From assembly GCF_900105685.1 (NCBI RefSeq), contig NZ_LT629781.1, positions 62,001 to 126,000 on the forward strand: a DNA stretch of 64,000 nucleotides, in the 5' to 3' direction. Of the stretch, positions 1 through 64,000 are shown piece by piece. The DNA is from Verrucomicrobium sp. GAS474. Lineage in GTDB: Bacteria > Verrucomicrobiota > Verrucomicrobiia > Methylacidiphilales > GAS474. Position 1 is the first letter of the stretch; the number at the start of each line of letters is the position of its first letter. The position numbers and the translations under genes were made by a program. The notes beneath the pieces are model-generated. The model had not been told where the DNA came from and searched no databases. It saw only the letters and a list, made by a program, of their open reading frames with translations.

Positions 1-24
1 AAACCCGCAGACGAGAGAAATCCT

Positions 25-438
25 ATGGCAGAAACCACGCAGACCGTTATCGGCAAAACGATCACCATCAAAGGCGACATCCAGGGCGATGAGCCGCTGA
101 CGATCGAAGGCAAAGTCGAAGGCAAGATCCAGCTCGACAGCACGATCCACGTCAAGGAGAGCGGCGTCGTCAATGCCGACATTAGCTCCCGCAGCATCAC
201 CATCGAAGGCGCCGTCTCCGGCAACATCACCGCGACGGAGAAGGTCGAGATCCTTCCCGCCGGCATCATGGTGGGCGACATCAAGGCCCCCCGCGTGGTC
301 ATCAACGACGGCGCGCTCCTCAAGGGCCAGGTCGAGATGGAAGTCACCGACGAGAAGATCCGCGCCAAGCGCGAAACCCTCCCGAAGGCTCCCGTTCCCC
401 CCGCGGCTCCCCGGACCTTCTCGAGCATCGAGGAGTAG
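25..438 (+). CDS. Bactofilin family polymer-forming cytoskeletal protein
   Basis: Bactofilins self-assemble into filaments or patches that scaffold cell-shape and envelope processes. The 137-residue protein is about the usual family length. Its central part (about residues 10-105) is a regular run of short hydrophobic/Gly strands, such as TIEGKVEGKI, SITIEGAVSGNI and VEILPAGIMVGDI. These repeat every 17-20 residues, the signature of the bactofilin right-handed beta-helix. A charged, Pro-rich C-terminal tail (EKIRAKRETLPKAPVPP) follows, also typical. The start ATG has AGAGAAA 7-12 bases upstream, a usable if weak ribosome site. The gene stands alone and is followed by the hairpin cluster at 453-606. 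No peptidoglycan hydrolase or other bactofilin partner is next to it inside the window. Confidence 0.9.
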   Translation: MAETTQTVIGKTITIKGDIQGDEPLTIEGKVEGKIQLDSTIHVKESGVVNADISSRSITIEGAVSGNITATEKVEILPAGIMVGDIKAPRVVINDGALLKGQVEMEVTDEKIRAKRETLPKAPVPPAAPRTFSSIEE

Positions 439-452
439 TCCCAGCAGCAATC

Positions 453-606
453 GCATATTGCACTGAAACGCCATTGGCGTCGTGCAATATGCCGGGGAGT
501 TTTCCCTCCCCGGCCCTCACCGGGTTTGTCTCCGCCCGCCCTATCCGGCGGGCGGAACCGAAGGCCGTCCTCTCTCTCGGAGGACGGCCTTTCTCGTTTT
601 TTCTCT
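453..606 (+). other. Cluster of consecutive strong hairpins (possible structured RNA) in a 300-bp gene-free gap
   Basis: The gap between the bactofilin stop (438) and the next start (739) is densely structured. Hairpin 1 pairs GCATATTGCAC (453-463) perfectly with 482-492 and encloses an inner ACGCC/GGCGT stem. Hairpin 2 pairs CCGGGGAG (492-499) with 506-513. Hairpin 3 pairs CCGCCCGCC (532-540) with 547-555. The last is the terminator stem at 563-589. Four adjacent stems of 8-11 bp exceed what one terminator needs. They may form a structured 3' UTR or a small RNA. I recognise no known RNA family. From 607 to 738 the sequence is A/T-richer and probably holds the promoter of the next gene. Confidence 0.5.
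561..606 (+). terminator. Rho-independent terminator
   Basis: GGCCGTCCT (563-571) pairs with AGGACGGCC (581-589) around a 9-base loop. It is followed by TTTCTCGTTTTTTCTCTTTT. This most likely ends the bactofilin transcript or the structured RNA candidate. Confidence 0.8.
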
Positions 607-738
607 TTTGCCCGCTCGTGTTCGGCAAAATTTCGATGGAAGAGATCAGGTAAAAAGAGGAGCGGCTTTCATCCTGTTTTATTCTTTTTTTCCGTTGCAA
701 AAATCTGGCATCACAATAGCTTGTCTCCCATCAACGTT

Positions 739-1425
739 ATGAAGCTCTCTCCTCTCACCCACATTGCCTTGGCCCTTACCGCCGTCGCCCTCACCTCGTT
801 CGCTTCGTCCGCCCACGCCGGCACCGAAAGCCCGAAGGAAATCGCCATCGTCAAGACGGAGAAGCCGACCGACCGCGACTGGTCGATCGAAGTCGGCAGC
901 GGCGCCCAGTTCTCGAACATCCGCTCCTCGACCCTCGACAACTACACCATGGTCCCCGCCTTCGTGACCGCCTCCCTGAAGATCGACGACGTCTCCCTCG
1001 ACGAGCCCCTGGGCGGCATCCTCCGCGGCAACACCGAATTCGTCTTCCAGGGTTCCGGCTACGCGATCACCTCGGGCCGCGAGTCCCGCCTGATCGGCGC
1101 GAACTTCGGCCCCCGCTACAACTTCGTCCAGCCCGGCTGGAAGCTCGTTCCCTTCGTCGAAGGCCTCGTCGGCTTCTACTTCGCCGACTCGAACCAGCAG
1201 CACATCCCGACCGCCACCTCGCAGATCGAGCACGGCCTCGGCCAGGACTTCAACTTCACCTTCGGCGTCGCCAGCGGTGTCCGCTACGACATCAACGACG
1301 ACTGGTTCACCCGGCTGACGCTCGCCTACACCCACGTCTCCAACGCGGGCCTCTCCGAGCCCCAGAACAGCAACCGCGCCATCGACGCCTTCGGGCCCGA
1401 AGTCTCGGTCGGCCGCCGCTTCTGA
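739..1425 (+). CDS. Acyloxyacyl hydrolase (PagL-like lipid A deacylase family), outer-membrane beta-barrel
   Basis: PagL-type enzymes are eight-stranded outer-membrane barrels that remove an ester-linked acyl chain from lipid A. The 228-residue precursor starts with a clear signal peptide (MKLSPLTHIALALTAVALTS, cut near SAHA-G at about residue 28). I chose the ATG at 739 because it begins that signal; the frame is open further upstream but that part lacks protein character. Alternating amphipathic strands and a C-terminal Phe fit a barrel. The PagL signature is present as YTHVSNAGLSEP, giving the expected catalytic His199 and Ser201. The third PagL residue, a Glu 14 positions after the His, is not there; Arg occupies that position and an Asp follows three residues later. 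The family call is good, but activity is not assured. A strong terminator follows the gene. Confidence 0.75.
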   Translation: MKLSPLTHIALALTAVALTSFASSAHAGTESPKEIAIVKTEKPTDRDWSIEVGSGAQFSNIRSSTLDNYTMVPAFVTASLKIDDVSLDEPLGGILRGNTEFVFQGSGYAITSGRESRLIGANFGPRYNFVQPGWKLVPFVEGLVGFYFADSNQQHIPTATSQIEHGLGQDFNFTFGVASGVRYDINDDWFTRLTLAYTHVSNAGLSEPQNSNRAIDAFGPEVSVGRRF

Positions 1426-1455
1426 CGCCACCGATTCTCTCAAGGGGGGAATCTC

Positions 1456-1490
1456 AAAAACGCGACCTGAAAAGGTCGCGTTTTTTGTTG
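1456..1490 (+). terminator. Rho-independent terminator
   Basis: CGCGACCT (1461-1468), GAAA loop, AGGTCGCG (1473-1480), flanked by an A-run and six T's. The symmetrical A/T flanks mean it could work in both directions. Confidence 0.9.
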
Positions 1491-1558
1491 CCGCGGAAGA
1501 GCTTCCATCGCTCCCCGATCGCCTCACCGGGCTATTTACAAACCGGGACCGATCTTCC

Positions 1559-2353
1559 ATGATTCTCTCCCCTTTCTCTATGGCCATCCCCCTTTCCCCT
1601 GCCGTCCGCGTTTTCCCCGATGCCGATGCGTGCGCCGCCGCCGCGGCCCAGACCTTCCTCGAGCTCGCCCTCGCCGCCGTCGAGGCCCAGAAGCCGTTCC
1701 GCGTCGCCCTCTCGGGCGGCTCGACCCCGAAGCGCCTCTACACGATCCTCGCCTCCCGCCCCGAGTTCCGGGACGCCATGCCGTGGGGAAAGATCCACTT
1801 CTTCTTCAGCGACGAGCGCCACGTCCCGCCCGACCACGCCGACAGCAATTACAACACGGCGAAACAGGGCCTTTTCTCCCAGCTCCCGATCCCGGCGGCG
1901 AACATCCACCGGGTCCACGGGGAGTTGACCGACACCGCCGACGCGGCCAGCCGCTACCAGAACACGATCGCCGCCTCCTTCGGCGGGAGCGACGAGGCCG
2001 TCCCGGCCTTCGACCTCATCTTCCTCGGCATGGGCCCCGACGGCCACACCGCCTCCCTTTTCCCGGGGACGACGGGGCTGGAGGAAAAGAAGAAGTGGGT
2101 GATCGCGAATCACGTCCCCCAGTTGGCGACCGACCGGGTCACCTTCACCTATCCCCTGCTCAACGCCGCCGAAAAGGTCCTCCTCCTGGTGACGGGAGCC
2201 GACAAGGCCGAGCGGCTCGAGACGATCCTCGTCCCCGGCGCGCCGGAGGCCTTCCCCGTCCAGGCGGTGAAGCCGAAGGCGGGCGCGCTCGAATGGTACC
2301 TCGATGCGGCGGCGGCGGCGAAGCTCGCCCCGCCCGCGGAAAAGAGCGCCTAA
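1559..2353 (+). CDS. pgl: 6-phosphogluconolactonase
   Basis: Hydrolyses 6-phosphogluconolactone to 6-phosphogluconate in the oxidative pentose-phosphate pathway. The 264-residue protein has the family motifs: the N-terminal phosphate-binding SGGSTPKRLY (about residue 53), HFFFSDERHVPPDHADSNY (about residue 80) and GMGPDGHTASLFPG (about residue 160). Length matches DevB/Pgl enzymes. Translation may instead begin at the ATG at 1580 (MAIPLSPAVRV), which fits related N-termini better; neither start has a strong ribosome site. The gene is free-standing, since zwf and gnd are not nearby, and it converges on terC with a 15-bp gap. Confidence 0.93.
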   Translation: MILSPFSMAIPLSPAVRVFPDADACAAAAAQTFLELALAAVEAQKPFRVALSGGSTPKRLYTILASRPEFRDAMPWGKIHFFFSDERHVPPDHADSNYNTAKQGLFSQLPIPAANIHRVHGELTDTADAASRYQNTIAASFGGSDEAVPAFDLIFLGMGPDGHTASLFPGTTGLEEKKKWVIANHVPQLATDRVTFTYPLLNAAEKVLLLVTGADKAERLETILVPGAPEAFPVQAVKPKAGALEWYLDAAAAAKLAPPAEKSA

Positions 2354-2368
2354 AAAGGCGCCCCCAGC

Positions 2369-3190
2369 TTATCCCTTCCGGCCCTTGGCCACGGCCAGGC
2401 GCTTCCACGCCACGCGGGAGGCCTGGAAAAGGACGGCGATCGGCCAGGTCACGATCCCGCCGATGCGGTCGCCGATCTTGAGCGCCACGCTCCCCGCCTT
2501 CACCACGGGGCCGAGGAGGCGACGCGCCCGCGCCGAACTCCCCCAGAGGAGGGAGAGCGCCAGGATGCCGCCGATCCCGCCGAATTTGACCGCCTCGCCG
2601 ACATGGAGGTGGAAGACAACCTCGGCCAGCAGGAGAATGCCGACATAGCCGACGAGGAGGAAGGCGGCCGGAGTGAGGACGGGGAATTTCCTGATCAGGT
2701 CGATGCAGACGCCGGAGAGGAAGCGGAGCGCGAGGATCCCGATGAAGACGCCGGTGCAGACGACCCAGAGCTTCGGGCTCAGGGCGACGGCGGCGACGAC
2801 GTTGTCGAGGCTCAGGCTCAGGTCGATCAGCTGGATGGTGAAGAAGACGTTCCAGAAGCCGTGCTTCACCTTGGTCTCCTTCTCCTCCCCGCCGTGGTCG
2901 CCGCTGAGGTGGGAGCACATCAGCCAGACGAGGTAGAGCGCCCCGAAGGCCTTCACCCACGGGTTCGAGATGATCCACGAGGCGAGGGCGAGGGCGAGGC
3001 CCCGGAAGAGATAGGCGCCGATGATGCCGTACCGGAGCGCCCGCTGCCGCTGGGCCACGGGAAGGCGCGAGGCGAGGGAGGCGATGACGAGGGCGTTGTC
3101 GACCGAGAGGAGCCCCTCGATCAGCACCAGGGTCAGGATGACGGGGAAGGCATCGACAATCTCGATCCAGAGGGGGAACCAGGCAGGCAT
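2369..3190 (-). CDS. TerC family integral membrane protein
   Basis: TerC-family proteins are polytopic membrane proteins tied to tellurite resistance and, in better-studied members, to metal (Mn2+) export or metalation of secreted enzymes. The 273-residue protein has about seven to eight hydrophobic segments. It carries the two internally repeated TerC motifs, each with the conserved acidic pair: IEGLLSVDNALVIASLA (about residue 24) and LIDLSLSLDNVVAAVAL (about residue 122). A charged cytoplasmic loop (SGDHGGEEKETKVKHG) separates the halves. It starts 6 bp after the bioA stop, so the two are probably co-transcribed, although no functional link is obvious. The substrate cannot be read from the sequence. 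Confidence 0.88.
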   Translation of the reverse strand: MPAWFPLWIEIVDAFPVILTLVLIEGLLSVDNALVIASLASRLPVAQRQRALRYGIIGAYLFRGLALALASWIISNPWVKAFGALYLVWLMCSHLSGDHGGEEKETKVKHGFWNVFFTIQLIDLSLSLDNVVAAVALSPKLWVVCTGVFIGILALRFLSGVCIDLIRKFPVLTPAAFLLVGYVGILLLAEVVFHLHVGEAVKFGGIGGILALSLLWGSSARARRLLGPVVKAGSVALKIGDRIGGIVTWPIAVLFQASRVAWKRLAVAKGRKG

Positions 3191-3196
3191 GAACTC

Positions 3197-4600
3197 TTAT
3201 TTGGCGTCGTCGGTTTGGAAAAATTCTTCGGTCGCTTCCCGGAGGAGCGTCACCATGCGGACGATCTCTCTCGGGGAACTGCAGTAGGGCGGAAGCAGGA
3301 AGAGGGTGCCGCCGAGCCCCCGGGTGAGCAAGCCCTTCCGGCGCGCGATCTCCCCGATCCGGTGGGCGATCCGTTCCCCGGGCGCAAAGGGCTCCCGCGT
3401 CGCCCGGTTGCGGACCAGCTCGACGGCGAGGATCATCCCCTCCCGGCGGACGTCGCCCGTCTGGGGCAGGTCCCAGAACGCGGCGGAGGCCGATTCGAGG
3501 ACCGCCCCGTCGGCGGCGATCTTTTCGAGCGTCTTTTCCTCGTCGAAGATCGCCAGGTTCGCCAAAGCCGCCGCGCAGCCGAGGGGATTGCCGGTGTAGC
3601 TGTGGCCGTGGAAGAACGTCCGCTCGAACCCCGTCCGGCCGAAGGCCTCCCCCCGGAAGCCGTCGACGATCTCCTCCCGCACCAGCGTCGCCCCCATCGG
3701 GAGCATCCCGCCCGTCAGGCCCTTCGCCAGCGCGACGAGGTCGGGCCGGACCCACTCGGACTCGCAGGCGAGCATCGTCCCCGTGCGCCCGAAGCCGGTC
3801 AGCACCTCGTCGGCGATCAGCTTCGCCCCCGCCGCGCGGACGAGGGGGGCGACCTGCTCCAGGTAGCCGTGCGGGTGCATCGTCATCCCCGCCGCGCCCT
3901 GGACGAGGGGCTCGATCACGAAGGCCGCCGTCTCCGCTCCGACCTCGTCGAGCTTCCGTCCGACCGCCGCGATGCATTCGCGGCGGCACTTCGCGTAAAG
4001 CCGGGCGTCCTGCTTCTCCGGCTCGGCCCGGTTGAAGGGGCAGCGATAGCAGGCGGGGGAAGGGACCGTCTCCCGCGCGAAGAGGAGGGGCCCGAAGGTC
4101 TCGTGGAACGAGGCCGACTGGCCGAGGCTCATCGCCCCGACCGTGTCGCCATGGTAGCCGCCGCCGAGGCCGATGAACCGGGTCCGCTCCGGCGCGCCGT
4201 TCTGGCGGAAATACTGGAACGCGATCTTCAGCGCCGCCTCGATCGCCGTCGAGCCGTCGTCGCTATAGAAGACCCGTCCGTCCTCGAAATCGAAATGGCG
4301 GCAGAGCGCCGCGCCCAGCGCCGCCCCCGGGGCGTGGGCGAGGCCGAGGTAGGAGGCGTGGGCCAGCTTCGCCGCCTGGGCCTGGACGGCGGCGACGAGC
4401 TTCGGATGGCTGTGCCCGTGAAGGTTCGTCCAGATGGAGGAATTGCCGTCGAGGTATTCGGTCCCCGCCTCGTCGATCAGGACCGCCCCCCTCCCCTCGG
4501 CGATGACGACAGGATGGAATCCTTCCGCCTCCCATTCGTCCAACGGGGTAAAGGGATGCCAGACATGACGGCGATCTTGGGAGGCGGCATCCAGATCCAT
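3197..4600 (-). CDS. bioA: Adenosylmethionine-8-amino-7-oxononanoate aminotransferase
   Basis: PLP-dependent class III aminotransferase of biotin synthesis. It transfers the SAM amino group to KAPA to give DAPA. The 467-residue protein opens with the BioA-specific VWHPFTPLDEW and SSIWTNLHGHSHP. The PLP Asp sits in LIADEVLTGFGRTG and the Schiff-base lysine is K293 in LVALAKGLTGGMLPMG. The segment at residues 184-209 carries four cysteines (SPACYRCPFN, then KCRREC); a Cys-containing YRCP segment is known from one BioA subgroup and might bind metal. No other bio gene is in the window. It lies divergently from dinB across 69 bp, and terC follows 6 bp downstream. Confidence 0.92.
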   Translation of the reverse strand: MDLDAASQDRRHVWHPFTPLDEWEAEGFHPVVIAEGRGAVLIDEAGTEYLDGNSSIWTNLHGHSHPKLVAAVQAQAAKLAHASYLGLAHAPGAALGAALCRHFDFEDGRVFYSDDGSTAIEAALKIAFQYFRQNGAPERTRFIGLGGGYHGDTVGAMSLGQSASFHETFGPLLFARETVPSPACYRCPFNRAEPEKQDARLYAKCRRECIAAVGRKLDEVGAETAAFVIEPLVQGAAGMTMHPHGYLEQVAPLVRAAGAKLIADEVLTGFGRTGTMLACESEWVRPDLVALAKGLTGGMLPMGATLVREEIVDGFRGEAFGRTGFERTFFHGHSYTGNPLGCAAALANLAIFDEEKTLEKIAADGAVLESASAAFWDLPQTGDVRREGMILAVELVRNRATREPFAPGERIAHRIGEIARRKGLLTRGLGGTLFLLPPYCSSPREIVRMVTLLREATEEFFQTDDAK

Positions 4601-4669
4601 TTCAGAGTTTTATCCCGATGTATAACTTTTTCAAGCTGCACCCGCCCCGGCTTGGGTTAAAATAACGGA

Positions 4670-5791
4670 ATGCCCCGGGTCATCTTCCACCTCGACATGG
4701 ATGCGTTCTACGCCTCCGTGGAGCAGCGGGACCACCCAGAACTGCGCGGCAAGCCGGTGATCGTCGGCGCGCCGCCCGACCGCCGGGGCGTCGTCTGCGC
4801 CGCCAGCTACGAGGCCCGCCCCTTCGGCGTCCGTTCGGCGATGCCCTCCCGGACGGCGGCCCGGCTCTGTCCCGAGGGGATCTTCGTCCGCCCCCGGATG
4901 GAGGCCTACCGGGACGAATCGCACCGGATCATGGAGATCCTCGCCTCGGTCGACGAGGTCGCCATCGTCGAGCAGGTCTCGGTCGACGAGGCCTACCTCG
5001 ATCTCTCCCCCCGCTTCGAGGGGAGCGGGATGGGCCACGACGAGGCCCTCGCCGCCGCCCTCCCCATCGCCCGGAAGATGAAGGAACGGATCCGGGAGGA
5101 ACGGGGCCTCGCCGCCACCATCGGCGTCGGCGGGAACAAGCTGATCGCGAAGATCGCGAGCGATTCGGGCAAGCCCGACGGCCTCCTCCTCGTCCCGGAA
5201 AGGGAAAAGGCGGCCTTCCTCCGCCCCCTGAAAGCCGGCGTCCTCCACGGCGTCGGGCGGGCGACCGCCGAGGTCCTCGAGTCGAGCGGCCTCCGCACCG
5301 TCGGCGACATCCAGGATTACGTCACCGAGGCCCCGGGCGACCTCCGCGCTCTCGTCGGCTCCTATGCGGCGACCCTTGCCGCCTACGCCTTCGGCGAGGA
5401 CGACCGGCCCCTCGACCGCGAGACGCTCATGCGGAGCATCGGGAGCGAGACCACCTTCGAGCGCGACAGCGACGACCGTCCCCTCCTCCGCCGCACCCTC
5501 CGGGAACAGGCCGAGGAAATCGCCGGATCGCTGGCGAACGAGGCGATGGCGGCAAAGACCGTCCAAGTGAAGATCCGCTATGGCGACTTCACCACCCTGA
5601 CCCGCCAGCTGAGCCTCCCCGATCCGATTGCCGAGGCGGGGGAACTCTACCGCATCGCCTGCCTCATCCTCGCGAAACACCGGCTGGTGAACCGGCCCCT
5701 GCGGCTGCTGGGACTCGCCGTCTCGGGGCTGGTGCCGCCGTCGACGCAGGCCGTCTTCCCCTTCATGCAGCGGGAGAAACCGGCGTCGTGA
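4670..5791 (+). CDS. dinB: DNA polymerase IV (Y-family translesion polymerase)
   Basis: Error-prone polymerase that copies past DNA lesions. The 373-residue length is typical. Motifs: VIFHLDMDAFYASVEQRD at the N-terminus with metal-binding Asp9, the steric-gate region, and the catalytic VSVDEAYLDLS with Asp106 and Glu107. The helix-hairpin-helix region VLHGVGRATAEVLESSGL comes next (about residue 188), and the little-finger domain follows from about residue 250. There is no C-terminal beta-clamp motif of the usual QLxLF form, though VFPFMQREKP near the end is hydrophobic. The 3' end overlaps the convergent pseudouridine synthase by 29 bp. I saw no clear LexA box in the 69-bp upstream gap. Confidence 0.93.
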   Translation: MPRVIFHLDMDAFYASVEQRDHPELRGKPVIVGAPPDRRGVVCAASYEARPFGVRSAMPSRTAARLCPEGIFVRPRMEAYRDESHRIMEILASVDEVAIVEQVSVDEAYLDLSPRFEGSGMGHDEALAAALPIARKMKERIREERGLAATIGVGGNKLIAKIASDSGKPDGLLLVPEREKAAFLRPLKAGVLHGVGRATAEVLESSGLRTVGDIQDYVTEAPGDLRALVGSYAATLAAYAFGEDDRPLDRETLMRSIGSETTFERDSDDRPLLRRTLREQAEEIAGSLANEAMAAKTVQVKIRYGDFTTLTRQLSLPDPIAEAGELYRIACLILAKHRLVNRPLRLLGLAVSGLVPPSTQAVFPFMQREKPAS

Positions 5792-6548
5792 TCCGCGCCG
5801 CGATGAACGCGCGGAGATCGGCGGGGAGCGGGGCCTTCACCTCGTAATCCCGCGCCCCCCAGCGGAACCGGAGGCGGCAGGCATGGAGCGCGTGGCGCGG
5901 GAGGAGGAGCGCCCGTTCCAGCTCGGGCGTCCAGCCGGTATCGATGAAGGTGAGGAAATGCTGCGCGTCGGGCCCGTAGATCTTGTCCCCGACGACCGGC
6001 AGGGAGACCAGGGAGAGATGGACCCGGATCTGGTGGAGACGTCCCGTCTTCGGCTGGATGCGGAGATGAGAGAAACCGCCTCCGGAGGCGACCCGCCAGA
6101 CCTTCGTGTGGGCCGCCGCACCCTCGGGCTCAAGGACGACGCCCTGCTTGATCTTCACCGGGTTCGCCTCGGAGATGCCGACGAAGCCGAGGCGGGCATC
6201 GATCTCGACGTAGTCCATCCCCATCGCGCCCCAGCAGACCGCCTCGTATTCCTTCTCGATCTGGCGGCCTTCCATGAGGCGGCTGATCGCGTTGACCGTC
6301 GCCGGATGCTTCGCCACCAGGATGACCCCGCTCGTCTCCCGGTCGAGGCGATGGAGGAGGGTCAGGTAGGCGTCGGGCCGGATCGCCCGGAGCCAGGTGA
6401 TGAGGGAGGGCTGGCCGTCGAGGCGGGTCGGATGGGAGAGGAGGTTCGCCGGCTTGTCGACGACGAGGAAGTCGTCGTTCTCGTCGAGGATCGCCGGGGT
6501 GGGGCAATCCTCGGGAAGCAGAAGGCCGGGCGTGATCGGAATACTCAC
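5763..6548 (-). CDS. RluA family RNA pseudouridine synthase
   Basis: Isomerises uridine to pseudouridine in rRNA or tRNA. The 261-residue protein has the RluA catalytic motif LLHRLDRETSGVILVAK with the nucleophile Asp69. It is preceded by FLVVDKPANLLSHPTR and followed by the conserved KTGRLHQIRVHL segment near residue 165. There is no N-terminal S4 domain, so it resembles the short RluA/TruC-like members; the target site cannot be decided from sequence. The last 29 bp overlap the end of dinB on the other strand, so the two transcripts are antisense at their 3' ends. Confidence 0.9.
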   Translation of the reverse strand: MSIPITPGLLLPEDCPTPAILDENDDFLVVDKPANLLSHPTRLDGQPSLITWLRAIRPDAYLTLLHRLDRETSGVILVAKHPATVNAISRLMEGRQIEKEYEAVCWGAMGMDYVEIDARLGFVGISEANPVKIKQGVVLEPEGAAAHTKVWRVASGGGFSHLRIQPKTGRLHQIRVHLSLVSLPVVGDKIYGPDAQHFLTFIDTGWTPELERALLLPRHALHACRLRFRWGARDYEVKAPLPADLRAFIAARITTPVSPAA

Positions 6549-6612
6549 CCGCCAACGGTAGGGCGAATCCCCGCCTAGGGCAAGGACCGCCCCGAGCCGA
6601 GGACGAAGGCCC

Positions 6613-6822
6613 TCAGCGCAGCCAGAGTTTCCTCGAGAAAAGGCTCGGGGGCTCGGCTTCCCACGCCATGTCGGCCCGGAGCGGCTCGTCGTTCAGCTCG
6701 ATCCACTCCTCCATCCCCGACATCCACCAGGGCTGCGCGATTTCGGCGCTCGCGGCGGGCTGGCCTTGCGGCGGGCAGGGCGTTTCTTTCGCGTTCAGTT
6801 CGAATCCGTCGTTGAAGTTCAT
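6613..6822 (-). CDS. Small hypothetical protein (69 aa)
   Basis: I do not recognise this protein. It is acidic and Trp-rich (QPWWMSGMEEWIEL near the middle, AWEAEPPSLFSRKLWLR at the end) with no signal peptide or membrane segment. I accept it as a gene because the ATG at 6822 is preceded by CCGGAGAAACACG, a good ribosome site with 8-base spacing. The composition is also protein-like and unlike the other frames. A second frame starting at 6910 (MTILITKKAQATPSLES) overlaps it and could be an upstream small peptide or the alternative reading. Both lie downstream of the element at 6961-7002, which is shared with the chemoreceptor gene, so the two genes may be co-regulated. Confidence 0.5.
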   Translation of the reverse strand: MNFNDGFELNAKETPCPPQGQPAASAEIAQPWWMSGMEEWIELNDEPLRADMAWEAEPPSLFSRKLWLR

Positions 6823-6960
6823 CGTGTTTCTCCGGGTTGGCGTCGGCGTGGGTTTCGGTGCTTTCGAGGCTTGGGGTGGCTTGTGCTTTCTTCGTGATCA
6901 AAATCGTCATGGGGCGCTCTTCCATCGATCCCTCGATCCTACCGCCCCGCCGCCCGCCGC

Positions 6961-7002
6961 CTATCGGCGGTCGGGACATTCGGGTGTGGGATAAAGGATG
7001 AC
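6961..7002 (-). promoter_or_regulatory. Upstream element shared with the chemoreceptor gene (copy 1)
   Basis: The 42 bases match 8836-8877 at 33 positions in the same orientation. Both begin with CTATCGG on the plus strand and continue CATTCG and GTGGGA in register. Each lies 110-140 bp upstream of a minus-strand start (6822 and 8726). Near CTATCGG both can form a GC hairpin (here CCGCCG/CGGCGG). It could be a shared activator site, promoter or leader structure. Confidence 0.4.
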
Positions 7003-7043
7003 ATTCGGTTTTACGTTATTTTCCGGGAGGCGTGGGACGCGTC

Positions 7044-8726
7044 CTAGTGAGCCGCCACCTTCATCGGGCTCACGCGCCGGGCGCCGATCAGGGCGGCCGT
7101 CCCGCGCTGGCTCGCAGCGAGGGAGCGGTTCGACGGACGGAGGGCGGCGAAGCGCCGCTTGTCGGTGCCGGGGGCGATGGCGACCTCGACTTTCCGCCGG
7201 TTGCGGTCGTTCCAGCCGATGAGGAGGAGGAGGCCTCCGATCGCCTTGCGGAGCTCGCCGGTCTGGTTGCTCAGCTCGGCGGCGACGGCGGCGGCCTCTT
7301 CGGCCCCGGCGGCGGTGGTCTGGGTGATGCCGTCGATGTGGCTCATCGCCGTCGTCACCTGCTGGAGACCCTGCTTCTGCTCGGAGGAGGCGACGGTGAT
7401 CGAGGAGACGAGGCCGTCGACATCGCGCACCAGCTCGACGATCCGGCCCAGGCTCTCGCCGACCGACTCCGAGGTCCGGGAGGCGGAGGCGATGCCGTCC
7501 TGCACCCGCTGGTTCACCTCGATGGTCCGGTTCCCCTGGCCGAGGGAGATCTCGATGATCCGGGCCGTCTCCTTGGCGGCGTCGGCGCTCCGCTGGGCGA
7601 GGGAGCGGACTTCCTCGGCGACGACGGCGAATCCGGCCCCGGCTTCCCCGGCGCGGGCGGCCTCGACGGCGGCGTTCAGGGCGAGGATGTTCGTCTGGAA
7701 CGCGATCTCGTCGATGGTTTTGATGATCTTCGAGACCTCGTCGCCCGACTTGCGGATGCCGTCGAGGGCCTCGAGCATCTCATGGCTCGAACTCTCGACC
7801 GTGGCCATCGCCTCCCGCATTTCGCGGGTCCGGACGAGGCCGACCTCGGCGGCGTCGCGGGTCTTCGTCGAGGTTTCCTTGGCCTGGCCCGCTCCGTCGA
7901 CATTGCGCGAAGTCATGCTGGAGATCTCCTCCAGGCTGGCCGAGGTTTCCTCGAGGCTGGCCGCCTGGCGGCTCGCGCCGTCGGCGAGGTTCTGGCTGTT
8001 CCCGGCAACCTCGCTGGCCACATTGGAGAGGCAATCGGAGCTGATCTCCAGCACGTCGCCGATCTGCCGCAGGGAGCGGGTGACGCCCTGGACGATGATG
8101 ACGGCCGTCCCGATCGCCGCCCCCATCGCGAGCCCGAGGCAGACGAGCGTCACGACGAGCGTCCGCTCCGAGATGGCGATGCAGGCGCTGGTGTCCTGCT
8201 TCGTGACGGTCTTATTGAAGGCGATTTCCTCCTGCAGGCTCGAATAAAGACGATTGAAGGCCTGGGTCAGCGTCCCGCCGCGGAGCATCAGCTGGATTTC
8301 CTTGAATTCGCCCTTTTGGGCGAGGTCCAGGGCGACATCGAGCTGCCCCTCATAGGTTTGCCAGGCGAGGTCGCTCGTCTTGGCAAGCGGCTCCTCCGCC
8401 TCGCCGGAAACGACGAAATCCTTCCGGTAGCGGGCCCAAGCCGTCTCGGCGGTGGCCCGCGCGTCGGCCAGCTTCGCGGCCAGCTCGGGGACCTCGGCCG
8501 TGTTGTCGGCGATCGCCATGCGGAAGAGCGCGCGGTGGGCCGAAACGGTGTCGGAGCGGAACTCCATGAGGAGATCGACCCTCGGAATCGCCTCCTGCAC
8601 GACCACCTTCAGGTTCTTGCGGATGTCGAGGACGCCCTGGCCGATGAGGGTGCCCATGACCGCGATGATCGCGATGAGAATGCCGAAGCCGACGATGATG
8701 CGACGGCCGATAGTCCAGTTTTTCAT
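7044..8726 (-). CDS. Methyl-accepting chemotaxis protein
   Basis: Transmembrane chemoreceptor that signals through CheW/CheA. The 560-residue protein has an N-terminal membrane anchor ([20 protein letters not shown]), a periplasmic four-helix ligand domain of about 150 residues, and a second membrane segment around residue 185 ([19 protein letters not shown]). A HAMP-like/coiled region and the cytoplasmic signalling hairpin follow. The highly conserved tip reads [20 protein letters not shown] and continues [24 protein letters not shown]. No C-terminal CheR-binding pentapeptide is present; the end is basic ([13 protein letters not shown]). No cheA, cheB or cheR is in the window, and the only other chemotaxis gene is the CheW at 15676-16317. 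Ligand unknown. Confidence 0.92.
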
Positions 8727-8835
8727 AGTTCGTTTTCTTTCGTGATGCGTTGTTGAGCCTTGTGAGCGTTGGAAACTTGAAAGCGGGAATTCAGCCCCGC
8801 GACGGATACCAACCTATCAGGAGGACGAGACGCCG

Positions 8836-8877
8836 CTATCGGAGGACGGCGCATTCGCGCGTGGGAAAAAAGATAAC
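8836..8877 (-). promoter_or_regulatory. Upstream element shared with the small gene (copy 2)
   Basis: Counterpart of 6961-7002 (33 of 42 identical), placed 110 bp upstream of the chemoreceptor start. The rest of the 8727-8937 gap shows no gene. Confidence 0.4.
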
Positions 8878-8937
8878 CCCGGCGTAGGAGAAACGATGAC
8901 ATTTCCCCCTTCTTCCCGGCTCCGCCCAGGGAAGGAC

Positions 8938-9486
8938 CTAACGATTCAGGCGGAAGCAGACCGGAATCTCGACGAGCGACTCGACGGCGAGGCCGCCGAG
9001 CGAGGCCGGGCGGAAGCGCCACAGACGGACGGCCTCCACGGCCGCCGCGTCGAGGAGCGCCGACCCGCTGCTGGAGGCCAGGGTCACCTCCCGCGCCGCG
9101 CCGTCGCGCCCGACGCGGACGAGGACCATCGCCGTCCCCTCGATACCGCGCGCCCGTGCCGCCTCGGGATAGGGCGGCGGGGCGTTGTGGAGGGCATCGG
9201 GCCGGGAGGGGGTGATCGCTCCGTTCTGCGGCGAGGAGGGCGGCGTCGGCCTCTTTTCCTCGGGCACGGCCTGGCGGGAGGCGGGCCGGGGGCTCGGCGC
9301 GTCGGGTGGCGGCGGGAGGGTCGCCGCGGGCTGCGCCCGCACGGTGACGACCCGGAGCGAGCTGACTCCGGGAACGACGCCGACCGACTCGCGCCGGTGG
9401 AGGCGGCTCCACGTGCATCCGACGACGAGCAGGACGACCGCGTGGATCGCCGCGGAGAGAAGGAAGAACAGGGTCTCGCGCCTCAA
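8938..9486 (-). CDS. TonB family energy-transducer protein
   Basis: TonB proteins span the periplasm and pass proton-motive energy from ExbBD to outer-membrane receptors. The 182-residue protein has the expected three parts. First is a single N-terminal membrane segment (FFLLSAAIHAVVLLVVG). Next is a Pro-rich periplasmic linker (LPPPPDAPSPRPA to about residue 95). Last is the C-terminal TonB domain with NAPPPYPEAARARGIEGTAM, the GxxxP-like YPEAAR motif and AVRLWRFRPAS. The start codon is TTG at 9486; no ATG gives the membrane anchor. It begins 16 bp after the DUF2126 gene stop, so it is likely the last gene of that operon. ExbB and ExbD are absent here. Confidence 0.82.
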   Translation of the reverse strand: MRRETLFFLLSAAIHAVVLLVVGCTWSRLHRRESVGVVPGVSSLRVVTVRAQPAATLPPPPDAPSPRPASRQAVPEEKRPTPPSSPQNGAITPSRPDALHNAPPPYPEAARARGIEGTAMVLVRVGRDGAAREVTLASSSGSALLDAAAVEAVRLWRFRPASLGGLAVESLVEIPVCFRLNR

Positions 9487-9502
9487 ACCCGTGCCTCCTT
9501 CC

Positions 9503-11851
9503 TTATCCGGCGAAACGGAGGTCGGTGGTGTAGAGGGACTCGAAGGGCTTCTCCCGCTTCGGGAGGTAGCGGAGCTCGCCGACGGTGCCGTCGGTCCGGC
9601 GGAAACGCTCGGCGACGCGGACGCGGGCCTCCTCCTCGGTCTGGGGGAGCCCGGCGTAGTTCTGGTTGTCGGGCTTCCAGTTCAGGAGCCGGGCGGCGGC
9701 GACGACGCGGAAGTCGGCAAGGTCGACGACCTCGAAATCGAGCGGCGAGTGGGAGGAGATATGGGGCTGGAGGCCGGGGACGCGGTAGAACATCCGGTAG
9801 CGGACCGCCCCGAGGAGCATCTTCCGCCCGTCGATCACCGTCGGGCAGAAAGAGAGTGGGACGCCGGCGGCGAGGAAGCAATACCTCGAGGCCCAATCGC
9901 CGTCGGGATCGGGGATGGTGACCTGGAGGCGGTCGGTCGACGAATCGACGCTCCGCGAGGTGCCGCCGCCCGAGGGGGCTTCCCCGAGGACCGGCCACGG
10001 CTCGATGGCCTGCCGGAGCTCGATCCGGTGCTCGATTTTGGCTTTGGCCTTGGCCTGCGGATCGCGAGCGTCCCGGAACGCCACCTCGCCGACGACGGGG
10101 AAGCGGAAGGCGAACCAGCCGTCGAAGTGGGCCATCTCCAGCGGGATGCCGTGGCCGTTGAGGAAGGCGAGGACCCCGGCGAAGTCTTCCCGGAGGAAGT
10201 GGGGCATGGCGTAGCGGTCGTGGAGCTCGACGCCCCACCGTTTCAGAGGCTCGGTGTAGGGATGCTCCAGGAAGACGGCGGCGAGGCCCCGCAGGAGGGC
10301 GACCGAGGCGGCGAGCATCGCCGGGGCGGGCGGCATCTCGAAGGCGCGGAACTCGACGAGGCCGAGGCAGCCGTTCGGCGCGTAGGGGTTCCAGAGCTTG
10401 TCGATGCTGATCTCGGCCCGGTGGGTGTTCCCCACGGTGTCCATGAGGAGATTGCGGAGCATCAGGTCGAGCAGGTGGCGATTGGCCGGGCTCCCCATCC
10501 GCTCGACGCCGCGCAGGGCGATCTCCATCTCGTAGGGGACCTCGTAGGCCGACTCGTCGATCCGGGGGGCCTGCGAGGAGGGGCCGGTGAAGAGGCCGGT
10601 GAAGAGGTAGGAGAGGGAGGGATGGTGCTGGAAGTAGCGGACGAAGCTGGAGAGGAGCGTCGGCTTCAGGAAGAAGGGGCTCCGGTCGTACGTCGGCCCG
10701 CCGAGGAGGATGTGGGCGCCGCCGCCGGTGCCGACCTTCCGGCCCGTGTATTGGTAGCGGGAGGCGCGGAGGCCGCTCTCCTCCGCCGCCGCATAGAGGG
10801 TCTCGACCAGCCGCGCGTAGCCGGGGAAGTCGGCACGCGGAGGGAGGTTGATCTCGAGGACGCCGGGGTCGGCGATGACGTTGAGGCGGGTGAGGGTCTC
10901 GTCGTTCGGCGGGGTGTAGCCCTCGATCACGACGGGGCCGAGCTTCAGCCGCTTCACGCAGCCCTCGACGGCGGCGAGGAGGTCGAGGTAGTCGGCGAAA
11001 GTCTCGACGGGCGGGAGGAAGATGCTGAGTTCCCCCTCGCGGACCTCGACGGTGAGCGCGCGGCGGGGCGCGTCCGGGGGAAGGAGGTTCAGCGGGAGGC
11101 GGAGGCCGAGCGGGCTCTGGCCGGGCCAGAGGACGATATCGCCGGGTTCCGGCAACGCCCACCGGGGCGAGGTCCACTTTCCCTTCCCGCCGTCGAGCGG
11201 GAGGACCCAGCCCGAAGGGCGGGTGAGGCGCTCGAGGATCTCGGGCGAGAGGCCGCCCTTCGCGGGGAGGAAGCGTTTCGCGCCGGGGCTGAAGAGGGGG
11301 GCGCAGCGGCGGCCCTTTTCTTCGCCGGCCTGGCGGAGGATCTCGACGGGGTCCTCGAAGGCGGGCCGCATCGCGACCCCCCGGAGGCCGAGGACGGCGG
11401 GGAGGGCGCGGGCGAGCTTCTCCGCCGCGGCGGGCTTCTGGACCGGCTCCGAATCGAAGCGGAAGAAATCGTCGCCCGAGGCGACGCCGAAGGGCTCCGC
11501 AGGGCGGCCCGGCGCGCCCTCGCGCCAGTGGAGGCCGATGAGCCAGCGGGGGAGGACCTCGCCGGGATATTGCTTCCCCATCGTGTGGGTGACGAGGCAG
11601 CCGGAACCGGCGGTATCGAGGCGGCGGCGGAGATTGGCGGCGAGGCGGCGGCCGAAGGCCCGCTTGGTCGGCCCGAGGGCGGCGAAGTTCCACTCCGGAT
11701 GCTCGTGATCGACGGCGACGAAGGTCGGCTCCCCGCCGACGGTGAGGGCGACGCCGAGGGCGGCGAGCTTCCGGTCGACGGCGATTCCCGCCTGGGCCAG
11801 GGAACCGCGCTTGGAGGAAGTCGGATTCGGCTGCTGCGTCTTCCGCGTCAT
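9503..11851 (-). CDS. DUF2126 family protein (putative amidoligase)
   Basis: DUF2126 proteins are predicted, not proven, to be amidoligases acting with transglutaminase-like and ATP-grasp partners. The 782-residue product (ATG at 11851) contains long conserved blocks: VGGEPTFVAVDHEHPEWN near the N-terminus, HTMGKQYPGEVLPRWLIGLH, TGGGAHILLGGPTYDRSPFF, and NTHRAEISIDKLWNPY followed by LVEFRAFEMPP. Many homologues carry an N-terminal transglutaminase domain fused to this region. Here that part is missing and a separate transglutaminase gene lies just upstream, overlapping by 4 bp (ATGA). The reading frame stays open across the upstream genes on this strand, but only this portion looks like protein. 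Substrate and product are unknown. Confidence 0.85.
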   Translation of the reverse strand: MTRKTQQPNPTSSKRGSLAQAGIAVDRKLAALGVALTVGGEPTFVAVDHEHPEWNFAALGPTKRAFGRRLAANLRRRLDTAGSGCLVTHTMGKQYPGEVLPRWLIGLHWREGAPGRPAEPFGVASGDDFFRFDSEPVQKPAAAEKLARALPAVLGLRGVAMRPAFEDPVEILRQAGEEKGRRCAPLFSPGAKRFLPAKGGLSPEILERLTRPSGWVLPLDGGKGKWTSPRWALPEPGDIVLWPGQSPLGLRLPLNLLPPDAPRRALTVEVREGELSIFLPPVETFADYLDLLAAVEGCVKRLKLGPVVIEGYTPPNDETLTRLNVIADPGVLEINLPPRADFPGYARLVETLYAAAEESGLRASRYQYTGRKVGTGGGAHILLGGPTYDRSPFFLKPTLLSSFVRYFQHHPSLSYLFTGLFTGPSSQAPRIDESAYEVPYEMEIALRGVERMGSPANRHLLDLMLRNLLMDTVGNTHRAEISIDKLWNPYAPNGCLGLVEFRAFEMPPAPAMLAASVALLRGLAAVFLEHPYTEPLKRWGVELHDRYAMPHFLREDFAGVLAFLNGHGIPLEMAHFDGWFAFRFPVVGEVAFRDARDPQAKAKAKIEHRIELRQAIEPWPVLGEAPSGGGTSRSVDSSTDRLQVTIPDPDGDWASRYCFLAAGVPLSFCPTVIDGRKMLLGAVRYRMFYRVPGLQPHISSHSPLDFEVVDLADFRVVAAARLLNWKPDNQNYAGLPQTEEEARVRVAERFRRTDGTVGELRYLPKREKPFESLYTTDLRFAG

Positions 11852-12849
11852 TCCGCGCCCTCTCCGCCCGGCGTCCGGGCGACGGTGACCTTGACCGAGA
11901 GGACCTGCTTCTGGGCCCCCTTGAAGACGCCCCGCAGGGGCGGCACGTCGGCGTAGTCCCGGCCGATGCCGATCTGGACGTGGCGCTCCCCCTCGATCTG
12001 GTTGTTCGTCGGATCGAGGCCGACCCAGATGCCGTTCGGCGCGCAGACCTCGACCCACGCGTGGCTCGCCGTCGCGCCGATCAGGGGATCGTGGTCGCCC
12101 GGCGTCTCCTTCGGATGGGCAAGGCCGGAGAGCCGGGACGAGGCACCGAGCAGGTCCCCTCCCCGATGGGCATGGCCATTGCCGTGGCCGTTGGCATGGC
12201 CGCCCCCGAGGGAGGCGGCGGCCTGGGAATCGGTCTCGATATAGCCGCTGACGTAGCGGGCCGGTATCCCCGAGGCGCGGAGAATGCCGATGAGGAGGTG
12301 GGCGAAGTCCTGGCAGACCCCCTTCTTCGTCGCGATGACCTCGTTGAGCGGGGTGCTGATCGTCGTCGCGCCGGGCTGGTATTTGAAGGTCCTGAAGATC
12401 GTCTCGTTGAGACGGAGGAGGGCCGGGGTGAACGACTCGCGCGGATCGACGTGGGCGCGGGCGAAGTCCCGGATCTCCTTCGTGATCGGGACGTGGTGGG
12501 AGGGCATCAGGAAGTCGTAGAGTTCCCGACGCCGGGGATGATAGAGGTGGACGGCCTCGCTGACGGAGAGGTCGAGGCCCGCGATCGGGTTCCCGACGGG
12601 GCGGGTCTGGACGGTGCAGCGGGAGGTGACGATGAGGCGCTTGTGCCGGAAGGGGACGGAGAGCGATTCGGCCGCGTTGCCCCAGTAGTCGGTGAAGACC
12701 TCGAGCGGCACGCGGGGGGAGACCTCGGTGACCTGGTCGGTGATGACCTGCCGCATCGTGTTCCGAGGGCGGACGCGGAGCTCGCTGTAACACTCGATGG
12801 CGGGGGCCGAGTACTCGTATTCGGTGCTGTGGACGATGCGGAACTTCAT
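11848..12849 (-). CDS. Transglutaminase-like cysteine protease family protein
   Basis: Papain-fold transglutaminase-like enzyme; members act as peptidases, amidases or cross-linkers. The 333-residue protein has an N-terminal beta domain (MKFRIVHSTEYEYSAPA) and a complete predicted triad: Cys179 in TKKGVCQDFAHL, His263 in ASHAWVEV and Asp279 in WVGLDPTNNQ. Between Cys and His lies an unusual insertion, residues about 209-250, containing a Gly/His tract (GGHANGHGNGHAHRGG) that could bind metal. It overlaps the DUF2126 gene by 4 bp and follows the ATP-grasp gene by 12 bp. It therefore sits in the middle of a tight three-gene operon seen in many bacteria. There is no signal peptide, so it is cytoplasmic. 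Confidence 0.9.
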   Translation of the reverse strand: MKFRIVHSTEYEYSAPAIECYSELRVRPRNTMRQVITDQVTEVSPRVPLEVFTDYWGNAAESLSVPFRHKRLIVTSRCTVQTRPVGNPIAGLDLSVSEAVHLYHPRRRELYDFLMPSHHVPITKEIRDFARAHVDPRESFTPALLRLNETIFRTFKYQPGATTISTPLNEVIATKKGVCQDFAHLLIGILRASGIPARYVSGYIETDSQAAASLGGGHANGHGNGHAHRGGDLLGASSRLSGLAHPKETPGDHDPLIGATASHAWVEVCAPNGIWVGLDPTNNQIEGERHVQIGIGRDYADVPPLRGVFKGAQKQVLSVKVTVARTPGGEGAE

Positions 12850-12861
12850 TGCGGGAAAAAA

Positions 12862-15486
12862 CTAGGGCGCCAGCAGGTGGGAGCGGATCGGGGTCGCCGC
12901 CTGGTGGTTCAGGTAGTGGTCGGAGACGAGGGTGCCGAGGTTGAAGAGCCGCTTGATGATGTTCTGGATCCACTCGTCGAAGGCCTTCGCGCGGTTCCGG
13001 GCGGTGGCCCGGGCCTGGGAATCGGAGATGACCCGCTCGACGCCGTCCTCGCCGACGACGGGGGCCGGGAAGTAGGCGGCGACATCGGCGAACATCAGCT
13101 CGCTGACGAGGTGGTGGCAGTAATGGAGGGGCGTGTCGGCGCGGGCCTGGCCCTTCTTGTCCCCGAAGACGGCCTGGAGGGAGGTCTGGAGGGAATCGAG
13201 GCAGAAGACAATGGAGCGGGGGAATTCCCCGTCCTGGATGAGGAGCCGGGCCACGTGGGAGGCGACGGGGCGGCGGCGGTAGAAGCTCCGGTAGGCGTAC
13301 TGCCCGGCCAGCATGCGGAGGAGGGCGTCGAGGTAATCCTCGCCGCCCGCCGACGAGGCGTTCGAAGCGGAGGCGAGGCGCGATTCGTCGGCCCCCTTCA
13401 TGAAGAGCTGGCGCAGGGCGAGGGCGGTGAGGAGGCCCCGCTCCAGGTAGCGGCCGATCTGCCAGAAATGCCACGCCTCGTTGTGGAGCATGTGCTTCTC
13501 GACGCAGCCGCTGAGCTCGTCGAGCTGGGTCAGCAGGCCGTCCTGGAGCTGGAGGGACTGGAGCCGCTCGACGATGGCCGGGGTGTTCTTCTGCTCCGCC
13601 GACTGGAAGAGGTCGAGGCAGAGGCCGTTGAGCGTCGCCCAGACCTCGGGCGGCAGCGCCTCGCGGATCTGGTAGGCGTTCTGGCGGCAGAACCGGAGAC
13701 AGGAAAAGGTCGAGGCCGGATTCTCCTCGTCGAGGAGGACGTATTGGGCGAGGGCGGCGTTCTTCTGGATCGTCGCCTTCTTGAAGAAGCTCGTCGGATG
13801 GCCCGTGGCGGTGGCGAGGGCCTCCCACAAGGGTTGCCAGGAACGGGGGTCCTGGAAGGCCTCCCCCTCGAGGCGGAGCTGCTGGATGACCCGGAGGAGC
13901 CGGGTGGTCCCTTCCGCCCTCTCCGTGTAGCGGCCGATCCAGTAGAGGCTGTCGGCGGAGCGGCTGCCGAGGGGCATCCGCTCGGCATCGTCCCGGTCCC
14001 GGAGGGAGGCGACGACGGCGGCCGATTCCCCCTCGCGGTTCGCGCCGCGGAGGATCCAGGTGTCCTTGCTCCCGCCGCCCGCGCCGGAGGAGATGACGAG
14101 GGAGTCGGCCGAGTTCGCGTAGCGGGTGAGGACGCAGGGGGTGACGAGCGGCGTCCCGTTGTTCAGGACGAAGGCGCGGATGCCGACGTGCCGGGGCTCC
14201 AGCGAGGAGCCGGTCCACGTCGGCGCGGTCGAGAACTGGATGAGGGGCTGGGCGATGTAGCCGCCGGGATCGGCCTCGATCTTCGCCTTCAGCTCCTCGC
14301 GGCCCTTCTCGTCGAGGTCCTTGCCGACCCAGACGCTCTTCGGGGAGCGGTTGACGACCTCCTTGATGACGTGGCGGTCCCAGTTCCCGTAGACCTGCTC
14401 CCGGACGTCGACGTCGCGGCAGACCCACGTGGCGACGGAGGGGAGGAGCATCCGCTCGTTGAGGTAGAACTCGATGATGCCGGGGATGTAGGCGTGGAGG
14501 GCGCGGTTGTCGGCGATGTCGGCGCCCAGCGCGTTGGCGATCGTCACCGTCCCCTTGCGGACGCACGAGACGAGGCCGGGGACGCCGAGGATGCTGTTCG
14601 AGCGGAAGGTGATCGGGTCGATGAAATCGCTGTCGAGGCGGCGATAGATGACCTCGACCCGCTCGAGCCCGGCGATCGTCTTCAGGTAGAGGTGGTTGTC
14701 GAGGACGATGAGGTCGCCGCCCTGGACGAGGGGGATGCCCATCTGCCGCGCGAGGGTCGAGTGGTCGTAATAGGCCTCGTTGAACGTGCCGGGGGAGAGG
14801 AGGACGGCGCGGGAGTTCGACCGCCCCGTCGGGGTGACCGAGAGAAGCGTCTCGAGGAGCTGGGTCCCGTAGTTGTGGAGCGGCGTGACGTTCTGCCCCT
14901 CCAGCAGCTCCGGGCAGAGCTGGCTGAGCGCGCGGCGGTTCTGCAGCGCGTAGCTCGCCCCGGTGGCGTTGGAGAGATGGTCCTCGAAGACGAGCCACTG
15001 GCCGAGGGAATTGCGGAAGAGGTCGACGGCGGCGACGTGGATGTAGATGTCCTTGATCACCTTCACGCCGACGCATTCCCGGAGGTAGCGGGGATCGCTG
15101 TAGATGATCTCGTAGGGGAGGACGCCCGCGCGGAGGATCTCCTGCGGGCCGTAGAGGTCGCGGAGGAAGAGGTTCCACGCCCGGATCCGCTGGGAGATGC
15201 CGGCCTGGAGCTGCCCCCACTCGTTGGCGGGGATCGTGAGGGGGAAGAGGTCGAAGGGGAGGATCCGCTCAGTGCTCGTCTTGTCGTTGTAGACGTTGAA
15301 GGTGATGCCGTGCTCCCGCATGAACTCGTGGGCGCGACGGGTCAGCCGCTCGATCTCGGCGGGGGAGCGGTTCGACAGGACGTTCTCGATGTGGCCGTAG
15401 GCCTGCTCGACGCCGGGGACGCCGCCCTTCCACTCGTCGCGCGCCTCCTCGGTCGCGCGGTAGGATTCAAAGAGGAGGGAGGACAT
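12862..15486 (-). CDS. Circularly permuted ATP-grasp protein fused to an alpha-E domain
   Basis: The 874-residue protein joins two families that are usually separate neighbouring genes. Residues 1-480 are the circularly permuted ATP-grasp domain (former DUF404/DUF407), with YNDKTSTERILPFDLFPL, ILLSPGTFNEAYYDHSTLAR-type sequence and PKSVWVGKDL. From about residue 530 the alpha-helical alpha-E domain (former DUF403) begins at SRSADSLYWIGRYTERAEGT and continues to VSDHYLNHQ near the end. Both families are predicted to make peptide-like bonds, but no reaction is established. I chose ATG 15486 (MSSLLFESYRATEEARDEW) because homology-like sequence begins there although the frame is open further upstream. 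It is the first gene of the operon with the transglutaminase and DUF2126 genes. Confidence 0.88.
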   Translation of the reverse strand: MSSLLFESYRATEEARDEWKGGVPGVEQAYGHIENVLSNRSPAEIERLTRRAHEFMREHGITFNVYNDKTSTERILPFDLFPLTIPANEWGQLQAGISQRIRAWNLFLRDLYGPQEILRAGVLPYEIIYSDPRYLRECVGVKVIKDIYIHVAAVDLFRNSLGQWLVFEDHLSNATGASYALQNRRALSQLCPELLEGQNVTPLHNYGTQLLETLLSVTPTGRSNSRAVLLSPGTFNEAYYDHSTLARQMGIPLVQGGDLIVLDNHLYLKTIAGLERVEVIYRRLDSDFIDPITFRSNSILGVPGLVSCVRKGTVTIANALGADIADNRALHAYIPGIIEFYLNERMLLPSVATWVCRDVDVREQVYGNWDRHVIKEVVNRSPKSVWVGKDLDEKGREELKAKIEADPGGYIAQPLIQFSTAPTWTGSSLEPRHVGIRAFVLNNGTPLVTPCVLTRYANSADSLVISSGAGGGSKDTWILRGANREGESAAVVASLRDRDDAERMPLGSRSADSLYWIGRYTERAEGTTRLLRVIQQLRLEGEAFQDPRSWQPLWEALATATGHPTSFFKKATIQKNAALAQYVLLDEENPASTFSCLRFCRQNAYQIREALPPEVWATLNGLCLDLFQSAEQKNTPAIVERLQSLQLQDGLLTQLDELSGCVEKHMLHNEAWHFWQIGRYLERGLLTALALRQLFMKGADESRLASASNASSAGGEDYLDALLRMLAGQYAYRSFYRRRPVASHVARLLIQDGEFPRSIVFCLDSLQTSLQAVFGDKKGQARADTPLHYCHHLVSELMFADVAAYFPAPVVGEDGVERVISDSQARATARNRAKAFDEWIQNIIKRLFNLGTLVSDHYLNHQAATPIRSHLLAP

Positions 15487-15675
15487 GGCGTCGGAAGGGT
15501 TGCGACCGGTTCCCCTCCCCTCTGGGTGGCTTGCCGTTTTCACGGCGGAAGCGGAACAAGTCGATAAAAGTGTAAGGCGAGCCCTCCCCCGGGGCAAGTG
15601 CGATGAATCCCCTCTCCTGCTCAGTTCTCTCTGAGTAAGAGCCCGCAGGTAGGAGCCCGGGAAAGGCGCGAGTAG

Positions 15676-16317
15676 ATGACTCCATTCACAAAAAAGCCGT
15701 TTGGGCGCATGATGGAAAACGTCGCTGAAAGCCCGAAAAAACCAAAAAAGGCTCGAAGCGTTAGGAAACCTCCACCTGCCCCGCTTATGAAACTCTTTGG
15801 AAATCGTCAGAACGAAAATTCCTTCGGCTCGGCACCCTCCTCCTCCCTCGCCGGAAAATATCTGGTCTTCGAGCTCGCCGGGGAGTTCTACGGCATCCTC
15901 CTCCAGAAGATCCAGGAGATCGCCCTCGTCGAGAACATCATCACCGTCGGGCCGATGCCCTCCTACGCCCTCGGCATCCTCGAGGTCCGCGGGAATTTCC
16001 TCCCCGTCATCGACCTCCGCCGCCGCCTCAACGTCCGGGAAAAGAAGAACGACCACCGCAGCTCGGTCCTCATCGCCCACATCACCCCCCCCGACGGGCG
16101 GACCCTCGCGGCGGGCTTCCTGATCGACGGGATCGACGATGTCCTCATCCTCCCCCACGAGACGATCCTCGAGACCCCCTACACCCTGCGGAACGGCCTG
16201 CCGGGGGAATTCGCCGGCATCTCCCGCATCGGCGAAGGCCGGGAGAAGAAGACGATCACGTTGATCAACGTGAATGCGCTTCTCACGCGGAAGGACATCA
16301 ATACGTTGCTGAGCTGA
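15676..16317 (+). CDS. CheW-like chemotaxis coupling protein
   Basis: CheW links chemoreceptors to the kinase CheA. The CheW domain starts near residue 58 (SSLAGKYLVFELAGEFYGI) and contains the family segments ILEVRGNFLPVIDLRRRL and AAGFLIDGIDDVLILP. The 213-residue reading from the ATG at 15676 has a basic, Lys/Pro-rich N-terminal extension (ESPKKPKKARSVRKPPP). The ATG at 15787 would give a 176-residue protein of normal CheW size, and I cannot decide between them. It is an orphan, convergent with lutC across 17 bp. The 189 bp upstream (15487-15675) hold only a small hairpin (CTCAGTTCTCTCTGAG). Confidence 0.85.
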   Translation: MTPFTKKPFGRMMENVAESPKKPKKARSVRKPPPAPLMKLFGNRQNENSFGSAPSSSLAGKYLVFELAGEFYGILLQKIQEIALVENIITVGPMPSYALGILEVRGNFLPVIDLRRRLNVREKKNDHRSSVLIAHITPPDGRTLAAGFLIDGIDDVLILPHETILETPYTLRNGLPGEFAGISRIGEGREKKTITLINVNALLTRKDINTLLS

Positions 16318-16334
16318 GCCTGTCCCCGCCTAGG

Positions 16335-17051
16335 CTAACCGACGAAGAGAATCGTCAGCCTCTTCGGGCCATGCGCGCCGAGGACGAGGATCCGCTCGAT
16401 ATCGCCGGTCCGGCTCGGGCCGGTGATGAAGGAGATCATGCTCGGGAGGGCTTTCCCGTGGACTTCGCGCAGCCGCTCGAACGCGGCGGGGAGGTCGGGA
16501 ACCAACTGGGCCGCCGTCGCCACGACGACGTGATGGGGAGGAAGGACGGTCAGGGCCCGGCCCCCCGATTCTTTCGACGTCACCAGGACCGATCCCGTCT
16601 GCGCGACGAGGGCCTCGCACGCCGTGACGCCCGCCACGCATCCCTCCAGCGCCGCCTTGTCGTAGCCGGAAACGACGAGGAAGGGGATGAAGCCCGCCTT
16701 CTCGACGACGGCCTGGGAATGGAGGCCGGGATGGGCCGCAATCGCCCCGGGCTTCGACGTCTCCCATCCCTCGTCCTTCGCCAGCTGGGCGAGGCAGAGG
16801 GGAACGTCGTCGGGCGTGGCGACCCGGATCACCTCGGCCTTCAACGCCGCGGCCTGCGCCGCGAAGAGGGCGAACCGCTCCTCGAAGGTCGGTCCCACGG
16901 CGGGGAGCCAGCGGGTCACTTCCCTCTTCGAGGGGAGGAGCGGAATGGTGTCGGAGACCGATCCCTCGACGTGGGGGATGCGGGCCGGGAGGCGGAGGGC
17001 CTCGCGGACGCGGGCGAGGACGGCGTCCTTATCGGAGGGAGGGAGGCTCAT
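16335..17051 (-). CDS. lutC: Lactate utilization protein C (LUD domain)
   Basis: LutC is the third subunit of the LutABC L-lactate dehydrogenase complex, which oxidises L-lactate to pyruvate. The 238-residue protein is a LUD-domain protein with the recognisable DAVLARVREALRLP start, the central CVAGVTACEALVAQTGSVLVTS (split motif GVTACEALVAQTGSV) and the C-terminal PSRTGDIERILVLGAHGPK. It overlaps lutB by 4 bp (ATGA), so translation is probably coupled. It is the last gene of the rhamnose/lactate operon. Confidence 0.92.
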   Translation of the reverse strand: MSLPPSDKDAVLARVREALRLPARIPHVEGSVSDTIPLLPSKREVTRWLPAVGPTFEERFALFAAQAAALKAEVIRVATPDDVPLCLAQLAKDEGWETSKPGAIAAHPGLHSQAVVEKAGFIPFLVVSGYDKAALEGCVAGVTACEALVAQTGSVLVTSKESGGRALTVLPPHHVVVATAAQLVPDLPAAFERLREVHGKALPSMISFITGPSRTGDIERILVLGAHGPKRLTILFVG

Positions 17052-18466
17052 TTCCTCTCCTTCTGTTTTTGTGCCTCACGCTCGGCCCAGAGCTGCTGGA
17101 ACGTCTTCGACGGCGGAGGCGGGAGGGTCCGGCTCTTCGTCCAGAGGGCGGCGGGGTCGAACCATTTCCCCGAGAAGAGCGCCTGCACCTTCAGCGCCGG
17201 GACGGCGAGGGCCGAGCCGAGGCGGAAGAGCCCCGCATGGGAGGCGGCGAAGCCGAAGCCCCGGAAGAGGAGCCGCTCCCACCACGTGCCTTGTTCCTTC
17301 ACGGCGTTGCGGCGGTTGCGGAGGAGGTGGTGGTGGAGGTCGATCTTCACCGGGCAGGTCTCAGTGCAGGCCCCGCAGAGGGAGGAGGCCGAGGAGAGGT
17401 GCTTCCAGTCCTGGAGGCCGCGCAGGTGGGGCGTGATGACGGAGCCGATCGGCCCCTGGTAGGTCGTCCCGTAGGCGTGGCCGCCGATGTTCTTGAAGAT
17501 CGGGCAGACGTTGAGGCAGGCCCCGCAACGGATGCAGTGGAGCGCGTCGCGCTGCTCGGGGTCGGCGAGGAGGCGGGTCCGGTGGTTGTCGAGGAGGATG
17601 ACGTGGAATTCCTCCGGCCCGTCGGTCTCCCCGGGCTGGCGGGGGCCGGAGTAGAGGGTGTTGTACCCGGTGAGGTTCTGCCCCGCCCCGGCGGTGCCGA
17701 GCATCGGGAGGAAGAGGGCCAGATCCTCGAACCGGGGCACCACCTTCTCGATCCCGACGAGGGCGACGTGGATGCGCGGGAGGGCGCAGGTGAGGCGGGC
17801 GTTCCCCTCGTTCTCGGTGATCGAGACCTGGCCCGTCTCGGCGACGAGGAAGTTCCCGCCGCTGATGCCGAGGTCGGCCTTGACGAATTCCTGACGCAGG
17901 ACGCGCCGGGCGACCATCGTGAGGGCCTCGGGCTCGTCGCTGGTGATCCCGCCGATCGATTTCTCGAAGGTCTCGCGGATCTCCTCCCGCTTCAGGTGCA
18001 TGCAGGGGAAGACGAAGTGGTAGGGAGCCTCCTTGCGGAGTTGGACGATGAACTCGCCGAGGTCGGACTCGACGACGCGGTAGCCCTCGTGTTCCAGCGC
18101 CTCGTTGAGGTGGATCTCCTCGCCGGTCATCGTCTTCGCCTTCACGATCGAGCGGACCCCCTTCTCGCGGCAGAGGGCCGAGACGTAGTCCCGGGCCTGC
18201 TTCCCGTTGGAGGCGAAGAAGACCTTCGTCCCCCGCGCCTCGGCCTGCTTCGTGAACGTCTCGAGGTGTTCGGCGAGGTGGTTGACGGCGTTGAACTTCA
18301 CCGCCGAGGCGACGCTCCGGGCCGCCTGCCAGTCGGCGTAGGCGTCCTGGATCAGGTAGCGTTTCGCGAAGTAGCCGGAGAGCGCCCGGCGGACGAAGGT
18401 CCGGCGCGGGACGTCGGCGGTCGTCTCGCGGATGTCGTGCCGGAAGATTTTCTCGAAGCCGGTCAT
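17048..18466 (-). CDS. lutB: Lactate utilization iron-sulfur protein B
   Basis: Iron-sulfur electron-transfer subunit of LutABC. From the ATG at 18466 (MTGFEKIFRHDIRETTADVP) it is 472 residues; the frame extends upstream but the extra part overlaps lutA and is not conserved-looking. It has a LUD domain (SGGNFLVAETGQVSITENEGN around residue 210) and two [4Fe-4S] ferredoxin-type motifs, CIRCGACLNVCP (about residue 320) and CGACTETCPVKID (about residue 370). It begins 4 bp after the lutA stop and overlaps lutC by 4 bp. Confidence 0.93.
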   Translation of the reverse strand: MTGFEKIFRHDIRETTADVPRRTFVRRALSGYFAKRYLIQDAYADWQAARSVASAVKFNAVNHLAEHLETFTKQAEARGTKVFFASNGKQARDYVSALCREKGVRSIVKAKTMTGEEIHLNEALEHEGYRVVESDLGEFIVQLRKEAPYHFVFPCMHLKREEIRETFEKSIGGITSDEPEALTMVARRVLRQEFVKADLGISGGNFLVAETGQVSITENEGNARLTCALPRIHVALVGIEKVVPRFEDLALFLPMLGTAGAGQNLTGYNTLYSGPRQPGETDGPEEFHVILLDNHRTRLLADPEQRDALHCIRCGACLNVCPIFKNIGGHAYGTTYQGPIGSVITPHLRGLQDWKHLSSASSLCGACTETCPVKIDLHHHLLRNRRNAVKEQGTWWERLLFRGFGFAASHAGLFRLGSALAVPALKVQALFSGKWFDPAALWTKSRTLPPPPSKTFQQLWAEREAQKQKERK

Positions 18467-18470
18467 GGGA

Positions 18471-19196
18471 TTACCGGGAAGCCAGGACCTCGGCGAGGTG
18501 CATCCCGCGGACCGGCTTCCCCTGTTTCTCGAGCCAGCCGGTAATCTGCATGAGGCAGCTGAGGTCGTTCGAGACAACGCCCCGGATGCCCTCGGCCTTC
18601 AACTCGAGGATCGACTCGCACTTCACCTCGGCCATCGCGGTCGAGATCGCGGCGAATTTCACGGCGAAGGCGCCGCCGAAGCCGCAGCAGGTCTCGGCCT
18701 CCTTCATCTCGACGAGCTCGAGGCCGCGCACCTTGCCGAGGAGGACCCGGGGCGGGGCCTTCAGGTCGAGCTCGCGGAGGCCGTGGCAGCCGTCGTGGAA
18801 GGTCACCTTCCCCTCGAAGCGGGCGCCGACGTCGTCGACGCCGAGCTTCCGGACGAGGAACTCGGAGAACTCCCACGTCTTCTCCGAGAGGGCGACCGCC
18901 TCGGCCTCGTGCGGGGTGCCGTGGAAGAGCTCCGGCATGAATTTCTTCGCCATCGCCGAGCACGAGCCCCCGATGCCGACGACGACGTCGGCGTCGCGGA
19001 ACGCCTTCAGCATCTGGAGCCCGACGGGGCGAGCCTCGTCCCAGTAGCCGGAGTTGAACGCGGGCTGCCCGCAGCAGGTCTGCCCCTCCGGCACGGCGAC
19101 GGCGTGGCCGAGCCCCTCGATCACCTGCGCCGCCGCCATCGCCGCATGGGGATAGAGCTGGTTGACGAAGCAGGGAACGAAGAGGGAGACCTTCAT
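18471..19196 (-). CDS. lutA: Lactate utilization protein A (cysteine-rich CCG domain)
   Basis: Fe-S oxidoreductase subunit of LutABC, related to GlpC/GlcF-type proteins with two CCG domains. The 241-residue protein has two copies of the CCG motif: TCCGQPAFNSGYWDEA (about residue 41) and ETCCGFGGAFAVKF (about residue 175). These bind the cluster or disulfide site. It follows the rhaE-type gene by 30 bp and precedes lutB by 4 bp. In this position LutABC would consume the L-lactate made by the upstream bifunctional enzyme. Confidence 0.93.
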   Translation of the reverse strand: MKVSLFVPCFVNQLYPHAAMAAAQVIEGLGHAVAVPEGQTCCGQPAFNSGYWDEARPVGLQMLKAFRDADVVVGIGGSCSAMAKKFMPELFHGTPHEAEAVALSEKTWEFSEFLVRKLGVDDVGARFEGKVTFHDGCHGLRELDLKAPPRVLLGKVRGLELVEMKEAETCCGFGGAFAVKFAAISTAMAEVKCESILELKAEGIRGVVSNDLSCLMQITGWLEKQGKPVRGMHLAEVLASR

Positions 19197-19226
19197 GCGC
19201 GAGGGGGCGACTCTATCAGCGAATCT

Positions 19227-21407
19227 CTAGCGAAGGAAAGCCTCGTGCAATCCGCCGTCGACGGTGATGACCTGGCCCGTCGTCTTGCTCAACCGCTGGG
19301 AGAGGAGGAGGAAGAACGCCTCCGCCTGGTCGGCGGGAGTGATCGGGGCCTTGGTCAGCGTCCGGTCGGCGTAGAACTGAGCCAGCTTCGTCGTGAGCGA
19401 GGCGTCGGCCTCGTCCTCGGCGAAGGGGATGTTGTACTTCGCCAGCGAGGCGACGACGCGGTCCCGGGGGAACATGCCGCTCCCCTGGATGACCGTCGCC
19501 GGGGCGACGCCGTTGACCCGGACGAGGGGGGAGAGCTCGATCGCCAGCTCGCGGACGAGGTGGTTCGCCGCCGCCTTGCTGGTGTCGTAGGCGACGCTCC
19601 CCTTCTTCGCCACCGCCGCGTTGGCGCTGGTGGTGAGGACGAGGTTGCCGCGCAGGCCCTGGATGTCCCAAGTCTTCTTCGCCTCGTCGGCGACGATGTA
19701 GCTGCCGGTGACGTTGAGGGCGAAGGTGAGCGCCCACTTGTCGTCGGGGATGTGGCCGGTCTGGTCGGGCGGGACGAAGATCCCCGCCGTCACCGCGATG
19801 CTGTCGAAGCCGCCGTAGGCGAGGGCGACCTGGTCGATCAGCTTCGCCACGCTCTCGCGCTTCGTGATGTCGGCGGCGAGGCCGATGGCCGGGCCGCAGT
19901 TCGAAAGACCGGTCCCGGCGACGCCGATGCCGAGGCCGCACTTGTCGGTGATCTCCTTCGCCGTCGCGGCGGCGGCCTCCTCGCGGAGGTCGACGGCGAC
20001 GATGTGGGCCCCTTCCTTCGCGATGCGGTGGGCCACTTCCTTGCCGATGCCGCTCCCGGCCCCGATGACGACGATGACCTGGCGGGCCAGTTCCTTTTCG
20101 GCGGGCATCCGCTGGAGCTTCGCCTCCTCAAGGAGCCAATACTCGATGTCGAAGGCCTCCTGCTGCGGGAGGGCGATATACTTGTCGACCGCCTCGGCCC
20201 CCTTCATGACCTGGATGGCGCAGCCGTAGAACTCGGCGGTGACGCGGGACTCGCTCTTGTCCTTGCCCCACGCGATGAGGCCGAGGCCGGGGATGAGGAT
20301 GACGCTTGGGTTGGCGTTGCGGATGGCCGGGGAGTTCGCGTGCTTGCACCGCTCGTAGTAGGCGGCGTAGTCCTTGCGGTAGGCCTCGATCCCGGCGACG
20401 AGCTTCGCCTGGAGGGCGGCGAGGTCCTCGCTCTGGCCGTTCCACTCGATGTAGAGGGGCTTGATCTTGGTCCGCAGGAAATGGTCGGGGCACGAGGTGC
20501 CGAGCTCGGCGAGGCGGGGCGCGTCGGCGCTGTTCACGAAGCGGAGCGTCTCGGCGTCGTCCTGCACCGTCCCGATGAGGCGGAGCGGGGTCGAGACCTT
20601 GCCGCGGAGCCACGGGAGGAGCTTGGAGAGAAGCTCGCGGCGCGGGGCCTCGTCGAGCGCCTTGTACTTCTCGCCGCCGAAGGTCTTCGCCCCCTTGTCG
20701 CGCTGGGCGATGTATTCGGCGGCCTTCTCGATGAGGTCGAGGGAGAGCTCGTAGCAGGCCTTGTCGTCGTCAGCCCAGTTGATGAGGCCGTGCTGGCCCA
20801 TGACGATGCCCTTCGCCTTCGGGTGCTTCTTGGCGACCTCCTGGAGGATGAGGCCGAGATCGAAGCCGGGACGCTGCCAATCGGTCCAGATCACCTCGTC
20901 GCCGTAGATCTCCTGCGTCAGCTTCGCGCCGTTCGCCGAGGCGGCGATGGCGATGACGGCGTTGGGATGGGTGTGGTCGACGTGCTTGCCCGGGAGGAAG
21001 GAGTGGAGCGGCGTGTCGATCGACGAGGGGCGCGGGTTGAGGTTGAAAGTGGTGTGGTTGTAGAGGGCGACCATCTCGTCCTCGACGGCGGTCTTGGCCC
21101 CCTTCGGGTTCGCCTTGTTGTAATAGGCCTGGAGGGCGATCAGCTTCTCCTGGTAGAGGGAGGAGAAGTTCTCCCGCTTCGCCGTGCGGAGGTCGCCGCC
21201 GGAGCCCTTCACCCAGAGGACCTCGACGTCCTCGCCCGTGAGCGGGTCCTTCTCGATCAGCTTCGCCGAGGTGTTGCCGCCGCCGGTGTTCGTGATCCGC
21301 TGGTCGGTGCCGAGGAGGTTCGAGCGGTAGACGAGGCGGGCGACGGGATCGAGTTTCGAGGCCTGGGCGTCGTCCCAGAGATAGCTGACGTGGCGGTAGG
21401 TTTTCAT
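19227..21407 (-). CDS. Bifunctional rhamnulose-1-phosphate aldolase / L-lactaldehyde dehydrogenase (RhaE type)
   Basis: The fused enzyme splits L-rhamnulose-1-phosphate into DHAP and L-lactaldehyde and oxidises the aldehyde to L-lactate. The 726-residue length is typical. The class II aldolase/adducin domain covers about residues 1-420, with TNTGGGNTSAKLIEKDP, the metal-site HSFLPGKHVDHTHP and KGIVMGQHGLINWADDD. The C-terminal short-chain dehydrogenase domain begins near residue 465 with VVIGAGSGIGKEVA; its catalytic Tyr/Lys lie in YDTSKAAANHLV after TTSANAAV. Its gene lies between rhaB (30 bp upstream) and lutA (30 bp downstream). Rhamnose isomerase and a rhamnose transporter are not in the window. 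Confidence 0.92.
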   Translation of the reverse strand: MKTYRHVSYLWDDAQASKLDPVARLVYRSNLLGTDQRITNTGGGNTSAKLIEKDPLTGEDVEVLWVKGSGGDLRTAKRENFSSLYQEKLIALQAYYNKANPKGAKTAVEDEMVALYNHTTFNLNPRPSSIDTPLHSFLPGKHVDHTHPNAVIAIAASANGAKLTQEIYGDEVIWTDWQRPGFDLGLILQEVAKKHPKAKGIVMGQHGLINWADDDKACYELSLDLIEKAAEYIAQRDKGAKTFGGEKYKALDEAPRRELLSKLLPWLRGKVSTPLRLIGTVQDDAETLRFVNSADAPRLAELGTSCPDHFLRTKIKPLYIEWNGQSEDLAALQAKLVAGIEAYRKDYAAYYERCKHANSPAIRNANPSVILIPGLGLIAWGKDKSESRVTAEFYGCAIQVMKGAEAVDKYIALPQQEAFDIEYWLLEEAKLQRMPAEKELARQVIVVIGAGSGIGKEVAHRIAKEGAHIVAVDLREEAAAATAKEITDKCGLGIGVAGTGLSNCGPAIGLAADITKRESVAKLIDQVALAYGGFDSIAVTAGIFVPPDQTGHIPDDKWALTFALNVTGSYIVADEAKKTWDIQGLRGNLVLTTSANAAVAKKGSVAYDTSKAAANHLVRELAIELSPLVRVNGVAPATVIQGSGMFPRDRVVASLAKYNIPFAEDEADASLTTKLAQFYADRTLTKAPITPADQAEAFFLLLSQRLSKTTGQVITVDGGLHEAFLR

Positions 21408-21437
21408 GGTCGGTTGGGGTGTTTTTAAAGCGGGGGG

Positions 21438-22928
21438 TTAGTCGAGGACGGGGAGCGCGGCGAAACGGACGCGCGCTTCCTTCCAGGCGGCGGACGTCTC
21501 GGGGTTGGGTTGATACGACTCGATCTGGAACGAGGCGCGGACGATCTGCCGCAGGGCGACGAGGGAGGAGACATGGCCGAGGGCGATCCCCTGGAGGAGG
21601 ATGTTCCCCGCCGCCGTCGCCTCGGCGGGGCCGGCCAGGACGATGCGACCCGAGGCGTCGGCCGCCGCCTGCATGAGGAGGGTGTTCTGGATGCCGCCGC
21701 CGACGGCGTTCAGCCGGGTGATCTTCTGGCCGGTGACCCGCTCGAGGTCGTCCATCGTCCGTCCGTAGAGAAGGGCGAGGCTCTCGATGACGCAGCGGAC
21801 GATCTGGCCCGGGGTCTCCGGGACCGGCTGGCCGGTCTCGCGGCAATAGTCGGCGACCTTCTTCGGCATCGACCCCGGCTCGGCGAAGCGGGCCGAGGCG
21901 GGATGGATGAGGCTGCGGAGCGGGACGACCTCCGGGGCGGCCGCCTCGTCGCAGAGTTCGGCGTAGGAAGAGGCCTTGCCGCCCGCGACCCACTCCCGGC
22001 GGCATTCCTGGAGGACCCAGAGGCCGACGATGTTCCGCAGGAAGCGGATCGTCCCGCCGTGGCCGACCTCGTTGGTGAAGTTCTCGGCGAGGGCTTCCTT
22101 CGTGAGGTAAGGCCCCGACGCCTCGATCCCGAGGAGGGACCAGGTGCCGCAGCTGAGGTAGGCCCACTCGGCCCCGCTCCCCGGCGTCCCGGCGACGGCG
22201 GCGGCGGTGTCGTGGGAACAGGTGGCGATGATCTGCGTCGCATCGAATCCGGTCGATCCTTCGGGAACGATGCCGGAAAGGAGCGGCCCGAGGACCGTCG
22301 CCGAGGGGACGACCTCGGGGAAGAGCCGGGCCGGAATGCCGAGCTTCCCGATCAGCGCCTCGTCCCAGGCCTGCTTTTCCGGGTTGTAGAGCTGGGTGGT
22401 CGAGGCGAGGGAGGCCTCGGCGACGGCGCGGCCGGAGAGGAGGTAGTTGAAGTAATCGCCGATGAGGATGAAGCGGTCGGCCTGGGCGAGGATCTCGGGG
22501 CGGTCGATCACGTCGGCGTGGAACTGGTAGAGCGTGTTCAACGTCATGAACTGGATCCCGGTCCGCGCGTAGATCTCCTCCTTGGAGACGACCGCGAAGG
22601 CCCGCTCGAAGCCCTCCTTCGTCCGGACGTCGCGGTAATGGTAGGGGACGGTGAGCAGCGGCTCGTCCCCCTTCACCAGGACGTAGTCGACGCCCCACGA
22701 ATCGGTGCTGATCCCCTCGATGGCCAGGCCCCGCTTGGCGACCTTCAGCAGGCCGGTGCGGACCTCGTCGTAGAACCGGAGGACGTCCCAGCGGAGCGTC
22801 CCCGAGATCGCGAGCGATCCCGTGGGGAAGCGGTGGACCTCCTCCAGGCGGAGAAGGCCGCCGTCGAGGGTGCCGAGCATGACGCGGCCGCTTTCGGCTC
22901 CGAAGTCGAGTGCCAGATAATGGTGCAT
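21438..22928 (-). CDS. rhaB: Rhamnulokinase
   Basis: FGGY-family kinase that phosphorylates L-rhamnulose at C1. The 496-residue protein begins MHHYLALDFGAESGRVMLG, the N-terminal ATP/phosphate loop with the Asp-Phe-Gly-Ala-Glu-Ser signature characteristic of RhaB. It continues with STDSWGVDYVL and SHDTAAAVAGTP (catalytic-region Asp). The C-terminal FGGY signature is LNAVGGGIQNTLLMQAAADA. I set the start at 22928 because the upstream open frame overlaps the regulator gene. It lies 11 bp after the DeoR-type gene and 30 bp before the aldolase gene, in one operon. Confidence 0.93.
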   Translation of the reverse strand: MHHYLALDFGAESGRVMLGTLDGGLLRLEEVHRFPTGSLAISGTLRWDVLRFYDEVRTGLLKVAKRGLAIEGISTDSWGVDYVLVKGDEPLLTVPYHYRDVRTKEGFERAFAVVSKEEIYARTGIQFMTLNTLYQFHADVIDRPEILAQADRFILIGDYFNYLLSGRAVAEASLASTTQLYNPEKQAWDEALIGKLGIPARLFPEVVPSATVLGPLLSGIVPEGSTGFDATQIIATCSHDTAAAVAGTPGSGAEWAYLSCGTWSLLGIEASGPYLTKEALAENFTNEVGHGGTIRFLRNIVGLWVLQECRREWVAGGKASSYAELCDEAAAPEVVPLRSLIHPASARFAEPGSMPKKVADYCRETGQPVPETPGQIVRCVIESLALLYGRTMDDLERVTGQKITRLNAVGGGIQNTLLMQAAADASGRIVLAGPAEATAAGNILLQGIALGHVSSLVALRQIVRASFQIESYQPNPETSAAWKEARVRFAALPVLD

Positions 22929-22939
22929 GGTCTGTGGAT

Positions 22940-23719
22940 TCAAGAGGAGGAGGGCGACGCCACGGCCTTCGGCGCGATGCCGTGCTTGCGGAGGGCGGCG
23001 GGGGCGGCGTCGGTCAGGAGGCGGTCGACGCCGCTCCACGGGAGGAGGAAGGCGGCGGCCTGGCGTCCGAGTTTCGCCCCGTCGAGGCAAAGGACGACGC
23101 GCTTCGCCCGGGCGGCGACGGCCTTCTGGAATTCGACGACATCCTTCTGGGAATTGAAGACCCCCTCTCCCGTCATCCCCTCGGCCCCGAGGAAGACGAC
23201 ATCGAAGCGCCACGCCGCCACGTTCTTCCGCGCCTGCTCCCCGAGGAGAACCGACTGGCGGCGCAGCAGCAGCCCGCCGAGGAGGTGGACCTCCAGCTCC
23301 GGGACTCCGGCGAGGGTCTCGGCGACGAGGAGGTTGTTCGTCACGATCTTCAGCGGATGGACCGGGCGCTCCCGGAGGGCCTCGGCGAAAAAGAGCATCG
23401 TGGTCCCGGCGTCGAGGTAGCAGGTCATCCCCGGCTTGAGGAGGGCGACGGCGGAGGCGGCGATCTGCTTCTTCGCCGCGCGGGAGAGGTTCCGCCGCTC
23501 GGAGAACGAGGTGAAGGTCTCGTTGTAATCGGAGAGGGCGCCGCCGTAGGTGCGGGTCACCTTCTTCGCGTCGGCGAGGGCCGCCAGATCGCGCCGGGCC
23601 GTCGCCTCGGAGATCGAGAGCTGGTCGCACAGCTCCTGGAGCGGCAGGTAGCGGTGCTGCCGCAACAACTGCGCCACGCGATCCCGCCGCGCTTCGACCA
23701 AGTGTTTTGCCACTCTCAC
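22940..23719 (-). CDS. DeoR family transcriptional regulator
   Basis: DeoR regulators are mostly repressors that sense phosphorylated sugars. The 259-residue protein has an N-terminal winged HTH (about residues 8-60; RQHRYLPLQELCDQLSISEA then TARRDLAALADAKKV) and a sugar-phosphate isomerase-like sensor domain with TCYLDAGTTMLFFAEAL, ITVVTNN-like IVTNNLLVA and GAEGMTGEGVFN. The start is GTG, at 23719 or possibly 23713; neither has a good ribosome site. As the first gene of the rhaB/rhaE/lutABC operon, it probably represses its own operon through the palindrome at 23740-23767. The inducer is likely a rhamnose pathway phosphate, which is inference. Confidence 0.88.
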   Translation of the reverse strand: MRVAKHLVEARRDRVAQLLRQHRYLPLQELCDQLSISEATARRDLAALADAKKVTRTYGGALSDYNETFTSFSERRNLSRAAKKQIAASAVALLKPGMTCYLDAGTTMLFFAEALRERPVHPLKIVTNNLLVAETLAGVPELEVHLLGGLLLRRQSVLLGEQARKNVAAWRFDVVFLGAEGMTGEGVFNSQKDVVEFQKAVAARAKRVVLCLDGAKLGRQAAAFLLPWSGVDRLLTDAAPAALRKHGIAPKAVASPSSS

Positions 23720-23739
23720 AGGAAGGGAATCATGGCTGA

Positions 23740-23767
23740 ATTATATGATTAGAGTCAATCATATAAT
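23740..23767. promoter_or_regulatory. Perfect palindromic operator upstream of the rhamnose/lactate operon
   Basis: ATTATATGATT (23740-23750) and its exact reverse complement AATCATATAAT (23757-23767) are separated by 6 bases. The site lies 21 bp upstream of the regulator's GTG start and includes TATAAT on both strands, so a bound repressor could block the -10 region. It is the only AT-rich patch nearby. Confidence 0.7.
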
Positions 23768-23784
23768 AAAAGAGAGGCCGACGC

Positions 23785-23818
23785 AAAAAGCCGTCCCCCT
23801 TGCGGAGGACGGCTTTTT
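23785..23818 (-). terminator. Rho-independent terminator
   Basis: AAAAAGCCGTCC and GGACGGCTTTTTT pair around a short loop, with a run of A on one side and T on the other. Read on the minus strand it lies about 30 bp after the reductase stop (23846) and separates that gene from the rhamnose operon promoter. It may work both ways. Confidence 0.88.
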
Positions 23819-23845
23819 TCAGTCGCGGATCGCGAACGCCTGCGG

Positions 23846-25492
23846 TCAGGCGGCGACGACAGGCGGAGCCTCGGGCTCCAGGGCCTTCTTGATGTCGTCC
23901 TTGGGGAGGCGCTTCGCGAAGTCGGCGAAGAGCTCGCCCTCGGTCTTGTTCGCCTCGAAGAAGCGGAGGAGGCGGCCGATGGTGATGTTCACGTCGCTCG
24001 CGGGGATCTTCCCCTTGATCAGCTCGTTGAAGCGGGCCTGGTCGCCCAGCTTGCCGCCGATGAACATGTCGAAGGCCTCGATCTGGACGCCGTTGACCTT
24101 CGTCATCGCGCCCCGGAAGCCGATGTCGGCGATCTGGTGCTGGCCGCAGGAGCTGGTGCAGCCGCTGAAGTGGATGCGGATCTTGTCCTTGTAGAAGGAG
24201 CACTCCTTCTCCAGCTCGCTGACGAGCTCGATCATCCGGTTCTTCGTCTCGGCGATGGCGAGGTTGCAGAACTCGATCCCGGTGCAGGAGACGCAGCCCT
24301 GGCGGAAGTTCGTCGGGTTCCAGACGAGCTGGAGCTCGTCGAGTTCCTTCTTCAGCGCCTCGAGGTTCTTCTCGGGGATGTTGAGGAGGATGAGGTTCTG
24401 CTTGTTCGTGCAGCCGATCCGGTCCTGGCCAGGGGCGGCGTACTTCCGCGAGAGGGCGGCGAGGTTCCGCAGGTCGTGGGCGCGGACGCGGCCGCCGGCG
24501 AAGCTGATGCCGACGAAGTAGAGGCCGGGCTGCTTCTGCTCGACGATGCCGAGGTGGTCGGTCTCGGGATCGACGGGGAAGTGGAACTCGCTGTGGCGGT
24601 CGAACTTCAGGTTCCCGAGCTCCTCGATCTTCGCGATCGTCTGGTCGGCGCCGAGGTCGGCGATGAGGAACTTCAGCCGCGCGCGGCTCCGCTTTTCCCG
24701 GTAGCCGTGGTCACGGTAGAGGACCGAGGCGTAGTGGGCGAGCGGGAGGACCTGGTCGGGCCGGAGGAAGACGGGGAGGGTCTGCGCGAGGTGGGGCGAG
24801 GAGGAGAGGCCGCCGCCGATCTTCACGCCGTAGCCCGCCTCCAGCTTCCCGTTCACCTTCCGCTCCAGGCCGAAGAAGCCGAGGCAGTTGATGTCGGGCT
24901 GGGCGCAATGGATGCGGCAGCCGGAGACGCTGATCTTGTACTTCCGGGGGAGGTTGGAGAACTCGCGGTTGTTGAAGAGGTGGTTGTTCACCTCCCAGAG
25001 CTGGGGCGTGGCGTCGAGGATCTCGTCCTTCACGATCCCGGCGACGGGGCAGCCGACGACGTTGCGGGCGATGTCGCCGCAGGCGCCGACGGTGCTGATC
25101 TTCACCGCGTCGAGGCGGGCGATGATGTCGGGGATCTGCTCGATCTTGAGCCAGTGGTACTGGAAGGTCTGCCTGGTGGTGACGTCGGCGAAGCCGTGGC
25201 CGTAGTCCTCCGCGAGGGCGGCGATGGCGTCGAGCTGCTCGGCGTTGACGCGGCCCGCGGGGAGCCGGAGGCGGAGCATGAAATAGCCGCTGTCCTTCGG
25301 CTTCTGGCGGTAGAAGCCGTACCACTTGAAGCGGTTGAAGTCGTCCTCGTTGATCGTGTTGAAGCCGGTGTGGGCGTAGCGGTAGATGTCGTGGATGACG
25401 TCGAGCGCGTCCTTCTCCATCTTGAACTGCTCTTCGCGGGTCGAGCCGGGGGTGAAGTTGCGCGGGGTGCTGAATGCGGGGCTGCTGCTCAT
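23846..25492 (-). CDS. Ferredoxin-type nitrite/sulfite reductase (siroheme, 4Fe-4S)
   Basis: Catalyses the six-electron reduction of nitrite to ammonia or sulfite to sulfide. The 548-residue protein has the two-fold repeat of ferredoxin-like and siroheme domains (TRQTFQYHWLKIEQIPDI near residue 107; NVVGCPVAGI). The four cluster/siroheme cysteines are in SCTGIEFCNLA and FSGCTSSCGQHQ, about residues 400-450. Sequence alone does not firmly separate nitrite from sulfite reductase; the overall form is closer to NirA-like enzymes. It has its own terminator. No nitrate reductase, nitrate transporter or other cys gene is adjacent, so context does not help. Confidence 0.85.
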   Translation of the reverse strand: MSSSPAFSTPRNFTPGSTREEQFKMEKDALDVIHDIYRYAHTGFNTINEDDFNRFKWYGFYRQKPKDSGYFMLRLRLPAGRVNAEQLDAIAALAEDYGHGFADVTTRQTFQYHWLKIEQIPDIIARLDAVKISTVGACGDIARNVVGCPVAGIVKDEILDATPQLWEVNNHLFNNREFSNLPRKYKISVSGCRIHCAQPDINCLGFFGLERKVNGKLEAGYGVKIGGGLSSSPHLAQTLPVFLRPDQVLPLAHYASVLYRDHGYREKRSRARLKFLIADLGADQTIAKIEELGNLKFDRHSEFHFPVDPETDHLGIVEQKQPGLYFVGISFAGGRVRAHDLRNLAALSRKYAAPGQDRIGCTNKQNLILLNIPEKNLEALKKELDELQLVWNPTNFRQGCVSCTGIEFCNLAIAETKNRMIELVSELEKECSFYKDKIRIHFSGCTSSCGQHQIADIGFRGAMTKVNGVQIEAFDMFIGGKLGDQARFNELIKGKIPASDVNITIGRLLRFFEANKTEGELFADFAKRLPKDDIKKALEPEAPPVVAA

Positions 25493-25539
25493 GGATTCGT
25501 TGGGGCGGGGTGGGGTAGTAAAAACGGGGGGAGCGGAGA

Positions 25540-27135
25540 TTATTGATCCCCGGCCTTCAGGACAAGGTATTTGGGAATGCCGCGGGACCAGACGCGGAGG
25601 AGGACGCCGTCCTTCGAGCCCTTGGCCGACTTCGCGGCCTCGATCGCCTCCCTGGCGGAGCGGACGTCCTTCTTCTCGACCTGGAGGATGACGTCGCCGG
25701 GGACGAGGCCCTGCTTGCCGTCGCTGGGGGCGGCGGGGGAGTCGTCGGCGACGGAGACGACGATGGCGCCGTTCTTGATGGTGTCGGGGTAATGGATCGC
25801 AGAAAAGTTCCGGCGGGCGTCGTCGTCGAAGTCGTCGATCTCGACCCCGGCGAAGAACTTCTGCGTGGCGGCGGGCGCGGCGTCGCTTCCGCCGCCGTTG
25901 TCGGGCCTGTCGTTCGAGGCGGTCGGCTTCTGCTCCTTGAGGACGACGGTGAGCGATTTCTCCTTCCCGTCCCGGAGGACCTTCATCGAGACCTTCTTGC
26001 CCGGGGGCGTCCCGGTGACGGCGAGGCGGAGGGAGCGGAAGTCGGAGACCTTCCGCCCGTCGAACTCGACGATCACGTCGCCGGGGACGATCTTCGCCTC
26101 CTCGGCGGCCGAGTTCGGGCTGATGCTGGCGACGATGACGCCGCTCCGGTCCTCGATGCTGAGCTTCTTCGCGACCTCGGGGGTCAGCTCGTTCGTCTCG
26201 ACGCCGAGGAAGCCGCGGGTGACGTGGCCCTGCTTCAGCAGGCTGTCCCGGACGGTGGCGACGATGTTGCTGGGGATGGCGAAGCCGATGCCGACGTTCC
26301 CGCCGCCGCCGCTGACGATGGCGGTGTTCAGGCCGATCATCCGGCCCTGGAGGTCGACGAGGGGGCCGCCCGAGTTGCCGGGATTGATCGAGGCGTCGGT
26401 CTGGATGAAGTCCTCAAGATGGTTCCCGCCGTCAATGCGGCTGAGGTCGCGCCCGATGGCGCTGACGATCCCCATGGTGACGGTCTTGCCGACGCCGAAG
26501 GGATTGCCGATGGCGAGGGCGATATCGCCGACCTCGACCTTGTCGCTGTCGGCCAGGTCGGCGACGGGAAGGTTCTTCGCGTCGATCTTGATGAGGGCGA
26601 TGTCGGTCGCCTCGTCCTTGCCGATCACCTTCGCGTCGTACTCTTTCTTCGTGTCCTCGCCGAGGGCGACCTTGATCTCGTCGGCGACGCCGACGACGTG
26701 GAAATTCGTGACGATGTAGCCGTCGGTCGAGACGATGACGCCGGAACCGAGGCCCTTCTGTTTCCGCACCTTCGCCTGCGGCCCGCCCGGCTGGCCCTCG
26801 CCGCCCGGATTCTGGTTGCCGAAGAACTGACGGAAGAAGGGATCGTTCGCGAAGGGATTCATCTGCGCGGGGGCCTCCTTCACGTTCTTCGTCGTGAAGA
26901 TCGTGACGACGGCGGGGGCGACCTTCTTGACGATCGGGGAAAAGCTGGTCGTCCCGAGGAGGGCGACGGTCTTCCCCGCCGTCGGATCGACGACGGCGAC
27001 CGGGGTCGAGGCGGCGTCGGAGGTCTTCGCCGGATCATCCTTGGAAAAAAGCCCCGCGTGAACAGGGAGAACCAAACCACTCAACACGATACCGCAAAGA
27101 CCGGTCTGCCAAAGTGAGATGCGCTTCTTTTTCAT
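25540..27135 (-). CDS. Deg/HtrA-type periplasmic serine protease
   Basis: Trypsin-like S1C protease for envelope protein quality control. From the ATG at 27135 the 531-residue precursor has a signal peptide (MKKKRISLWQTGLCGIVLSG, cut after VHA-G near residue 27). The complete triad is His146 in IVTNFHVVGV, Asp178 in DEATDIALIKID and Ser255 in INPGNSGGPLVDL. Two PDZ domains follow: the first begins near GFLGVETNELTPEV, the second near FAGVEIDDFDDDARRNF and includes GDVILQVEKKDV. An ATG further upstream at 27180 is in frame but would bury the signal peptide. No sigma-E-like site was recognised. Confidence 0.92.
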   Translation of the reverse strand: MKKKRISLWQTGLCGIVLSGLVLPVHAGLFSKDDPAKTSDAASTPVAVVDPTAGKTVALLGTTSFSPIVKKVAPAVVTIFTTKNVKEAPAQMNPFANDPFFRQFFGNQNPGGEGQPGGPQAKVRKQKGLGSGVIVSTDGYIVTNFHVVGVADEIKVALGEDTKKEYDAKVIGKDEATDIALIKIDAKNLPVADLADSDKVEVGDIALAIGNPFGVGKTVTMGIVSAIGRDLSRIDGGNHLEDFIQTDASINPGNSGGPLVDLQGRMIGLNTAIVSGGGGNVGIGFAIPSNIVATVRDSLLKQGHVTRGFLGVETNELTPEVAKKLSIEDRSGVIVASISPNSAAEEAKIVPGDVIVEFDGRKVSDFRSLRLAVTGTPPGKKVSMKVLRDGKEKSLTVVLKEQKPTASNDRPDNGGGSDAAPAATQKFFAGVEIDDFDDDARRNFSAIHYPDTIKNGAIVVSVADDSPAAPSDGKQGLVPGDVILQVEKKDVRSAREAIEAAKSAKGSKDGVLLRVWSRGIPKYLVLKAGDQ

Positions 27136-27216
27136 GATGTGAAGGAGTGAGTAACCTGCCTTAAAACGGTCAAAATTCAAGCCCCATTCTCGCTACTAGT
27201 ATACAGATTAAGAGGA

Positions 27217-27702
27217 TTATAACTTAATCAGATGGGGCCGGAAGAAGTCGCCGGGGGCCTTCTCCAGGATGGCGAGGCTGAGGGGGGCTCCCTTATTGGC
27301 CAGTCCGGCGCTGCCCGGGTTGTAGACCCGGCGTCCCCCCGGATTCCGCTCGTCCCGGGGGACATGGGTGTGGCCGTGAAGGACCCACCCCGCGCCCTGG
27401 GGCATCGTCCGCTGGCCGGGAGGGATGTGGACGAGGTGGAAAGCCTCCCCTCCCCGCTCGAGGTCGAGGGTCAGGGGGTAGGCGTCGAGGTCCCAGTCGT
27501 TGTTCCCCCGGACGACGAGGAGGTTCGGATTGATCTGGCGGAGCTCGTCGAGGATCGCCTCCTCGCAGACGTCGCCGAGGTGCCAGATCTCGTCGACCGG
27601 GGCGAAGAGGGCCGGAATCTTCGGATGGAAACGACCGTGCGTATCGGCGATGAGGCCGATGCGATAGGTGTCCGGTGTCGCTTCCATGGGCGCGATCAGC
27701 AT
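27217..27702 (-). CDS. YfcE/MJ0936-type metallophosphoesterase
   Basis: Small calcineurin-like phosphodiesterase. The 161-residue protein carries the di-metal site motifs in order: GLIADTHGRF, HLGDVCEE, VVRGNNDWD and VLHGHTHVPRD, with the conserved NPGSAG close to the end. The ATG at 27687 (MEATPDTYRIG) is a likelier start than 27702. The substrate is unknown; family members hydrolyse phosphodiesters such as bis-pNPP or cyclic nucleotides. It is upstream of, and may be co-transcribed with, the Deg protease gene (81-bp gap). Confidence 0.88.
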   Translation of the reverse strand: MLIAPMEATPDTYRIGLIADTHGRFHPKIPALFAPVDEIWHLGDVCEEAILDELRQINPNLLVVRGNNDWDLDAYPLTLDLERGGEAFHLVHIPPGQRTMPQGAGWVLHGHTHVPRDERNPGGRRVYNPGSAGLANKGAPLSLAILEKAPGDFFRPHLIKL

Positions 27703-27759
27703 TCCTGAGAACGCATTTTCGGAAAAGCCCTAAAAAAGCAGGGCAGCCTTTGGGAAGAC

Positions 27760-27939
27760 CTAGAGCCTGTCCTTCACTTTCAACGAACCTCGTTGCCTAC
27801 GCCCCTTCTCGTCGTTCCGCGCTTCCTTACAGGCCATTCAGGTCTGCGGCGGCGCAACTCCCCGTAAAACTGGCAGGGCCGGGGGAGACAAGCGCAGCCC
27901 TTCCGGCGCGGGCCGCCCTAAGTGCATAACAAGCTCTAG
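27760..27939 (-). repeat. Intergenic palindromic repeat, family 2, copy 1
   Basis: Read on the minus strand, this 180-bp gap sequence matches the element at 36781-36993. Shared blocks are GCCCGCGCCGGA-GGGCTGCGC, then CGCCGCAG-CCTGAATGGCCTG, then GCGCGGAAC and GAAGGGGCG, all in the same order. The ends form an imperfect inverted repeat, CTAGAGCCTGT (27760-27770) against ACAAGCTCTAG (27929-27939). The stop codon of the adjacent flavoprotein gene (TAG, 27936-27938) lies inside the end. The element looks like a non-autonomous, MITE-like insertion. It contains no gene. Confidence 0.6.
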
Positions 27940-29069
27940 CGCGCAAAGAGGTCGAGCAGGCTTTGAGGGGAGCGTTCGTTGAAAAAGAGCTTCAGGTTCC
28001 GGTCGGCCTCCACGGCGGCGGAGGCGCTACGGGGAAAGAGATCCCTTTCATAAGAGGCAAGCGCCGCCTCGACGTCGTCGGGATGGGCCGCAAGGGCCTT
28101 TCCGAGTTCGGCGCCGTCGTAGAGGGCAAGGTTGGCGCCCTCGCCGGAGAAGGGCGACATCAGGTGCGCGGCGTCGCCGAGCAGCGTTACTCCGGGAACG
28201 CGATCCCATCGGTGCCCGACCGGAAGCGCGTGAATGGGGCGGAGCATGGGCGCGGTGTCACTCTTGGTAATAAGAGCGGTCAACTCCGGCGCCCAGCCGT
28301 CGAACTCCCCGGCGATCCGGGACAGGGCCGCCGCCGCATCGGAGAAATCGACCCGGGCAAACCACTCCTCCGGTCTGTTCAGCGACACATACGTGTGGAG
28401 CGTGCCATCGGACTCCCGATGCGCGAGAATGCCTTTGCCCGGCGCGACGGCCATCAGCGTCCCCGGGCCCACCGCTTCCGCGCTTGCCGGGTGGCGGTTA
28501 TCGCCGTCGAAGAGGTACGTTTCGATAAAGGAAGTTCCGGCGTAGGCCGGTTTCGCCTCCGAAAGAAGAGGACGCACTTTCGACCAAGCGCCGTCGGCCC
28601 CCACGAGAAGGCCGGTCGTCGCCGTGGAGCCATTCGCAAAGGTCACCTCATGCCGCCCGCCTCCGAGCGGAACCGCCGCCGCGAGCTTGTGGCCCCAGCG
28701 GATCGTCCCGGCAGGAAGGGAGTCCATCAAGATCCGGCGCAGTTCTCCCCGCGGGACCTCGGGACGACCGCCGCTGCCGTCGTCGGGGCGTTCGAAAAGA
28801 ACGCTCCCTTCCTTGTCGAGGATCCGCTTGGCCTGTTCGCCGGGGAGGATGATCTTGAGGAACGCGTCGAAAAGACCGGCATCCTTGAGCGCAAGCTGGC
28901 CGCTGTAATCGTGGATATCGAGCACCCCCCCCTGCCCGCGCGCGGTCGCCGAGACTTCCGCCTCGTGGATCGTCGCCGGGATACCGTGAAGATGGAGGAC
29001 GCGGGCAAGCATTAGGCCGCCCAGGCCCGCGCCGATGATCGTAACGGGAGTGTTCATTTTGTTTTTCAT
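27936..29069 (-). CDS. FAD-dependent monooxygenase, TetX-like group
   Basis: Class A flavoprotein hydroxylase. From the ATG at 29069 it has 377 residues, the size of TetX-type enzymes. Motifs: the FAD Rossmann loop [21 protein letters not shown], the DG motif [16 protein letters not shown], and the second FAD motif [20 protein letters not shown] followed by LALYDGAEL. The ATG at 29057 (MNTPVTII) is also possible. It faces a TetR-family regulator across 79 bp that contain two matching operators. The arrangement resembles tetracycline-destructase loci, but most relatives of this family hydroxylate other aromatic or polyketide compounds, so the substrate should be taken as unknown. Confidence 0.82.
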
Positions 29070-29090
29070 TTCGTGAGGAAAGCCCATTAA

Positions 29091-29130
29091 TGGAACAGCG
29101 TTCCATGAATAACATTGGAACAACATTCCA
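29091..29130. promoter_or_regulatory. Two TetR-type operators between divergent genes
   Basis: TGGAACAGCGTTCCA (29091-29105) and TGGAACAACATTCCA (29116-29130) are two copies of a 15-bp palindrome with centres 25 bp apart. They lie between the start codons of the flavoprotein gene (29069) and the regulator gene (29149), exactly where a TetR dimer pair would control both. Confidence 0.75.
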
Positions 29131-29148
29131 TTCATGTCAAGATGAGGT

Positions 29149-29823
29149 GTGGCCAAAAACACCATCGGCAAGCAACGGCGGGAAGAATCGCTCTCGCGAG
29201 AACAGATCATCGAGACGGCGATCGCGATCCTCGATCAAAGCGGCGAGAGCGGACTCACCTTCCGGGCCCTCTCGGAGCGGCTCGCCACCGGATCGGGGGC
29301 GATTTACTGGCACGTCGCCGACAAGAACGACCTGCTGATCGCCGCATGCGACACCGTCGTCGCCCGCACGCTGGAAGCGTGCGCCGTCGGCACGACGCCC
29401 AAGGCAGCGATTCGAACCCTAGCCCTCGGGATGTTCGACGCGATCAACGCCCATCCGTGGGTCGGCTCGGCACTCACACTGGCGATGGGACAGTCGCCGA
29501 TCGTCCGCATTCTCGAACGGATCGGCCAGCAGATTCGCGCCCTTCGCGTACCGAAAGAGAAAGAGTGGGCGGCGGTCTCCGCTTTGTTGAGCTATATCCT
29601 GGGCGTCGGCGGGCAGAATGCAGCCAACGGCCAGCTCGCCCTGACGCAGCGCGGCCGGTCGGACTTCCTGGAGGACTTGGCGAGAGTGTGGTCCCAGCTC
29701 GATCCGCACGCGTACCCCTTCACGCGCAGCATCGCCGAAAAGTTGCCCTCCCACGACGATCGAATCGATTTCCTCGACGGGATCGACTTCATCCTCCGCG
29801 GGATTGAGTCCAAGGGTCGCTGA
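29149..29823 (+). CDS. TetR family transcriptional regulator
   Basis: Probable repressor of the divergent flavoprotein gene and of itself. The 224-residue protein has the N-terminal TetR HTH (about residues 17-62: [40 protein letters not shown]). The [11 protein letters not shown] ending is the kind found with the classical TetR C-terminal ligand domain. The rest is a helical ligand-binding and dimerisation domain. The start is GTG at 29149, preceded by GATGAGGT. The ligand is unknown. Confidence 0.9.
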
Positions 29824-29830
29824 TACTTTC

Positions 29831-30478
29831 TTACAAGCCCTTCGCCGCCTTCACCGCCGCGACGTACGCGGCGGCGGTCTCGCGGAGTTTCGCCCAATCG
29901 CGGCTGGCCAGGATCTCCTTCGAGACGAGGTTGCTGCCGACGGCGAGGGCGGCGCATCCGGCATCGAGGAATTCCTTCACGGTCTTCAGGTTCACCCCGC
30001 CGGTCGGGATGATCTCGAGCTGGGGGAGCGGCCCCTTGATCGCCTTGATGTATCCGGCTCCGAGGCCGTCGGCGGGGAAGATCTTCACGAAGTCGGCGCC
30101 CGCCTCGTGGGCGGTGAGGGCCTCGGTCGGCGTGTAGGCGCCGGAGGCGATCGGGATGCCGTAACGCTGGCAGGCGGTGATGACGGCGGGGCGGAAGACG
30201 GGCGTCACGATGAACTTCGCCCCGGCGAGGATGCCGAGGCGGGCGGTGGTCTCGTCGAGGACCGAGCCGAGGCCGAGGAGGACCTGGTCGCCGAACTTCG
30301 CCGCGGCCTTCTCGATGACGCCGATGGCGTTGGGGGTCGTCATCGTCAGTTCGATCGCCCGGATGCCGCCGTCGAGCAGCGCCTGGGTGGCGTCGATCAG
30401 CTGGCTCGAGTCGTCGGCCCGGATGATGGCGACGATGCCGGGGTTGCGGAGGTTCTGGAGGATCTGCTCTTTTTTCAT
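29831..30478 (-). CDS. eda: 2-dehydro-3-deoxy-phosphogluconate (KDPG) aldolase
   Basis: Class I aldolase splitting KDPG into pyruvate and glyceraldehyde-3-phosphate. The 215-residue protein (ATG 30478) matches Eda in length. It has the catalytic Glu43 in RAIELTMTTPN and the Schiff-base Lys132 in GADFVKIFPADGLG, with IPTGGVNLKTVKEFLDAG as the C-terminal phosphate loop. It is the last gene of the uronate operon, 32 bp after the KDG kinase gene. Its stop is 7 bp from that of the convergent tetR-type gene. Confidence 0.92.
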   Translation of the reverse strand: MKKEQILQNLRNPGIVAIIRADDSSQLIDATQALLDGGIRAIELTMTTPNAIGVIEKAAAKFGDQVLLGLGSVLDETTARLGILAGAKFIVTPVFRPAVITACQRYGIPIASGAYTPTEALTAHEAGADFVKIFPADGLGAGYIKAIKGPLPQLEIIPTGGVNLKTVKEFLDAGCAALAVGSNLVSKEILASRDWAKLRETAAAYVAAVKAAKGL

Positions 30479-30510
30479 GGGATCAAAATAAGGGAGAGGA
30501 AGGAAAGCGA

Positions 30511-31524
30511 CTAACGTTGGACGCGGGGGGAGCCGTCGCCGCTCATCAGCGTCTCGATCTCGGCGCGGGTGCCGACGTGGTAATCGCCGGGGACGGAGTG
30601 CTTCAGGCAGCCCGCCGCGGTGGCGAATTCGACGACGTATTGGGGATCGCGCTTTTCCATGAGGCCGTGGACGAAGCCCGCCGCGAAGGCGTCGCCGCCG
30701 CCGATGCGGTCGACGATCTCGAGGTTGTAGCTGCGGCTGCGGAAGACCTGCCCGCCGGTGCAGTAGACGCCGCCGAAGGTGTTCCGGAGGGCCGAGTGCG
30801 TCTCCCGGAGGGTCAGCACGACGCCCTTGAAGCCGAACTTCGCCACCAGCTTCTCGGCGATGTCGAGGTAGCGGTCGAGGTCGGTCGTCTTCTCCGGGCC
30901 GGGCGGGACGATGCCGAGGATCGAGTCGGTGTGGCCCTCGTTGGCGATGCAGTAGTCGACGTGGGCCATGAGGGCCGTCATCACCCGCTTCGCCTCGACC
31001 ATCCCCCAGAGCTTCGCCCGGTAGTTGACGTCGCAGCTGACGGGGATCCCCTTCCTGCGGGCCAGCGCCGCGCCGGTCGCGACGGCCTGGGCCGCGCTCT
31101 CGGAGACGGCGGGGGTGATCCCGCTGAAGTGGAACCACTCGGCTCCGTCGAGGATCCTCTCCCAGTCGAACTCGGCGGGATCGAGCTTCGCGAAGGCGCT
31201 CCCGGCCCGGTCGTAGATGACCTGGGCGGGACGCTGGCTCGCGCCGTTCTCGAGGAAGTAGAGGCCGAGGCGTTCGCCGCCCCGGACGATCTCCGAGGTG
31301 TCGACGCCGACGCCCCGGAGGTCGCGGACGCACGCCTCGCCGAGGTCGTTCCCCGGCAGGCGGGTGACGAACGCGGCGGCGTGGCCGAACTGCGCGAGGG
31401 CGACGGCGACGTTCGCCTCGCCCCCGCCGAAGTTCATCTCCAGCGAGGAGGCCTGCGTGAAGCGCTGCTGCCCGGGGGCGGACAGCCGCAGCATGATTTC
31501 ACCGAAGGAGACGAAGCGGCCCAT
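30511..31524 (-). CDS. kdgK: 2-keto-3-deoxygluconate kinase (PfkB family)
   Basis: Ribokinase-like sugar kinase. The 337-residue protein has the N-terminal MGRFVSFGEIMLRLSAPG, FGGGEANVAVALAQFG and the PfkB signature IVDRIGGGDAFAAGFVHGL, with catalytic Asp in GGGDA. The KDG assignment rests on the close neighbourhood of KDPG aldolase (32 bp downstream) and the uronate genes upstream; fructose or another ketose is possible on sequence alone. Together with eda it would convert KDG to pyruvate and glyceraldehyde-3-phosphate. Confidence 0.85.
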   Translation of the reverse strand: MGRFVSFGEIMLRLSAPGQQRFTQASSLEMNFGGGEANVAVALAQFGHAAAFVTRLPGNDLGEACVRDLRGVGVDTSEIVRGGERLGLYFLENGASQRPAQVIYDRAGSAFAKLDPAEFDWERILDGAEWFHFSGITPAVSESAAQAVATGAALARRKGIPVSCDVNYRAKLWGMVEAKRVMTALMAHVDYCIANEGHTDSILGIVPPGPEKTTDLDRYLDIAEKLVAKFGFKGVVLTLRETHSALRNTFGGVYCTGGQVFRSRSYNLEIVDRIGGGDAFAAGFVHGLMEKRDPQYVVEFATAAGCLKHSVPGDYHVGTRAEIETLMSGDGSPRVQR

Positions 31525-31553
31525 ACGTTCTCAGGTTAGCAGCCGGGGGACGC

Positions 31554-32711
31554 TTAGGCGAGCGGCTTCACGTCGACCCAGGCGCGCTTCTCCCAAGACT
31601 CGAGGCCGAGCTCGGCCATCTGGACGCCCTTCGCGCCCTCGAGGAGGGACCAGCGGAAGGGCTCGTCCTTCACGACGTGGCGGAGGAACATCTCCCACTG
31701 GACCTTGAAGGCGTTGTCGTAGATCGCGTTCGCGGGGACGTTCTCCCACTGGTCGTTGAAGGCGAAGGGATTCTCGATGTCGGGATTCCAGACCGGCTTC
31801 GGGGTGTTGACGCGGTGCTGGGTCCAGCAGTCGCGGAGCCCGGCGACGGCGGAGCCGTGGGTCCCGTCGACCTGGAGGGTGAGGAGGTCTTCGCGCTTCA
31901 CGCGGACGGTCCACGACGAGTTGAAGTGGGCGATGACGCCGTTATCGAGCTCGAAGGTGGCGTAGGCCGAGTCGTCGGCGGTGCACTTGTAGGGCTTGCC
32001 CTGCTCGTCGAACCGCTCCGGGATGTGGATCGCGCCGAGGCAGGAGAGAGACTTCACGCTGCCGAAGAGATTATCGATGACGTAGCGCCAGTGGCAGAGC
32101 ATGTCGACGATGATGCCGCCGCCGTCTTCCTTCCGGTAGTTCCACGAGGGGCGCTGGGCGGGCTGCCAGTCGTTGCCCCCCTCGAAGACCCAGTAGCCGA
32201 ACTCGCCGCGGACGGAGAGGATCTTCCCGAAGAAGCCCGAGTCGATGAGGCGCTTCAGCTTGAGGAGGCCGGGGAGCCAGAGCTTGTCCTGGACGACACC
32301 GTTCTTCACCCCGGCGGCGGTCGCCTCGTGGTAGAGGGCGAGGGCCTCGGCGGTCGAGACGGCGGTCGGCTTCTCGCAGTAGATCGCCTTCTTCGCGGCG
32401 ATCGCCTTGCGGACGCCCTCGGCGCGGCGGTCGGTGGTCTGGGAGTCGAAGTAGATCTGGTTGAAGGGATCGGCCATCGCCTTGTCGAGGTCGGTCGAGT
32501 AGCGTTCGACGCCGTGGGCCTGGGCCAGCTCGCGGAGCTTGTCCTCGTTGCGGCCGATGAGGATCGGATCGGGCATGATCGCCTCCGAGGCGGAGATCTT
32601 CACGCCGCCCTGCTTGCGGATCGCGAGGATCGAGCGGATGAGGTGCTGGTTCGTGCCCATGCGTCCCGTGACGCCGTTCATGATGATGCCGATCGTGTGT
32701 ACTTTGCTCAT
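31554..32711 (-). CDS. Gfo/Idh/MocA family oxidoreductase
   Basis: NAD(P)-dependent sugar or polyol dehydrogenase. The 385-residue protein begins MSKVHTIGIIMNGVTGRMG, a slightly unusual nucleotide-binding loop for the family, and has the catalytic-region EKP motif in KKAIYCEKPTAVSTAEAL (about residue 115). A C-terminal alpha/beta substrate domain includes GGGIIVDMLCHWRYVIDNLF, which holds the conserved His. The substrate is not predictable. Its place between the sugar isomerase (34 bp) and kdgK (29 bp) suggests it handles an intermediate or an alternative sugar of the uronate pathway. Confidence 0.87.
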   Translation of the reverse strand: MSKVHTIGIIMNGVTGRMGTNQHLIRSILAIRKQGGVKISASEAIMPDPILIGRNEDKLRELAQAHGVERYSTDLDKAMADPFNQIYFDSQTTDRRAEGVRKAIAAKKAIYCEKPTAVSTAEALALYHEATAAGVKNGVVQDKLWLPGLLKLKRLIDSGFFGKILSVRGEFGYWVFEGGNDWQPAQRPSWNYRKEDGGGIIVDMLCHWRYVIDNLFGSVKSLSCLGAIHIPERFDEQGKPYKCTADDSAYATFELDNGVIAHFNSSWTVRVKREDLLTLQVDGTHGSAVAGLRDCWTQHRVNTPKPVWNPDIENPFAFNDQWENVPANAIYDNAFKVQWEMFLRHVVKDEPFRWSLLEGAKGVQMAELGLESWEKRAWVDVKPLA

Positions 32712-32745
32712 GTGTTTTGGTTTTTTAAGGATTCGGAAGGTGGGT

Positions 32746-33588
32746 TTAGGAGTACTTCAGATAGGAGGAGACGATGTCCGCGAGGAAATCCTTCGGGTCG
32801 CGGGCCCAGTGGCGGTGGCTGAAGACCTCGACTTCGTTGAAGCCGTTGAAGCCCGCCGCCTCGACCCAGCCGCGGATCTTCTTGATCGGGATGCAGCCCT
32901 CGCCCATCAGGCCGCGGTCGTTCAGCATGTCGGCCATCGGGGAGAGCCAGTCGCAGATGTGGAAGGCGTCGAGCGCGCCGAGCTTCGCGCAGCGGGCGAT
33001 CTCGGCCTCGAGCGCCGGGTCCCACCAGAGGTGGAAGACATCGGCGGCGACGCCGACCCACGGGGAGCCGAGCTGCTCGACGAGGTCGTTGGCCTGGCCG
33101 AGGGTGTTCACGGCGGAGCGATCCCCGGCGTACATCGGATGGAGCGGCTCGATGGAGAGCTTCACCTTCGCGGCCGAGGCCTCGGGGAGGACGGCGGCGA
33201 TGCCGTCGGCGATCTGCTTCCGGGCATCCTCGAGCGGGATGCCGGGGACGGCACCGCAGACGAGGACGATGAGGGGGGCGCCGAGGGCGGCGGCCTCGGC
33301 GATGGCGCGGCGGTTGTCGTCGAGGGCCTTGTTCCGGTCGGCCTCGGTCTTCCCGGGGAAGAAGCCGCCCCGGCAGAGCGCGACGGTGGAGAGCCCCGAG
33401 TCCCTGATCCGCTTCCCGGCCTCGGCGATGGCGGCGTCGCTCCGGCCTTCGAGGGCCTGACGCCAGACGGTGATCCCCTTCACGCCGGCGGCGGAGAAGT
33501 TCTCGACACACTGTTCGAGGGTCCACCCCTTCGTCGTGATCGTGTGGATCGCGAGGCGGGAGAGGTCCTTGATCTCGGAGGCGCTCAT
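32746..33588 (-). CDS. Sugar phosphate isomerase/epimerase (xylose isomerase-like TIM barrel)
   Basis: AP-endonuclease-2/xylose-isomerase-like barrel protein of 280 residues (ATG at 33588). Recognisable elements are IHTITTKGWTLEQCVENF at the start, VKGITVWRQAL, LSIEPLHPMYAGDRSAV with the metal-binding Glu, VGVAADVFHLWWDP, DAFHICDWLSP and the final GFNEVEVFSHRHW. Such proteins isomerise sugars or keto-acids using a divalent metal. Here it may stand in for KduI, the isomerase otherwise missing from the operon; that is inference. It follows the GH88-like gene by only 2 bp. Confidence 0.83.
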   Translation of the reverse strand: MSASEIKDLSRLAIHTITTKGWTLEQCVENFSAAGVKGITVWRQALEGRSDAAIAEAGKRIRDSGLSTVALCRGGFFPGKTEADRNKALDDNRRAIAEAAALGAPLIVLVCGAVPGIPLEDARKQIADGIAAVLPEASAAKVKLSIEPLHPMYAGDRSAVNTLGQANDLVEQLGSPWVGVAADVFHLWWDPALEAEIARCAKLGALDAFHICDWLSPMADMLNDRGLMGEGCIPIKKIRGWVEAAGFNGFNEVEVFSHRHWARDPKDFLADIVSSYLKYS

Positions 33589-33590
33589 GA

Positions 33591-34982
33591 TTACTTGGAG
33601 AAGAAGGTGAGGTAGGGCTGCCCCTTCGCCTGGCGCCGGAGGAGGAGGGCCAGCTCGCGGGCGTGGTAATCGCCCCACATGGACGATTCACCACAGGGCA
33701 CCGACTGTCCGGCGGGGACGTGATCCCAGCCGTTCGGACGGTGGTAGACGGAGTGGAGGAGGAGGCCTTCGTGCTTCGGGTCCTCGGAGAGGTAAGGCGC
33801 GGCGAAGAGGGTCTTCGCGACCGTGAGGGCGGCCTTCTCGTAACGGAGGCCCTTCTCCTTCTCGCCGATCCGCTGGAGGTAGAGGCCGAGGCGGTAGAGA
33901 CCCTGCGCGGCGATGGCGGCGGCGGAGCTGTCGACCGGCTCGTGGGCGTTGAAGGGCTCGGCGGGGCGGTTCAGGTAATCGCCGAGGTGGACGAGGCCGG
34001 GAGCGCCGGTGTCCCAATAGGGAACGCCGCACGTCGGGGTCTGGGAGAGGTAGAAATCGGCGACCGCCTCGGCCACTTCGCGGAACCCCGCGAGGATCTT
34101 CGCCTTGCCGCCATAGGGCGCGAGCTCGTCGTCGGAGAGAGTCTCGAAGAATTCGATCTCCTCGGGGTAGCCCGCGAGGATCCAGGCGAGGCCGCGCGTC
34201 CACGTCGTGAAGGGACAGTAGCCCTGCTGGCTGTTCGGGCAGCGGTATTGGCCGTCGTTCGTGTTGAAGATCGATTCGTGGGCGGTGCGGCCCCGGAGCT
34301 CGGGCGTGTCGTAGGAGTCGCGGCCCTTGCCGTAGTAGACGGCGTATTTGGCCGTCGTCTCGGCGTGCTGGAGGAGGCGGCCGATCAGGTCGACCTGCTT
34401 GTCCCCTTCGGCCATGAACTTGTGGCCGAGGAGGTGGCTGACAGCGAGCGAGCGGAGGGAGCGGATCGTGTCGGCGAAGAGGGAGTGGGGCCCGTTGAAG
34501 GAATAGATATAGCCCGCGCCGTGGCCGATCTTCGTCCAGCGGGAAGCCTGGACCGCGCCGGAGATCTTCAGCGCGAGGACGTAGAAGTCCTTCTCGGCCT
34601 GGTTCGCCGGGATGCGGCCCTCGTTCTGGAGGCGGAGGAGGTTACCGTAGGTGCTGACGTTGTTGAAGCCGTGGTCATGGACGCCCGTGTGGCTGACGTG
34701 GGGGGCCATGAAGTCGACCGTCGCCTTGCGGCCCAGCTCGAGGAACGAGGCGTCGCCCGTCGCGTCGAACTGGAGGATGGCGGAGCCGAACTGGAAGCCC
34801 TGGGTCCACTCGGTCCAGCCGCGCGAGCCGTATTTCCCCGCGACGGTGAAGACCGGCGTGCCGTCGGCGGCGTTCCAGCGGCCTTGCAGCGCGTTGATCT
34901 TCTGCCCGGAGAGGGCGAAGAGGTGGTCGATCTGCGGCAGGAGGGCCGCAGGGGTCAGGGAGGAGTCAATCTGGATGGCCAT
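33591..34982 (-). CDS. GH88-like unsaturated glucuronyl hydrolase
   Basis: Hydrolyses 4,5-unsaturated uronic acids from the ends of lyase-cut polysaccharide fragments by hydration. The 463-residue protein folds as an alpha6/alpha6 barrel; conserved patches are VHDHGFNNVSTYGNLLRL with Asp103, SLFADTIRSLRSLA with Asp171 (the likely catalytic pair), TWTRGLAWILAGYPEE, VPYWDTGAPG, EPVDSSAAAIAAQGLYRLG and SMWGDYHARELALLL. There is no signal peptide, so it acts in the cytoplasm on imported oligosaccharides. The parent polymer (pectin, ulvan, glycosaminoglycan, alginate-like) cannot be read here. No polysaccharide lyase or transporter lies in the window. Confidence 0.85.
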   Translation of the reverse strand: MAIQIDSSLTPAALLPQIDHLFALSGQKINALQGRWNAADGTPVFTVAGKYGSRGWTEWTQGFQFGSAILQFDATGDASFLELGRKATVDFMAPHVSHTGVHDHGFNNVSTYGNLLRLQNEGRIPANQAEKDFYVLALKISGAVQASRWTKIGHGAGYIYSFNGPHSLFADTIRSLRSLAVSHLLGHKFMAEGDKQVDLIGRLLQHAETTAKYAVYYGKGRDSYDTPELRGRTAHESIFNTNDGQYRCPNSQQGYCPFTTWTRGLAWILAGYPEEIEFFETLSDDELAPYGGKAKILAGFREVAEAVADFYLSQTPTCGVPYWDTGAPGLVHLGDYLNRPAEPFNAHEPVDSSAAAIAAQGLYRLGLYLQRIGEKEKGLRYEKAALTVAKTLFAAPYLSEDPKHEGLLLHSVYHRPNGWDHVPAGQSVPCGESSMWGDYHARELALLLRRQAKGQPYLTFFSK

Positions 34983-35009
34983 GATAATAGAATCGTGAAC
35001 GTTGGATAA

Positions 35010-35828
35010 TTAGAGGCGGCGGATCTGGAGGCCGCCGTCGATGTCGATGACGGCGCCGGAGGAGAACGAGAGGTCGCCGTCGAGGAAGGCGCGGACCGCC
35101 CGGCCGACGTCGCCGGGATTGCCCCAGCGGCGCTGCGGGACGAGGCCGTCGGCGATGAGGGCGTCGTACTTGTCCTTAACGACCGTCGTCATGTCGGTCA
35201 TCATGATGCCGGGACGGAACTCGATGACCTGGATGCCCTCGGGAGCGAGGCGGGTCGCCCACAGGGAGCTCGCCATCGCGAGGCCCGCCTTGGAGATGCA
35301 ATACTCGCCGCGTCCGATCGAGGCCGTGTTCGCCGAGACCGAGCTGACGAAGGCGACCTTCCGGCCCGAAGGGATGGCCGAGGGCGTCGGATTCTTCAGC
35401 CAATGATTCGCGACGAGCTGGGTGAGGAAGTAGGGGCCCTTGAGGTTGACGCCGATCAGCTCGTCGAAGCTCTCCTCGGTCGTCGCCGTGACGTCGGCGC
35501 GGACGCGCGGGGCCATCCCGGCGTTGTTCACGAGGGCGTCGAGCTGGCCGTCGTAAGCCTGGAGGACCTGGTCGAGGAGCGCCGTCCGGTCGGAGGAGGA
35601 GCCGAGGTCGCCGCTGACGGGGATGAACTTCTGCGCTGGGTTCACGGCCTTCGCGGCGCAGGCGGAGGCGGCCTCCGCGGCGGCCTCCTTGTTGCGGGCG
35701 TAGTGGATGGCGACGCTGTAACCCGCCTCGGCGAGGACTTCGGCGACGCCCCGGCCCAGGCCGCGGCTCGATCCGGTGACGAGGGCCACGGGAGGAACGG
35801 AAAAAGTGACATTACCCATGAACGCCAT
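35010..35828 (-). CDS. Short-chain dehydrogenase/reductase, possible KduD-like enzyme
   Basis: NAD(P)-dependent SDR of 272 residues and first gene of the uronate operon. It has the cofactor loop ALVTGSSRGLGRGVAEVL, the NNAG motif in DALVNNAGMAPRV and the catalytic Ser and YxxxK in SSVSANTASIGRGEYCISKAG, then FRPGIMMTDM. Its sequence would often be annotated as 3-ketoacyl-ACP reductase. The context (GH88-like hydrolase, KDG kinase, KDPG aldolase) makes a 2-dehydro-3-deoxygluconate 5-dehydrogenase role plausible but unproven. The start is ATG 35828 or 35819. Confidence 0.85.
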   Translation of the reverse strand: MAFMGNVTFSVPPVALVTGSSRGLGRGVAEVLAEAGYSVAIHYARNKEAAAEAASACAAKAVNPAQKFIPVSGDLGSSSDRTALLDQVLQAYDGQLDALVNNAGMAPRVRADVTATTEESFDELIGVNLKGPYFLTQLVANHWLKNPTPSAIPSGRKVAFVSSVSANTASIGRGEYCISKAGLAMASSLWATRLAPEGIQVIEFRPGIMMTDMTTVVKDKYDALIADGLVPQRRWGNPGDVGRAVRAFLDGDLSFSSGAVIDIDGGLQIRRL

Positions 35829-35875
35829 GGTGGCCGATTTCGTTCTCGCCGGATAGAGGACAAGGCCTTACATTC

Positions 35876-35905
35876 TAGCATTAAAACGACCTTATTTTAA
35901 TGCTA
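35876..35905. promoter_or_regulatory. Palindromic operator between the uronate operon and its AraC regulator
   Basis: TAGCATTAAAA (35876-35886) and its exact reverse complement TTTTAATGCTA (35895-35905) are separated by 8 bases in the 91-bp divergent gap. The second half lies 14 bp before the regulator's ATG. It is the obvious candidate binding site for control of both directions. Confidence 0.65.
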
Positions 35906-35919
35906 ATGTCGATTTCCCC

Positions 35920-36795
35920 ATGCTGACCCGGGTTACGAAAAAGGGATACCAACCCCTCCTCCTCGAATCGCTCCACCTCCAGGCGGGGCCGATCCGGGTC
36001 CACCGGCTCCGGCTGAACCGCCACATCGAGGAAACCTCGGTCGTCGCCCTGCACGAGCATCCCTACTCCCAGCTCCTCATCTACGTCACCGGCCAGGGGG
36101 AACAACGCTGCGTCGACCGCCCCCCCACCGCCGTCCACAGCGGCACCGCCGCCCTCTTCCCGCCCCACGCCGCCCACTCCTTCGCCCCCGGCGGGGCGCG
36201 GCGGCCCCTCTGCCTCGTCGTCGATTTCGATTTCCGGGGCGCGGGGAAGTTCGCCCCCTGGATCGGCCTCCTCCCCCAATCGGAACGGGCCGAGATCGGC
36301 CGCTCCCTCTCCGCCCTCGTCCGGCTGAAGGACGCCGACCGCGCCGCCATCCGCCTCCGCGAGGCCGCCCTCGTCCTCTCGATCCTCGAGAAGGTCCTCC
36401 CCGCCGGGGGCTGGATGCCCCGGTTCCAGCCCGAGGGGGGCGAGGGCGCCCTCGTCCGGCGCACCCGCCAGCTCCTCGCCAGCCGGACCGGTCCCCGCAT
36501 CTCGAACCCGGAGCTGGCCCGCCGCCTCGGCTACCAGCAGGACTACCTCAACCGCCTCCTCCAGCGGGCCGCCGGGACGACCCTCGGCCAGCTCCGCGAC
36601 GCCCGACGCCTCGAGGAGGCGAAGAAGGCGTTGGCGAAGGGAAGCCCCGTCCGCAAGGCGGCCGCCGAGACCGGCTGGGCCGACGCCAATTACTTCACCC
36701 GCTGGTTCCGAAAACAGACCGGCCTCCCCCCTTCGCAATGGAGAAAGTCGAAACTGGATTCCCCGCAATCATTTAACCTCGAACCCTATTCCTAG
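35920..36795 (+). CDS. AraC family transcriptional regulator
   Basis: Sugar-responsive regulator of 291 residues. The N-terminal part is a cupin sensor (EHPYSQLLIYVTGQGEQRCV, then TAALFPPHAAHSFAPGG). The C-terminal part from about residue 190 carries two HTH motifs (ISNPELARRLGYQQDYLNRL and KAAAETGWADANYFTRWFRK), the second being the AraC signature. It is divergent from the six-gene uronate operon and probably activates it. The stop codon and last seven residues (NLEPYS region) fall in the terminal inverted repeat of the element at 36781-36993, so the C-terminus may have been altered by that insertion. Confidence 0.9.
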   Translation: MLTRVTKKGYQPLLLESLHLQAGPIRVHRLRLNRHIEETSVVALHEHPYSQLLIYVTGQGEQRCVDRPPTAVHSGTAALFPPHAAHSFAPGGARRPLCLVVDFDFRGAGKFAPWIGLLPQSERAEIGRSLSALVRLKDADRAAIRLREAALVLSILEKVLPAGGWMPRFQPEGGEGALVRRTRQLLASRTGPRISNPELARRLGYQQDYLNRLLQRAAGTTLGQLRDARRLEEAKKALAKGSPVRKAAAETGWADANYFTRWFRKQTGLPPSQWRKSKLDSPQSFNLEPYS

Positions 36796-36993
36796 GTTAG
36801 ACAAGCCCGCGCCGGAGGGGCTGCGCCCCCTTCCCGTAGGCGCGCGTAACGCCGCAGGCCTGAATGGCCTGCTAGGCCGCGCGGAACACCCGGGAAGGGG
36901 CGCAGTGGCGCATCGGCCACACCGCGTCGCTCGCGCCTTGATGGAGAGCCTTTTTGAAGCAACGCGGGCTTGTCTAACCTAGGAATAGGGTTC
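36781..36993 (+). repeat. Intergenic palindromic repeat, family 2, copy 2, with perfect 31-bp ends
   Basis: The 213-bp element is bounded by perfect 31-bp inverted repeats, 36781-36811 and 36963-36993, containing CCTAGGTTAGACAAGCCCGC. The interior holds smaller palindromes (AGGCCTGAATGGCCT; TTCCCG...CGGGAA) and shares ordered blocks with 27760-27939 on the other strand. It supplies the stop codon of the AraC gene. It carries no coding sequence and looks like a MITE-like or REP-like element. No target-site duplication was recognised. Confidence 0.75.
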
Positions 36994-36997
36994 TAAG

Positions 36998-38101
36998 TTG
37001 ATCATCTTGAGTTCCTCTCTTAAAAAGAAAGTCATCGTGACCGGCGGCGCCGGGTTCGTCGGAACCACCCTCGCCCTGGCCTTCCGTCGTCTTCGTCCGG
37101 AGTGGGAACTCCTCTGCGTCGACAACCTCATCCGCCCGGGCAGCGAGGGGAACCGCTCCCGCCTGAAGGAAGCGGGGATCCCCTTCCGCCACGCCGATCT
37201 CCGCGTCCGCAGCGACATCGATTCCCTACCGAAAGCCGACTGGCTGATCGACGCCGCCGCCAACGCCAGCGTCCTCGCCGGGCTCGACGGGGACAACGGG
37301 AGCCGCCAGCTCATCGAGCACAACCTCGGCGGGACGATCGACCTCCTCGAATACTGCAAGCGCCACAAGGCCGGGTTCCTCCTCCTCTCGACCAGCCGCG
37401 TCTACTCGATCCCCGAGCTCGCCGCGATCCCCGTCCAGGTCGACAACGGCGCCTTCGCTCCCGATCCCTTCCAGCTCGACGCCTGGCCCTCCGGGCTGAC
37501 CAAGGAAGGCGTCTCGACCCACTTCTCGACAAAGCCCCCCGTCTCCCTCTACGGGACGACGAAGCTCGCCTCGGAACTCCTCGCCCTCGAATACGCCCAC
37601 GCCTTCGGCTTCCCCGCCGTCATCAACCGCTGCGGGAACCTCGCCGGGGCGGGCCAGTTCGGCCGGATCGACCAGGGAATCTTCGCCTACTGGATCAACG
37701 CGTGGCTCCAGAAGAAGACGCTGAAATACATCGGCTTCGACGGCCAGGGCCACCAGGTCCGCGACTGCCTCCATCCCGACGATTTGGCCGACCTCCTGGT
37801 GAAGCAGATCGAGAACCCCGGCACCGCCCCCTCCCTCCAGAACGTCTCCGGCGGCAACGAGCGATCCGTCTCCCTCAAAAACCTCAGCGCGTGGTGCGAG
37901 GAACACCTCGGCCCCCACGCCGTCGAGAGCGTCCCCCAGACCCGCCCCTTCGACATCCCCTGGATGGTTCTCGACGCCGGCGAGGCCCGCGCCCGCTGGG
38001 ACTGGACGCCGAAACGCTCCCTCGACTCCATCTTCGCCGAGATCGCCCACCACGGGCAGAACCATCCCCGCTGGATCGAGACCTGCCTCGCCGAAGCCTA
38101 A
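36998..38101 (+). CDS. NAD-dependent nucleotide-sugar epimerase/dehydratase (CDP-paratose 2-epimerase-like)
   Basis: Extended SDR acting on nucleotide sugars. The 367-residue protein has the Rossmann loop VIVTGGAGFVGTTLALAF, LLLSTSRVYSIPEL and the active-site Tyr/Lys in SLYGTTKLASELLALEYA. Next come INRCGNLAGAGQFGRIDQG and VRDCLHPDDLADLL; the RCG...DQG pattern is that of CDP-paratose 2-epimerase-like enzymes. The start is TTG at 36998 (or TTG 37007); there is no ATG before the Rossmann loop. It starts 5 bp after the repeat element, so that element must carry or displace the promoter. Followed by a GT2 gene and a second epimerase gene in the same direction. Confidence 0.83.
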   Translation: MIILSSSLKKKVIVTGGAGFVGTTLALAFRRLRPEWELLCVDNLIRPGSEGNRSRLKEAGIPFRHADLRVRSDIDSLPKADWLIDAAANASVLAGLDGDNGSRQLIEHNLGGTIDLLEYCKRHKAGFLLLSTSRVYSIPELAAIPVQVDNGAFAPDPFQLDAWPSGLTKEGVSTHFSTKPPVSLYGTTKLASELLALEYAHAFGFPAVINRCGNLAGAGQFGRIDQGIFAYWINAWLQKKTLKYIGFDGQGHQVRDCLHPDDLADLLVKQIENPGTAPSLQNVSGGNERSVSLKNLSAWCEEHLGPHAVESVPQTRPFDIPWMVLDAGEARARWDWTPKRSLDSIFAEIAHHGQNHPRWIETCLAEA

Positions 38102-38141
38102 TCCCAGTCGACCGCAAATAGACCCGAGACCGCCACCCTCC

Positions 38142-38921
38142 ATGATCTCCCCGCCCCCCACCGAAGGCCTCCCGCCCCTCCAGCTCCTCTCCATCGTCAT
38201 CCCCGCGCGGGACGAGGAGGGATGCATCGCCTCGACGGTGGAGCACCTCCACCTGGAGCTCCGCCTCCACGGCGTCCCGCACGAGATCGTCGTCGTCGAC
38301 GACGGCAGCCGGGACCGCACCTGGGCGATCCTCGAAGACCTCCGCACCCGCCTCCCCGAGCTGAAGCCGGTCCAGAACGCCGGCCGCCACGGCTTCGGCT
38401 GCGCCATCATCTACGGCCTCGACCACAGCACCGGCGATGCCGTCACCATCATGATGGCCGACGAGTCCGACGACTCCCGCGACGTCGTCCGCTACTGGAA
38501 GGAACTGAACAAGGGCTACGAGTGCGTCTTCGGCAGCCGCTTCATGCGCGGCGGCGGCGTCATCGACTACCCCCGGATCAAGTACATCCTGAACCGGATG
38601 GCGAATTTCTTCGTGAAGTGCCTCTTCGGCATCCCGATCAACGACACGACGAACGCCTTCAAGGCCTACCGCCGCACCGTCATCGACGGCTGCCGCCCCC
38701 TCATCTCACCCCACTTCAACCTCACCGTCGAGCTCCCGCTGAAGGCGATCGTCCGGGGCTACTCCTGGACGACGATGCCGATCACCTGGCGCAACCGCCG
38801 CACCGGCGAGGCCAAGCTGAAGATCAAGGAAATGGGCTCCCGCTACCTCTTCATCTGCGCCTACATCTGGCTCGAGCGCGCCCTCAGCCGGGGCGACTAC
38901 CGCCGTCCCAAGACCTCCTAA
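38142..38921 (+). CDS. Family 2 glycosyltransferase (dolichol-phosphate mannosyltransferase-like)
   Basis: GT-A transferase of 259 residues. It has [20 protein letters not shown], the nucleotide-binding [19 protein letters not shown], the metal-binding region [16 protein letters not shown] (where the usual DxD reads ADE-S-D) and [17 protein letters not shown]. Homologues transfer sugars to polyprenyl phosphate. No C-terminal membrane anchor is seen. It sits between two nucleotide-sugar epimerase genes (40 bp and 25 bp gaps), pointing to synthesis and transfer of an unusual sugar of a surface glycan. Confidence 0.87.
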
Positions 38922-38946
38922 TCCTTTCCCCCTTCAAACAAATACA

Positions 38947-40014
38947 ATGAGCATCGCCCTGGTCACCGGCTCCGCCGGCCTCATCGGATCGGAAACCTGC
39001 AAGCGTTTCCACGCCGAAGGATTCGACGTCGTCGGCATCGACAACAACATGCGCGCCCGCTTCTTCGGCGAGAACGCCTCGAACGAGGGGAACCGGAAGA
39101 GCCTGGAAAGCGCCCTCAAGAACTACCGCCACCACGCCCTCGACATCCGGGACTTCGACGCGGTGAACGCCCTCTTCCAGAGCCTCGGCAAGGAAATCGC
39201 CGTCGTCGTCCACACCGCCGCCCAGCCCTCCCACGACTGGGCGGCCCGCGAGCCCCTCACCGACTTCGGCGTCAACGCCACCGGCACCCTCCACCTCCTC
39301 GAGGCGACCCGGCTCCACGCCCCCGACGCCGTCTTCATCTTCACCAGCACGAACAAGGTCTACGGCGACGCGCCGAACCTCCTCCCCCTCCGGGAACTCG
39401 AGACCCGCTGGGAAATCGATCCCTCCCACCCCTACACCATCGGCATCGACGAACACCTCTCCATCGACCAGTCGAAGCACTCCCTCTTCGGGGCGAGCAA
39501 GGTGGCCGCCGACGTCCTCGTCCAGGAATACGGCCGCTACTTCGGGATGCGGACGGCTATCTTCCGCGGCGGCTGCCTCACCGGCCCCGCCCACTCCGGC
39601 ACCGAGCTCCACGGCTTCCTCGCCTACCTGATGAAGTGCACCGTCATCGGCAAGGAATACCGGGTCTTCGGCTACAAGGGGAAGCAGGTCCGGGACAACA
39701 TCCACTCCGTCGACCTCATCGAGGCCTTCTGGCAGTTCTTCAAGAAGCCCCGCGTCGCCGAGGTCTACAACATCGGCGGCAGCCGCCACTCGAACTGCTC
39801 GATGAAGGAGGCGATCGCCCTCTGCGAGGAGATCAGCGGGAACAAGCTCCCCCACACGTACGTCGAGGACAACCGCATCGGCGACCACATCTGGTACGTC
39901 AGCGACGTCCGGAAGTTCCAGTCACACTATCCGGAGTGGAAGTACCGGTACGACATCCGCGGGATCCTGCAGGAGATCCACGACCATACGAAGGCAGAGA
40001 TCGCGAAGGGGTAG
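38947..40014 (+). CDS. NAD-dependent epimerase/dehydratase with Phe in place of the catalytic Tyr
   Basis: Extended SDR of 355 residues with [18 protein letters not shown] at the N-terminus and [30 protein letters not shown] follows, then [34 protein letters not shown] and [13 protein letters not shown]. In the position of the YxxxK catalytic motif the sequence reads [12 protein letters not shown], so the Lys is kept but the Tyr is Phe. Codon reading at this place is unambiguous (TTC). The enzyme may use another acid, belong to a subgroup with this change, or be inactive. It is the last gene of the three-gene epimerase/GT2 group and is followed by a family 1 repeat. Confidence 0.82.
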
Positions 40015-40037
40015 GGCGGCTCGAAAGGGGGGACCTT

Positions 40038-40358
40038 CCCGAAGCGTCTCTCTCCCATACGCCCCTCTCCCAATAGGAGTCTGGGCGTATTGGCCCTGTC
40101 TATCCCTATCGCTCGTACCCTCGGGCGCTCAGGGAAGCAGCGGATTTTAAAACAGTTCGGAGACACGGCGCCGCCAAAGCGCGTCCGCCAAGTTCAGGCC
40201 CTCCGAAGGGGAGGTCACGGAGGGGCGAAGCCCCTCTGTGGCTATAAAGCGGATCGCCTCCATCTGTACAGGGTTGACCGCGCAGGTCCCGAAGGGCTGC
40301 CCCGCTTTCCTGGCATCCAGGGAAGAGGATCGCTTGGGAGAAACCACGCGTCCGCAGG
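40038..40358 (+). repeat. Intergenic repeat family 1, copy A
   Basis: Fills the 367-bp gap between 40014 and 40382. It shares with copy B (49018-49300) the blocks CTCTCCCAATAGGAGTCTGG, GGGCGTATTGGCCC, CCCTATCGCTCGTA, GCCAAAGCGCGTCCGCC, AGTTCAGGCCCTC and TGTACAGGGTTGACCGCG. With copies C and D it shares the core hairpin GAGGGGCGAAGCCCCTC (40231-40247 region), CTGTACAGGG and CCCGAAGGGC. Its right end, CGCTTGGGAGAAACCACGCG, is the same module found in C and D, here inverted relative to the core. No open frame looks like protein. Confidence 0.8.
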
Positions 40359-40381
40359 TCAGAGACCGGGACGTACCCTAT

Positions 40382-41839
40382 CTACCGCCGCACGTCGCCT
40401 TCCAGCATCAACTCGGACTGGGGCTGCGGCGAGACCGTCAGGCCGAGCTGCCGGGCCGAGGCCTGGAGGAGTTGCTCGACGGTGAAGGGCTTCGGGAGGA
40501 AATCGAGCCCTGCCCGCTTGATCTCGATCAGGTAATGGTCGTCGAGTTCGGTGCCGCTGATGAAGATGAAGGGCTTGTTCGGCTCCTCGCCCCGGATCGC
40601 CAGCAGGACCTCGAAGCCGTCCATGTAGGGCATGTCGACGTCGGAGACGACGAGGTCGAATTTCTCCCCCTCCTTCTGGCTGCCGACCAGGGAGACGGCC
40701 TCGACGCCGTTGGCCGCCGTGGTGACGTGGTAGCCGTAGTGCTCCAGCATCGCCTTCGAGACGCGGCGGACGACGTTGTCGTCGTCGATGAAGAGGACCC
40801 GCTTGCCCTGGCCCAGCGGGATGTCGCTCCGCACCGGCAGGGTGTCGCTGGAGCCTCCCTCCGATTGCCCGACGGAGAGGGCCGGGAAGTGGAGGAGGAA
40901 CTGGGTCCCCTTCCCCACCTCGCTCTCGACGCTCACGAAGCCGCCGAGGCGCTTCACGATGCCGATCACGGTGGAGAGCCCGAGGCCGGTCCCCTTGCCC
41001 GGCTCCTTCGTCGTGAAGAGGGGCTCGAAGATCCGCGCGATCACGTCGTTCGGGATGCCGCAGCCGGAATCGCCGACGGAGAGGACGACGAACGGCCCCG
41101 GGGCGATCCCCTGGCGCTTCGCCACCATCCGCTCGTCGAGGATCACGTTGACGGCCTTCACCGTCAGGTGGCCGCCGACCGGCATCATCGCGTCCCGCGC
41201 GTTCACGCAGAGGTTGAGGAGGATCTGGTGCATCTCCGTCGCGTTGCCGAAGACGTTCCACAGCCCTTTCTCGACGTTGGTCTCGATCGAGATGCAATGG
41301 GGGAACGTGTCCCGGACGATCTTCGCCATGTCGTCGATCAGGGTCCGCAGGCGAAGGGGGCCGTCCTCGCCGCGCTTGCCCCGGACGAAGGTCAGGATCT
41401 GCTTCACCATCGCCGCGCCGCGCTGCGCCGAGGAATCGACCGTCTCGAGGAGCGCCTTCCGCTCCTTCTCGTCATTCGTATCCTCCAGCAGCTGGAGGCC
41501 GATGAGGACCGGCGTGAGGGCGTTGTTGAGATCGTGGGCGACCCCCGCCGCGAGGGCACCGATGTTCTCCATCCATTGTCCGCGCCGGAGCTGCTCCTCG
41601 TAGCTGCGGGCCTGGATCTCCATTCCCTCGACGAGGGAGGCGAGGCGCAGGGCCTCGGCCCGGAGCCTCGTCACTTCCTCAGCCTGCCGCGCATTCGCCT
41701 CGGCGAGCGCCTCCGCCTTCCGCGCGTCCCGGGCCAGGCGGCGGAGTTTCCAGAGTAAAAAAGCGAGGATCGCCAGCGCGATTACCAGGGATAATCCGGC
41801 CCCCGTCAGCCCATGAGATGCAGCGAAAAACGGGTTCAT
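40382..41839 (-). CDS. Hybrid sensor histidine kinase / response regulator
   Basis: Two-component protein of 485 residues. There is one N-terminal membrane segment (LSLVIALAILAFLLWKL, residues 16-32), a coiled-coil to about residue 90, the H-box with phospho-His102 in LAAGVAHDLNNALTP, and the ATPase boxes NLCVNARDAMM, DSGCGIPND and GTGLGLSTVIGIVKRLGG. A C-terminal receiver domain follows (about 345-460) with phospho-acceptor Asp400 in LVVSDVDMPYMDG and the Lys in FLPKPF. No periplasmic sensor domain or PAS domain is visible, so the input is unclear. There is no adjacent partner regulator; output may be through phosphotransfer. Confidence 0.9.
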   Translation of the reverse strand: MNPFFAASHGLTGAGLSLVIALAILAFLLWKLRRLARDARKAEALAEANARQAEEVTRLRAEALRLASLVEGMEIQARSYEEQLRRGQWMENIGALAAGVAHDLNNALTPVLIGLQLLEDTNDEKERKALLETVDSSAQRGAAMVKQILTFVRGKRGEDGPLRLRTLIDDMAKIVRDTFPHCISIETNVEKGLWNVFGNATEMHQILLNLCVNARDAMMPVGGHLTVKAVNVILDERMVAKRQGIAPGPFVVLSVGDSGCGIPNDVIARIFEPLFTTKEPGKGTGLGLSTVIGIVKRLGGFVSVESEVGKGTQFLLHFPALSVGQSEGGSSDTLPVRSDIPLGQGKRVLFIDDDNVVRRVSKAMLEHYGYHVTTAANGVEAVSLVGSQKEGEKFDLVVSDVDMPYMDGFEVLLAIRGEEPNKPFIFISGTELDDHYLIEIKRAGLDFLPKPFTVEQLLQASARQLGLTVSPQPQSELMLEGDVRR

Positions 41840-42045
41840 TGGATGACGTTGAAAACCACGGGGCCATTAAAATCACCCCCCTTCCAGACTTCAAATCTTT
41901 AAATCGCCATTGGTGGAATTACCTACCCAAAAACGCTCCAAGGACGTTAAACGACATGACCGGATTGAGGGCGTCTTTGTTCCCAATCTCCCCATTCCCC
42001 GCATTCCCCGCGACACGGACAGCGTGCCCGCCATCGGATAAAGAA

Positions 42046-42867
42046 ATGGCCACCACCGCGGTAACCCTCGTTCCCCTCCCCGTCCCAGGCCCCCTCCCCC
42101 CCATCATGAATCTTTACATCGATCTCGACCGTTCCGTCCTCGTCTCCGGCCCGTCGAACAGTGCTGTCGTCACCCAGCTCGCCTTCAAGCGGGGGGACAC
42201 CGCCGCCCTCGCCGTCACCTTCCTCCAGGGGCAGGCCGACGGCGGCTATCTCCCCGTCGTCCTCCCGACGGGGACGGCGTTCAAATTCGGCCTGAAGGCG
42301 CAGGGCCAATACAGCGGGGCCTTCCTCGTCTACACCGATGCCTGGACCGCGCCCGCCGGGGAGGCCACCGCCTACGGCCTCTGCCCCGACTTCCGCTCCG
42401 CCTCGCTCGACACCCTCCTCGACCCCGAGGGGGCGGGCGACCTCCCCCAGGTTTCCCTCATGGGGGAGATCGCGTGGACCCTCCCCTCGGGGCGGAAGGG
42501 AAGCACGCGTACCTTCACCGCCCTCGTCGCCAACGACCTCATCAAGGACACCGAAGGGGCCCCCGCTCCCGCGACCCCCGGCTACTACACCGCGGGAGAG
42601 AGCGACGCCCGGTACCTCCCGAGCAGCCTCGGAGGGATCGTCGACCTCACCGTCGGCCTCCGCACTTACACCGTCGACCTCACCGCCCTGGCTCTCCCCG
42701 CCTCGCCGCGGGGCGCCCTCTTCGGCTTCGTCGCCGCGACGGGGAGCGAGAACACCTTTGGCGCGGTCATGGTCTCCTCCCAGACCACCGCCACCACCCT
42801 CTCCCTCCTCACCACCGCCCTGCCCGACGCCCCCAATTGCCGCCTCGCCTACCTTTTGATCCTCTGA
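42046..42867 (+). CDS. Phage tail-fibre/baseplate-like hypothetical protein
   Basis: I do not recognise a defined family. The 273-residue protein is beta-rich and small-residue-rich, with an N-terminal part built of strands (MNLYIDLDRSVLVSGPSNSA; AFKRGDTAALAVTFLQG) that resembles phage baseplate/fibre N-terminal domains. A mid-protein YYTAGESDARYLPSS closely resembles the YYTKxEsDARYl linker common in phage tail fibres. I chose ATG 42046 (MATTAVTLVPLPVPGP); ATG 42106 (MNLYIDL) is also possible, and the open frame further upstream overlaps the kinase gene. No other phage gene is near, so it may be a domesticated or isolated fibre-like protein. The next gene in the same direction encodes the PEGA membrane protein. 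Confidence 0.6.
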   Translation: MATTAVTLVPLPVPGPLPPIMNLYIDLDRSVLVSGPSNSAVVTQLAFKRGDTAALAVTFLQGQADGGYLPVVLPTGTAFKFGLKAQGQYSGAFLVYTDAWTAPAGEATAYGLCPDFRSASLDTLLDPEGAGDLPQVSLMGEIAWTLPSGRKGSTRTFTALVANDLIKDTEGAPAPATPGYYTAGESDARYLPSSLGGIVDLTVGLRTYTVDLTALALPASPRGALFGFVAATGSENTFGAVMVSSQTTATTLSLLTTALPDAPNCRLAYLLIL

Positions 42868-42968
42868 GTATCGATTTTTCCATAAAAACCGGTCAAAACA
42901 GAATTAAGTAGTTCCACCTGAATCATTCCCCGAGCGATTCCCTTGCCTAAAAACGCGACTTCCGATAA

Positions 42969-45587
<2,619 letters not shown>

Positions 45588-45674
45588 GAGGCCTTCGGGA
45601 CGGGGATGCCTCCCCTGCATCAGGGGAAGACGGAGAGGCGCTTCAAGCTTCCGAGGGGTTTGCCCCGGTCGATC

Positions 45675-46604
45675 TTACCCGTCGGAAAGCAGATCGTTCA
45701 TCTCCTTTTCAAGCAGATCGAGGATGTGGTCGGCAGCGTTGTTTCCCTTCGCCGGCGTCGCCGTGTTGTAGCGAGTCTGGGGGTAATTCATCAACAGCAG
45801 CCGCTCGAGCTTGCTGATCCAGGAACGATGCCGCGGGATGATGATCCGCAGATGGGTCGCCTCCTCCAGCCAGACCTTGTGCCGATGCTCGTTCAGACGC
45901 CGTCCCAGATTCGACTCTCCCCCGCCCGCCTTGCCGATGTAGAGGTACTTCTTGTTCGCCTTGAAACAATAGCAGCCCGCCTCGTCGATGAGCTTCGCTT
46001 CGGTGAGCCATTGCTTGGCATCGGCATACTTCTCGTCGCAGTTGCTTCCCCTGAGCTTCCGCTGAATGTCGCAATCCTTCCACACCAGGGCCCGTATCCA
46101 CTGGTCGTAGGTTCGATCCTTCTGCCAATAAGCCAAAATCGATTCATTCACCCGCGCCTTGATCAGCTTGGCCTGCTTGCGGGTCGTCTCATAGGCGGGA
46201 TCGAGATCGATCGCCCTGATTTGGCTGATCAACGACTCCCGCTGGGCTTTCCAGAGCAAGTCGAGGTCGGCGCGGATGACCTTGAGCAGCTGATATTTGC
46301 TGAGATCCTTTTCGCCCTCTTCCTCCGCCTCGCCGTCGTCGTCGCTCCCCGCTTCGGCGATGGCCTGATGATCGACCGGACGTTCTTCATCGACAGGAGG
46401 CAGTTCGGGGATCGCCGCCGTCGTCATCTCCACCGTCTCCTCCGAAAACCGGACACTCCCCAACGGGATCCAATCCTTTTCCCCCGCGGGACAAACCTGC
46501 GTTTCGGGAGCCAGCTTTTGCGAAAGCAGGAGTTCTTTCATCTCCCTTTCGGAATGAGGCCCGTCGACCGTTTGTCCGTCTAGACAGTAAAAATATTCTT
46601 TCAT
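45675..46604 (-). CDS. GYF_2 domain - GIY-YIG nuclease fusion protein
   Basis: The 309-residue protein starts with a GYF_2-type domain (residues 3-52: YFYCLDGQTVDGPHSEREMK, LLLSQKLAPETQV, DWIPLGS), seen in many bacterial membrane or signalling proteins as an adaptor. An acidic linker (about 85-100) and a helical middle region follow. The C-terminal part is a GIY-YIG nuclease domain with GCY (210-212), YIG (222-224), Arg235/236 in NLGRRLNEH, the metal-binding Glu267 in SKLERLLLMNY and Asn280, so all key residues are present. The combination is unusual. It could cut or process DNA, but no partner is evident. It is divergent from the potassium channel gene, with 58 bp between starts. Confidence 0.78.
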   Translation of the reverse strand: MKEYFYCLDGQTVDGPHSEREMKELLLSQKLAPETQVCPAGEKDWIPLGSVRFSEETVEMTTAAIPELPPVDEERPVDHQAIAEAGSDDDGEAEEEGEKDLSKYQLLKVIRADLDLLWKAQRESLISQIRAIDLDPAYETTRKQAKLIKARVNESILAYWQKDRTYDQWIRALVWKDCDIQRKLRGSNCDEKYADAKQWLTEAKLIDEAGCYCFKANKKYLYIGKAGGGESNLGRRLNEHRHKVWLEEATHLRIIIPRHRSWISKLERLLLMNYPQTRYNTATPAKGNNAADHILDLLEKEMNDLLSDG

Positions 46605-46662
46605 AAGGAGGTTGGAGTTTCACGCTGGCAGCACAAACAGAGATAATGTATGGAGTACAATT

Positions 46663-47415
46663 ATGATCCATCAAGCGAATAAGTCCGAGTTGACCAGGGA
46701 AGGCATCGGCTTCTTCGATCTTTTTGTTTTCCTCCTCTCGCTCTATGTCATTGCCGAGTTGGTCGCCGAAAGTCTTCTCGACCTCGACCGGGAACTTTTG
46801 AAGCTGCTCCAGAAAATCGATTTCGCCGTCTGCCTGATCTTTCTCTACGACTTTGCCCTCCGCTTCATCAAGGCCCCCAACAAGCTGAAGTTCATGCGCT
46901 GGGGATGGATCGATCTGGTGTCGAGCATCCCGGCCTGGAACGGCTTCTTCGTCGGCCGGGCGCTCCGCATTTTCCGCCTCCTGAGGTTGATCCGCGCCTA
47001 TCGCTCGTTCCAATCCCTCATCAGCCATCTTTTCAAGAACGTCCCGCAAGGCACGCTGACCTCGCTGATCATCGTCACGTTTTTCCTCATCCTCTTCTCC
47101 TCGATCGCCGTTCTTTCCTTCGAGCGGGATTCCCCGGGATCGAATATTCGGAGCGCGGGCGATGCCTTGTGGTGGACGATGACGACGATCACCACGGTCG
47201 GCTACGGGGATCACTATCCCGTTTCGCTGGAAGGACGGATCGTCGCCGTGCTCCTCATGGTCGCGGGCGCGGGCATCTTCGGGACCTTCACCGCCGTCGT
47301 CTCCTCGATGTTCATCCGCACCCCGAAAAAAGTTCCCGCCGAAATCGAGGAACAATTAGTGGAGATCCGCCAGCTCCTGGAAGAACTGAAGGCGCAGAAG
47401 CAACAGAAGGGATGA
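46663..47415 (+). CDS. Voltage-gated-type potassium channel
   Basis: Six-transmembrane ion channel subunit of 250 residues. The start ATG 46663 has GGAG 7 bases upstream and is preferred to the upstream TTG. Membrane helices S1-S3 lie in the first 90 residues. S4 has Arg at every third position (Arg99, 102, 105, 108, 111, 114 in RALRIFRLLRLIRAYR), the hallmark of a voltage sensor. The pore helix and selectivity filter are WWTMTTITTVGYGDHYP with TVGYGD at 178-183. A short C-terminal coiled-coil (EIEEQLVEIRQLLEELKAQK) could assemble the tetramer. There is no RCK/TrkA domain. Probably in the inner membrane. Confidence 0.92.
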   Translation: MIHQANKSELTREGIGFFDLFVFLLSLYVIAELVAESLLDLDRELLKLLQKIDFAVCLIFLYDFALRFIKAPNKLKFMRWGWIDLVSSIPAWNGFFVGRALRIFRLLRLIRAYRSFQSLISHLFKNVPQGTLTSLIIVTFFLILFSSIAVLSFERDSPGSNIRSAGDALWWTMTTITTVGYGDHYPVSLEGRIVAVLLMVAGAGIFGTFTAVVSSMFIRTPKKVPAEIEEQLVEIRQLLEELKAQKQQKG

Positions 47416-47419
47416 GAAA

Positions 47420-48406
47420 CTAAACCGCCTGCTCCGTGAACACCCGGCGGATGACTTCCTCGACGGGGACTTCCTCGATCGTGATGTCGTCGGGGCGGAG
47501 GTCGGTGAGGATGCGGGGGGTGATGGTGGTCAGTTCGGCGCGGGGGACGCGGAGGCGGAGCTGGGTCGGCTCCTGCTCCAGGACTTCGCCGTAGGCGGAG
47601 AGGTCGGCGGGGAGCGCGGGGGTGCCGTTCCAGCGGAGGCCGACGATCTTGTGGGAGGCGAAGCGGTCGGTGATGCCGCTGAGGTCGCCGTCGTAGAAGA
47701 GCTTGCCGTGGTCGATAATGAGGACGCGGCGGCAGAGCTCCTCGATATCCCGCATGTAGTGGGAGGTGAGGACGGTGGTGACTTTCTTTTCCTTCGCGTA
47801 GGCCCCGAGGAAGTCGCGGACTTTCTGGTGGGAGACGACGTCGAGGCCGATGGTCGGCTCGTCGAGGAAGAGGACGCGGGGCTCGTGGAGGAGGGCGGCG
47901 ACGATCTCGAATTTCATCCGTTCCCCGAGGGAGAGCTCCCGGACCATGACGTGGAGCTTTTCCTTCACGCCGAGCCAGTCGACCAGCTCGTCGAGGACCC
48001 GCTTCGAGCGGACGGGATCGAGGCCGTAGAGGGACCGGTTCAGGTTGAGCGATTCGAGGGCGGGGAGGTCCCACCAGAGCTGGTTCTTCTGCCCCATGAC
48101 GAGGGCGAACTGGCGGCGGAAGGCGTCCTTCCGTTCCCACGGGCGGTAGCCGAGGATGCGGGCCTCGCCCGAGGTGGGATGGAGGAGGCCGGAGAGCATC
48201 TTCAGCACGGTGGTCTTCCCCGCGCCGTTGGGGCCGAGGAAGCCGACGAGTTCCCCTTCCTCGATGTTGAAGGTGACGGTGTCGGCGGCGCGGGTTTCCT
48301 CGAAGCGGCGCCGGTAGAGGCCGCGCAAGGCCCCGAGGAAGCCGGGCTCCTTGTGGTAGGTGCGGTAGACCTTCGTGAGGCCGCTGACCTCGATGATGGG
48401 GGGCAT
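47420..48406 (-). CDS. ABC transporter ATP-binding protein
   Basis: Nucleotide-binding subunit of 328 residues. Walker A is GFLGPNGAGKTTVLKML, the signature is LSLGERMKFEIVAALLHEP, Walker B is VLFLDEPTIGLD and the switch His is in TTVLTSHYMRDIEEL. The N-terminal insertion FLGALRGLYRRRFEETRA and the C-terminal regulatory tail (EELTTITPRI-like) fit the subgroup that works with DUF990-type ABC-2 permeases. No permease gene is adjacent; downstream is the oppositely oriented channel gene. It begins 17 bp after sufT and may be transcribed with it. Cargo unknown. Confidence 0.9.
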   Translation of the reverse strand: MPPIIEVSGLTKVYRTYHKEPGFLGALRGLYRRRFEETRAADTVTFNIEEGELVGFLGPNGAGKTTVLKMLSGLLHPTSGEARILGYRPWERKDAFRRQFALVMGQKNQLWWDLPALESLNLNRSLYGLDPVRSKRVLDELVDWLGVKEKLHVMVRELSLGERMKFEIVAALLHEPRVLFLDEPTIGLDVVSHQKVRDFLGAYAKEKKVTTVLTSHYMRDIEELCRRVLIIDHGKLFYDGDLSGITDRFASHKIVGLRWNGTPALPADLSAYGEVLEQEPTQLRLRVPRAELTTITPRILTDLRPDDITIEEVPVEEVIRRVFTEQAV

Positions 48407-48423
48407 GGGCGGGACTCTGATCG

Positions 48424-48978
48424 TCAGATCAGGCCAAGCTGCATTTTGCCGACTTCGCTGATCATCCCCTGGTTCCACGGCGGGCTCCAGACGAGGTCGA
48501 CCTGGGCGTTGGCGATGCCGGGAAGATCGAGGATCTTCTGCCGGGCGTCGCCCGCGATGACGGGGCCCATGCCGCAGCCAGGGGCGGTGAGGGTCATCTG
48601 GATGACGACCTTGTGCTTCCCTTCGTCGGCCCCTTCGGAGAGCTTCTCGATCTTGCAATCGTAGACGAGGCCGAGGTCGACGATGTTGACGGGGATCTCG
48701 GGATCGAAGACGAGGCGGAGCTGCTTGAAGACGGTCTCCTCGTCGATGACGCAGGGCTCGCCACTCTCGGCGGCGGCGGCGGGGACTTCCTTCCCGAGGG
48801 CGTCGCCGTCCTTCGCGTCGATGCGGACGAGGTAGGCGTCGGCGAAGAGGACGGTGTAGGAGCCGCCGAGCGACTGGGTGATGACGACAGAGCCGCCCGC
48901 GGGCAGTTCCATCGGGTCGCCACTGGGGATCTTCACCGCGCGGACGGCGCGGGACAGGATGATCTTTTCTTCGCTCAT
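48424..48978 (-). CDS. sufT: Iron-sulfur cluster assembly accessory protein SufT (MIP18/DUF59)
   Basis: DUF59-family protein that helps in Fe-S cluster maturation. The 184-residue protein has an N-terminal extension typical of SufT (IILSRAVRAVKIPSGDPMEL) and the DUF59 core with VFDPEIPVNIVDLGLVYDC, then MTLTAPGCGMGPVIAGDA containing the conserved Cys. The C-terminus is VDLVWSPPWNQGMISEVGK. It is on the same strand as sufCBD but separated from sufD by a 336-bp gap that holds repeat copy B. It may have lost, or gained, its own promoter through that insertion. Confidence 0.88.
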   Translation of the reverse strand: MSEEKIILSRAVRAVKIPSGDPMELPAGGSVVITQSLGGSYTVLFADAYLVRIDAKDGDALGKEVPAAAAESGEPCVIDEETVFKQLRLVFDPEIPVNIVDLGLVYDCKIEKLSEGADEGKHKVVIQMTLTAPGCGMGPVIAGDARQKILDLPGIANAQVDLVWSPPWNQGMISEVGKMQLGLI

Positions 48979-49017
48979 GAGGGGAGAAGGATAACGCGGG
49001 ATAGAGCGGGTGGCAAA

Positions 49018-49300
49018 CACCGAAGAGGCGATACGCTCTCCCAATAGGAGTCTGGGCGTATTGGCCCCGTCTCTCCCTATCGCTCGTATCCTCGGGCGTA
49101 CCGGAACCATCCGATTTTAATCCAGTGAGAAGACGAGGCGCCGCCAAAGCGCGTCCGCCTAGTTCAGGCCCTCAGAGGGGGAGGTTCCAGGAGGGGCAAA
49201 GCCCCTCTTGGGCTATAAAGCGGGTCGCCTCCAGCTGTACAGGGTTGACCGCGCCAGCCCCGAAGGGCCGCCCCGCTCCCCCCCCGCATTCAGGGAAGCG
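49018..49300 (+). repeat. Intergenic repeat family 1, copy B
   Basis: Lies in the 336-bp gap between the sufD stop (49315) and the sufT start (48978). It is nearly collinear with copy A for about 280 bp; shared blocks include CTCTCCCAATAGGAGTCTGG, GGGCGTATTGGCCC, GCCAAAGCGCGTCCGCC, GGCTATAAAGCGG and GTACAGGGTTGACCGCGC. The core hairpin reads GAGGGGCAAAGCCCCTC. The right-hand module CGCTTGGGAGAAACC of copy A is missing. CCAATA and TATTGG form a small palindrome at the left end. Nothing else is seen in this gap. Confidence 0.8.
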
Positions 49301-49314
49301 CCCCGCCTGCCAGA

Positions 49315-50685
49315 TCAAGCCGCCCGATCGTACTTCTTCTCGATCAACTCGTGCAGTTCCTCCGAGAGCGCCGCATCGCCAAGGCGGTGCAATACCTCAT
49401 CGAAGAACCCAAGAACGAACAAACGACGCGCGATGGAAAGCGGAATCCCACGCTGGGCCATGTAGAAGACTTCCTCCCCCCGGATCGGCCCGCCCGTCGA
49501 GCCGTGGGTGCAGCGGACGTCGTTCGCCTCGATCTGCAAGCCGGGAAGCGAATTCGCCTCGGCCCCCTCGCTCAGGAGGAGGTTCGGATTGCTCTGGTAG
49601 GCATCGGTCTGCTGCGCGCCGGGGTCGACGGCGATCATCCCGGCGAAGACGGTCTTCGCGGTGTCGGCCAAGGCGTTCTTGTAGAGGAGGTCGCTGGTGG
49701 TGTGGTCGGCGACGTGTTCCTGGTAGGTCCGCTGGTCGAAGATCTGCGTCCCGGTGGCGGCGGTGAGGGAGAGCATGTCGCTCCGGCTTCCGGCGCCGAG
49801 CATCCGGCTCTTGTTCTCGACGCGGGAGTAGGCCCCGCCGAGGTTGAGGGCGAAGCTGAGGGCCGAGCCGTCCCGCTCGACGGCGGTCGAGCCGGTCTGG
49901 AAGGAGCGGACGGCCTCGTCGAAGTTCTGGATGGCGATGGAGCGGATCTTCGCGCCGGTCGCGGCATGGAGGTCGACGGAGCCGACGCTGAAGCCGCCCT
50001 TGGCCGCGGTTAGGGAGCCGTAGTGGACGACGATCTCGGCCTTGCTGTTCGCCTCGGCGACGACGAGGGTGTGGGGGAAGATGGCGGCGCCCGACTCGCC
50101 GATCCAGTGGTGGACCTCGACGGGGGCGGCGATCTCGACCCCCTTGGGGATGTAGAGGAAGGCCCCGGCGCGGCAGTAGGCGCGGTGGAGGGCCTCGAAC
50201 TTCGCCCCGCCCAGCGTCGTGGCGTGGGTCATGAAGTACTTCTCGACGAGGGCCGAGTGGGTCTTCAGGGCCTCGGAGAAGGGGAGGAAGATCACGCCCT
50301 GGGAGAGGAGCTCGCCCGGGAGGGCGCGGAAGAAGAGCTGCTCGTCATTGGCGAAGGCGAGGGCGGCGACGGCCTTCGACTTGGCGGCGCGGGCGAGGAG
50401 GCGGTCTTTCGCCTCCTGGCGGGCGGCGGCGGAGAGGGGGACCCCGGCGGTGTAGCCGTCGAGGGTCAGCTTCGTCGTGTCGGTGAAGCGCCACGCCTCG
50501 TCCTTCCGCTTCGGCATGGGGAGGGCGGCGAAGCGGTTCCACGCCTCCTGCTGGCCGACGCGCCACCACTGGGGAAGGCCCGCCACGGTGGCGGCTTCGA
50601 AGTCGGGGGCGGTCGTGATCGGCTGGGGGGCGGAGGGGAAGGCTTGCACTGCGCTATCGCACGGTTCTGAGACAGTCTGGGACAT
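49315..50685 (-). CDS. sufD: Fe-S cluster assembly scaffold subunit SufD
   Basis: SufD pairs with SufB in the SufBC2D complex that builds Fe-S clusters. The 456-residue protein has an N-terminal helical part (PMPKRKDEAWRFTDTTKL) and the long beta-helix core, with GVEIAAPVEVHHWIGESGAA, NLGGAYSRVENKSRMLGAGS and the C-terminal KCTHGS-like DVRCTHGSTGGPIRGEEVFY and MAQRGIPLSIARRLFVLGF. The conserved His in CTHG corresponds to the SufD residue implicated in cluster formation. It follows sufB by 30 bp. Confidence 0.93.
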   Translation of the reverse strand: MSQTVSEPCDSAVQAFPSAPQPITTAPDFEAATVAGLPQWWRVGQQEAWNRFAALPMPKRKDEAWRFTDTTKLTLDGYTAGVPLSAAARQEAKDRLLARAAKSKAVAALAFANDEQLFFRALPGELLSQGVIFLPFSEALKTHSALVEKYFMTHATTLGGAKFEALHRAYCRAGAFLYIPKGVEIAAPVEVHHWIGESGAAIFPHTLVVAEANSKAEIVVHYGSLTAAKGGFSVGSVDLHAATGAKIRSIAIQNFDEAVRSFQTGSTAVERDGSALSFALNLGGAYSRVENKSRMLGAGSRSDMLSLTAATGTQIFDQRTYQEHVADHTTSDLLYKNALADTAKTVFAGMIAVDPGAQQTDAYQSNPNLLLSEGAEANSLPGLQIEANDVRCTHGSTGGPIRGEEVFYMAQRGIPLSIARRLFVLGFFDEVLHRLGDAALSEELHELIEKKYDRAA

Positions 50686-50715
50686 GGGGAAGGGAAGAGG
50701 AAGGACAGGCGGAAC

Positions 50716-52143
50716 TTAGCCGACGGAACCTTCCATTTCGAGTTCGATGAGGCGCTTCAGCTCGACGCTGTATTCGAGCGGGAACTGCTGGACGAGGTCG
50801 TTGACGAAGCCGTTCACGGCAAGGCTCATCGCGGCCGCCTCGGAGAGGCCTCGCTGCTGCATGTAGAAGATCTGCTCGGCGTTGACCTTGCTGACGCTCG
50901 CCTCGTGCTGGACGGAGTTGCCGTCGCCCTTGATGGTGATCGCGGGGTAGGTGTCGGTCCGGGAGTTGGTGTTGATCAGGAGGGCGTCGCACTCGGTGTT
51001 GTTCTTGCAACCCTTGAGGTGCGAGGGCATGTGGACCTGGCCCCGGTAGCTGGAGCGGCCCTTGCCGACGCTGATGCTCTTCGCGACGATGGAGCTGGTG
51101 GTGTCGTCGGCCTGGTGGATCATCTTCGCGCCGGTGTCCTGGTGCTGGCCGTCGTTGGCCAGGGCGATGCTGATGACCTCGCCGCGGGCGCGCTTCCCCT
51201 TCATGACGACGCCGGGGTACTTCATCGTGAGGCGGGAACCGATGTTGCAGTCGATCCACTTCACCTCGGCGTCCTCCATCGCGATGCCGCGCTTGGTGAC
51301 GAGGTTGAAGACGTTGGCGCTCCAGTTCTGGACGGTGATGTACTGGATCTTCGCGCCCTTCAGCGCGACGAGCTCGACGACGGCGCTGTGGAGCGTCGCG
51401 GTCTCGAACTTCGGGGCGGTGCAGCCCTCCATGTAGACGACCTCGGCCCCCTCGTCGGCGATGATGAGGGTCCGCTCGAACTGGCCGAAGTTCTCCGCGT
51501 TGATGCGGAAGTAGGCCTGGAGCGGGTGGCTGACCTTCACGCCCGGGGGGACGTAGATGAAGGAGCCGCCGCTGAAGACGGCGCTGTTCAGCGCGGCGAA
51601 CTTGTTGTCGCCGGTCGGGATGACCTTGCCGAACCACTTCTTGAAGATCTCGGGGTGCTTCTGGAGGCCCTCGGTGCTGCCGACGAAGATGACGCCCTGC
51701 TCGCCGACGGCGGCCTTGATGTTGGAATAGGCGGCCTCGCTGTCGAACTGGGCCTCGACGCCGGCGAGGAACTTCCGCTCCTGCTCGGGGATGCCGAGGC
51801 GCTCGAAGGTGTTCTTGATGTCGTCGGGGACGTCTTCCCACGACCGCTTCGGCTGCTGGCCCTGGGAGAGGTAGTAGCGGATCTTGTCGAAGTCGATCGC
51901 CTCGAGGTCCTTCGTCGCCCAATGGGTCGGCATCGGCATCTCCTGGAAGGTCTTCAGCGCCTTCTTGCGGAATTCGCGGATCCAGTCGGGATCGCCCTTC
52001 ACGTCGGAGATGTAGTCGACGGTCTTCTCGGAAAGGCCGACCCCCGCGTCGAAGGCGTAATCCATCTTGTAATGGAAATCGCCGACGCCCCGCCCGAGAT
52101 CGAAATCGACTTCGGGTTTGAGTTCTTCAGTTTCGGTGGCCAT
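50716..52143 (-). CDS. sufB: Fe-S cluster assembly scaffold subunit SufB
   Basis: Core scaffold of the SUF system, 475 residues, the normal SufB size. It has [20 protein letters not shown] near the N-terminus, [12 protein letters not shown]-like sequence, [20 protein letters not shown], and [20 protein letters not shown] with the conserved Cys that receives sulfur. [20 protein letters not shown] and [20 protein letters not shown] are the C-terminal signature. It lies 22 bp after sufC and 30 bp before sufD. Confidence 0.96.
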
Positions 52144-52165
52144 GGGGGTGGTTCGGTGGAGGGAA

Positions 52166-52906
52166 TTAGACCGCGGCGAGTTCGCCGTAGCCTTCTTTTT
52201 CGAGCTTCTTCGCGAGTTCCTTGTCGCCCGTCTGGACGATGCGGCCGCCCGCGAGGATGTGGACCTTGTCCGGCACGATGTAATCGAGCAGGCGCTGGTA
52301 GTGGGTGATGACGAGGATGCCGAGGCTGGGGCCGCGGAGTGCGTTGACGCCGTTGGAGACGATGCGGAGGGCGTCGATGTCGAGGCCGGAGTCGGTCTCG
52401 TCGAGGATCGCGTAGGCCGGTTCGAGCATCGCCATCTGGAGGATCTCGTTCTTCTTCTTCTCGCCGCCGGAGAACCCTTCGTTCACGTTGCGGGCGGTGA
52501 GATCCTTCGGCATCTCGAGGAGGGCCATCTTCTCGCGGATCTTCTTGTAAAACGCGACGGCGTCGATGTCCTCGCCCTCGGGGAGGCGGGCCTGGAGGGC
52601 GGCGCGGATGAAGGTCGCGATGGAGACCCCGGCGATCTCGCTCGGATACTGGAAGGCCATGAAGAGGCCCTTCCGGGCGCGGACGTCGGGCTCGAGTTCG
52701 AGGATGTTCTCGCCGTCGAGGAGGACCTCGCCGCCGGTGACGGTGTAATCGGGATGGCCGGCGATGATTTTCGCCAGGGTGCTCTTGCCCGCGCCGTTCG
52801 GCCCCATGATGGCGTGGACCTCGCCCTTGGGGACTTCGAGGTTCAGGCCGCGAAGGATTTCCCGATCCCCGATCGAGGCGTGCAAGTCTTTAATGATCAA
52901 ACTCAT
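52166..52906 (-). CDS. sufC: Fe-S cluster assembly ATPase SufC
   Basis: ABC-type ATPase of the SufBC2D complex, 246 residues. Walker A is [18 protein letters not shown], the SufC-typical signature is [20 protein letters not shown], Walker B is [20 protein letters not shown] and the switch His is in [15 protein letters not shown]. It is the first gene of the sufCBD operon. SufS, SufU/SufE and SufR are not in the window. The 231 bp upstream (52907-53137) would hold the promoter; I recognise no regulator site there. Confidence 0.96.
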
Positions 52907-53137
52907 ATTGAAAGTGGTCTATCCTACCCCACCGGGGGAGGGAGCGCAATCGCTCTATCCACATGAGGATCAAGAACTCCGGTTCTTTTGGCAACTTCTT
53001 TTGGTGGCTTTTGTCTCTTTCTTGCGGTTTACGGTCTTTCTTTGGCCGTATCCCAGCCTTGCTTCAAAGGGGGGACCGATAAAACATTGCCTCCCTGTCC
53101 GCCCCCCCCCATCATCCCATTCCCCGATGGGGCGTAA

Positions 53138-53211
53138 CGGAGCGTAGCTCAGTCTGGTAGAGTGCTAGCTTTGGGAGCTAGATGTCGCAGGTTCGAATCC
53201 TGTCGCTCCGA
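53138..53211 (+). tRNA. tRNA-Pro (anticodon TGG)
   Basis: A complete 74-nt cloverleaf. The acceptor stem CGGAGCG pairs with CGCTCCG. The D arm is GCTC/GAGT. The anticodon stem CTAGC/GCTAG encloses the loop TTTGGGA, giving anticodon TGG with the G37 typical of tRNA-Pro. The T arm GCAGG-TTCGAAT-CCTGT is standard. The discriminator base is A and CCA is not encoded. It reads proline CCA codons (and probably other CCN). Confidence 0.96.
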
Positions 53212-53292
53212 CGCCCGACCGACGGGGCTAGAAGCGAAAAGCTCATCCCGCCGGAGGCCCAATTCGGATGGCGGAGGGGTCCACGGGGCCGC

Positions 53293-53307
53293 AATCCTGT
53301 CGCTCCG
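53293..53307 (+). repeat. Direct duplication of the tRNA-Pro 3' end (att-like)
   Basis: AATCCTGTCGCTCCG here repeats exactly bases 53196-53210 of the tRNA gene, 97 bp further on and in the same orientation. Duplication of a tRNA 3' end is the usual trace left by integration of a mobile element at an attB site. Repeat copy C begins about 12 bp beyond it. Confidence 0.6.
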
Positions 53308-53318
53308 GGCGGTACCAA

Positions 53319-53618
53319 GGACTCGCGAAGTTATGGGTAATGCCCTTCGGGACTGGACACAGACCCTGTACAGCTGGATGTAACCCGCACGTATTAGACG
53401 ACGCAAGAGGGGCTTCGCCCCTCCTGGACTCGCCTCCCGGCCCTGCAGTTTCCCCTGACGAACAAGTGTCGCTACCGCGACGCAGTCCCCGTCTGATCGG
53501 CCCGAACTGTTGGAAGTGATACCGCATTAGGCCGTCCGCTTCGGGGAGAGAGTGTCCGCTAGATCCCCTATCCGCTTGGGAGAAATTACGCGTCCGCATG
53601 CCGACGGAACCGAAGCGG
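53319..53618 (-). repeat. Intergenic repeat family 1, copy C
   Basis: Inverted relative to A and B, and nearly collinear with copy D. Shared plus-strand blocks are CCCTGTACAGCTGGATGTAA, CGCAAGAGGGGCTTCGCCCC, CTCCTGGA, CCCCGTCTGAT, ACCGCATTAGGC, GTCCGCTTCGGG, GTCCGCTAGATCCC and ACGCGTCCGC. Compared with D it has about 55 extra bases near 53429-53485, which include a GTCGC/GCGAC hairpin. It occupies the gap between tRNA-Pro and the terminator of the beta-CASP gene. No gene is seen. Confidence 0.8.
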
Positions 53619-53632
53619 CCATCCCCCCAAAC

Positions 53633-53668
53633 AAAAAGCCGCGCCCCTCTCGGGGCGCGGCTTTTTTT
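53633..53668 (-). terminator. Rho-independent terminator
   Basis: AAAAAGCCGCGCCCC and GGGGCGCGGCTTTTTTT pair around a TCTC loop. On the minus strand it lies about 18 bp after the beta-CASP gene stop; the flanking A and T runs make it potentially bidirectional. Confidence 0.9.
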
Positions 53669-53685
53669 GCGAAACCTCCAACCGA

Positions 53686-55119
53686 TCAAACCTCGATCGT
53701 TTCCCCGGCGGGGGGGATGACGACCTGGATCTCGGGGCGGAGGGTGTTGATCTGGCCCTTGAACCAGGCGAGGGCTTCGGGGTCTCCGTGGACGAGCATG
53801 CAGACGCGGGGGTTGACCCGGAGGATGTAGTCGAGGATGTCTTCGCGGAGGGCGTGGGAGGTGAGGTCGAAGTGCTTCACCTTGCAGTTCACCTGCTGCT
53901 CGCCCGCGAGGGATTCGAGGACGACGTAGTCGCCCTTCGGCGTGGCGAGGAGGCGTCCGGCGGGGGACTCCGTGTCGCAGTAGCCGACGAAGAAGATCGA
54001 GTTCTTCTCGTTCTCGAGGAACTTCTGGCCGAGGGTGTTGGAGAGGGTCTTCTCGGTCATCATCCCGGAGGAGATGAGGTAGAGGTCGCCCTTGCGGGGC
54101 TTGAAGTTGCGGACGCGCTTGCCGTCCATGACCTCGGGCATGCCGTGGTTCAGGAGCTTCAGGTCGGGGTGGAAGCGGGTGGAGCGTTTCGCGAGCTTGT
54201 CGTAGATCGCGGAGAAGTTCTTCCCGAGGCCGCCGATGAAGATGGGGCGCTTGCCGATGCGGCCCTTCTGGAGCTGGAGGTAGACTTCGGCGAGGAATTC
54301 CTGGGTCTTGCCCATCGCGAAGATCGGGATGAGGACGGAGCCGCCGTTCTCGAAGGTTTCCTCGATCTCCTTCACGAGCTTCTCGATGACGACGGAGCGG
54401 TCTTCCTTCTTCGGGGAGGCGCCCTTCGTGGTCTCGGTGATGAGGACGTCGATCTTCTCCGTGGGGAAGGAGGCGGCCTTCATCAGGGTCTGGTCGGTGA
54501 AGTTGATGTCGCCGGTGTAGAAGATGCGGCGGCCGCGGTGGTTCAGGAGGACGCCGACGGAGCCGAGGATGTGGCCCGCGTCGTAGAAGGCGAAGGTGAG
54601 CGGATCGTTCTTCGGCTTGGCCTGGCCGTGGAAGGAGTAGGGCTTCTCCAGGCCACAGGAACGCCACCGCTGGACGAGTTGGGCGAGTTCCCCGTGGGTG
54701 AAGAGGGGGTATTCGGGAATGTTATACTCGTCCCGCTGCTTGATCATGACCTCGACCGAGTTATGGAGGAGGGGATCGGCAAGGAAGTAGCTCCCCTCGC
54801 TCATGAAGACGGGGACGTCGGAGTGCTCCCGCATGGCCAGGGGGAGGGCCCCGACGTGATCATGGTGGGAGTGGGTGAGGAAGATGCCCTTGATGTTCTT
54901 ACCCCGGGAAGGGGCGAAATTCGGGGTTCCGCGATTGCCGTCGAGGCGGGGATGCATACCCGCATCGAGGATCACGCAGCCGTCGTCTCCGAAGTCAGCG
55001 AGGTAAGAATTGGCTCCAATCTCATTGGAGCGGGTCATGTTAGTAAAACGCACAGGGGGAGGAGCAAAGCATAGACTTTGCGGAAGTGTCGAGACATTCA
55101 ATCCGGGGAGGTCTCCCAC
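53686..55119 (-). CDS. Beta-CASP metallo-beta-lactamase-fold hydrolase (RNA-processing exonuclease-like)
   Basis: Metal-dependent hydrolase of the family that includes RNA exo- and endonucleases. The 477-residue protein has the MBL motifs in order: the di-zinc site FLTHSHHDHVGALPLA, then FAFYDAGHILGSVGVLL and FYTGDINFTDQ. The beta-CASP part follows (VLIPIFAMGKTQEFLAEVYL; YLISSGMMTEKTLS) and a C-terminal VHGDPEALAWFKGQI with the last metal His. The GTG start at 55119 keeps the conserved segment PPVRFTNMTRSNEIGANSYL; the ATG at 55038 would remove part of it. It is divergent from the outer-membrane protein gene across a 106-bp AT-rich gap. RNA is the likeliest substrate. Confidence 0.87.
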   Translation of the reverse strand: MGDLPGLNVSTLPQSLCFAPPPVRFTNMTRSNEIGANSYLADFGDDGCVILDAGMHPRLDGNRGTPNFAPSRGKNIKGIFLTHSHHDHVGALPLAMREHSDVPVFMSEGSYFLADPLLHNSVEVMIKQRDEYNIPEYPLFTHGELAQLVQRWRSCGLEKPYSFHGQAKPKNDPLTFAFYDAGHILGSVGVLLNHRGRRIFYTGDINFTDQTLMKAASFPTEKIDVLITETTKGASPKKEDRSVVIEKLVKEIEETFENGGSVLIPIFAMGKTQEFLAEVYLQLQKGRIGKRPIFIGGLGKNFSAIYDKLAKRSTRFHPDLKLLNHGMPEVMDGKRVRNFKPRKGDLYLISSGMMTEKTLSNTLGQKFLENEKNSIFFVGYCDTESPAGRLLATPKGDYVVLESLAGEQQVNCKVKHFDLTSHALREDILDYILRVNPRVCMLVHGDPEALAWFKGQINTLRPEIQVVIPPAGETIEV

Positions 55120-55225
55120 CTCGGGAACATAAGGTAGAAACTACATAATCAACTAGAATTAACAAATTGACTCGTGAATCAAAACCGTTAGCGTGGGACC
55201 CCAAATCGCAAAAGCCTCGCCTGCC

Positions 55226-56239
55226 ATGAAGACGCCCACCCTCTCCGCGCTCGCCTTATTCACCCTCGTCGCCGCCGCGCCGCTCCTCCGCGCCCAGTCG
55301 AACCTCGAAGACATCTCGACGACGCCGGTTCCCGCCGCCGCCGAGGCCGCCGCGCTCGACCCGGAGAAAGAGCCGTCGAAGAAAAGCCAGGACAGCAAGG
55401 GGATCGCCTTCCTCCCCCCGAAGAGCGGGATCCGCCAGGAACTCTCCCTCGATTACGGCTACGCGGCCGGATCGGACCTGAAGAAATCGGGGGCGAGCGG
55501 CTCCCTCCAGGAACAGTCGAGCCACTTCGCCTATAACCTGACCGTCCCGCTCGATGCGAAATGGACGACCCGCTTCGGCATCGCCGAGAGCCGCATCGAC
55601 TTCGGCCGCCCGGGCGGTTCCCCCCTCCCCCAGAATCTGCAGACGACGACACTGAGCCTCGGCGCGCAATACAAGATCGACGACCATTGGGCCGCCTTCG
55701 GCGCGATCGCCCCGCGCCTCAGCCTGATCGACGGCTGGGACCGGATCAACTCCCAGGAGGTCCAGTTCGGCGGGGCCGTCGGCGCGGTCTATATCGTGAA
55801 CCGCGACCTCGTCTTCACGATGGGCCTCGGCATCAATCCGGGGAACGAGGATCTGCCGGTGATGCCCCTCGTCGGCGTCCATTGGGTCTTCGCGAAGGAT
55901 TGGACCCTCGACCTCGGCATCCCCCGGACGGCCCTCAGCTACCAGATCCTCCCGAAGCTGAAGTTGATTCCCGTCATGGTCGGCTTCGACGGCGGGACGT
56001 TCCACACGAGCAAGACCTACGGCAATGCCTTCGGCCAGCCCGGACTGAACGACAAGAAGCTCCAATACACCGAGGTCCGCGTCGGCAGCGGGGCGAGCTA
56101 TGCGTTCCTGCCGAACCTGAGCCTCGATCTGACCGGGGGCGTGATCGCCTACCGGAAGTTTGATTTCAAGGACGGCGGGTATAGCCCCCAGGCCGATCCG
56201 GCGCCTTACGCGCAGATCGGGTTGAAGCTCGGGTTCTAA
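55226..56239 (+). CDS. DUF6268-like outer-membrane beta-barrel protein
   Basis: The 337-residue precursor has a signal peptide (MKTPTLSALALFTLVAAAPL, cut near LRA-Q at about residue 23). A Pro/Ala/Lys linker is followed by alternating amphipathic strands, such as QELSLDYGYAAGSDL, HFAYNLTVPLDAKWTTRFGI and TTTLSLGAQYKIDDHWAAFG, and the protein ends in KLGF with the C-terminal Phe of an outer-membrane barrel. Features fit the DUF6268 group, whose function is unknown. The stop codon is immediately followed by repeat copy D. Confidence 0.75.
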   Translation: MKTPTLSALALFTLVAAAPLLRAQSNLEDISTTPVPAAAEAAALDPEKEPSKKSQDSKGIAFLPPKSGIRQELSLDYGYAAGSDLKKSGASGSLQEQSSHFAYNLTVPLDAKWTTRFGIAESRIDFGRPGGSPLPQNLQTTTLSLGAQYKIDDHWAAFGAIAPRLSLIDGWDRINSQEVQFGGAVGAVYIVNRDLVFTMGLGINPGNEDLPVMPLVGVHWVFAKDWTLDLGIPRTALSYQILPKLKLIPVMVGFDGGTFHTSKTYGNAFGQPGLNDKKLQYTEVRVGSGASYAFLPNLSLDLTGGVIAYRKFDFKDGGYSPQADPAPYAQIGLKLGF

Positions 56240-56487
56240 GGGGTCGCGAAGGGAGGCGGTGGGTGCTCCTTCGGGACCGGGCAGAAGCCCTGTACAGCTG
56301 GATGTAACCCGCACGGGTTTTGAGACGCAAGAGGGGCTTCGCCCCTCCTGGACCTCCCCGTCTGATAGGCCTGAACTGTTTGGAGCGGCACCGCATTAGG
56401 CTGTCCGCTTCGGGTAGAGAGCGTCCGCTAGATCCCTTGTCCGCTTGGAAGGAACCACGCGTCCGCGTGCTGGCGGAACCGAAACGG
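56240..56487 (-). repeat. Intergenic repeat family 1, copy D
   Basis: Fills exactly the space between two convergent stop codons (56239 and 56488). Collinear with copy C without its 55-base insertion. On the minus strand it shares with A and B the core GTTCAGGCC, GAGGTCCAGGAGGGG, CGAAGCCCCTCTTG, CCAGCTGTACAGGG and GTCCCGAAGG. The end shared with C is CGGTTCCG..GCGGACGCG (minus strand). Confidence 0.8.
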
Positions 56488-56841
56488 TTAAAATAGATGG
56501 GGGAGGAAGACAAGGCCTCCAATGCTCGCTGCCGCTAGGGCGGCGGCCAGGACGCCGAAGGCGGCGACGTCTTTCGCCTTCTTGATCAGCGGGTCTTCGT
56601 CCCGCGTGACGCGGTCGGCGAGGAACTCGACGGCGGTGTTCAAGGCTTCGGCCGTCCAGACGAGGCCGACGGCGAGCGCCAAGGCGGCCCATTCCCACCG
56701 TTCCAGCCCCGGCCACATCGAGGCGGCGAGCGCGATCACGACGACGGTCGCCACCGCATGGATGCGGGCGTGGCGCTGGGTCCGCAGGAGGGTGAAGCCT
56801 CCGCGCAGCGCGTGGACGAAGCCTTGGAGGAATTTCAGCAT
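56488..56841 (-). CDS. dgkA: Diacylglycerol kinase family protein (DgkA-like)
   Basis: Small integral membrane kinase (117 residues, three membrane helices) that phosphorylates diacylglycerol or, in some bacteria, undecaprenol. It begins MLKFLQGFVHALRGGFTLLR, includes the family signature TAEALNTAVEFLADRVTRDE and IKKAKDVAAFGVLAAAL, and ends after the third helix. An undecaprenol kinase role would suit the following polysaccharide genes, but that is inference. Its start overlaps the DUF2238 stop by one base (TGATG). Confidence 0.87.
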   Translation of the reverse strand: MLKFLQGFVHALRGGFTLLRTQRHARIHAVATVVVIALAASMWPGLERWEWAALALAVGLVWTAEALNTAVEFLADRVTRDEDPLIKKAKDVAAFGVLAAALAAASIGGLVFLPHLF

Positions 56842-57470
56842 CACGACAGCCGTCGCGGCGGAGCCATGGCGAGCAGTTGGCGGTTGTGGAGGCCGGAGAG
56901 GAAGACGAGGGAGACGTTCGCCCCGACGAGGGCGCAGAACATGTCTTCCTGCGTGTCCCACGGATCGCCCTGGGTGCCGAGGAAGTCGTCGGCCTTCGTC
57001 CCCTCGGCGAGCGCCGTCGCCCACTCGATCAGCTCGTAGGCCGCGCTGATCGAGAAGCAGATGCAGACGACGAGGAAGTAGAGCCAGCCGACCGACCTCA
57101 CGACGCCCCGGCGGATGAGGATCTCCCGCGCGATCAGCGCCGGGACGAAGCCCTGGACGAAGTGGCCGAGGCGGTCGTAATGGTTCCGCTGCCAGCCGAA
57201 GGTCTCCTTCAGCGACTCGAAGAAGGGCTCACGCGCATAGGTGTAGTGGCCGCCGACGAGGAGGACCGCCATGTGGAGGGCGATGAGGCAATAGACGAGC
57301 TTCGTCAGCGGGAAGGTCGGGAACGTCCAGACGAGGACGAGGAGGCCGACGATCGCGGGGAACACCTCGAGCCACCAGGTCAGCCGGTCGTACGGGGCGG
57401 TCCACGACCAGACGCCGAGCGGGATCAGGAGGAGGAGTAGGAGGAACGGCGTGAGGGCGTGGGTTTTCAA
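56841..57470 (-). CDS. DUF2238 family membrane protein (YjdF-like)
   Basis: Polytopic membrane protein of 209 residues with about six hydrophobic segments. Conserved pieces are HYTYAREPFFESLKETFGWQ, RNHYDRLGHFVQGFVPALIA, YELIEWATALAEGTKADDFL and GTQGDPWDTQEDMF, which identify DUF2238. No biochemical function is known to me. The start is probably the TTG at 57470 (M-K-T-H-A-L-T-P-F), because no ATG precedes the first membrane helix. It lies 23 bp after the first glycosyltransferase gene. Confidence 0.8.
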   Translation of the reverse strand: MKTHALTPFLLLLLLIPLGVWSWTAPYDRLTWWLEVFPAIVGLLVLVWTFPTFPLTKLVYCLIALHMAVLLVGGHYTYAREPFFESLKETFGWQRNHYDRLGHFVQGFVPALIAREILIRRGVVRSVGWLYFLVVCICFSISAAYELIEWATALAEGTKADDFLGTQGDPWDTQEDMFCALVGANVSLVFLSGLHNRQLLAMAPPRRLS

Positions 57471-57493
57471 GGAGGGAGGGGGGTGACGCGGCG

Positions 57494-58750
57494 TTACTCC
57501 CGGCGGAACCGTTCTTCGAGTTCCCCGATGATCCTCGGGAAGACGGCGCCCCGCTCGTAGCGGGAGACGAAGGCCCGGCCCGCGTGGCCCATGGAGCGGA
57601 GGCGGTTCGGGTTCGCGTCGATCTGCCTCAGCGCCGCGGCGATCTCGGCCGGATCGCGGGAGGGGACGGCGAGGCCGAAGCCGCCGCCCTCGTTCAGCCG
57701 CACCATCTCGCTCTCGGCCCCGGCGAGGAGGAGGGCGGGGCGGGCGAGGGCGAGGATGGAGAGGAGCTTCGAGGGGAGGAAGCAGGCGAGGACGCCGCTC
57801 TGCTCGCTGACGATGCAGAGGTCGGCGTCGAGGAGCATCTTCCGGTACATCCCCTCGGGCTGGAGGGGGAGGACGTAGACGGGGGCGGTCTCCGGCGGGA
57901 GGGCGGCGACCTCGGCGCGGAGCCGCTCGGCCTCGGCCCCGTCGCCGCAGAGGACGAAGGCGCAATCGAGGTCGGGGAGGAGGGCGGCGACCTCGAGGAG
58001 GACGGCGAGGCCCTGCTTCTTCCCCATGTTGCCGGAGTAGACGAGGAGGAGGGTTCCCTCCGGGATGTCGTGGGCGCGGCGGAAGGAGCCGTCGCCGCCC
58101 GCCGCGATCTCGCCCTCGGGCGGGAGGGCGACGGTGTTCGGGAAGAAGAGAGTCCGCGCGGCGGGGACGCCCTTCGCGCGGAAGACGTCGAGCATCCCGT
58201 GGCTGATCCCGCCGACGAGGGCCGCCTTCCGGTAGGCGATCTTCTCCAGCCCGTAGAGGAGCCGCATGAGGGGGCCGGGGGGGAGCATGCCGAGGCTCCG
58301 CGCCGCGTCGGGCTGGAGATCCTGGACGTGGAAGACGAAGGGACGCCGCCGGATGAGGCCGAGGAGCCATGCCGCCGCGCCGAGGAGGAGCGGCGGGGAG
58401 ATGACGAAGTAGACGTCGGGAGCGGGGGCGAAGAGCTGCCGGACGAAGGAGGCGAGGACAAAGGTCGCCTCGTGGACGATCCGCTTCAGCGCCGAAGGGC
58501 GGGCGGGGACGTAGTGCCAGCAGCGGAGGACGCGGACGCCCCGGATCGTCTCGGTCCGGTAGAGGCGGCCCGCGTCTTCGGGACGCTTCCGCCACGAGGG
58601 GTAATAGGAAAAGGTGGTGACGGCCCAGGCCTCGTGGCCCGCCCCGGTCAGGGCCTCGCAGAGGGCGGTGGTGTGCGGCCCGATGCCGACCTCCTCGGGC
58701 GCGTAGTTGACGCTCCAGACGGCGACCTTCAGCGGTTTTGCTTTCTTCAT
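57494..58750 (-). CDS. Family 4 glycosyltransferase, WcaI-like
   Basis: GT-B retaining transferase of 418 residues. The N-terminal acceptor domain begins with VAVWSVNYAPEEVGIGPHTT, very like WcaI of the colanic acid pathway. It has FVFHVQDLQPDAARSLGML, and the donor-binding domain has LLVYSGNMGKKQGLAVLLE and the EQSGVLACFLPSKLLSIL region with the Glu/Lys that contact nucleotide sugar. It overlaps the GT2 gene upstream by 4 bp. Role: adding a sugar to a surface polysaccharide unit. Confidence 0.88.
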   Translation of the reverse strand: MKKAKPLKVAVWSVNYAPEEVGIGPHTTALCEALTGAGHEAWAVTTFSYYPSWRKRPEDAGRLYRTETIRGVRVLRCWHYVPARPSALKRIVHEATFVLASFVRQLFAPAPDVYFVISPPLLLGAAAWLLGLIRRRPFVFHVQDLQPDAARSLGMLPPGPLMRLLYGLEKIAYRKAALVGGISHGMLDVFRAKGVPAARTLFFPNTVALPPEGEIAAGGDGSFRRAHDIPEGTLLLVYSGNMGKKQGLAVLLEVAALLPDLDCAFVLCGDGAEAERLRAEVAALPPETAPVYVLPLQPEGMYRKMLLDADLCIVSEQSGVLACFLPSKLLSILALARPALLLAGAESEMVRLNEGGGFGLAVPSRDPAEIAAALRQIDANPNRLRSMGHAGRAFVSRYERGAVFPRIIGELEERFRRE

Positions 58751-59568
58751 CGGCGTTCCTTTCTCAGGGCGTGCATCTCGCGGACGATCCATCCCTCGTA
58801 CCGCGCCAGCGCGAGACAGTAGGTGAAGCCCGCCTTCCCGTCGAGGAAGCCGCCGGAGAAGAGATAGGCGTGGAGGAAGCGGAGGAGGGGCCACCCCGGA
58901 ATCCGGCTGACGAGGGGCTTCAGCGCCTTGTTCCGCAGGGAGCGGCCCCGGAAGAGATCGCGCCACGAGACGACGCCGCGGGAGAACCCGGCGAGCCGTT
59001 CCGCGGCCTCCTCGGCGGCGTAGCGCCGATGGCGGGCGCGCCACGTTTCCCACCCCTTGCTGAAGCCGTAGTGAAGGTAGGGCTCCCGGATGAAGCCGAT
59101 TTTCCCGGTCACCTCGGTCTCCTTCTGTCCGTGGCCGTAGTTCACGAAGCGGGCGCGGCCCCGGCGGAGGAGGCGGAACTGCCACTTCGGAAACGAGTCA
59201 CTGAACCGGAGCCACTGGCCGTCGAGGAGGAGCTTCGGGCAGCAGTAGAATCCCGCCGTTTCCCCGCCCGCCCCGGCGACCGCCTGCTTCATCGTCGCGA
59301 CGAACTCCGGGGTCGTCCGCTCGTCGGCGTCGAGGAAGAGGACCCACGGATGGGCGAACGGCAGGGCGTCGAGGGCGTGGTTCCGCTGCCGTCCGAATCC
59401 CTCAAAGGGATGGAGGGCGACCTGCGCGCCCGCCGCGTCGGCGATGGCCCGGGTGAGGTCGTCGCTGCCCGAGTCGAGGACGTGGCAGTCGTCGCACCAG
59501 CAGAGGCTCTCCAGGCAGGCCGGCAGGTCCTGCGCCTCGTTCTTCGTCAGGATGACGGTCGAGATCAT
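58747..59568 (-). CDS. Family 2 glycosyltransferase (WaaE/KdtX-like)
   Basis: GT-A transferase of 273 residues beginning [20 protein letters not shown], with [18 protein letters not shown], the [10 protein letters not shown] motif and the metal-binding [16 protein letters not shown]. The C-terminal helices ([34 protein letters not shown]) match the WaaE/LpsE-like group of lipopolysaccharide or exopolysaccharide glucosyltransferases. It overlaps both neighbours by 4 bp, so the cluster is a tight operon. Confidence 0.88.
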
Positions 59569-60119
59569 GTCTTGAGAAGGCGGGCCGGATTGCCCGCCGC
59601 CGTCGCCCCGGCGGGGACGTCCTTCGTGACGACCGCGCAGGCCCCGATCACCGCCCCGGCCCCGATCGTCACCCCCGGGAGGACGAAGGCCCGCGCCCCG
59701 ACGAAGGCCCCCGCGCCGATCCTGATCGGCGCGGTGACGAGGGGAAGCGTTTCCTTGGCGAAATCATGGGTCCCCGTGCAGAGGAAGGCCTCCTGGGCGA
59801 CGGTGGCCCGCGCCTCGACGGTCACCTCGCCGAGGGTGTAGGCCTGCGCGCCGTCGCCGAGGCAGGCGCGATCCCCCATCGTCAGCCGCCACGGCACGGC
59901 GATCCGGGCGCGGGAATGGATGAAGGGAACGCCGGTCAGCCGCGCGCCGAAGGCACGGGCGACGAGGAGCCGCCACGGGTTGAGCGGCTTCGGCGTCCAG
60001 CCGCAGAGGAGGGTCCAGGCGAGGTGCCAGAGCAGCATCGCGACCCGCTCCCGCCCGGTCCAGGGCGAGGCGTAGGCACTGCCGGTTTCATAGGTGCGGC
60101 GGGCGGGGTTTGCGCTCAT
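59565..60119 (-). CDS. WcaF-like hexapeptide-repeat acetyltransferase
   Basis: Left-handed beta-helix O-acetyltransferase of 184 residues (ATG 60119). The hexapeptide pattern runs from [20 protein letters not shown] to [20 protein letters not shown]. The likely catalytic His is in [15 protein letters not shown], and the C-terminal NPARLL tail is typical. Length and order match WcaF, which acetylates colanic-acid-type sugars. It lies between a GT2 gene and a large membrane protein gene, overlapping each by 4 bp. Confidence 0.87.
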
Positions 60120-61783
60120 TTCGATTTCTCTCCGAGTTCGGGATTCCACCACGCCAGCCACGCCACCCCGGCGAGGGAGAGGAGCGGGACGACGGGGAAG
60201 GTCAGCGTGGCGAACGACTGCCAGCCGTTGTCGAGGAAGAACCGGATGTCGGGAATCCGGTCCCGGAACCGCTCCAGGACGAGGGTCGCGTGGGGGCCGC
60301 CGTGGGCCAGGAGGGCCAGGAGCCCGCCGTTCGCCGCCACGTAGGGCAGCGTCCCGCAGAGCACCGTCAGCCCGAGCCAGAGCGAAAGCATGCGTCGATC
60401 CACGCCGCCCACCATAGCGATCCGCAGGAAAAGGAGCAGACAAAAAGGAAGGAGCCCGTTCTGCGCCATCCCGTGCGCGGAGGGATAGGGGGAAAGGGCC
60501 GTGTGGAGGACGATGAGGAGGAAGACGGCGGCGAGAACCAAGCCTCCCTCTTTCTGCGGCAGAATCGCCCGCCAGCGCCAGCCGCTCTCCCGGCATCGCG
60601 CGCAGGCCGCCGCGCCGAAGAGGAGGAAGATCCCGACGAGGCTCGACGCCAAGGTCGCGACCCACTCGGCGACCGCCGCGTAGCCGACGGCGAGGAGGGC
60701 GGTGCTTCCTCCCCCCTCGATCGGCGCCTGCGAACGCACTTCATGGACGACGGCGAGAGGGGCCCAGCCGGTCACCGTCGAGACGAGGACGGCGAGGGCG
60801 TTGCCGAGGAACGAGGCGTCGGGACGGTATTGCCGGTAATAGACCGCCGGGTTGTTCGCCATCTTCGACGCCCATCCCTCCCGGACGATGACCCACGCCT
60901 CGTAGGGGACGACGAGAAGGAGGAAAAAGAGCGCGGCCCAGAGCGCGTGGGTCGCGATGGCGAGGCGGCCCCGCTCCCCGCGCCGCCAGAGGAGCGCCGC
61001 CAGGAGGGGGAGGTAGATGAGGCTCGACGAATGGACCGCCACCGCCGCCGCCCACCAGAACCAGACGAGGGGACGCCAATTCCCTCGATCACCACCCCCG
61101 CGCCAGGCCTCGGCGACCGAGGCGACGAGGCACCCCGCCGCCAGGAGCTTCGCCCACATCGCCGCCGTGTGGAGAAGAACGAGCGGGGAGAGGGCGAGGA
61201 CGAGGAAGAACCGCATCGGCAGCCGCCGCCCGGCGAGCCCGGCCCCGTAGACGAGCGGCATGAGGGCCGCCGCCGCGACCGCCGCCGAGACGATCTGGAA
61301 GGGGACGATCCCCACGCCGGGAAAGGCGAGGAGGACCGGGACCGCCGCCGCGCCATGGAGGGGGGTGCGGGAGAGGAACTCAAACGACCACGCGCCCTGC
61401 GCCACCGCGTTCCCCATCCGCCACGTCCCGGTCCAGTCCCCGGTCCAATGCCACATCGAGGGAAAGAGCATCCACGCCACGGCGGGGAAGACAGCGAGGT
61501 AGAGCAGGAGGTAATCGCGGAGCGGGGCGATCACCTGCGCCCCGCCGCCGCGCCGGACGAGCCCGATGACGATGGCGAGGGTCGCCCCCGCGAGGCAGGC
61601 CATCACCCGGTCGGCCCCGATGCCGAGGACGAGGCCCATCTCCGCCGCCCAGCCGGTGACGAAGCAGCCGAGGAGCGGCCCGAGCCAGCGGCGGGGCGTC
61701 GCCGCCCGGAACCACGGCAGCCCGACGAGGAAGAACCAGAGCGGCACCGCGACGGCGAGGAGAAGGGCGAGGCTGGCGTTCAC
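60116..61783 (-). CDS. Polytopic membrane protein of the polysaccharide cluster (possible GT-C transferase or polymerase)
   Basis: The 555-residue protein has about 12-14 hydrophobic segments throughout ([34 protein letters not shown]) and a conserved-looking periplasmic loop with [20 protein letters not shown] and [20 protein letters not shown]. The size and layout fit GT-C-type transferases or O-antigen polymerases. I see no decisive signature, so the role is inferred from position. Overlaps the acetyltransferase gene by 4 bp. Confidence 0.65.
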
Positions 61784-61818
61784 GGGAGGATTGATGGAAG
61801 GGACAAGGGAAACGGGGT

Positions 61819-62964
61819 TTACGACCTGACCTCGGGCGGGGTCAGGGCGCGTTCAAAATCGGCGAGGTAGAGACGGGCGATCCTTTCGATCCGGAAGTCG
61901 TCGGCCCGCGCCCGCGCCCGGAGGGCGACGGCCTGCCGTTCGGCCTCGTCGGAGGCGATCCGCTGGAGCGCCGCCGCGAGCATCCCGGCAGGGTCGCCGA
62001 CGCGATGGTCGAAGCGCCAGCCGGTGACCCCCTCCTCGATGAAATCGCCGAAGCAATCGAGGTGGGAGACCAGGGCGGGACAGCCCTGGGCCATCGCCTC
62101 GAGCGGGGCGAGGCCGAAGGTCTCCCCCTGCTCGGCGAGGGAGGGATAGACAAAGAGGGAGGCGTGGCGAAAGGCGGCGGCGAGCGCGGCCCGCTCGAAG
62201 ACCGGCCCGACCCACTCGACGCCCTCGACGCCCTTTTCCCGAAGCACATGGGCGTAGTCCTCCCCTCCCCCGCCCTGCCCGGTCTTCCACGGGCCGACGA
62301 TGCGGAGCCGCCAGCCCTGGCGGTCGAGGGCCGCGCGGCGCCAGCCGTCGAGGAGGAGGCCGATTCCCTTCTCGGGATGGATCCGCCCGACGTAGAGGAC
62401 GACTTTCTCCCGGGCGGGCACCGGGGACGCGGCGTCCCCGGCGAAGCTCTCCTCGTCGAGCGGGTAGGGAATGACCGAGACGAGCCGCTCCCGTCCCGGT
62501 TCCTGGTCGCGGATCGCCTGCCCGATCGGCGCGGAGACGGTCTGCCACCGGGCGGCGTGGCGGTAGAGCCGGAGCTGTCCCTTCGGATAGCGGCCGACAT
62601 GGACGTAGAGCGCCCCCCGCTTCCGCCAGCGGACGAGGAAGGGGAGCCAAAAGGTGTTCGTCACCAGGATATCGGCCTCGGGAAGGTGGCGGAGGAGGCG
62701 GAGGGAATAGAGCAGGTCGAGGGCCTTCAGCAGGAAGAGGGAGCGCGGGGTGGCGAAGCCGGGAACGCGGCGGTGGCGGACGCCGCCGATCGATTCCTCC
62801 ACGGGGAACCGGGCGTCGGCCTTGGAGAGATGGACGACCTCGTGGCCCGCCGCGGCAAAGGCCTTCCCGAGGCCGAACCACGCCCGCTCCACCGCCCCGC
62901 CCTCGACCGGGGGAACGGGGAAGAAGGCCCCCTGGGCGATGGTGATCCTCATCTTCGCTTTCAT
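61819..62964 (-). CDS. Family 4 glycosyltransferase
   Basis: GT-B transferase of 381 residues from ATG 62964 (MKAKMRITIAQGAFFPVPPV). The donor domain has VVLYVGRIHPEKGIGLLLDG, FVYPSLAEQGETFGLAPLEA (EX7E-type site) and MAQGCPALVSHLDCFGDFI. The acceptor is unknown. The gene is 35 bp upstream of the membrane protein gene and overlaps the next glycosyltransferase by 4 bp. Confidence 0.88.
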   Translation of the reverse strand: MKAKMRITIAQGAFFPVPPVEGGAVERAWFGLGKAFAAAGHEVVHLSKADARFPVEESIGGVRHRRVPGFATPRSLFLLKALDLLYSLRLLRHLPEADILVTNTFWLPFLVRWRKRGALYVHVGRYPKGQLRLYRHAARWQTVSAPIGQAIRDQEPGRERLVSVIPYPLDEESFAGDAASPVPAREKVVLYVGRIHPEKGIGLLLDGWRRAALDRQGWRLRIVGPWKTGQGGGGEDYAHVLREKGVEGVEWVGPVFERAALAAAFRHASLFVYPSLAEQGETFGLAPLEAMAQGCPALVSHLDCFGDFIEEGVTGWRFDHRVGDPAGMLAAALQRIASDEAERQAVALRARARADDFRIERIARLYLADFERALTPPEVRS

Positions 62965-64000
62965 TGCTCCGCGACCGTTCCCACGCCGAGGCGACGGAGG
63001 GCTTCGAGGAAGAGCGGGGCGTTCCGCTCCAGGTTGAAGCGGGCCTCGAAGCAGGCGCGCGCCCGCTCGCGGAACGCGGCGTCGGTCCCGCCCGCCGTCC
63101 GCCAGCGGGAGAGGAGGCGGAAGGCCCCCTTCGCCGTGTCGGGCTCGGCGAAGCCGGCGTGGTCGGCGACGATCTCGCGGTCGATGTTCACCCGGTTCGA
63201 GATCAGGGCGGGGACGCCCGCCGCCAGCGCCTCGACGACGGCGATGCCGAAGTTCTCCTGGTGCGAGGGCAGGAAAAAGGCGTCGGCGAGGGCGAGGGCT
63301 CCCTGCTTCTCCGCGCCGTAGAGGGGCCCGGACAGGGTGACGCGGCGGCGGACCGCCTCGGGCAGGTCGGCGAGGTGGGCGGCGATCCGCGTCCGTTCCC
63401 CGCCCTCGTCGGGACCGGCGAGGAGGAGGTGGATCGGCCGCCCGCCGACGTCGCCCATCCCCTCCCCGATCATCCGCTCCAGCGCGGAGAGGGCGAGATC
63501 CCACCCCTTCTTCCGATGGAGCCGGGCGAGGAAGAGGAGGAGGGCCTTTCCCTCCAGCTCGGGGAACCGGGCGGCCAGGCGGCGGGCTCCCGCCTCCGGG
63601 TCGGCCTCGGTATCGATATCGGTATGGGCGGCGGCGGACGCGGGAGGCCGGATGCCGTAGGGGACGATCCGGGCGCGGCTCTGGAGGTCCCACGGATGGA
63701 AGGTCTCCCGGGCGAGGGCGAGCTCGGTCGCCGCCGTGAAGAGGACGGCGCGGGCGCGGAGGAGGGCGCGATGCTCGAAGGCGGTCCAGTAGAGCTGCTT
63801 CTTCCAATGCTTCAGCGGATAGGCCTTGCGGAACCACGGGTCGAGCATCCCGTGGGGAAAGACGAAGAAGGGGACGCCCGCCCGGTCGGCGGCGGCGGCG
63901 ACGGTCGAGGCCGATTGCCAGAGGCCGTGGACGATGACGCAGTCGAAGCGGCCGATCTCGCTCCGGAGCCAGCGGGCCAGGGCGGGGCGGAAGGGGCCGA
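62961..64000 (-). CDS. Family 4 glycosyltransferase, 5' end outside the window
   Basis: The frame is open from 62961 to the window edge, so the gene is cut at its N-terminus. An internal ATG at 63848 is not the true start, because conserved sequence continues upstream of it (CVIVHGLWQSASTVAAAADR, then GVPFFVFPHGMLDPWF). The donor domain has LLLFLARLHRKKGWDLALSA, FFLPSHQENFGIAVVEALAA and GVPALISNRVNIDREI. The HGLW...PHGMLDPW pattern is typical of GT4 enzymes in exopolysaccharide clusters. It is the first gene seen of this minus-strand operon. Confidence 0.88.
   Translation of the reverse strand, partial: GPFRPALARWLRSEIGRFDCVIVHGLWQSASTVAAAADRAGVPFFVFPHGMLDPWFRKAYPLKHWKKQLYWTAFEHRALLRARAVLFTAATELALARETFHPWDLQSRARIVPYGIRPPASAAAHTDIDTEADPEAGARRLAARFPELEGKALLLFLARLHRKKGWDLALSALERMIGEGMGDVGGRPIHLLLAGPDEGGERTRIAAHLADLPEAVRRRVTLSGPLYGAEKQGALALADAFFLPSHQENFGIAVVEALAAGVPALISNRVNIDREIVADHAGFAEPDTAKGAFRLLSRWRTAGGTDAAFRERARACFEARFNLERNAPLFLEALRRLGVGTVAEQ

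Follow-up and report, generated by a model that had tools for sequence, protein, structure and literature searches.

A high-copy mosaic intergenic repeat family and a small covarying module in the genome of Verrucomicrobium sp. GAS474

The window analysed here is the whole 64,000-nt stretch of DNA at positions 62001–126000 of the study genome (G000), which is a single contig of 3.76 Mb. SufB was matched best in MAGs of the Spartobacteria/Terrimicrobiaceae type, which places the host in Verrucomicrobiota. Positions are those of the window unless the study genome is named. Four similar stretches in the window, referred to as copies A to D, raise the question of what they are and whether they exist elsewhere. 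A reading based on the letters alone (the sequence-only reading) had described them as a four-copy family confined to 40–56.5 kb and had proposed either a mobile element or a structured RNA.

The four copies in the window

The core covariance model recovered the four copies where they had been reported, with E values between 3.8e-24 and 9.9e-17 in the 64-kb window. The next-best match reached only E 0.07, so the first 40 kb holds no further core copy, as had been noted. Copies A (40066–40305, plus strand; nhmmer AB profile 273.6 bits, core model 114.6 bits) and B (49037–49276, plus strand; 259.6 and 115.5 bits, respectively) are full AB-type units, consisting of the AB 5' module and the core. 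Copy D (56241–56482, minus strand; nhmmer CD profile 262 bits, core model 106.2 bits) is a full CD-type unit, which begins 2 nt past the stop codon of a gene whose end is at 56239. Copy C (53322–53613, minus strand) is a CD-type unit split by an insert called module M, and it was matched by the CD profile in two pieces of 95 and 112 bits and by the core model with 82.5 bits. The minus-strand position of C and D relative to A and B corrects the earlier description.

The ordered core blocks GTTCAGGCC, GAGGGGCGAAGCCCCTC (GAGGGGCAAAGCCCCTC in B), CTGTACAGGG and CCCGAAGGGC are present with minor differences between the copies, and in copy C the insert separates the first two of them. The core hairpin, which has a covarying lower stem, was located by pattern search at 40220–40236 (plus strand) in copy A, 49191–49207 in B, 53407–53423 in C and 56331–56347 in D. 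The left modules also agreed with the earlier description: one module is common to A and B, and another is common to C and D. Likewise, the 3' flank of copy A, up to 40358, contains the piece GCTTGGGAGAAACCACGCGTCCGC of the CD end module at 40332–40355, inverted relative to the core of A, and the gene calls placed all four copies between genes. Adjoining copy C, at 53638–53670, a strong GC hairpin followed by a T run was seen by eye and resembles an intrinsic terminator.

Copy number, range and site occupancy

The restriction of the family to 40–56.5 kb holds inside the window and fails for the genome. A pattern search of the complete genome counted 146 exact occurrences of the hairpin GAGGGGCNNNGCCCCTC and 0 of the reversed control. 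BLAST with copy D as the query gave at least 52 genomic places (40 of 180 candidates scored), and with copy A at least 53 (40 of 169 candidates scored). In a targeted ~370 kb of the 3.76 Mb, 119 blocks held 166 unit matches, with the pieces of split units counted separately. The genome-wide total, scaled by the hairpin count, is roughly 170 units, which is a rough estimate.

The AB query was searched in 60 genomes, and matches were obtained in the study genome and in G002, one of the two other genomes of the genus, and in none of the other 58 relatives; the sister genome G001 gave no match. By this distribution the family is lineage-specific, being limited to a part of a single genus-level lineage within Verrucomicrobiota. 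No match was found in viral contigs, plasmids or literature strings.

The flanks of twelve sites of the study genome were searched in G001 and G002. Site 16309–16540 (study genome) is element-free in both of them, with two convergent genes directly abutting, and site 1480549–1480786 is element-free in G002. The sites that are also occupied in G002 include the one at the gene before copy A and those at 1670235, 347340, 1637356, 1681149 and 1656416 of the study genome, and some of the sites occupied in both genomes carry different modules. The occurrence of both element-free and shared orthologous sites shows that sites have been gained or lost after the species diverged, and an element-free site can also reflect loss. 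No clear target-site duplication was seen at the two empty-site loci compared, whose flanks have diverged.

Unit structure and recombination among copies

The unit is composed of a hairpin-bearing core of ~105 nt and a 5' module, and full units align over ~240 nt (alignments of 87 such units for AB and 16 for CD). The core is combined with at least three alternative 5' modules, namely AB (CCAATAGGAGTCTGGGCGTA...), CD (GGACGCGTAGTTCCTCCCAAGCGGAC...) and EF (GAGATATCTTCAGGGGTTCAGCACC...), and a fourth variant, which has few occurrences in the study genome, is frequent in the copies read from G002. Many units form inverted composites, about 430–1,000 bp in length, in which either the 5' modules or the 3' tails face each other; examples with alternating orientation are found at 419774–420277 and 1670235–1670943 of the study genome. 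Single AB and CD units lack terminal inverted repeats, which appear only as the two-unit inverted pairing of the composites. An unsystematic look at the alignment revealed no GTAG or CGTC tag at the foot of the core hairpin. A k-mer block map was discarded because it was too unspecific owing to codon bias.

Linkage between variable positions was analysed in the 87 AB units, in which 52 two-state columns form 1326 pairs. In 1199 of these pairs, every one of the four combinations occurred three times or more. The mean r2 fell from 0.38 at a distance of 1–5 bp to 0.09 at 16–40 bp and 0.02 at 151–260 bp, a decay that was reached in none of 500 permutations of the column positions. Moreover, segments such as TCGCCTCC/TTACATCC are common to AB, CD and EF/GH units. 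The decay of r2 with distance points to heavy recombination between the copies, from which we infer frequent gene conversion among dispersed members of the family. Recurrent mutation could partly explain the low linkage, but it does not by itself predict a decay with distance. Such a set of roughly 170 dispersed repeats near linkage equilibrium in one chromosome lends itself to measuring, in a natural setting, how distant copies in bacteria undergo gene conversion.

Genomic placement and the nature of the family

According to gene calls made with a simple codon-usage script, none of the 119 blocks lies inside a gene: 57 are located in convergent, 53 in tandem and 8 in divergent gaps, and one has no left gene in reach. 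The excess in convergent gaps is highly significant (p about 1e-17 when compared with the gene pairs of the window itself). Block ends are commonly found 0–40 nt from stop codons and gene starts lie further away, and both unit ends, not one alone, face gene ends. Single units in tandem gaps comprised 13 in sense and 20 in antisense orientation (p 0.30); there is no orientation rule relative to transcription between tandem genes.

We consider it probable that the copies are members of a BIME-like mosaic family of intergenic repeats that is non-autonomous, present in high copy number and maintained by insertion supplied in trans and by gene conversion among copies. A process acting in trans would have placed new units at positions where they do no harm, and the family would be homogenised, with its segments constantly exchanged, by gene conversion between dispersed copies. 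The hairpins may persist for one of two reasons: the mover could recognise them in single-stranded DNA, or mRNA 3' ends could tolerate or profit from them. In addition, module M, a separate structured module of ~60 nt dispersing by itself, would have entered copy C. Of the two possibilities named in the sequence-only reading, the mobile element agrees with the copy number, the exclusively intergenic placement, the element-free sites and the exchange of modules, and support for the structured RNA is weak where the unit as a whole is concerned.

A RAYT gene had been suggested as the partner of the repeats, and no match to PF01797 (Y1) was found in the complete genome, the control being positive in 5 of 14 genomes. 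Reverse transcriptase (RVT_1) and DDE_Tnp_1 gave no match in the study genome either. One sub-threshold match to rve was observed at 1022014–1022268 of the study genome (locus L392), inside an ORF of about 860–900 aa. Mosaic repeats can thrive without a detectable RAYT.

REP, BIME and REPIN repeats have hairpins and exceed 100 extragenic copies per genome; they alternate in orientation, form multi-module composites, lie at gene ends and show compensatory changes in the stems (PMC2817692; PMC3733652). The family described here resembles them in being high-copy, extragenic and hairpin-bearing, in its composites of alternating orientation, in its position at gene ends and in its compensatory stem changes. 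However, its units are ~240 nt long and each holds a hairpin, whereas REPs are palindromes of 20–40 nt; in addition, it has alternative 5' modules on a common core, its copies are near linkage equilibrium, as measured here, and, unlike REP/BIME systems with RAYT transposases, it was found without a RAYT (Y1) gene in the study genome. As the unit size and the missing RAYT set it apart, the family is best termed BIME-like and should not be filed as REP/BIME.

Like MITEs, the family is short, non-coding and present in many copies, and some of its composites have inverted ends. Unlike MITEs, its single units lack terminal inverted repeats. No clear target-site duplication was seen at two loci, and no parent transposon was found among the families searched (Y1, RVT_1 and DDE_Tnp_1 gave no match, and rve a sub-threshold one). 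BOX elements of Streptococcus pneumoniae are modular intergenic repeats with interchangeable subunits. The similarity of the present family to BOX, drawn by description, lies in the modular intergenic make-up, and the sequence, module size and host of BOX are unrelated.

The copies might instead be a repeated structured RNA (a small RNA, an mRNA 3'-end stabiliser or a terminator), existing for the useful fold of a transcript, and the units placed directly after stop codons would suit such a role. The lower stem of the core hairpin also shows compensatory changes across subfamilies (13 double-change cells against 5.4 in shuffled data), and the sense strand of the hairpin has 19 G-T cells against 2 A-C cells, nearly all at one conserved pair. 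However, single units fold like shuffled sequences (AB −96.6 vs. −90.3, sd 7.3), the antisense strand folds slightly better than the sense strand, and the consensus fold of the whole unit is weak, without any gain on the sense strand; fold energies far below those of shuffles were obtained only for the inverted composites, as they must be for inverted repeats. The covariation looked for on the strength of the sequence-only reading was thus present in the core hairpin and in module M, and it was not matched by any better-than-shuffled fold of whole single units. The Rfam search of the window yielded only a tRNA, with no match above the gathering score in the core and M regions. The restriction to the genus, the absence of units from many sites in sister species and the facing of gene ends by both unit ends also speak against an RNA. 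The lack of orientation preference in tandem gaps, together with ordinary fold energies, makes a regulatory RNA working in one orientation unlikely for the whole unit, and we regard the RNA explanation in general as improbable.

A family of DNA-level sites for chromosome organisation or for supercoiling relief between convergent genes, a role proposed for gyrase-binding BIMEs, would have been distributed through recombination and retained by selection. It would agree with the strong excess in convergent gaps, the palindromic blocks and the independence of orientation, and it can be compared with the properties of BIMEs reviewed in PMC2817692. This explanation is nevertheless quite improbable, since sites were gained or lost between sister species, the sister genome G001 has no match to the AB query, and a position at gene ends is expected of REP-like repeats anyway, insertion there being harmless. 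Finally, an isolated local duplication in one part of the chromosome, with which the mere four copies found by the core model in the window would agree, is ruled out by the abundant further copies around the chromosome (BLAST with two queries and the count of exact hairpins) and by those in G002.

Module M

The insert in copy C (53427–53489, minus strand) is 63 nt long and represents a slightly shortened copy of module M (covariance model R3, 49.2 bits, E 3.3e-8), a covarying three-helix module of ~60 nt. In the study genome, M occupies two different places of the core, and in G002 it is found in many unrelated contexts; both orientations relative to the core occur. M-free counterparts were found for about nine contexts (study genome and G002 together, grouped by eye, in the DNA fetched), and the insertion of M or the replacement of a loop by it alters only a few nucleotides. 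Three M copies in tandem with a period of about 60 nt were observed at one locus of G002 (L271, C110).

The first M model gave 44 matches in the study genome, 69 in G002, 2 in G001 and 1–6 in each of 13 further genomes of the order, of which the weakest, near E 0.007, may be due to chance. Model R3 found no match at 80 named Verrucomicrobiota loci around SufB genes. The exact 3'-end pattern of one M variant, searched in 384 genomes of the class, occurred only in G002 and G220. In genomes of the same order belonging to family f9 (L243, L247 and L248), M was observed inside GTAG-like hairpin repeats (GTAGCGGC...GACCGCCG), which constitute a repeat family other than that of the window.

Double-change cells in M numbered 25 against 7.5 and 33 against 11 in sequence-only alignments and 154 against 56.5 ± 4.6 in the model-fitted alignment of 85 distinct sequences, all counts treating related copies as independent. 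One pair is found as G-C, C-G and U-A, and another as C-G, G-C, U-A and A-U. The compensatory covariation of M beyond chance is strong and fits RNA and single-stranded DNA alike.

Tiny protein-free hairpin elements are known from intergenic regions of mitochondria, namely the mobile GC clusters and double-hairpin elements of fungi and the repetitive hairpin-forming elements of sponges (PMC4478555, PMC2800124). M is likewise tiny, protein-free and scattered intergenically. It differs from the mitochondrial elements in being bacterial, in having a covarying three-helix fold conserved across an order and in its position next to some tRNA genes whose 3' end recurs as a direct repeat.

Module M beside tRNA genes

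A tRNA-Pro gene (TGG) is located beside copy C (53138–53212, plus strand; ARAGORN). Its 3' end AATCCTGTCGCTCCG (53196–53210) recurs at 53293–53307 as a 15-nt direct repeat about 80 nt downstream. The stretch CCAATTCGGATGG at 53213–53307 (plus strand), which ends in this repeat, is possibly a tRNA-associated M-like sequence (weak, 5.5 bits with the model), and it resembles the tRNA-Ala loci of G220, a genome of the same class and another family. At the latter loci, two M matches start in the 3' end of tRNA-Ala and finish in its 16-nt direct repeat. The same layout of M was found at tRNA-Gly of G001, with a repeat of 20 nt within the tRNA that continues beyond it, at tRNA-Ala of G002, with a 17-nt repeat, and at tRNA-Ser of G051, with a shorter repeat read by eye. 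The succession of a tRNA, M or an M-like stretch and a 10–20 nt repeat of the tRNA 3' end was observed at 53138–53307 of the window and at loci L274, L276, L244, L387 and L266. Direct repeats accompanied by M are thus seen at tRNA-Gly and three tRNA-Ala genes, probably at tRNA-Ser and possibly at tRNA-Pro.

In the DNA fetched, the repeat of the tRNA end was present downstream in 7 of 28 tRNA entries and upstream in none of the 28; as the sample, which includes some duplicates and several entries fetched because of M, is biased towards M, the downstream frequency cannot be generalised. The pattern of tRNA-end repeats itself is hard to obtain by chance.

We tentatively propose, as a possibility still rather doubtful, that M is a new protein-free micro-element of ~60 nt, which would first insert at the T-arm or 3' end of a tRNA, leaving a direct repeat, and later, across an order of Verrucomicrobiota, enter the hairpin loops of other intergenic repeats, among them the mosaic family; the fold of M may aid its own mobility. 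Should M be independently mobile, few structured mobile elements of bacteria would be smaller, and the association with tRNA ends offers a testable route for its movement.

A second intergenic hairpin repeat was observed at 36775–36999, with inverted ends of 37 bp that are 95% complementary. A partial relative with an M-like 3' end lies at about 27797–27895, and further matches are located near positions 1426500 and 375500 of the study genome.
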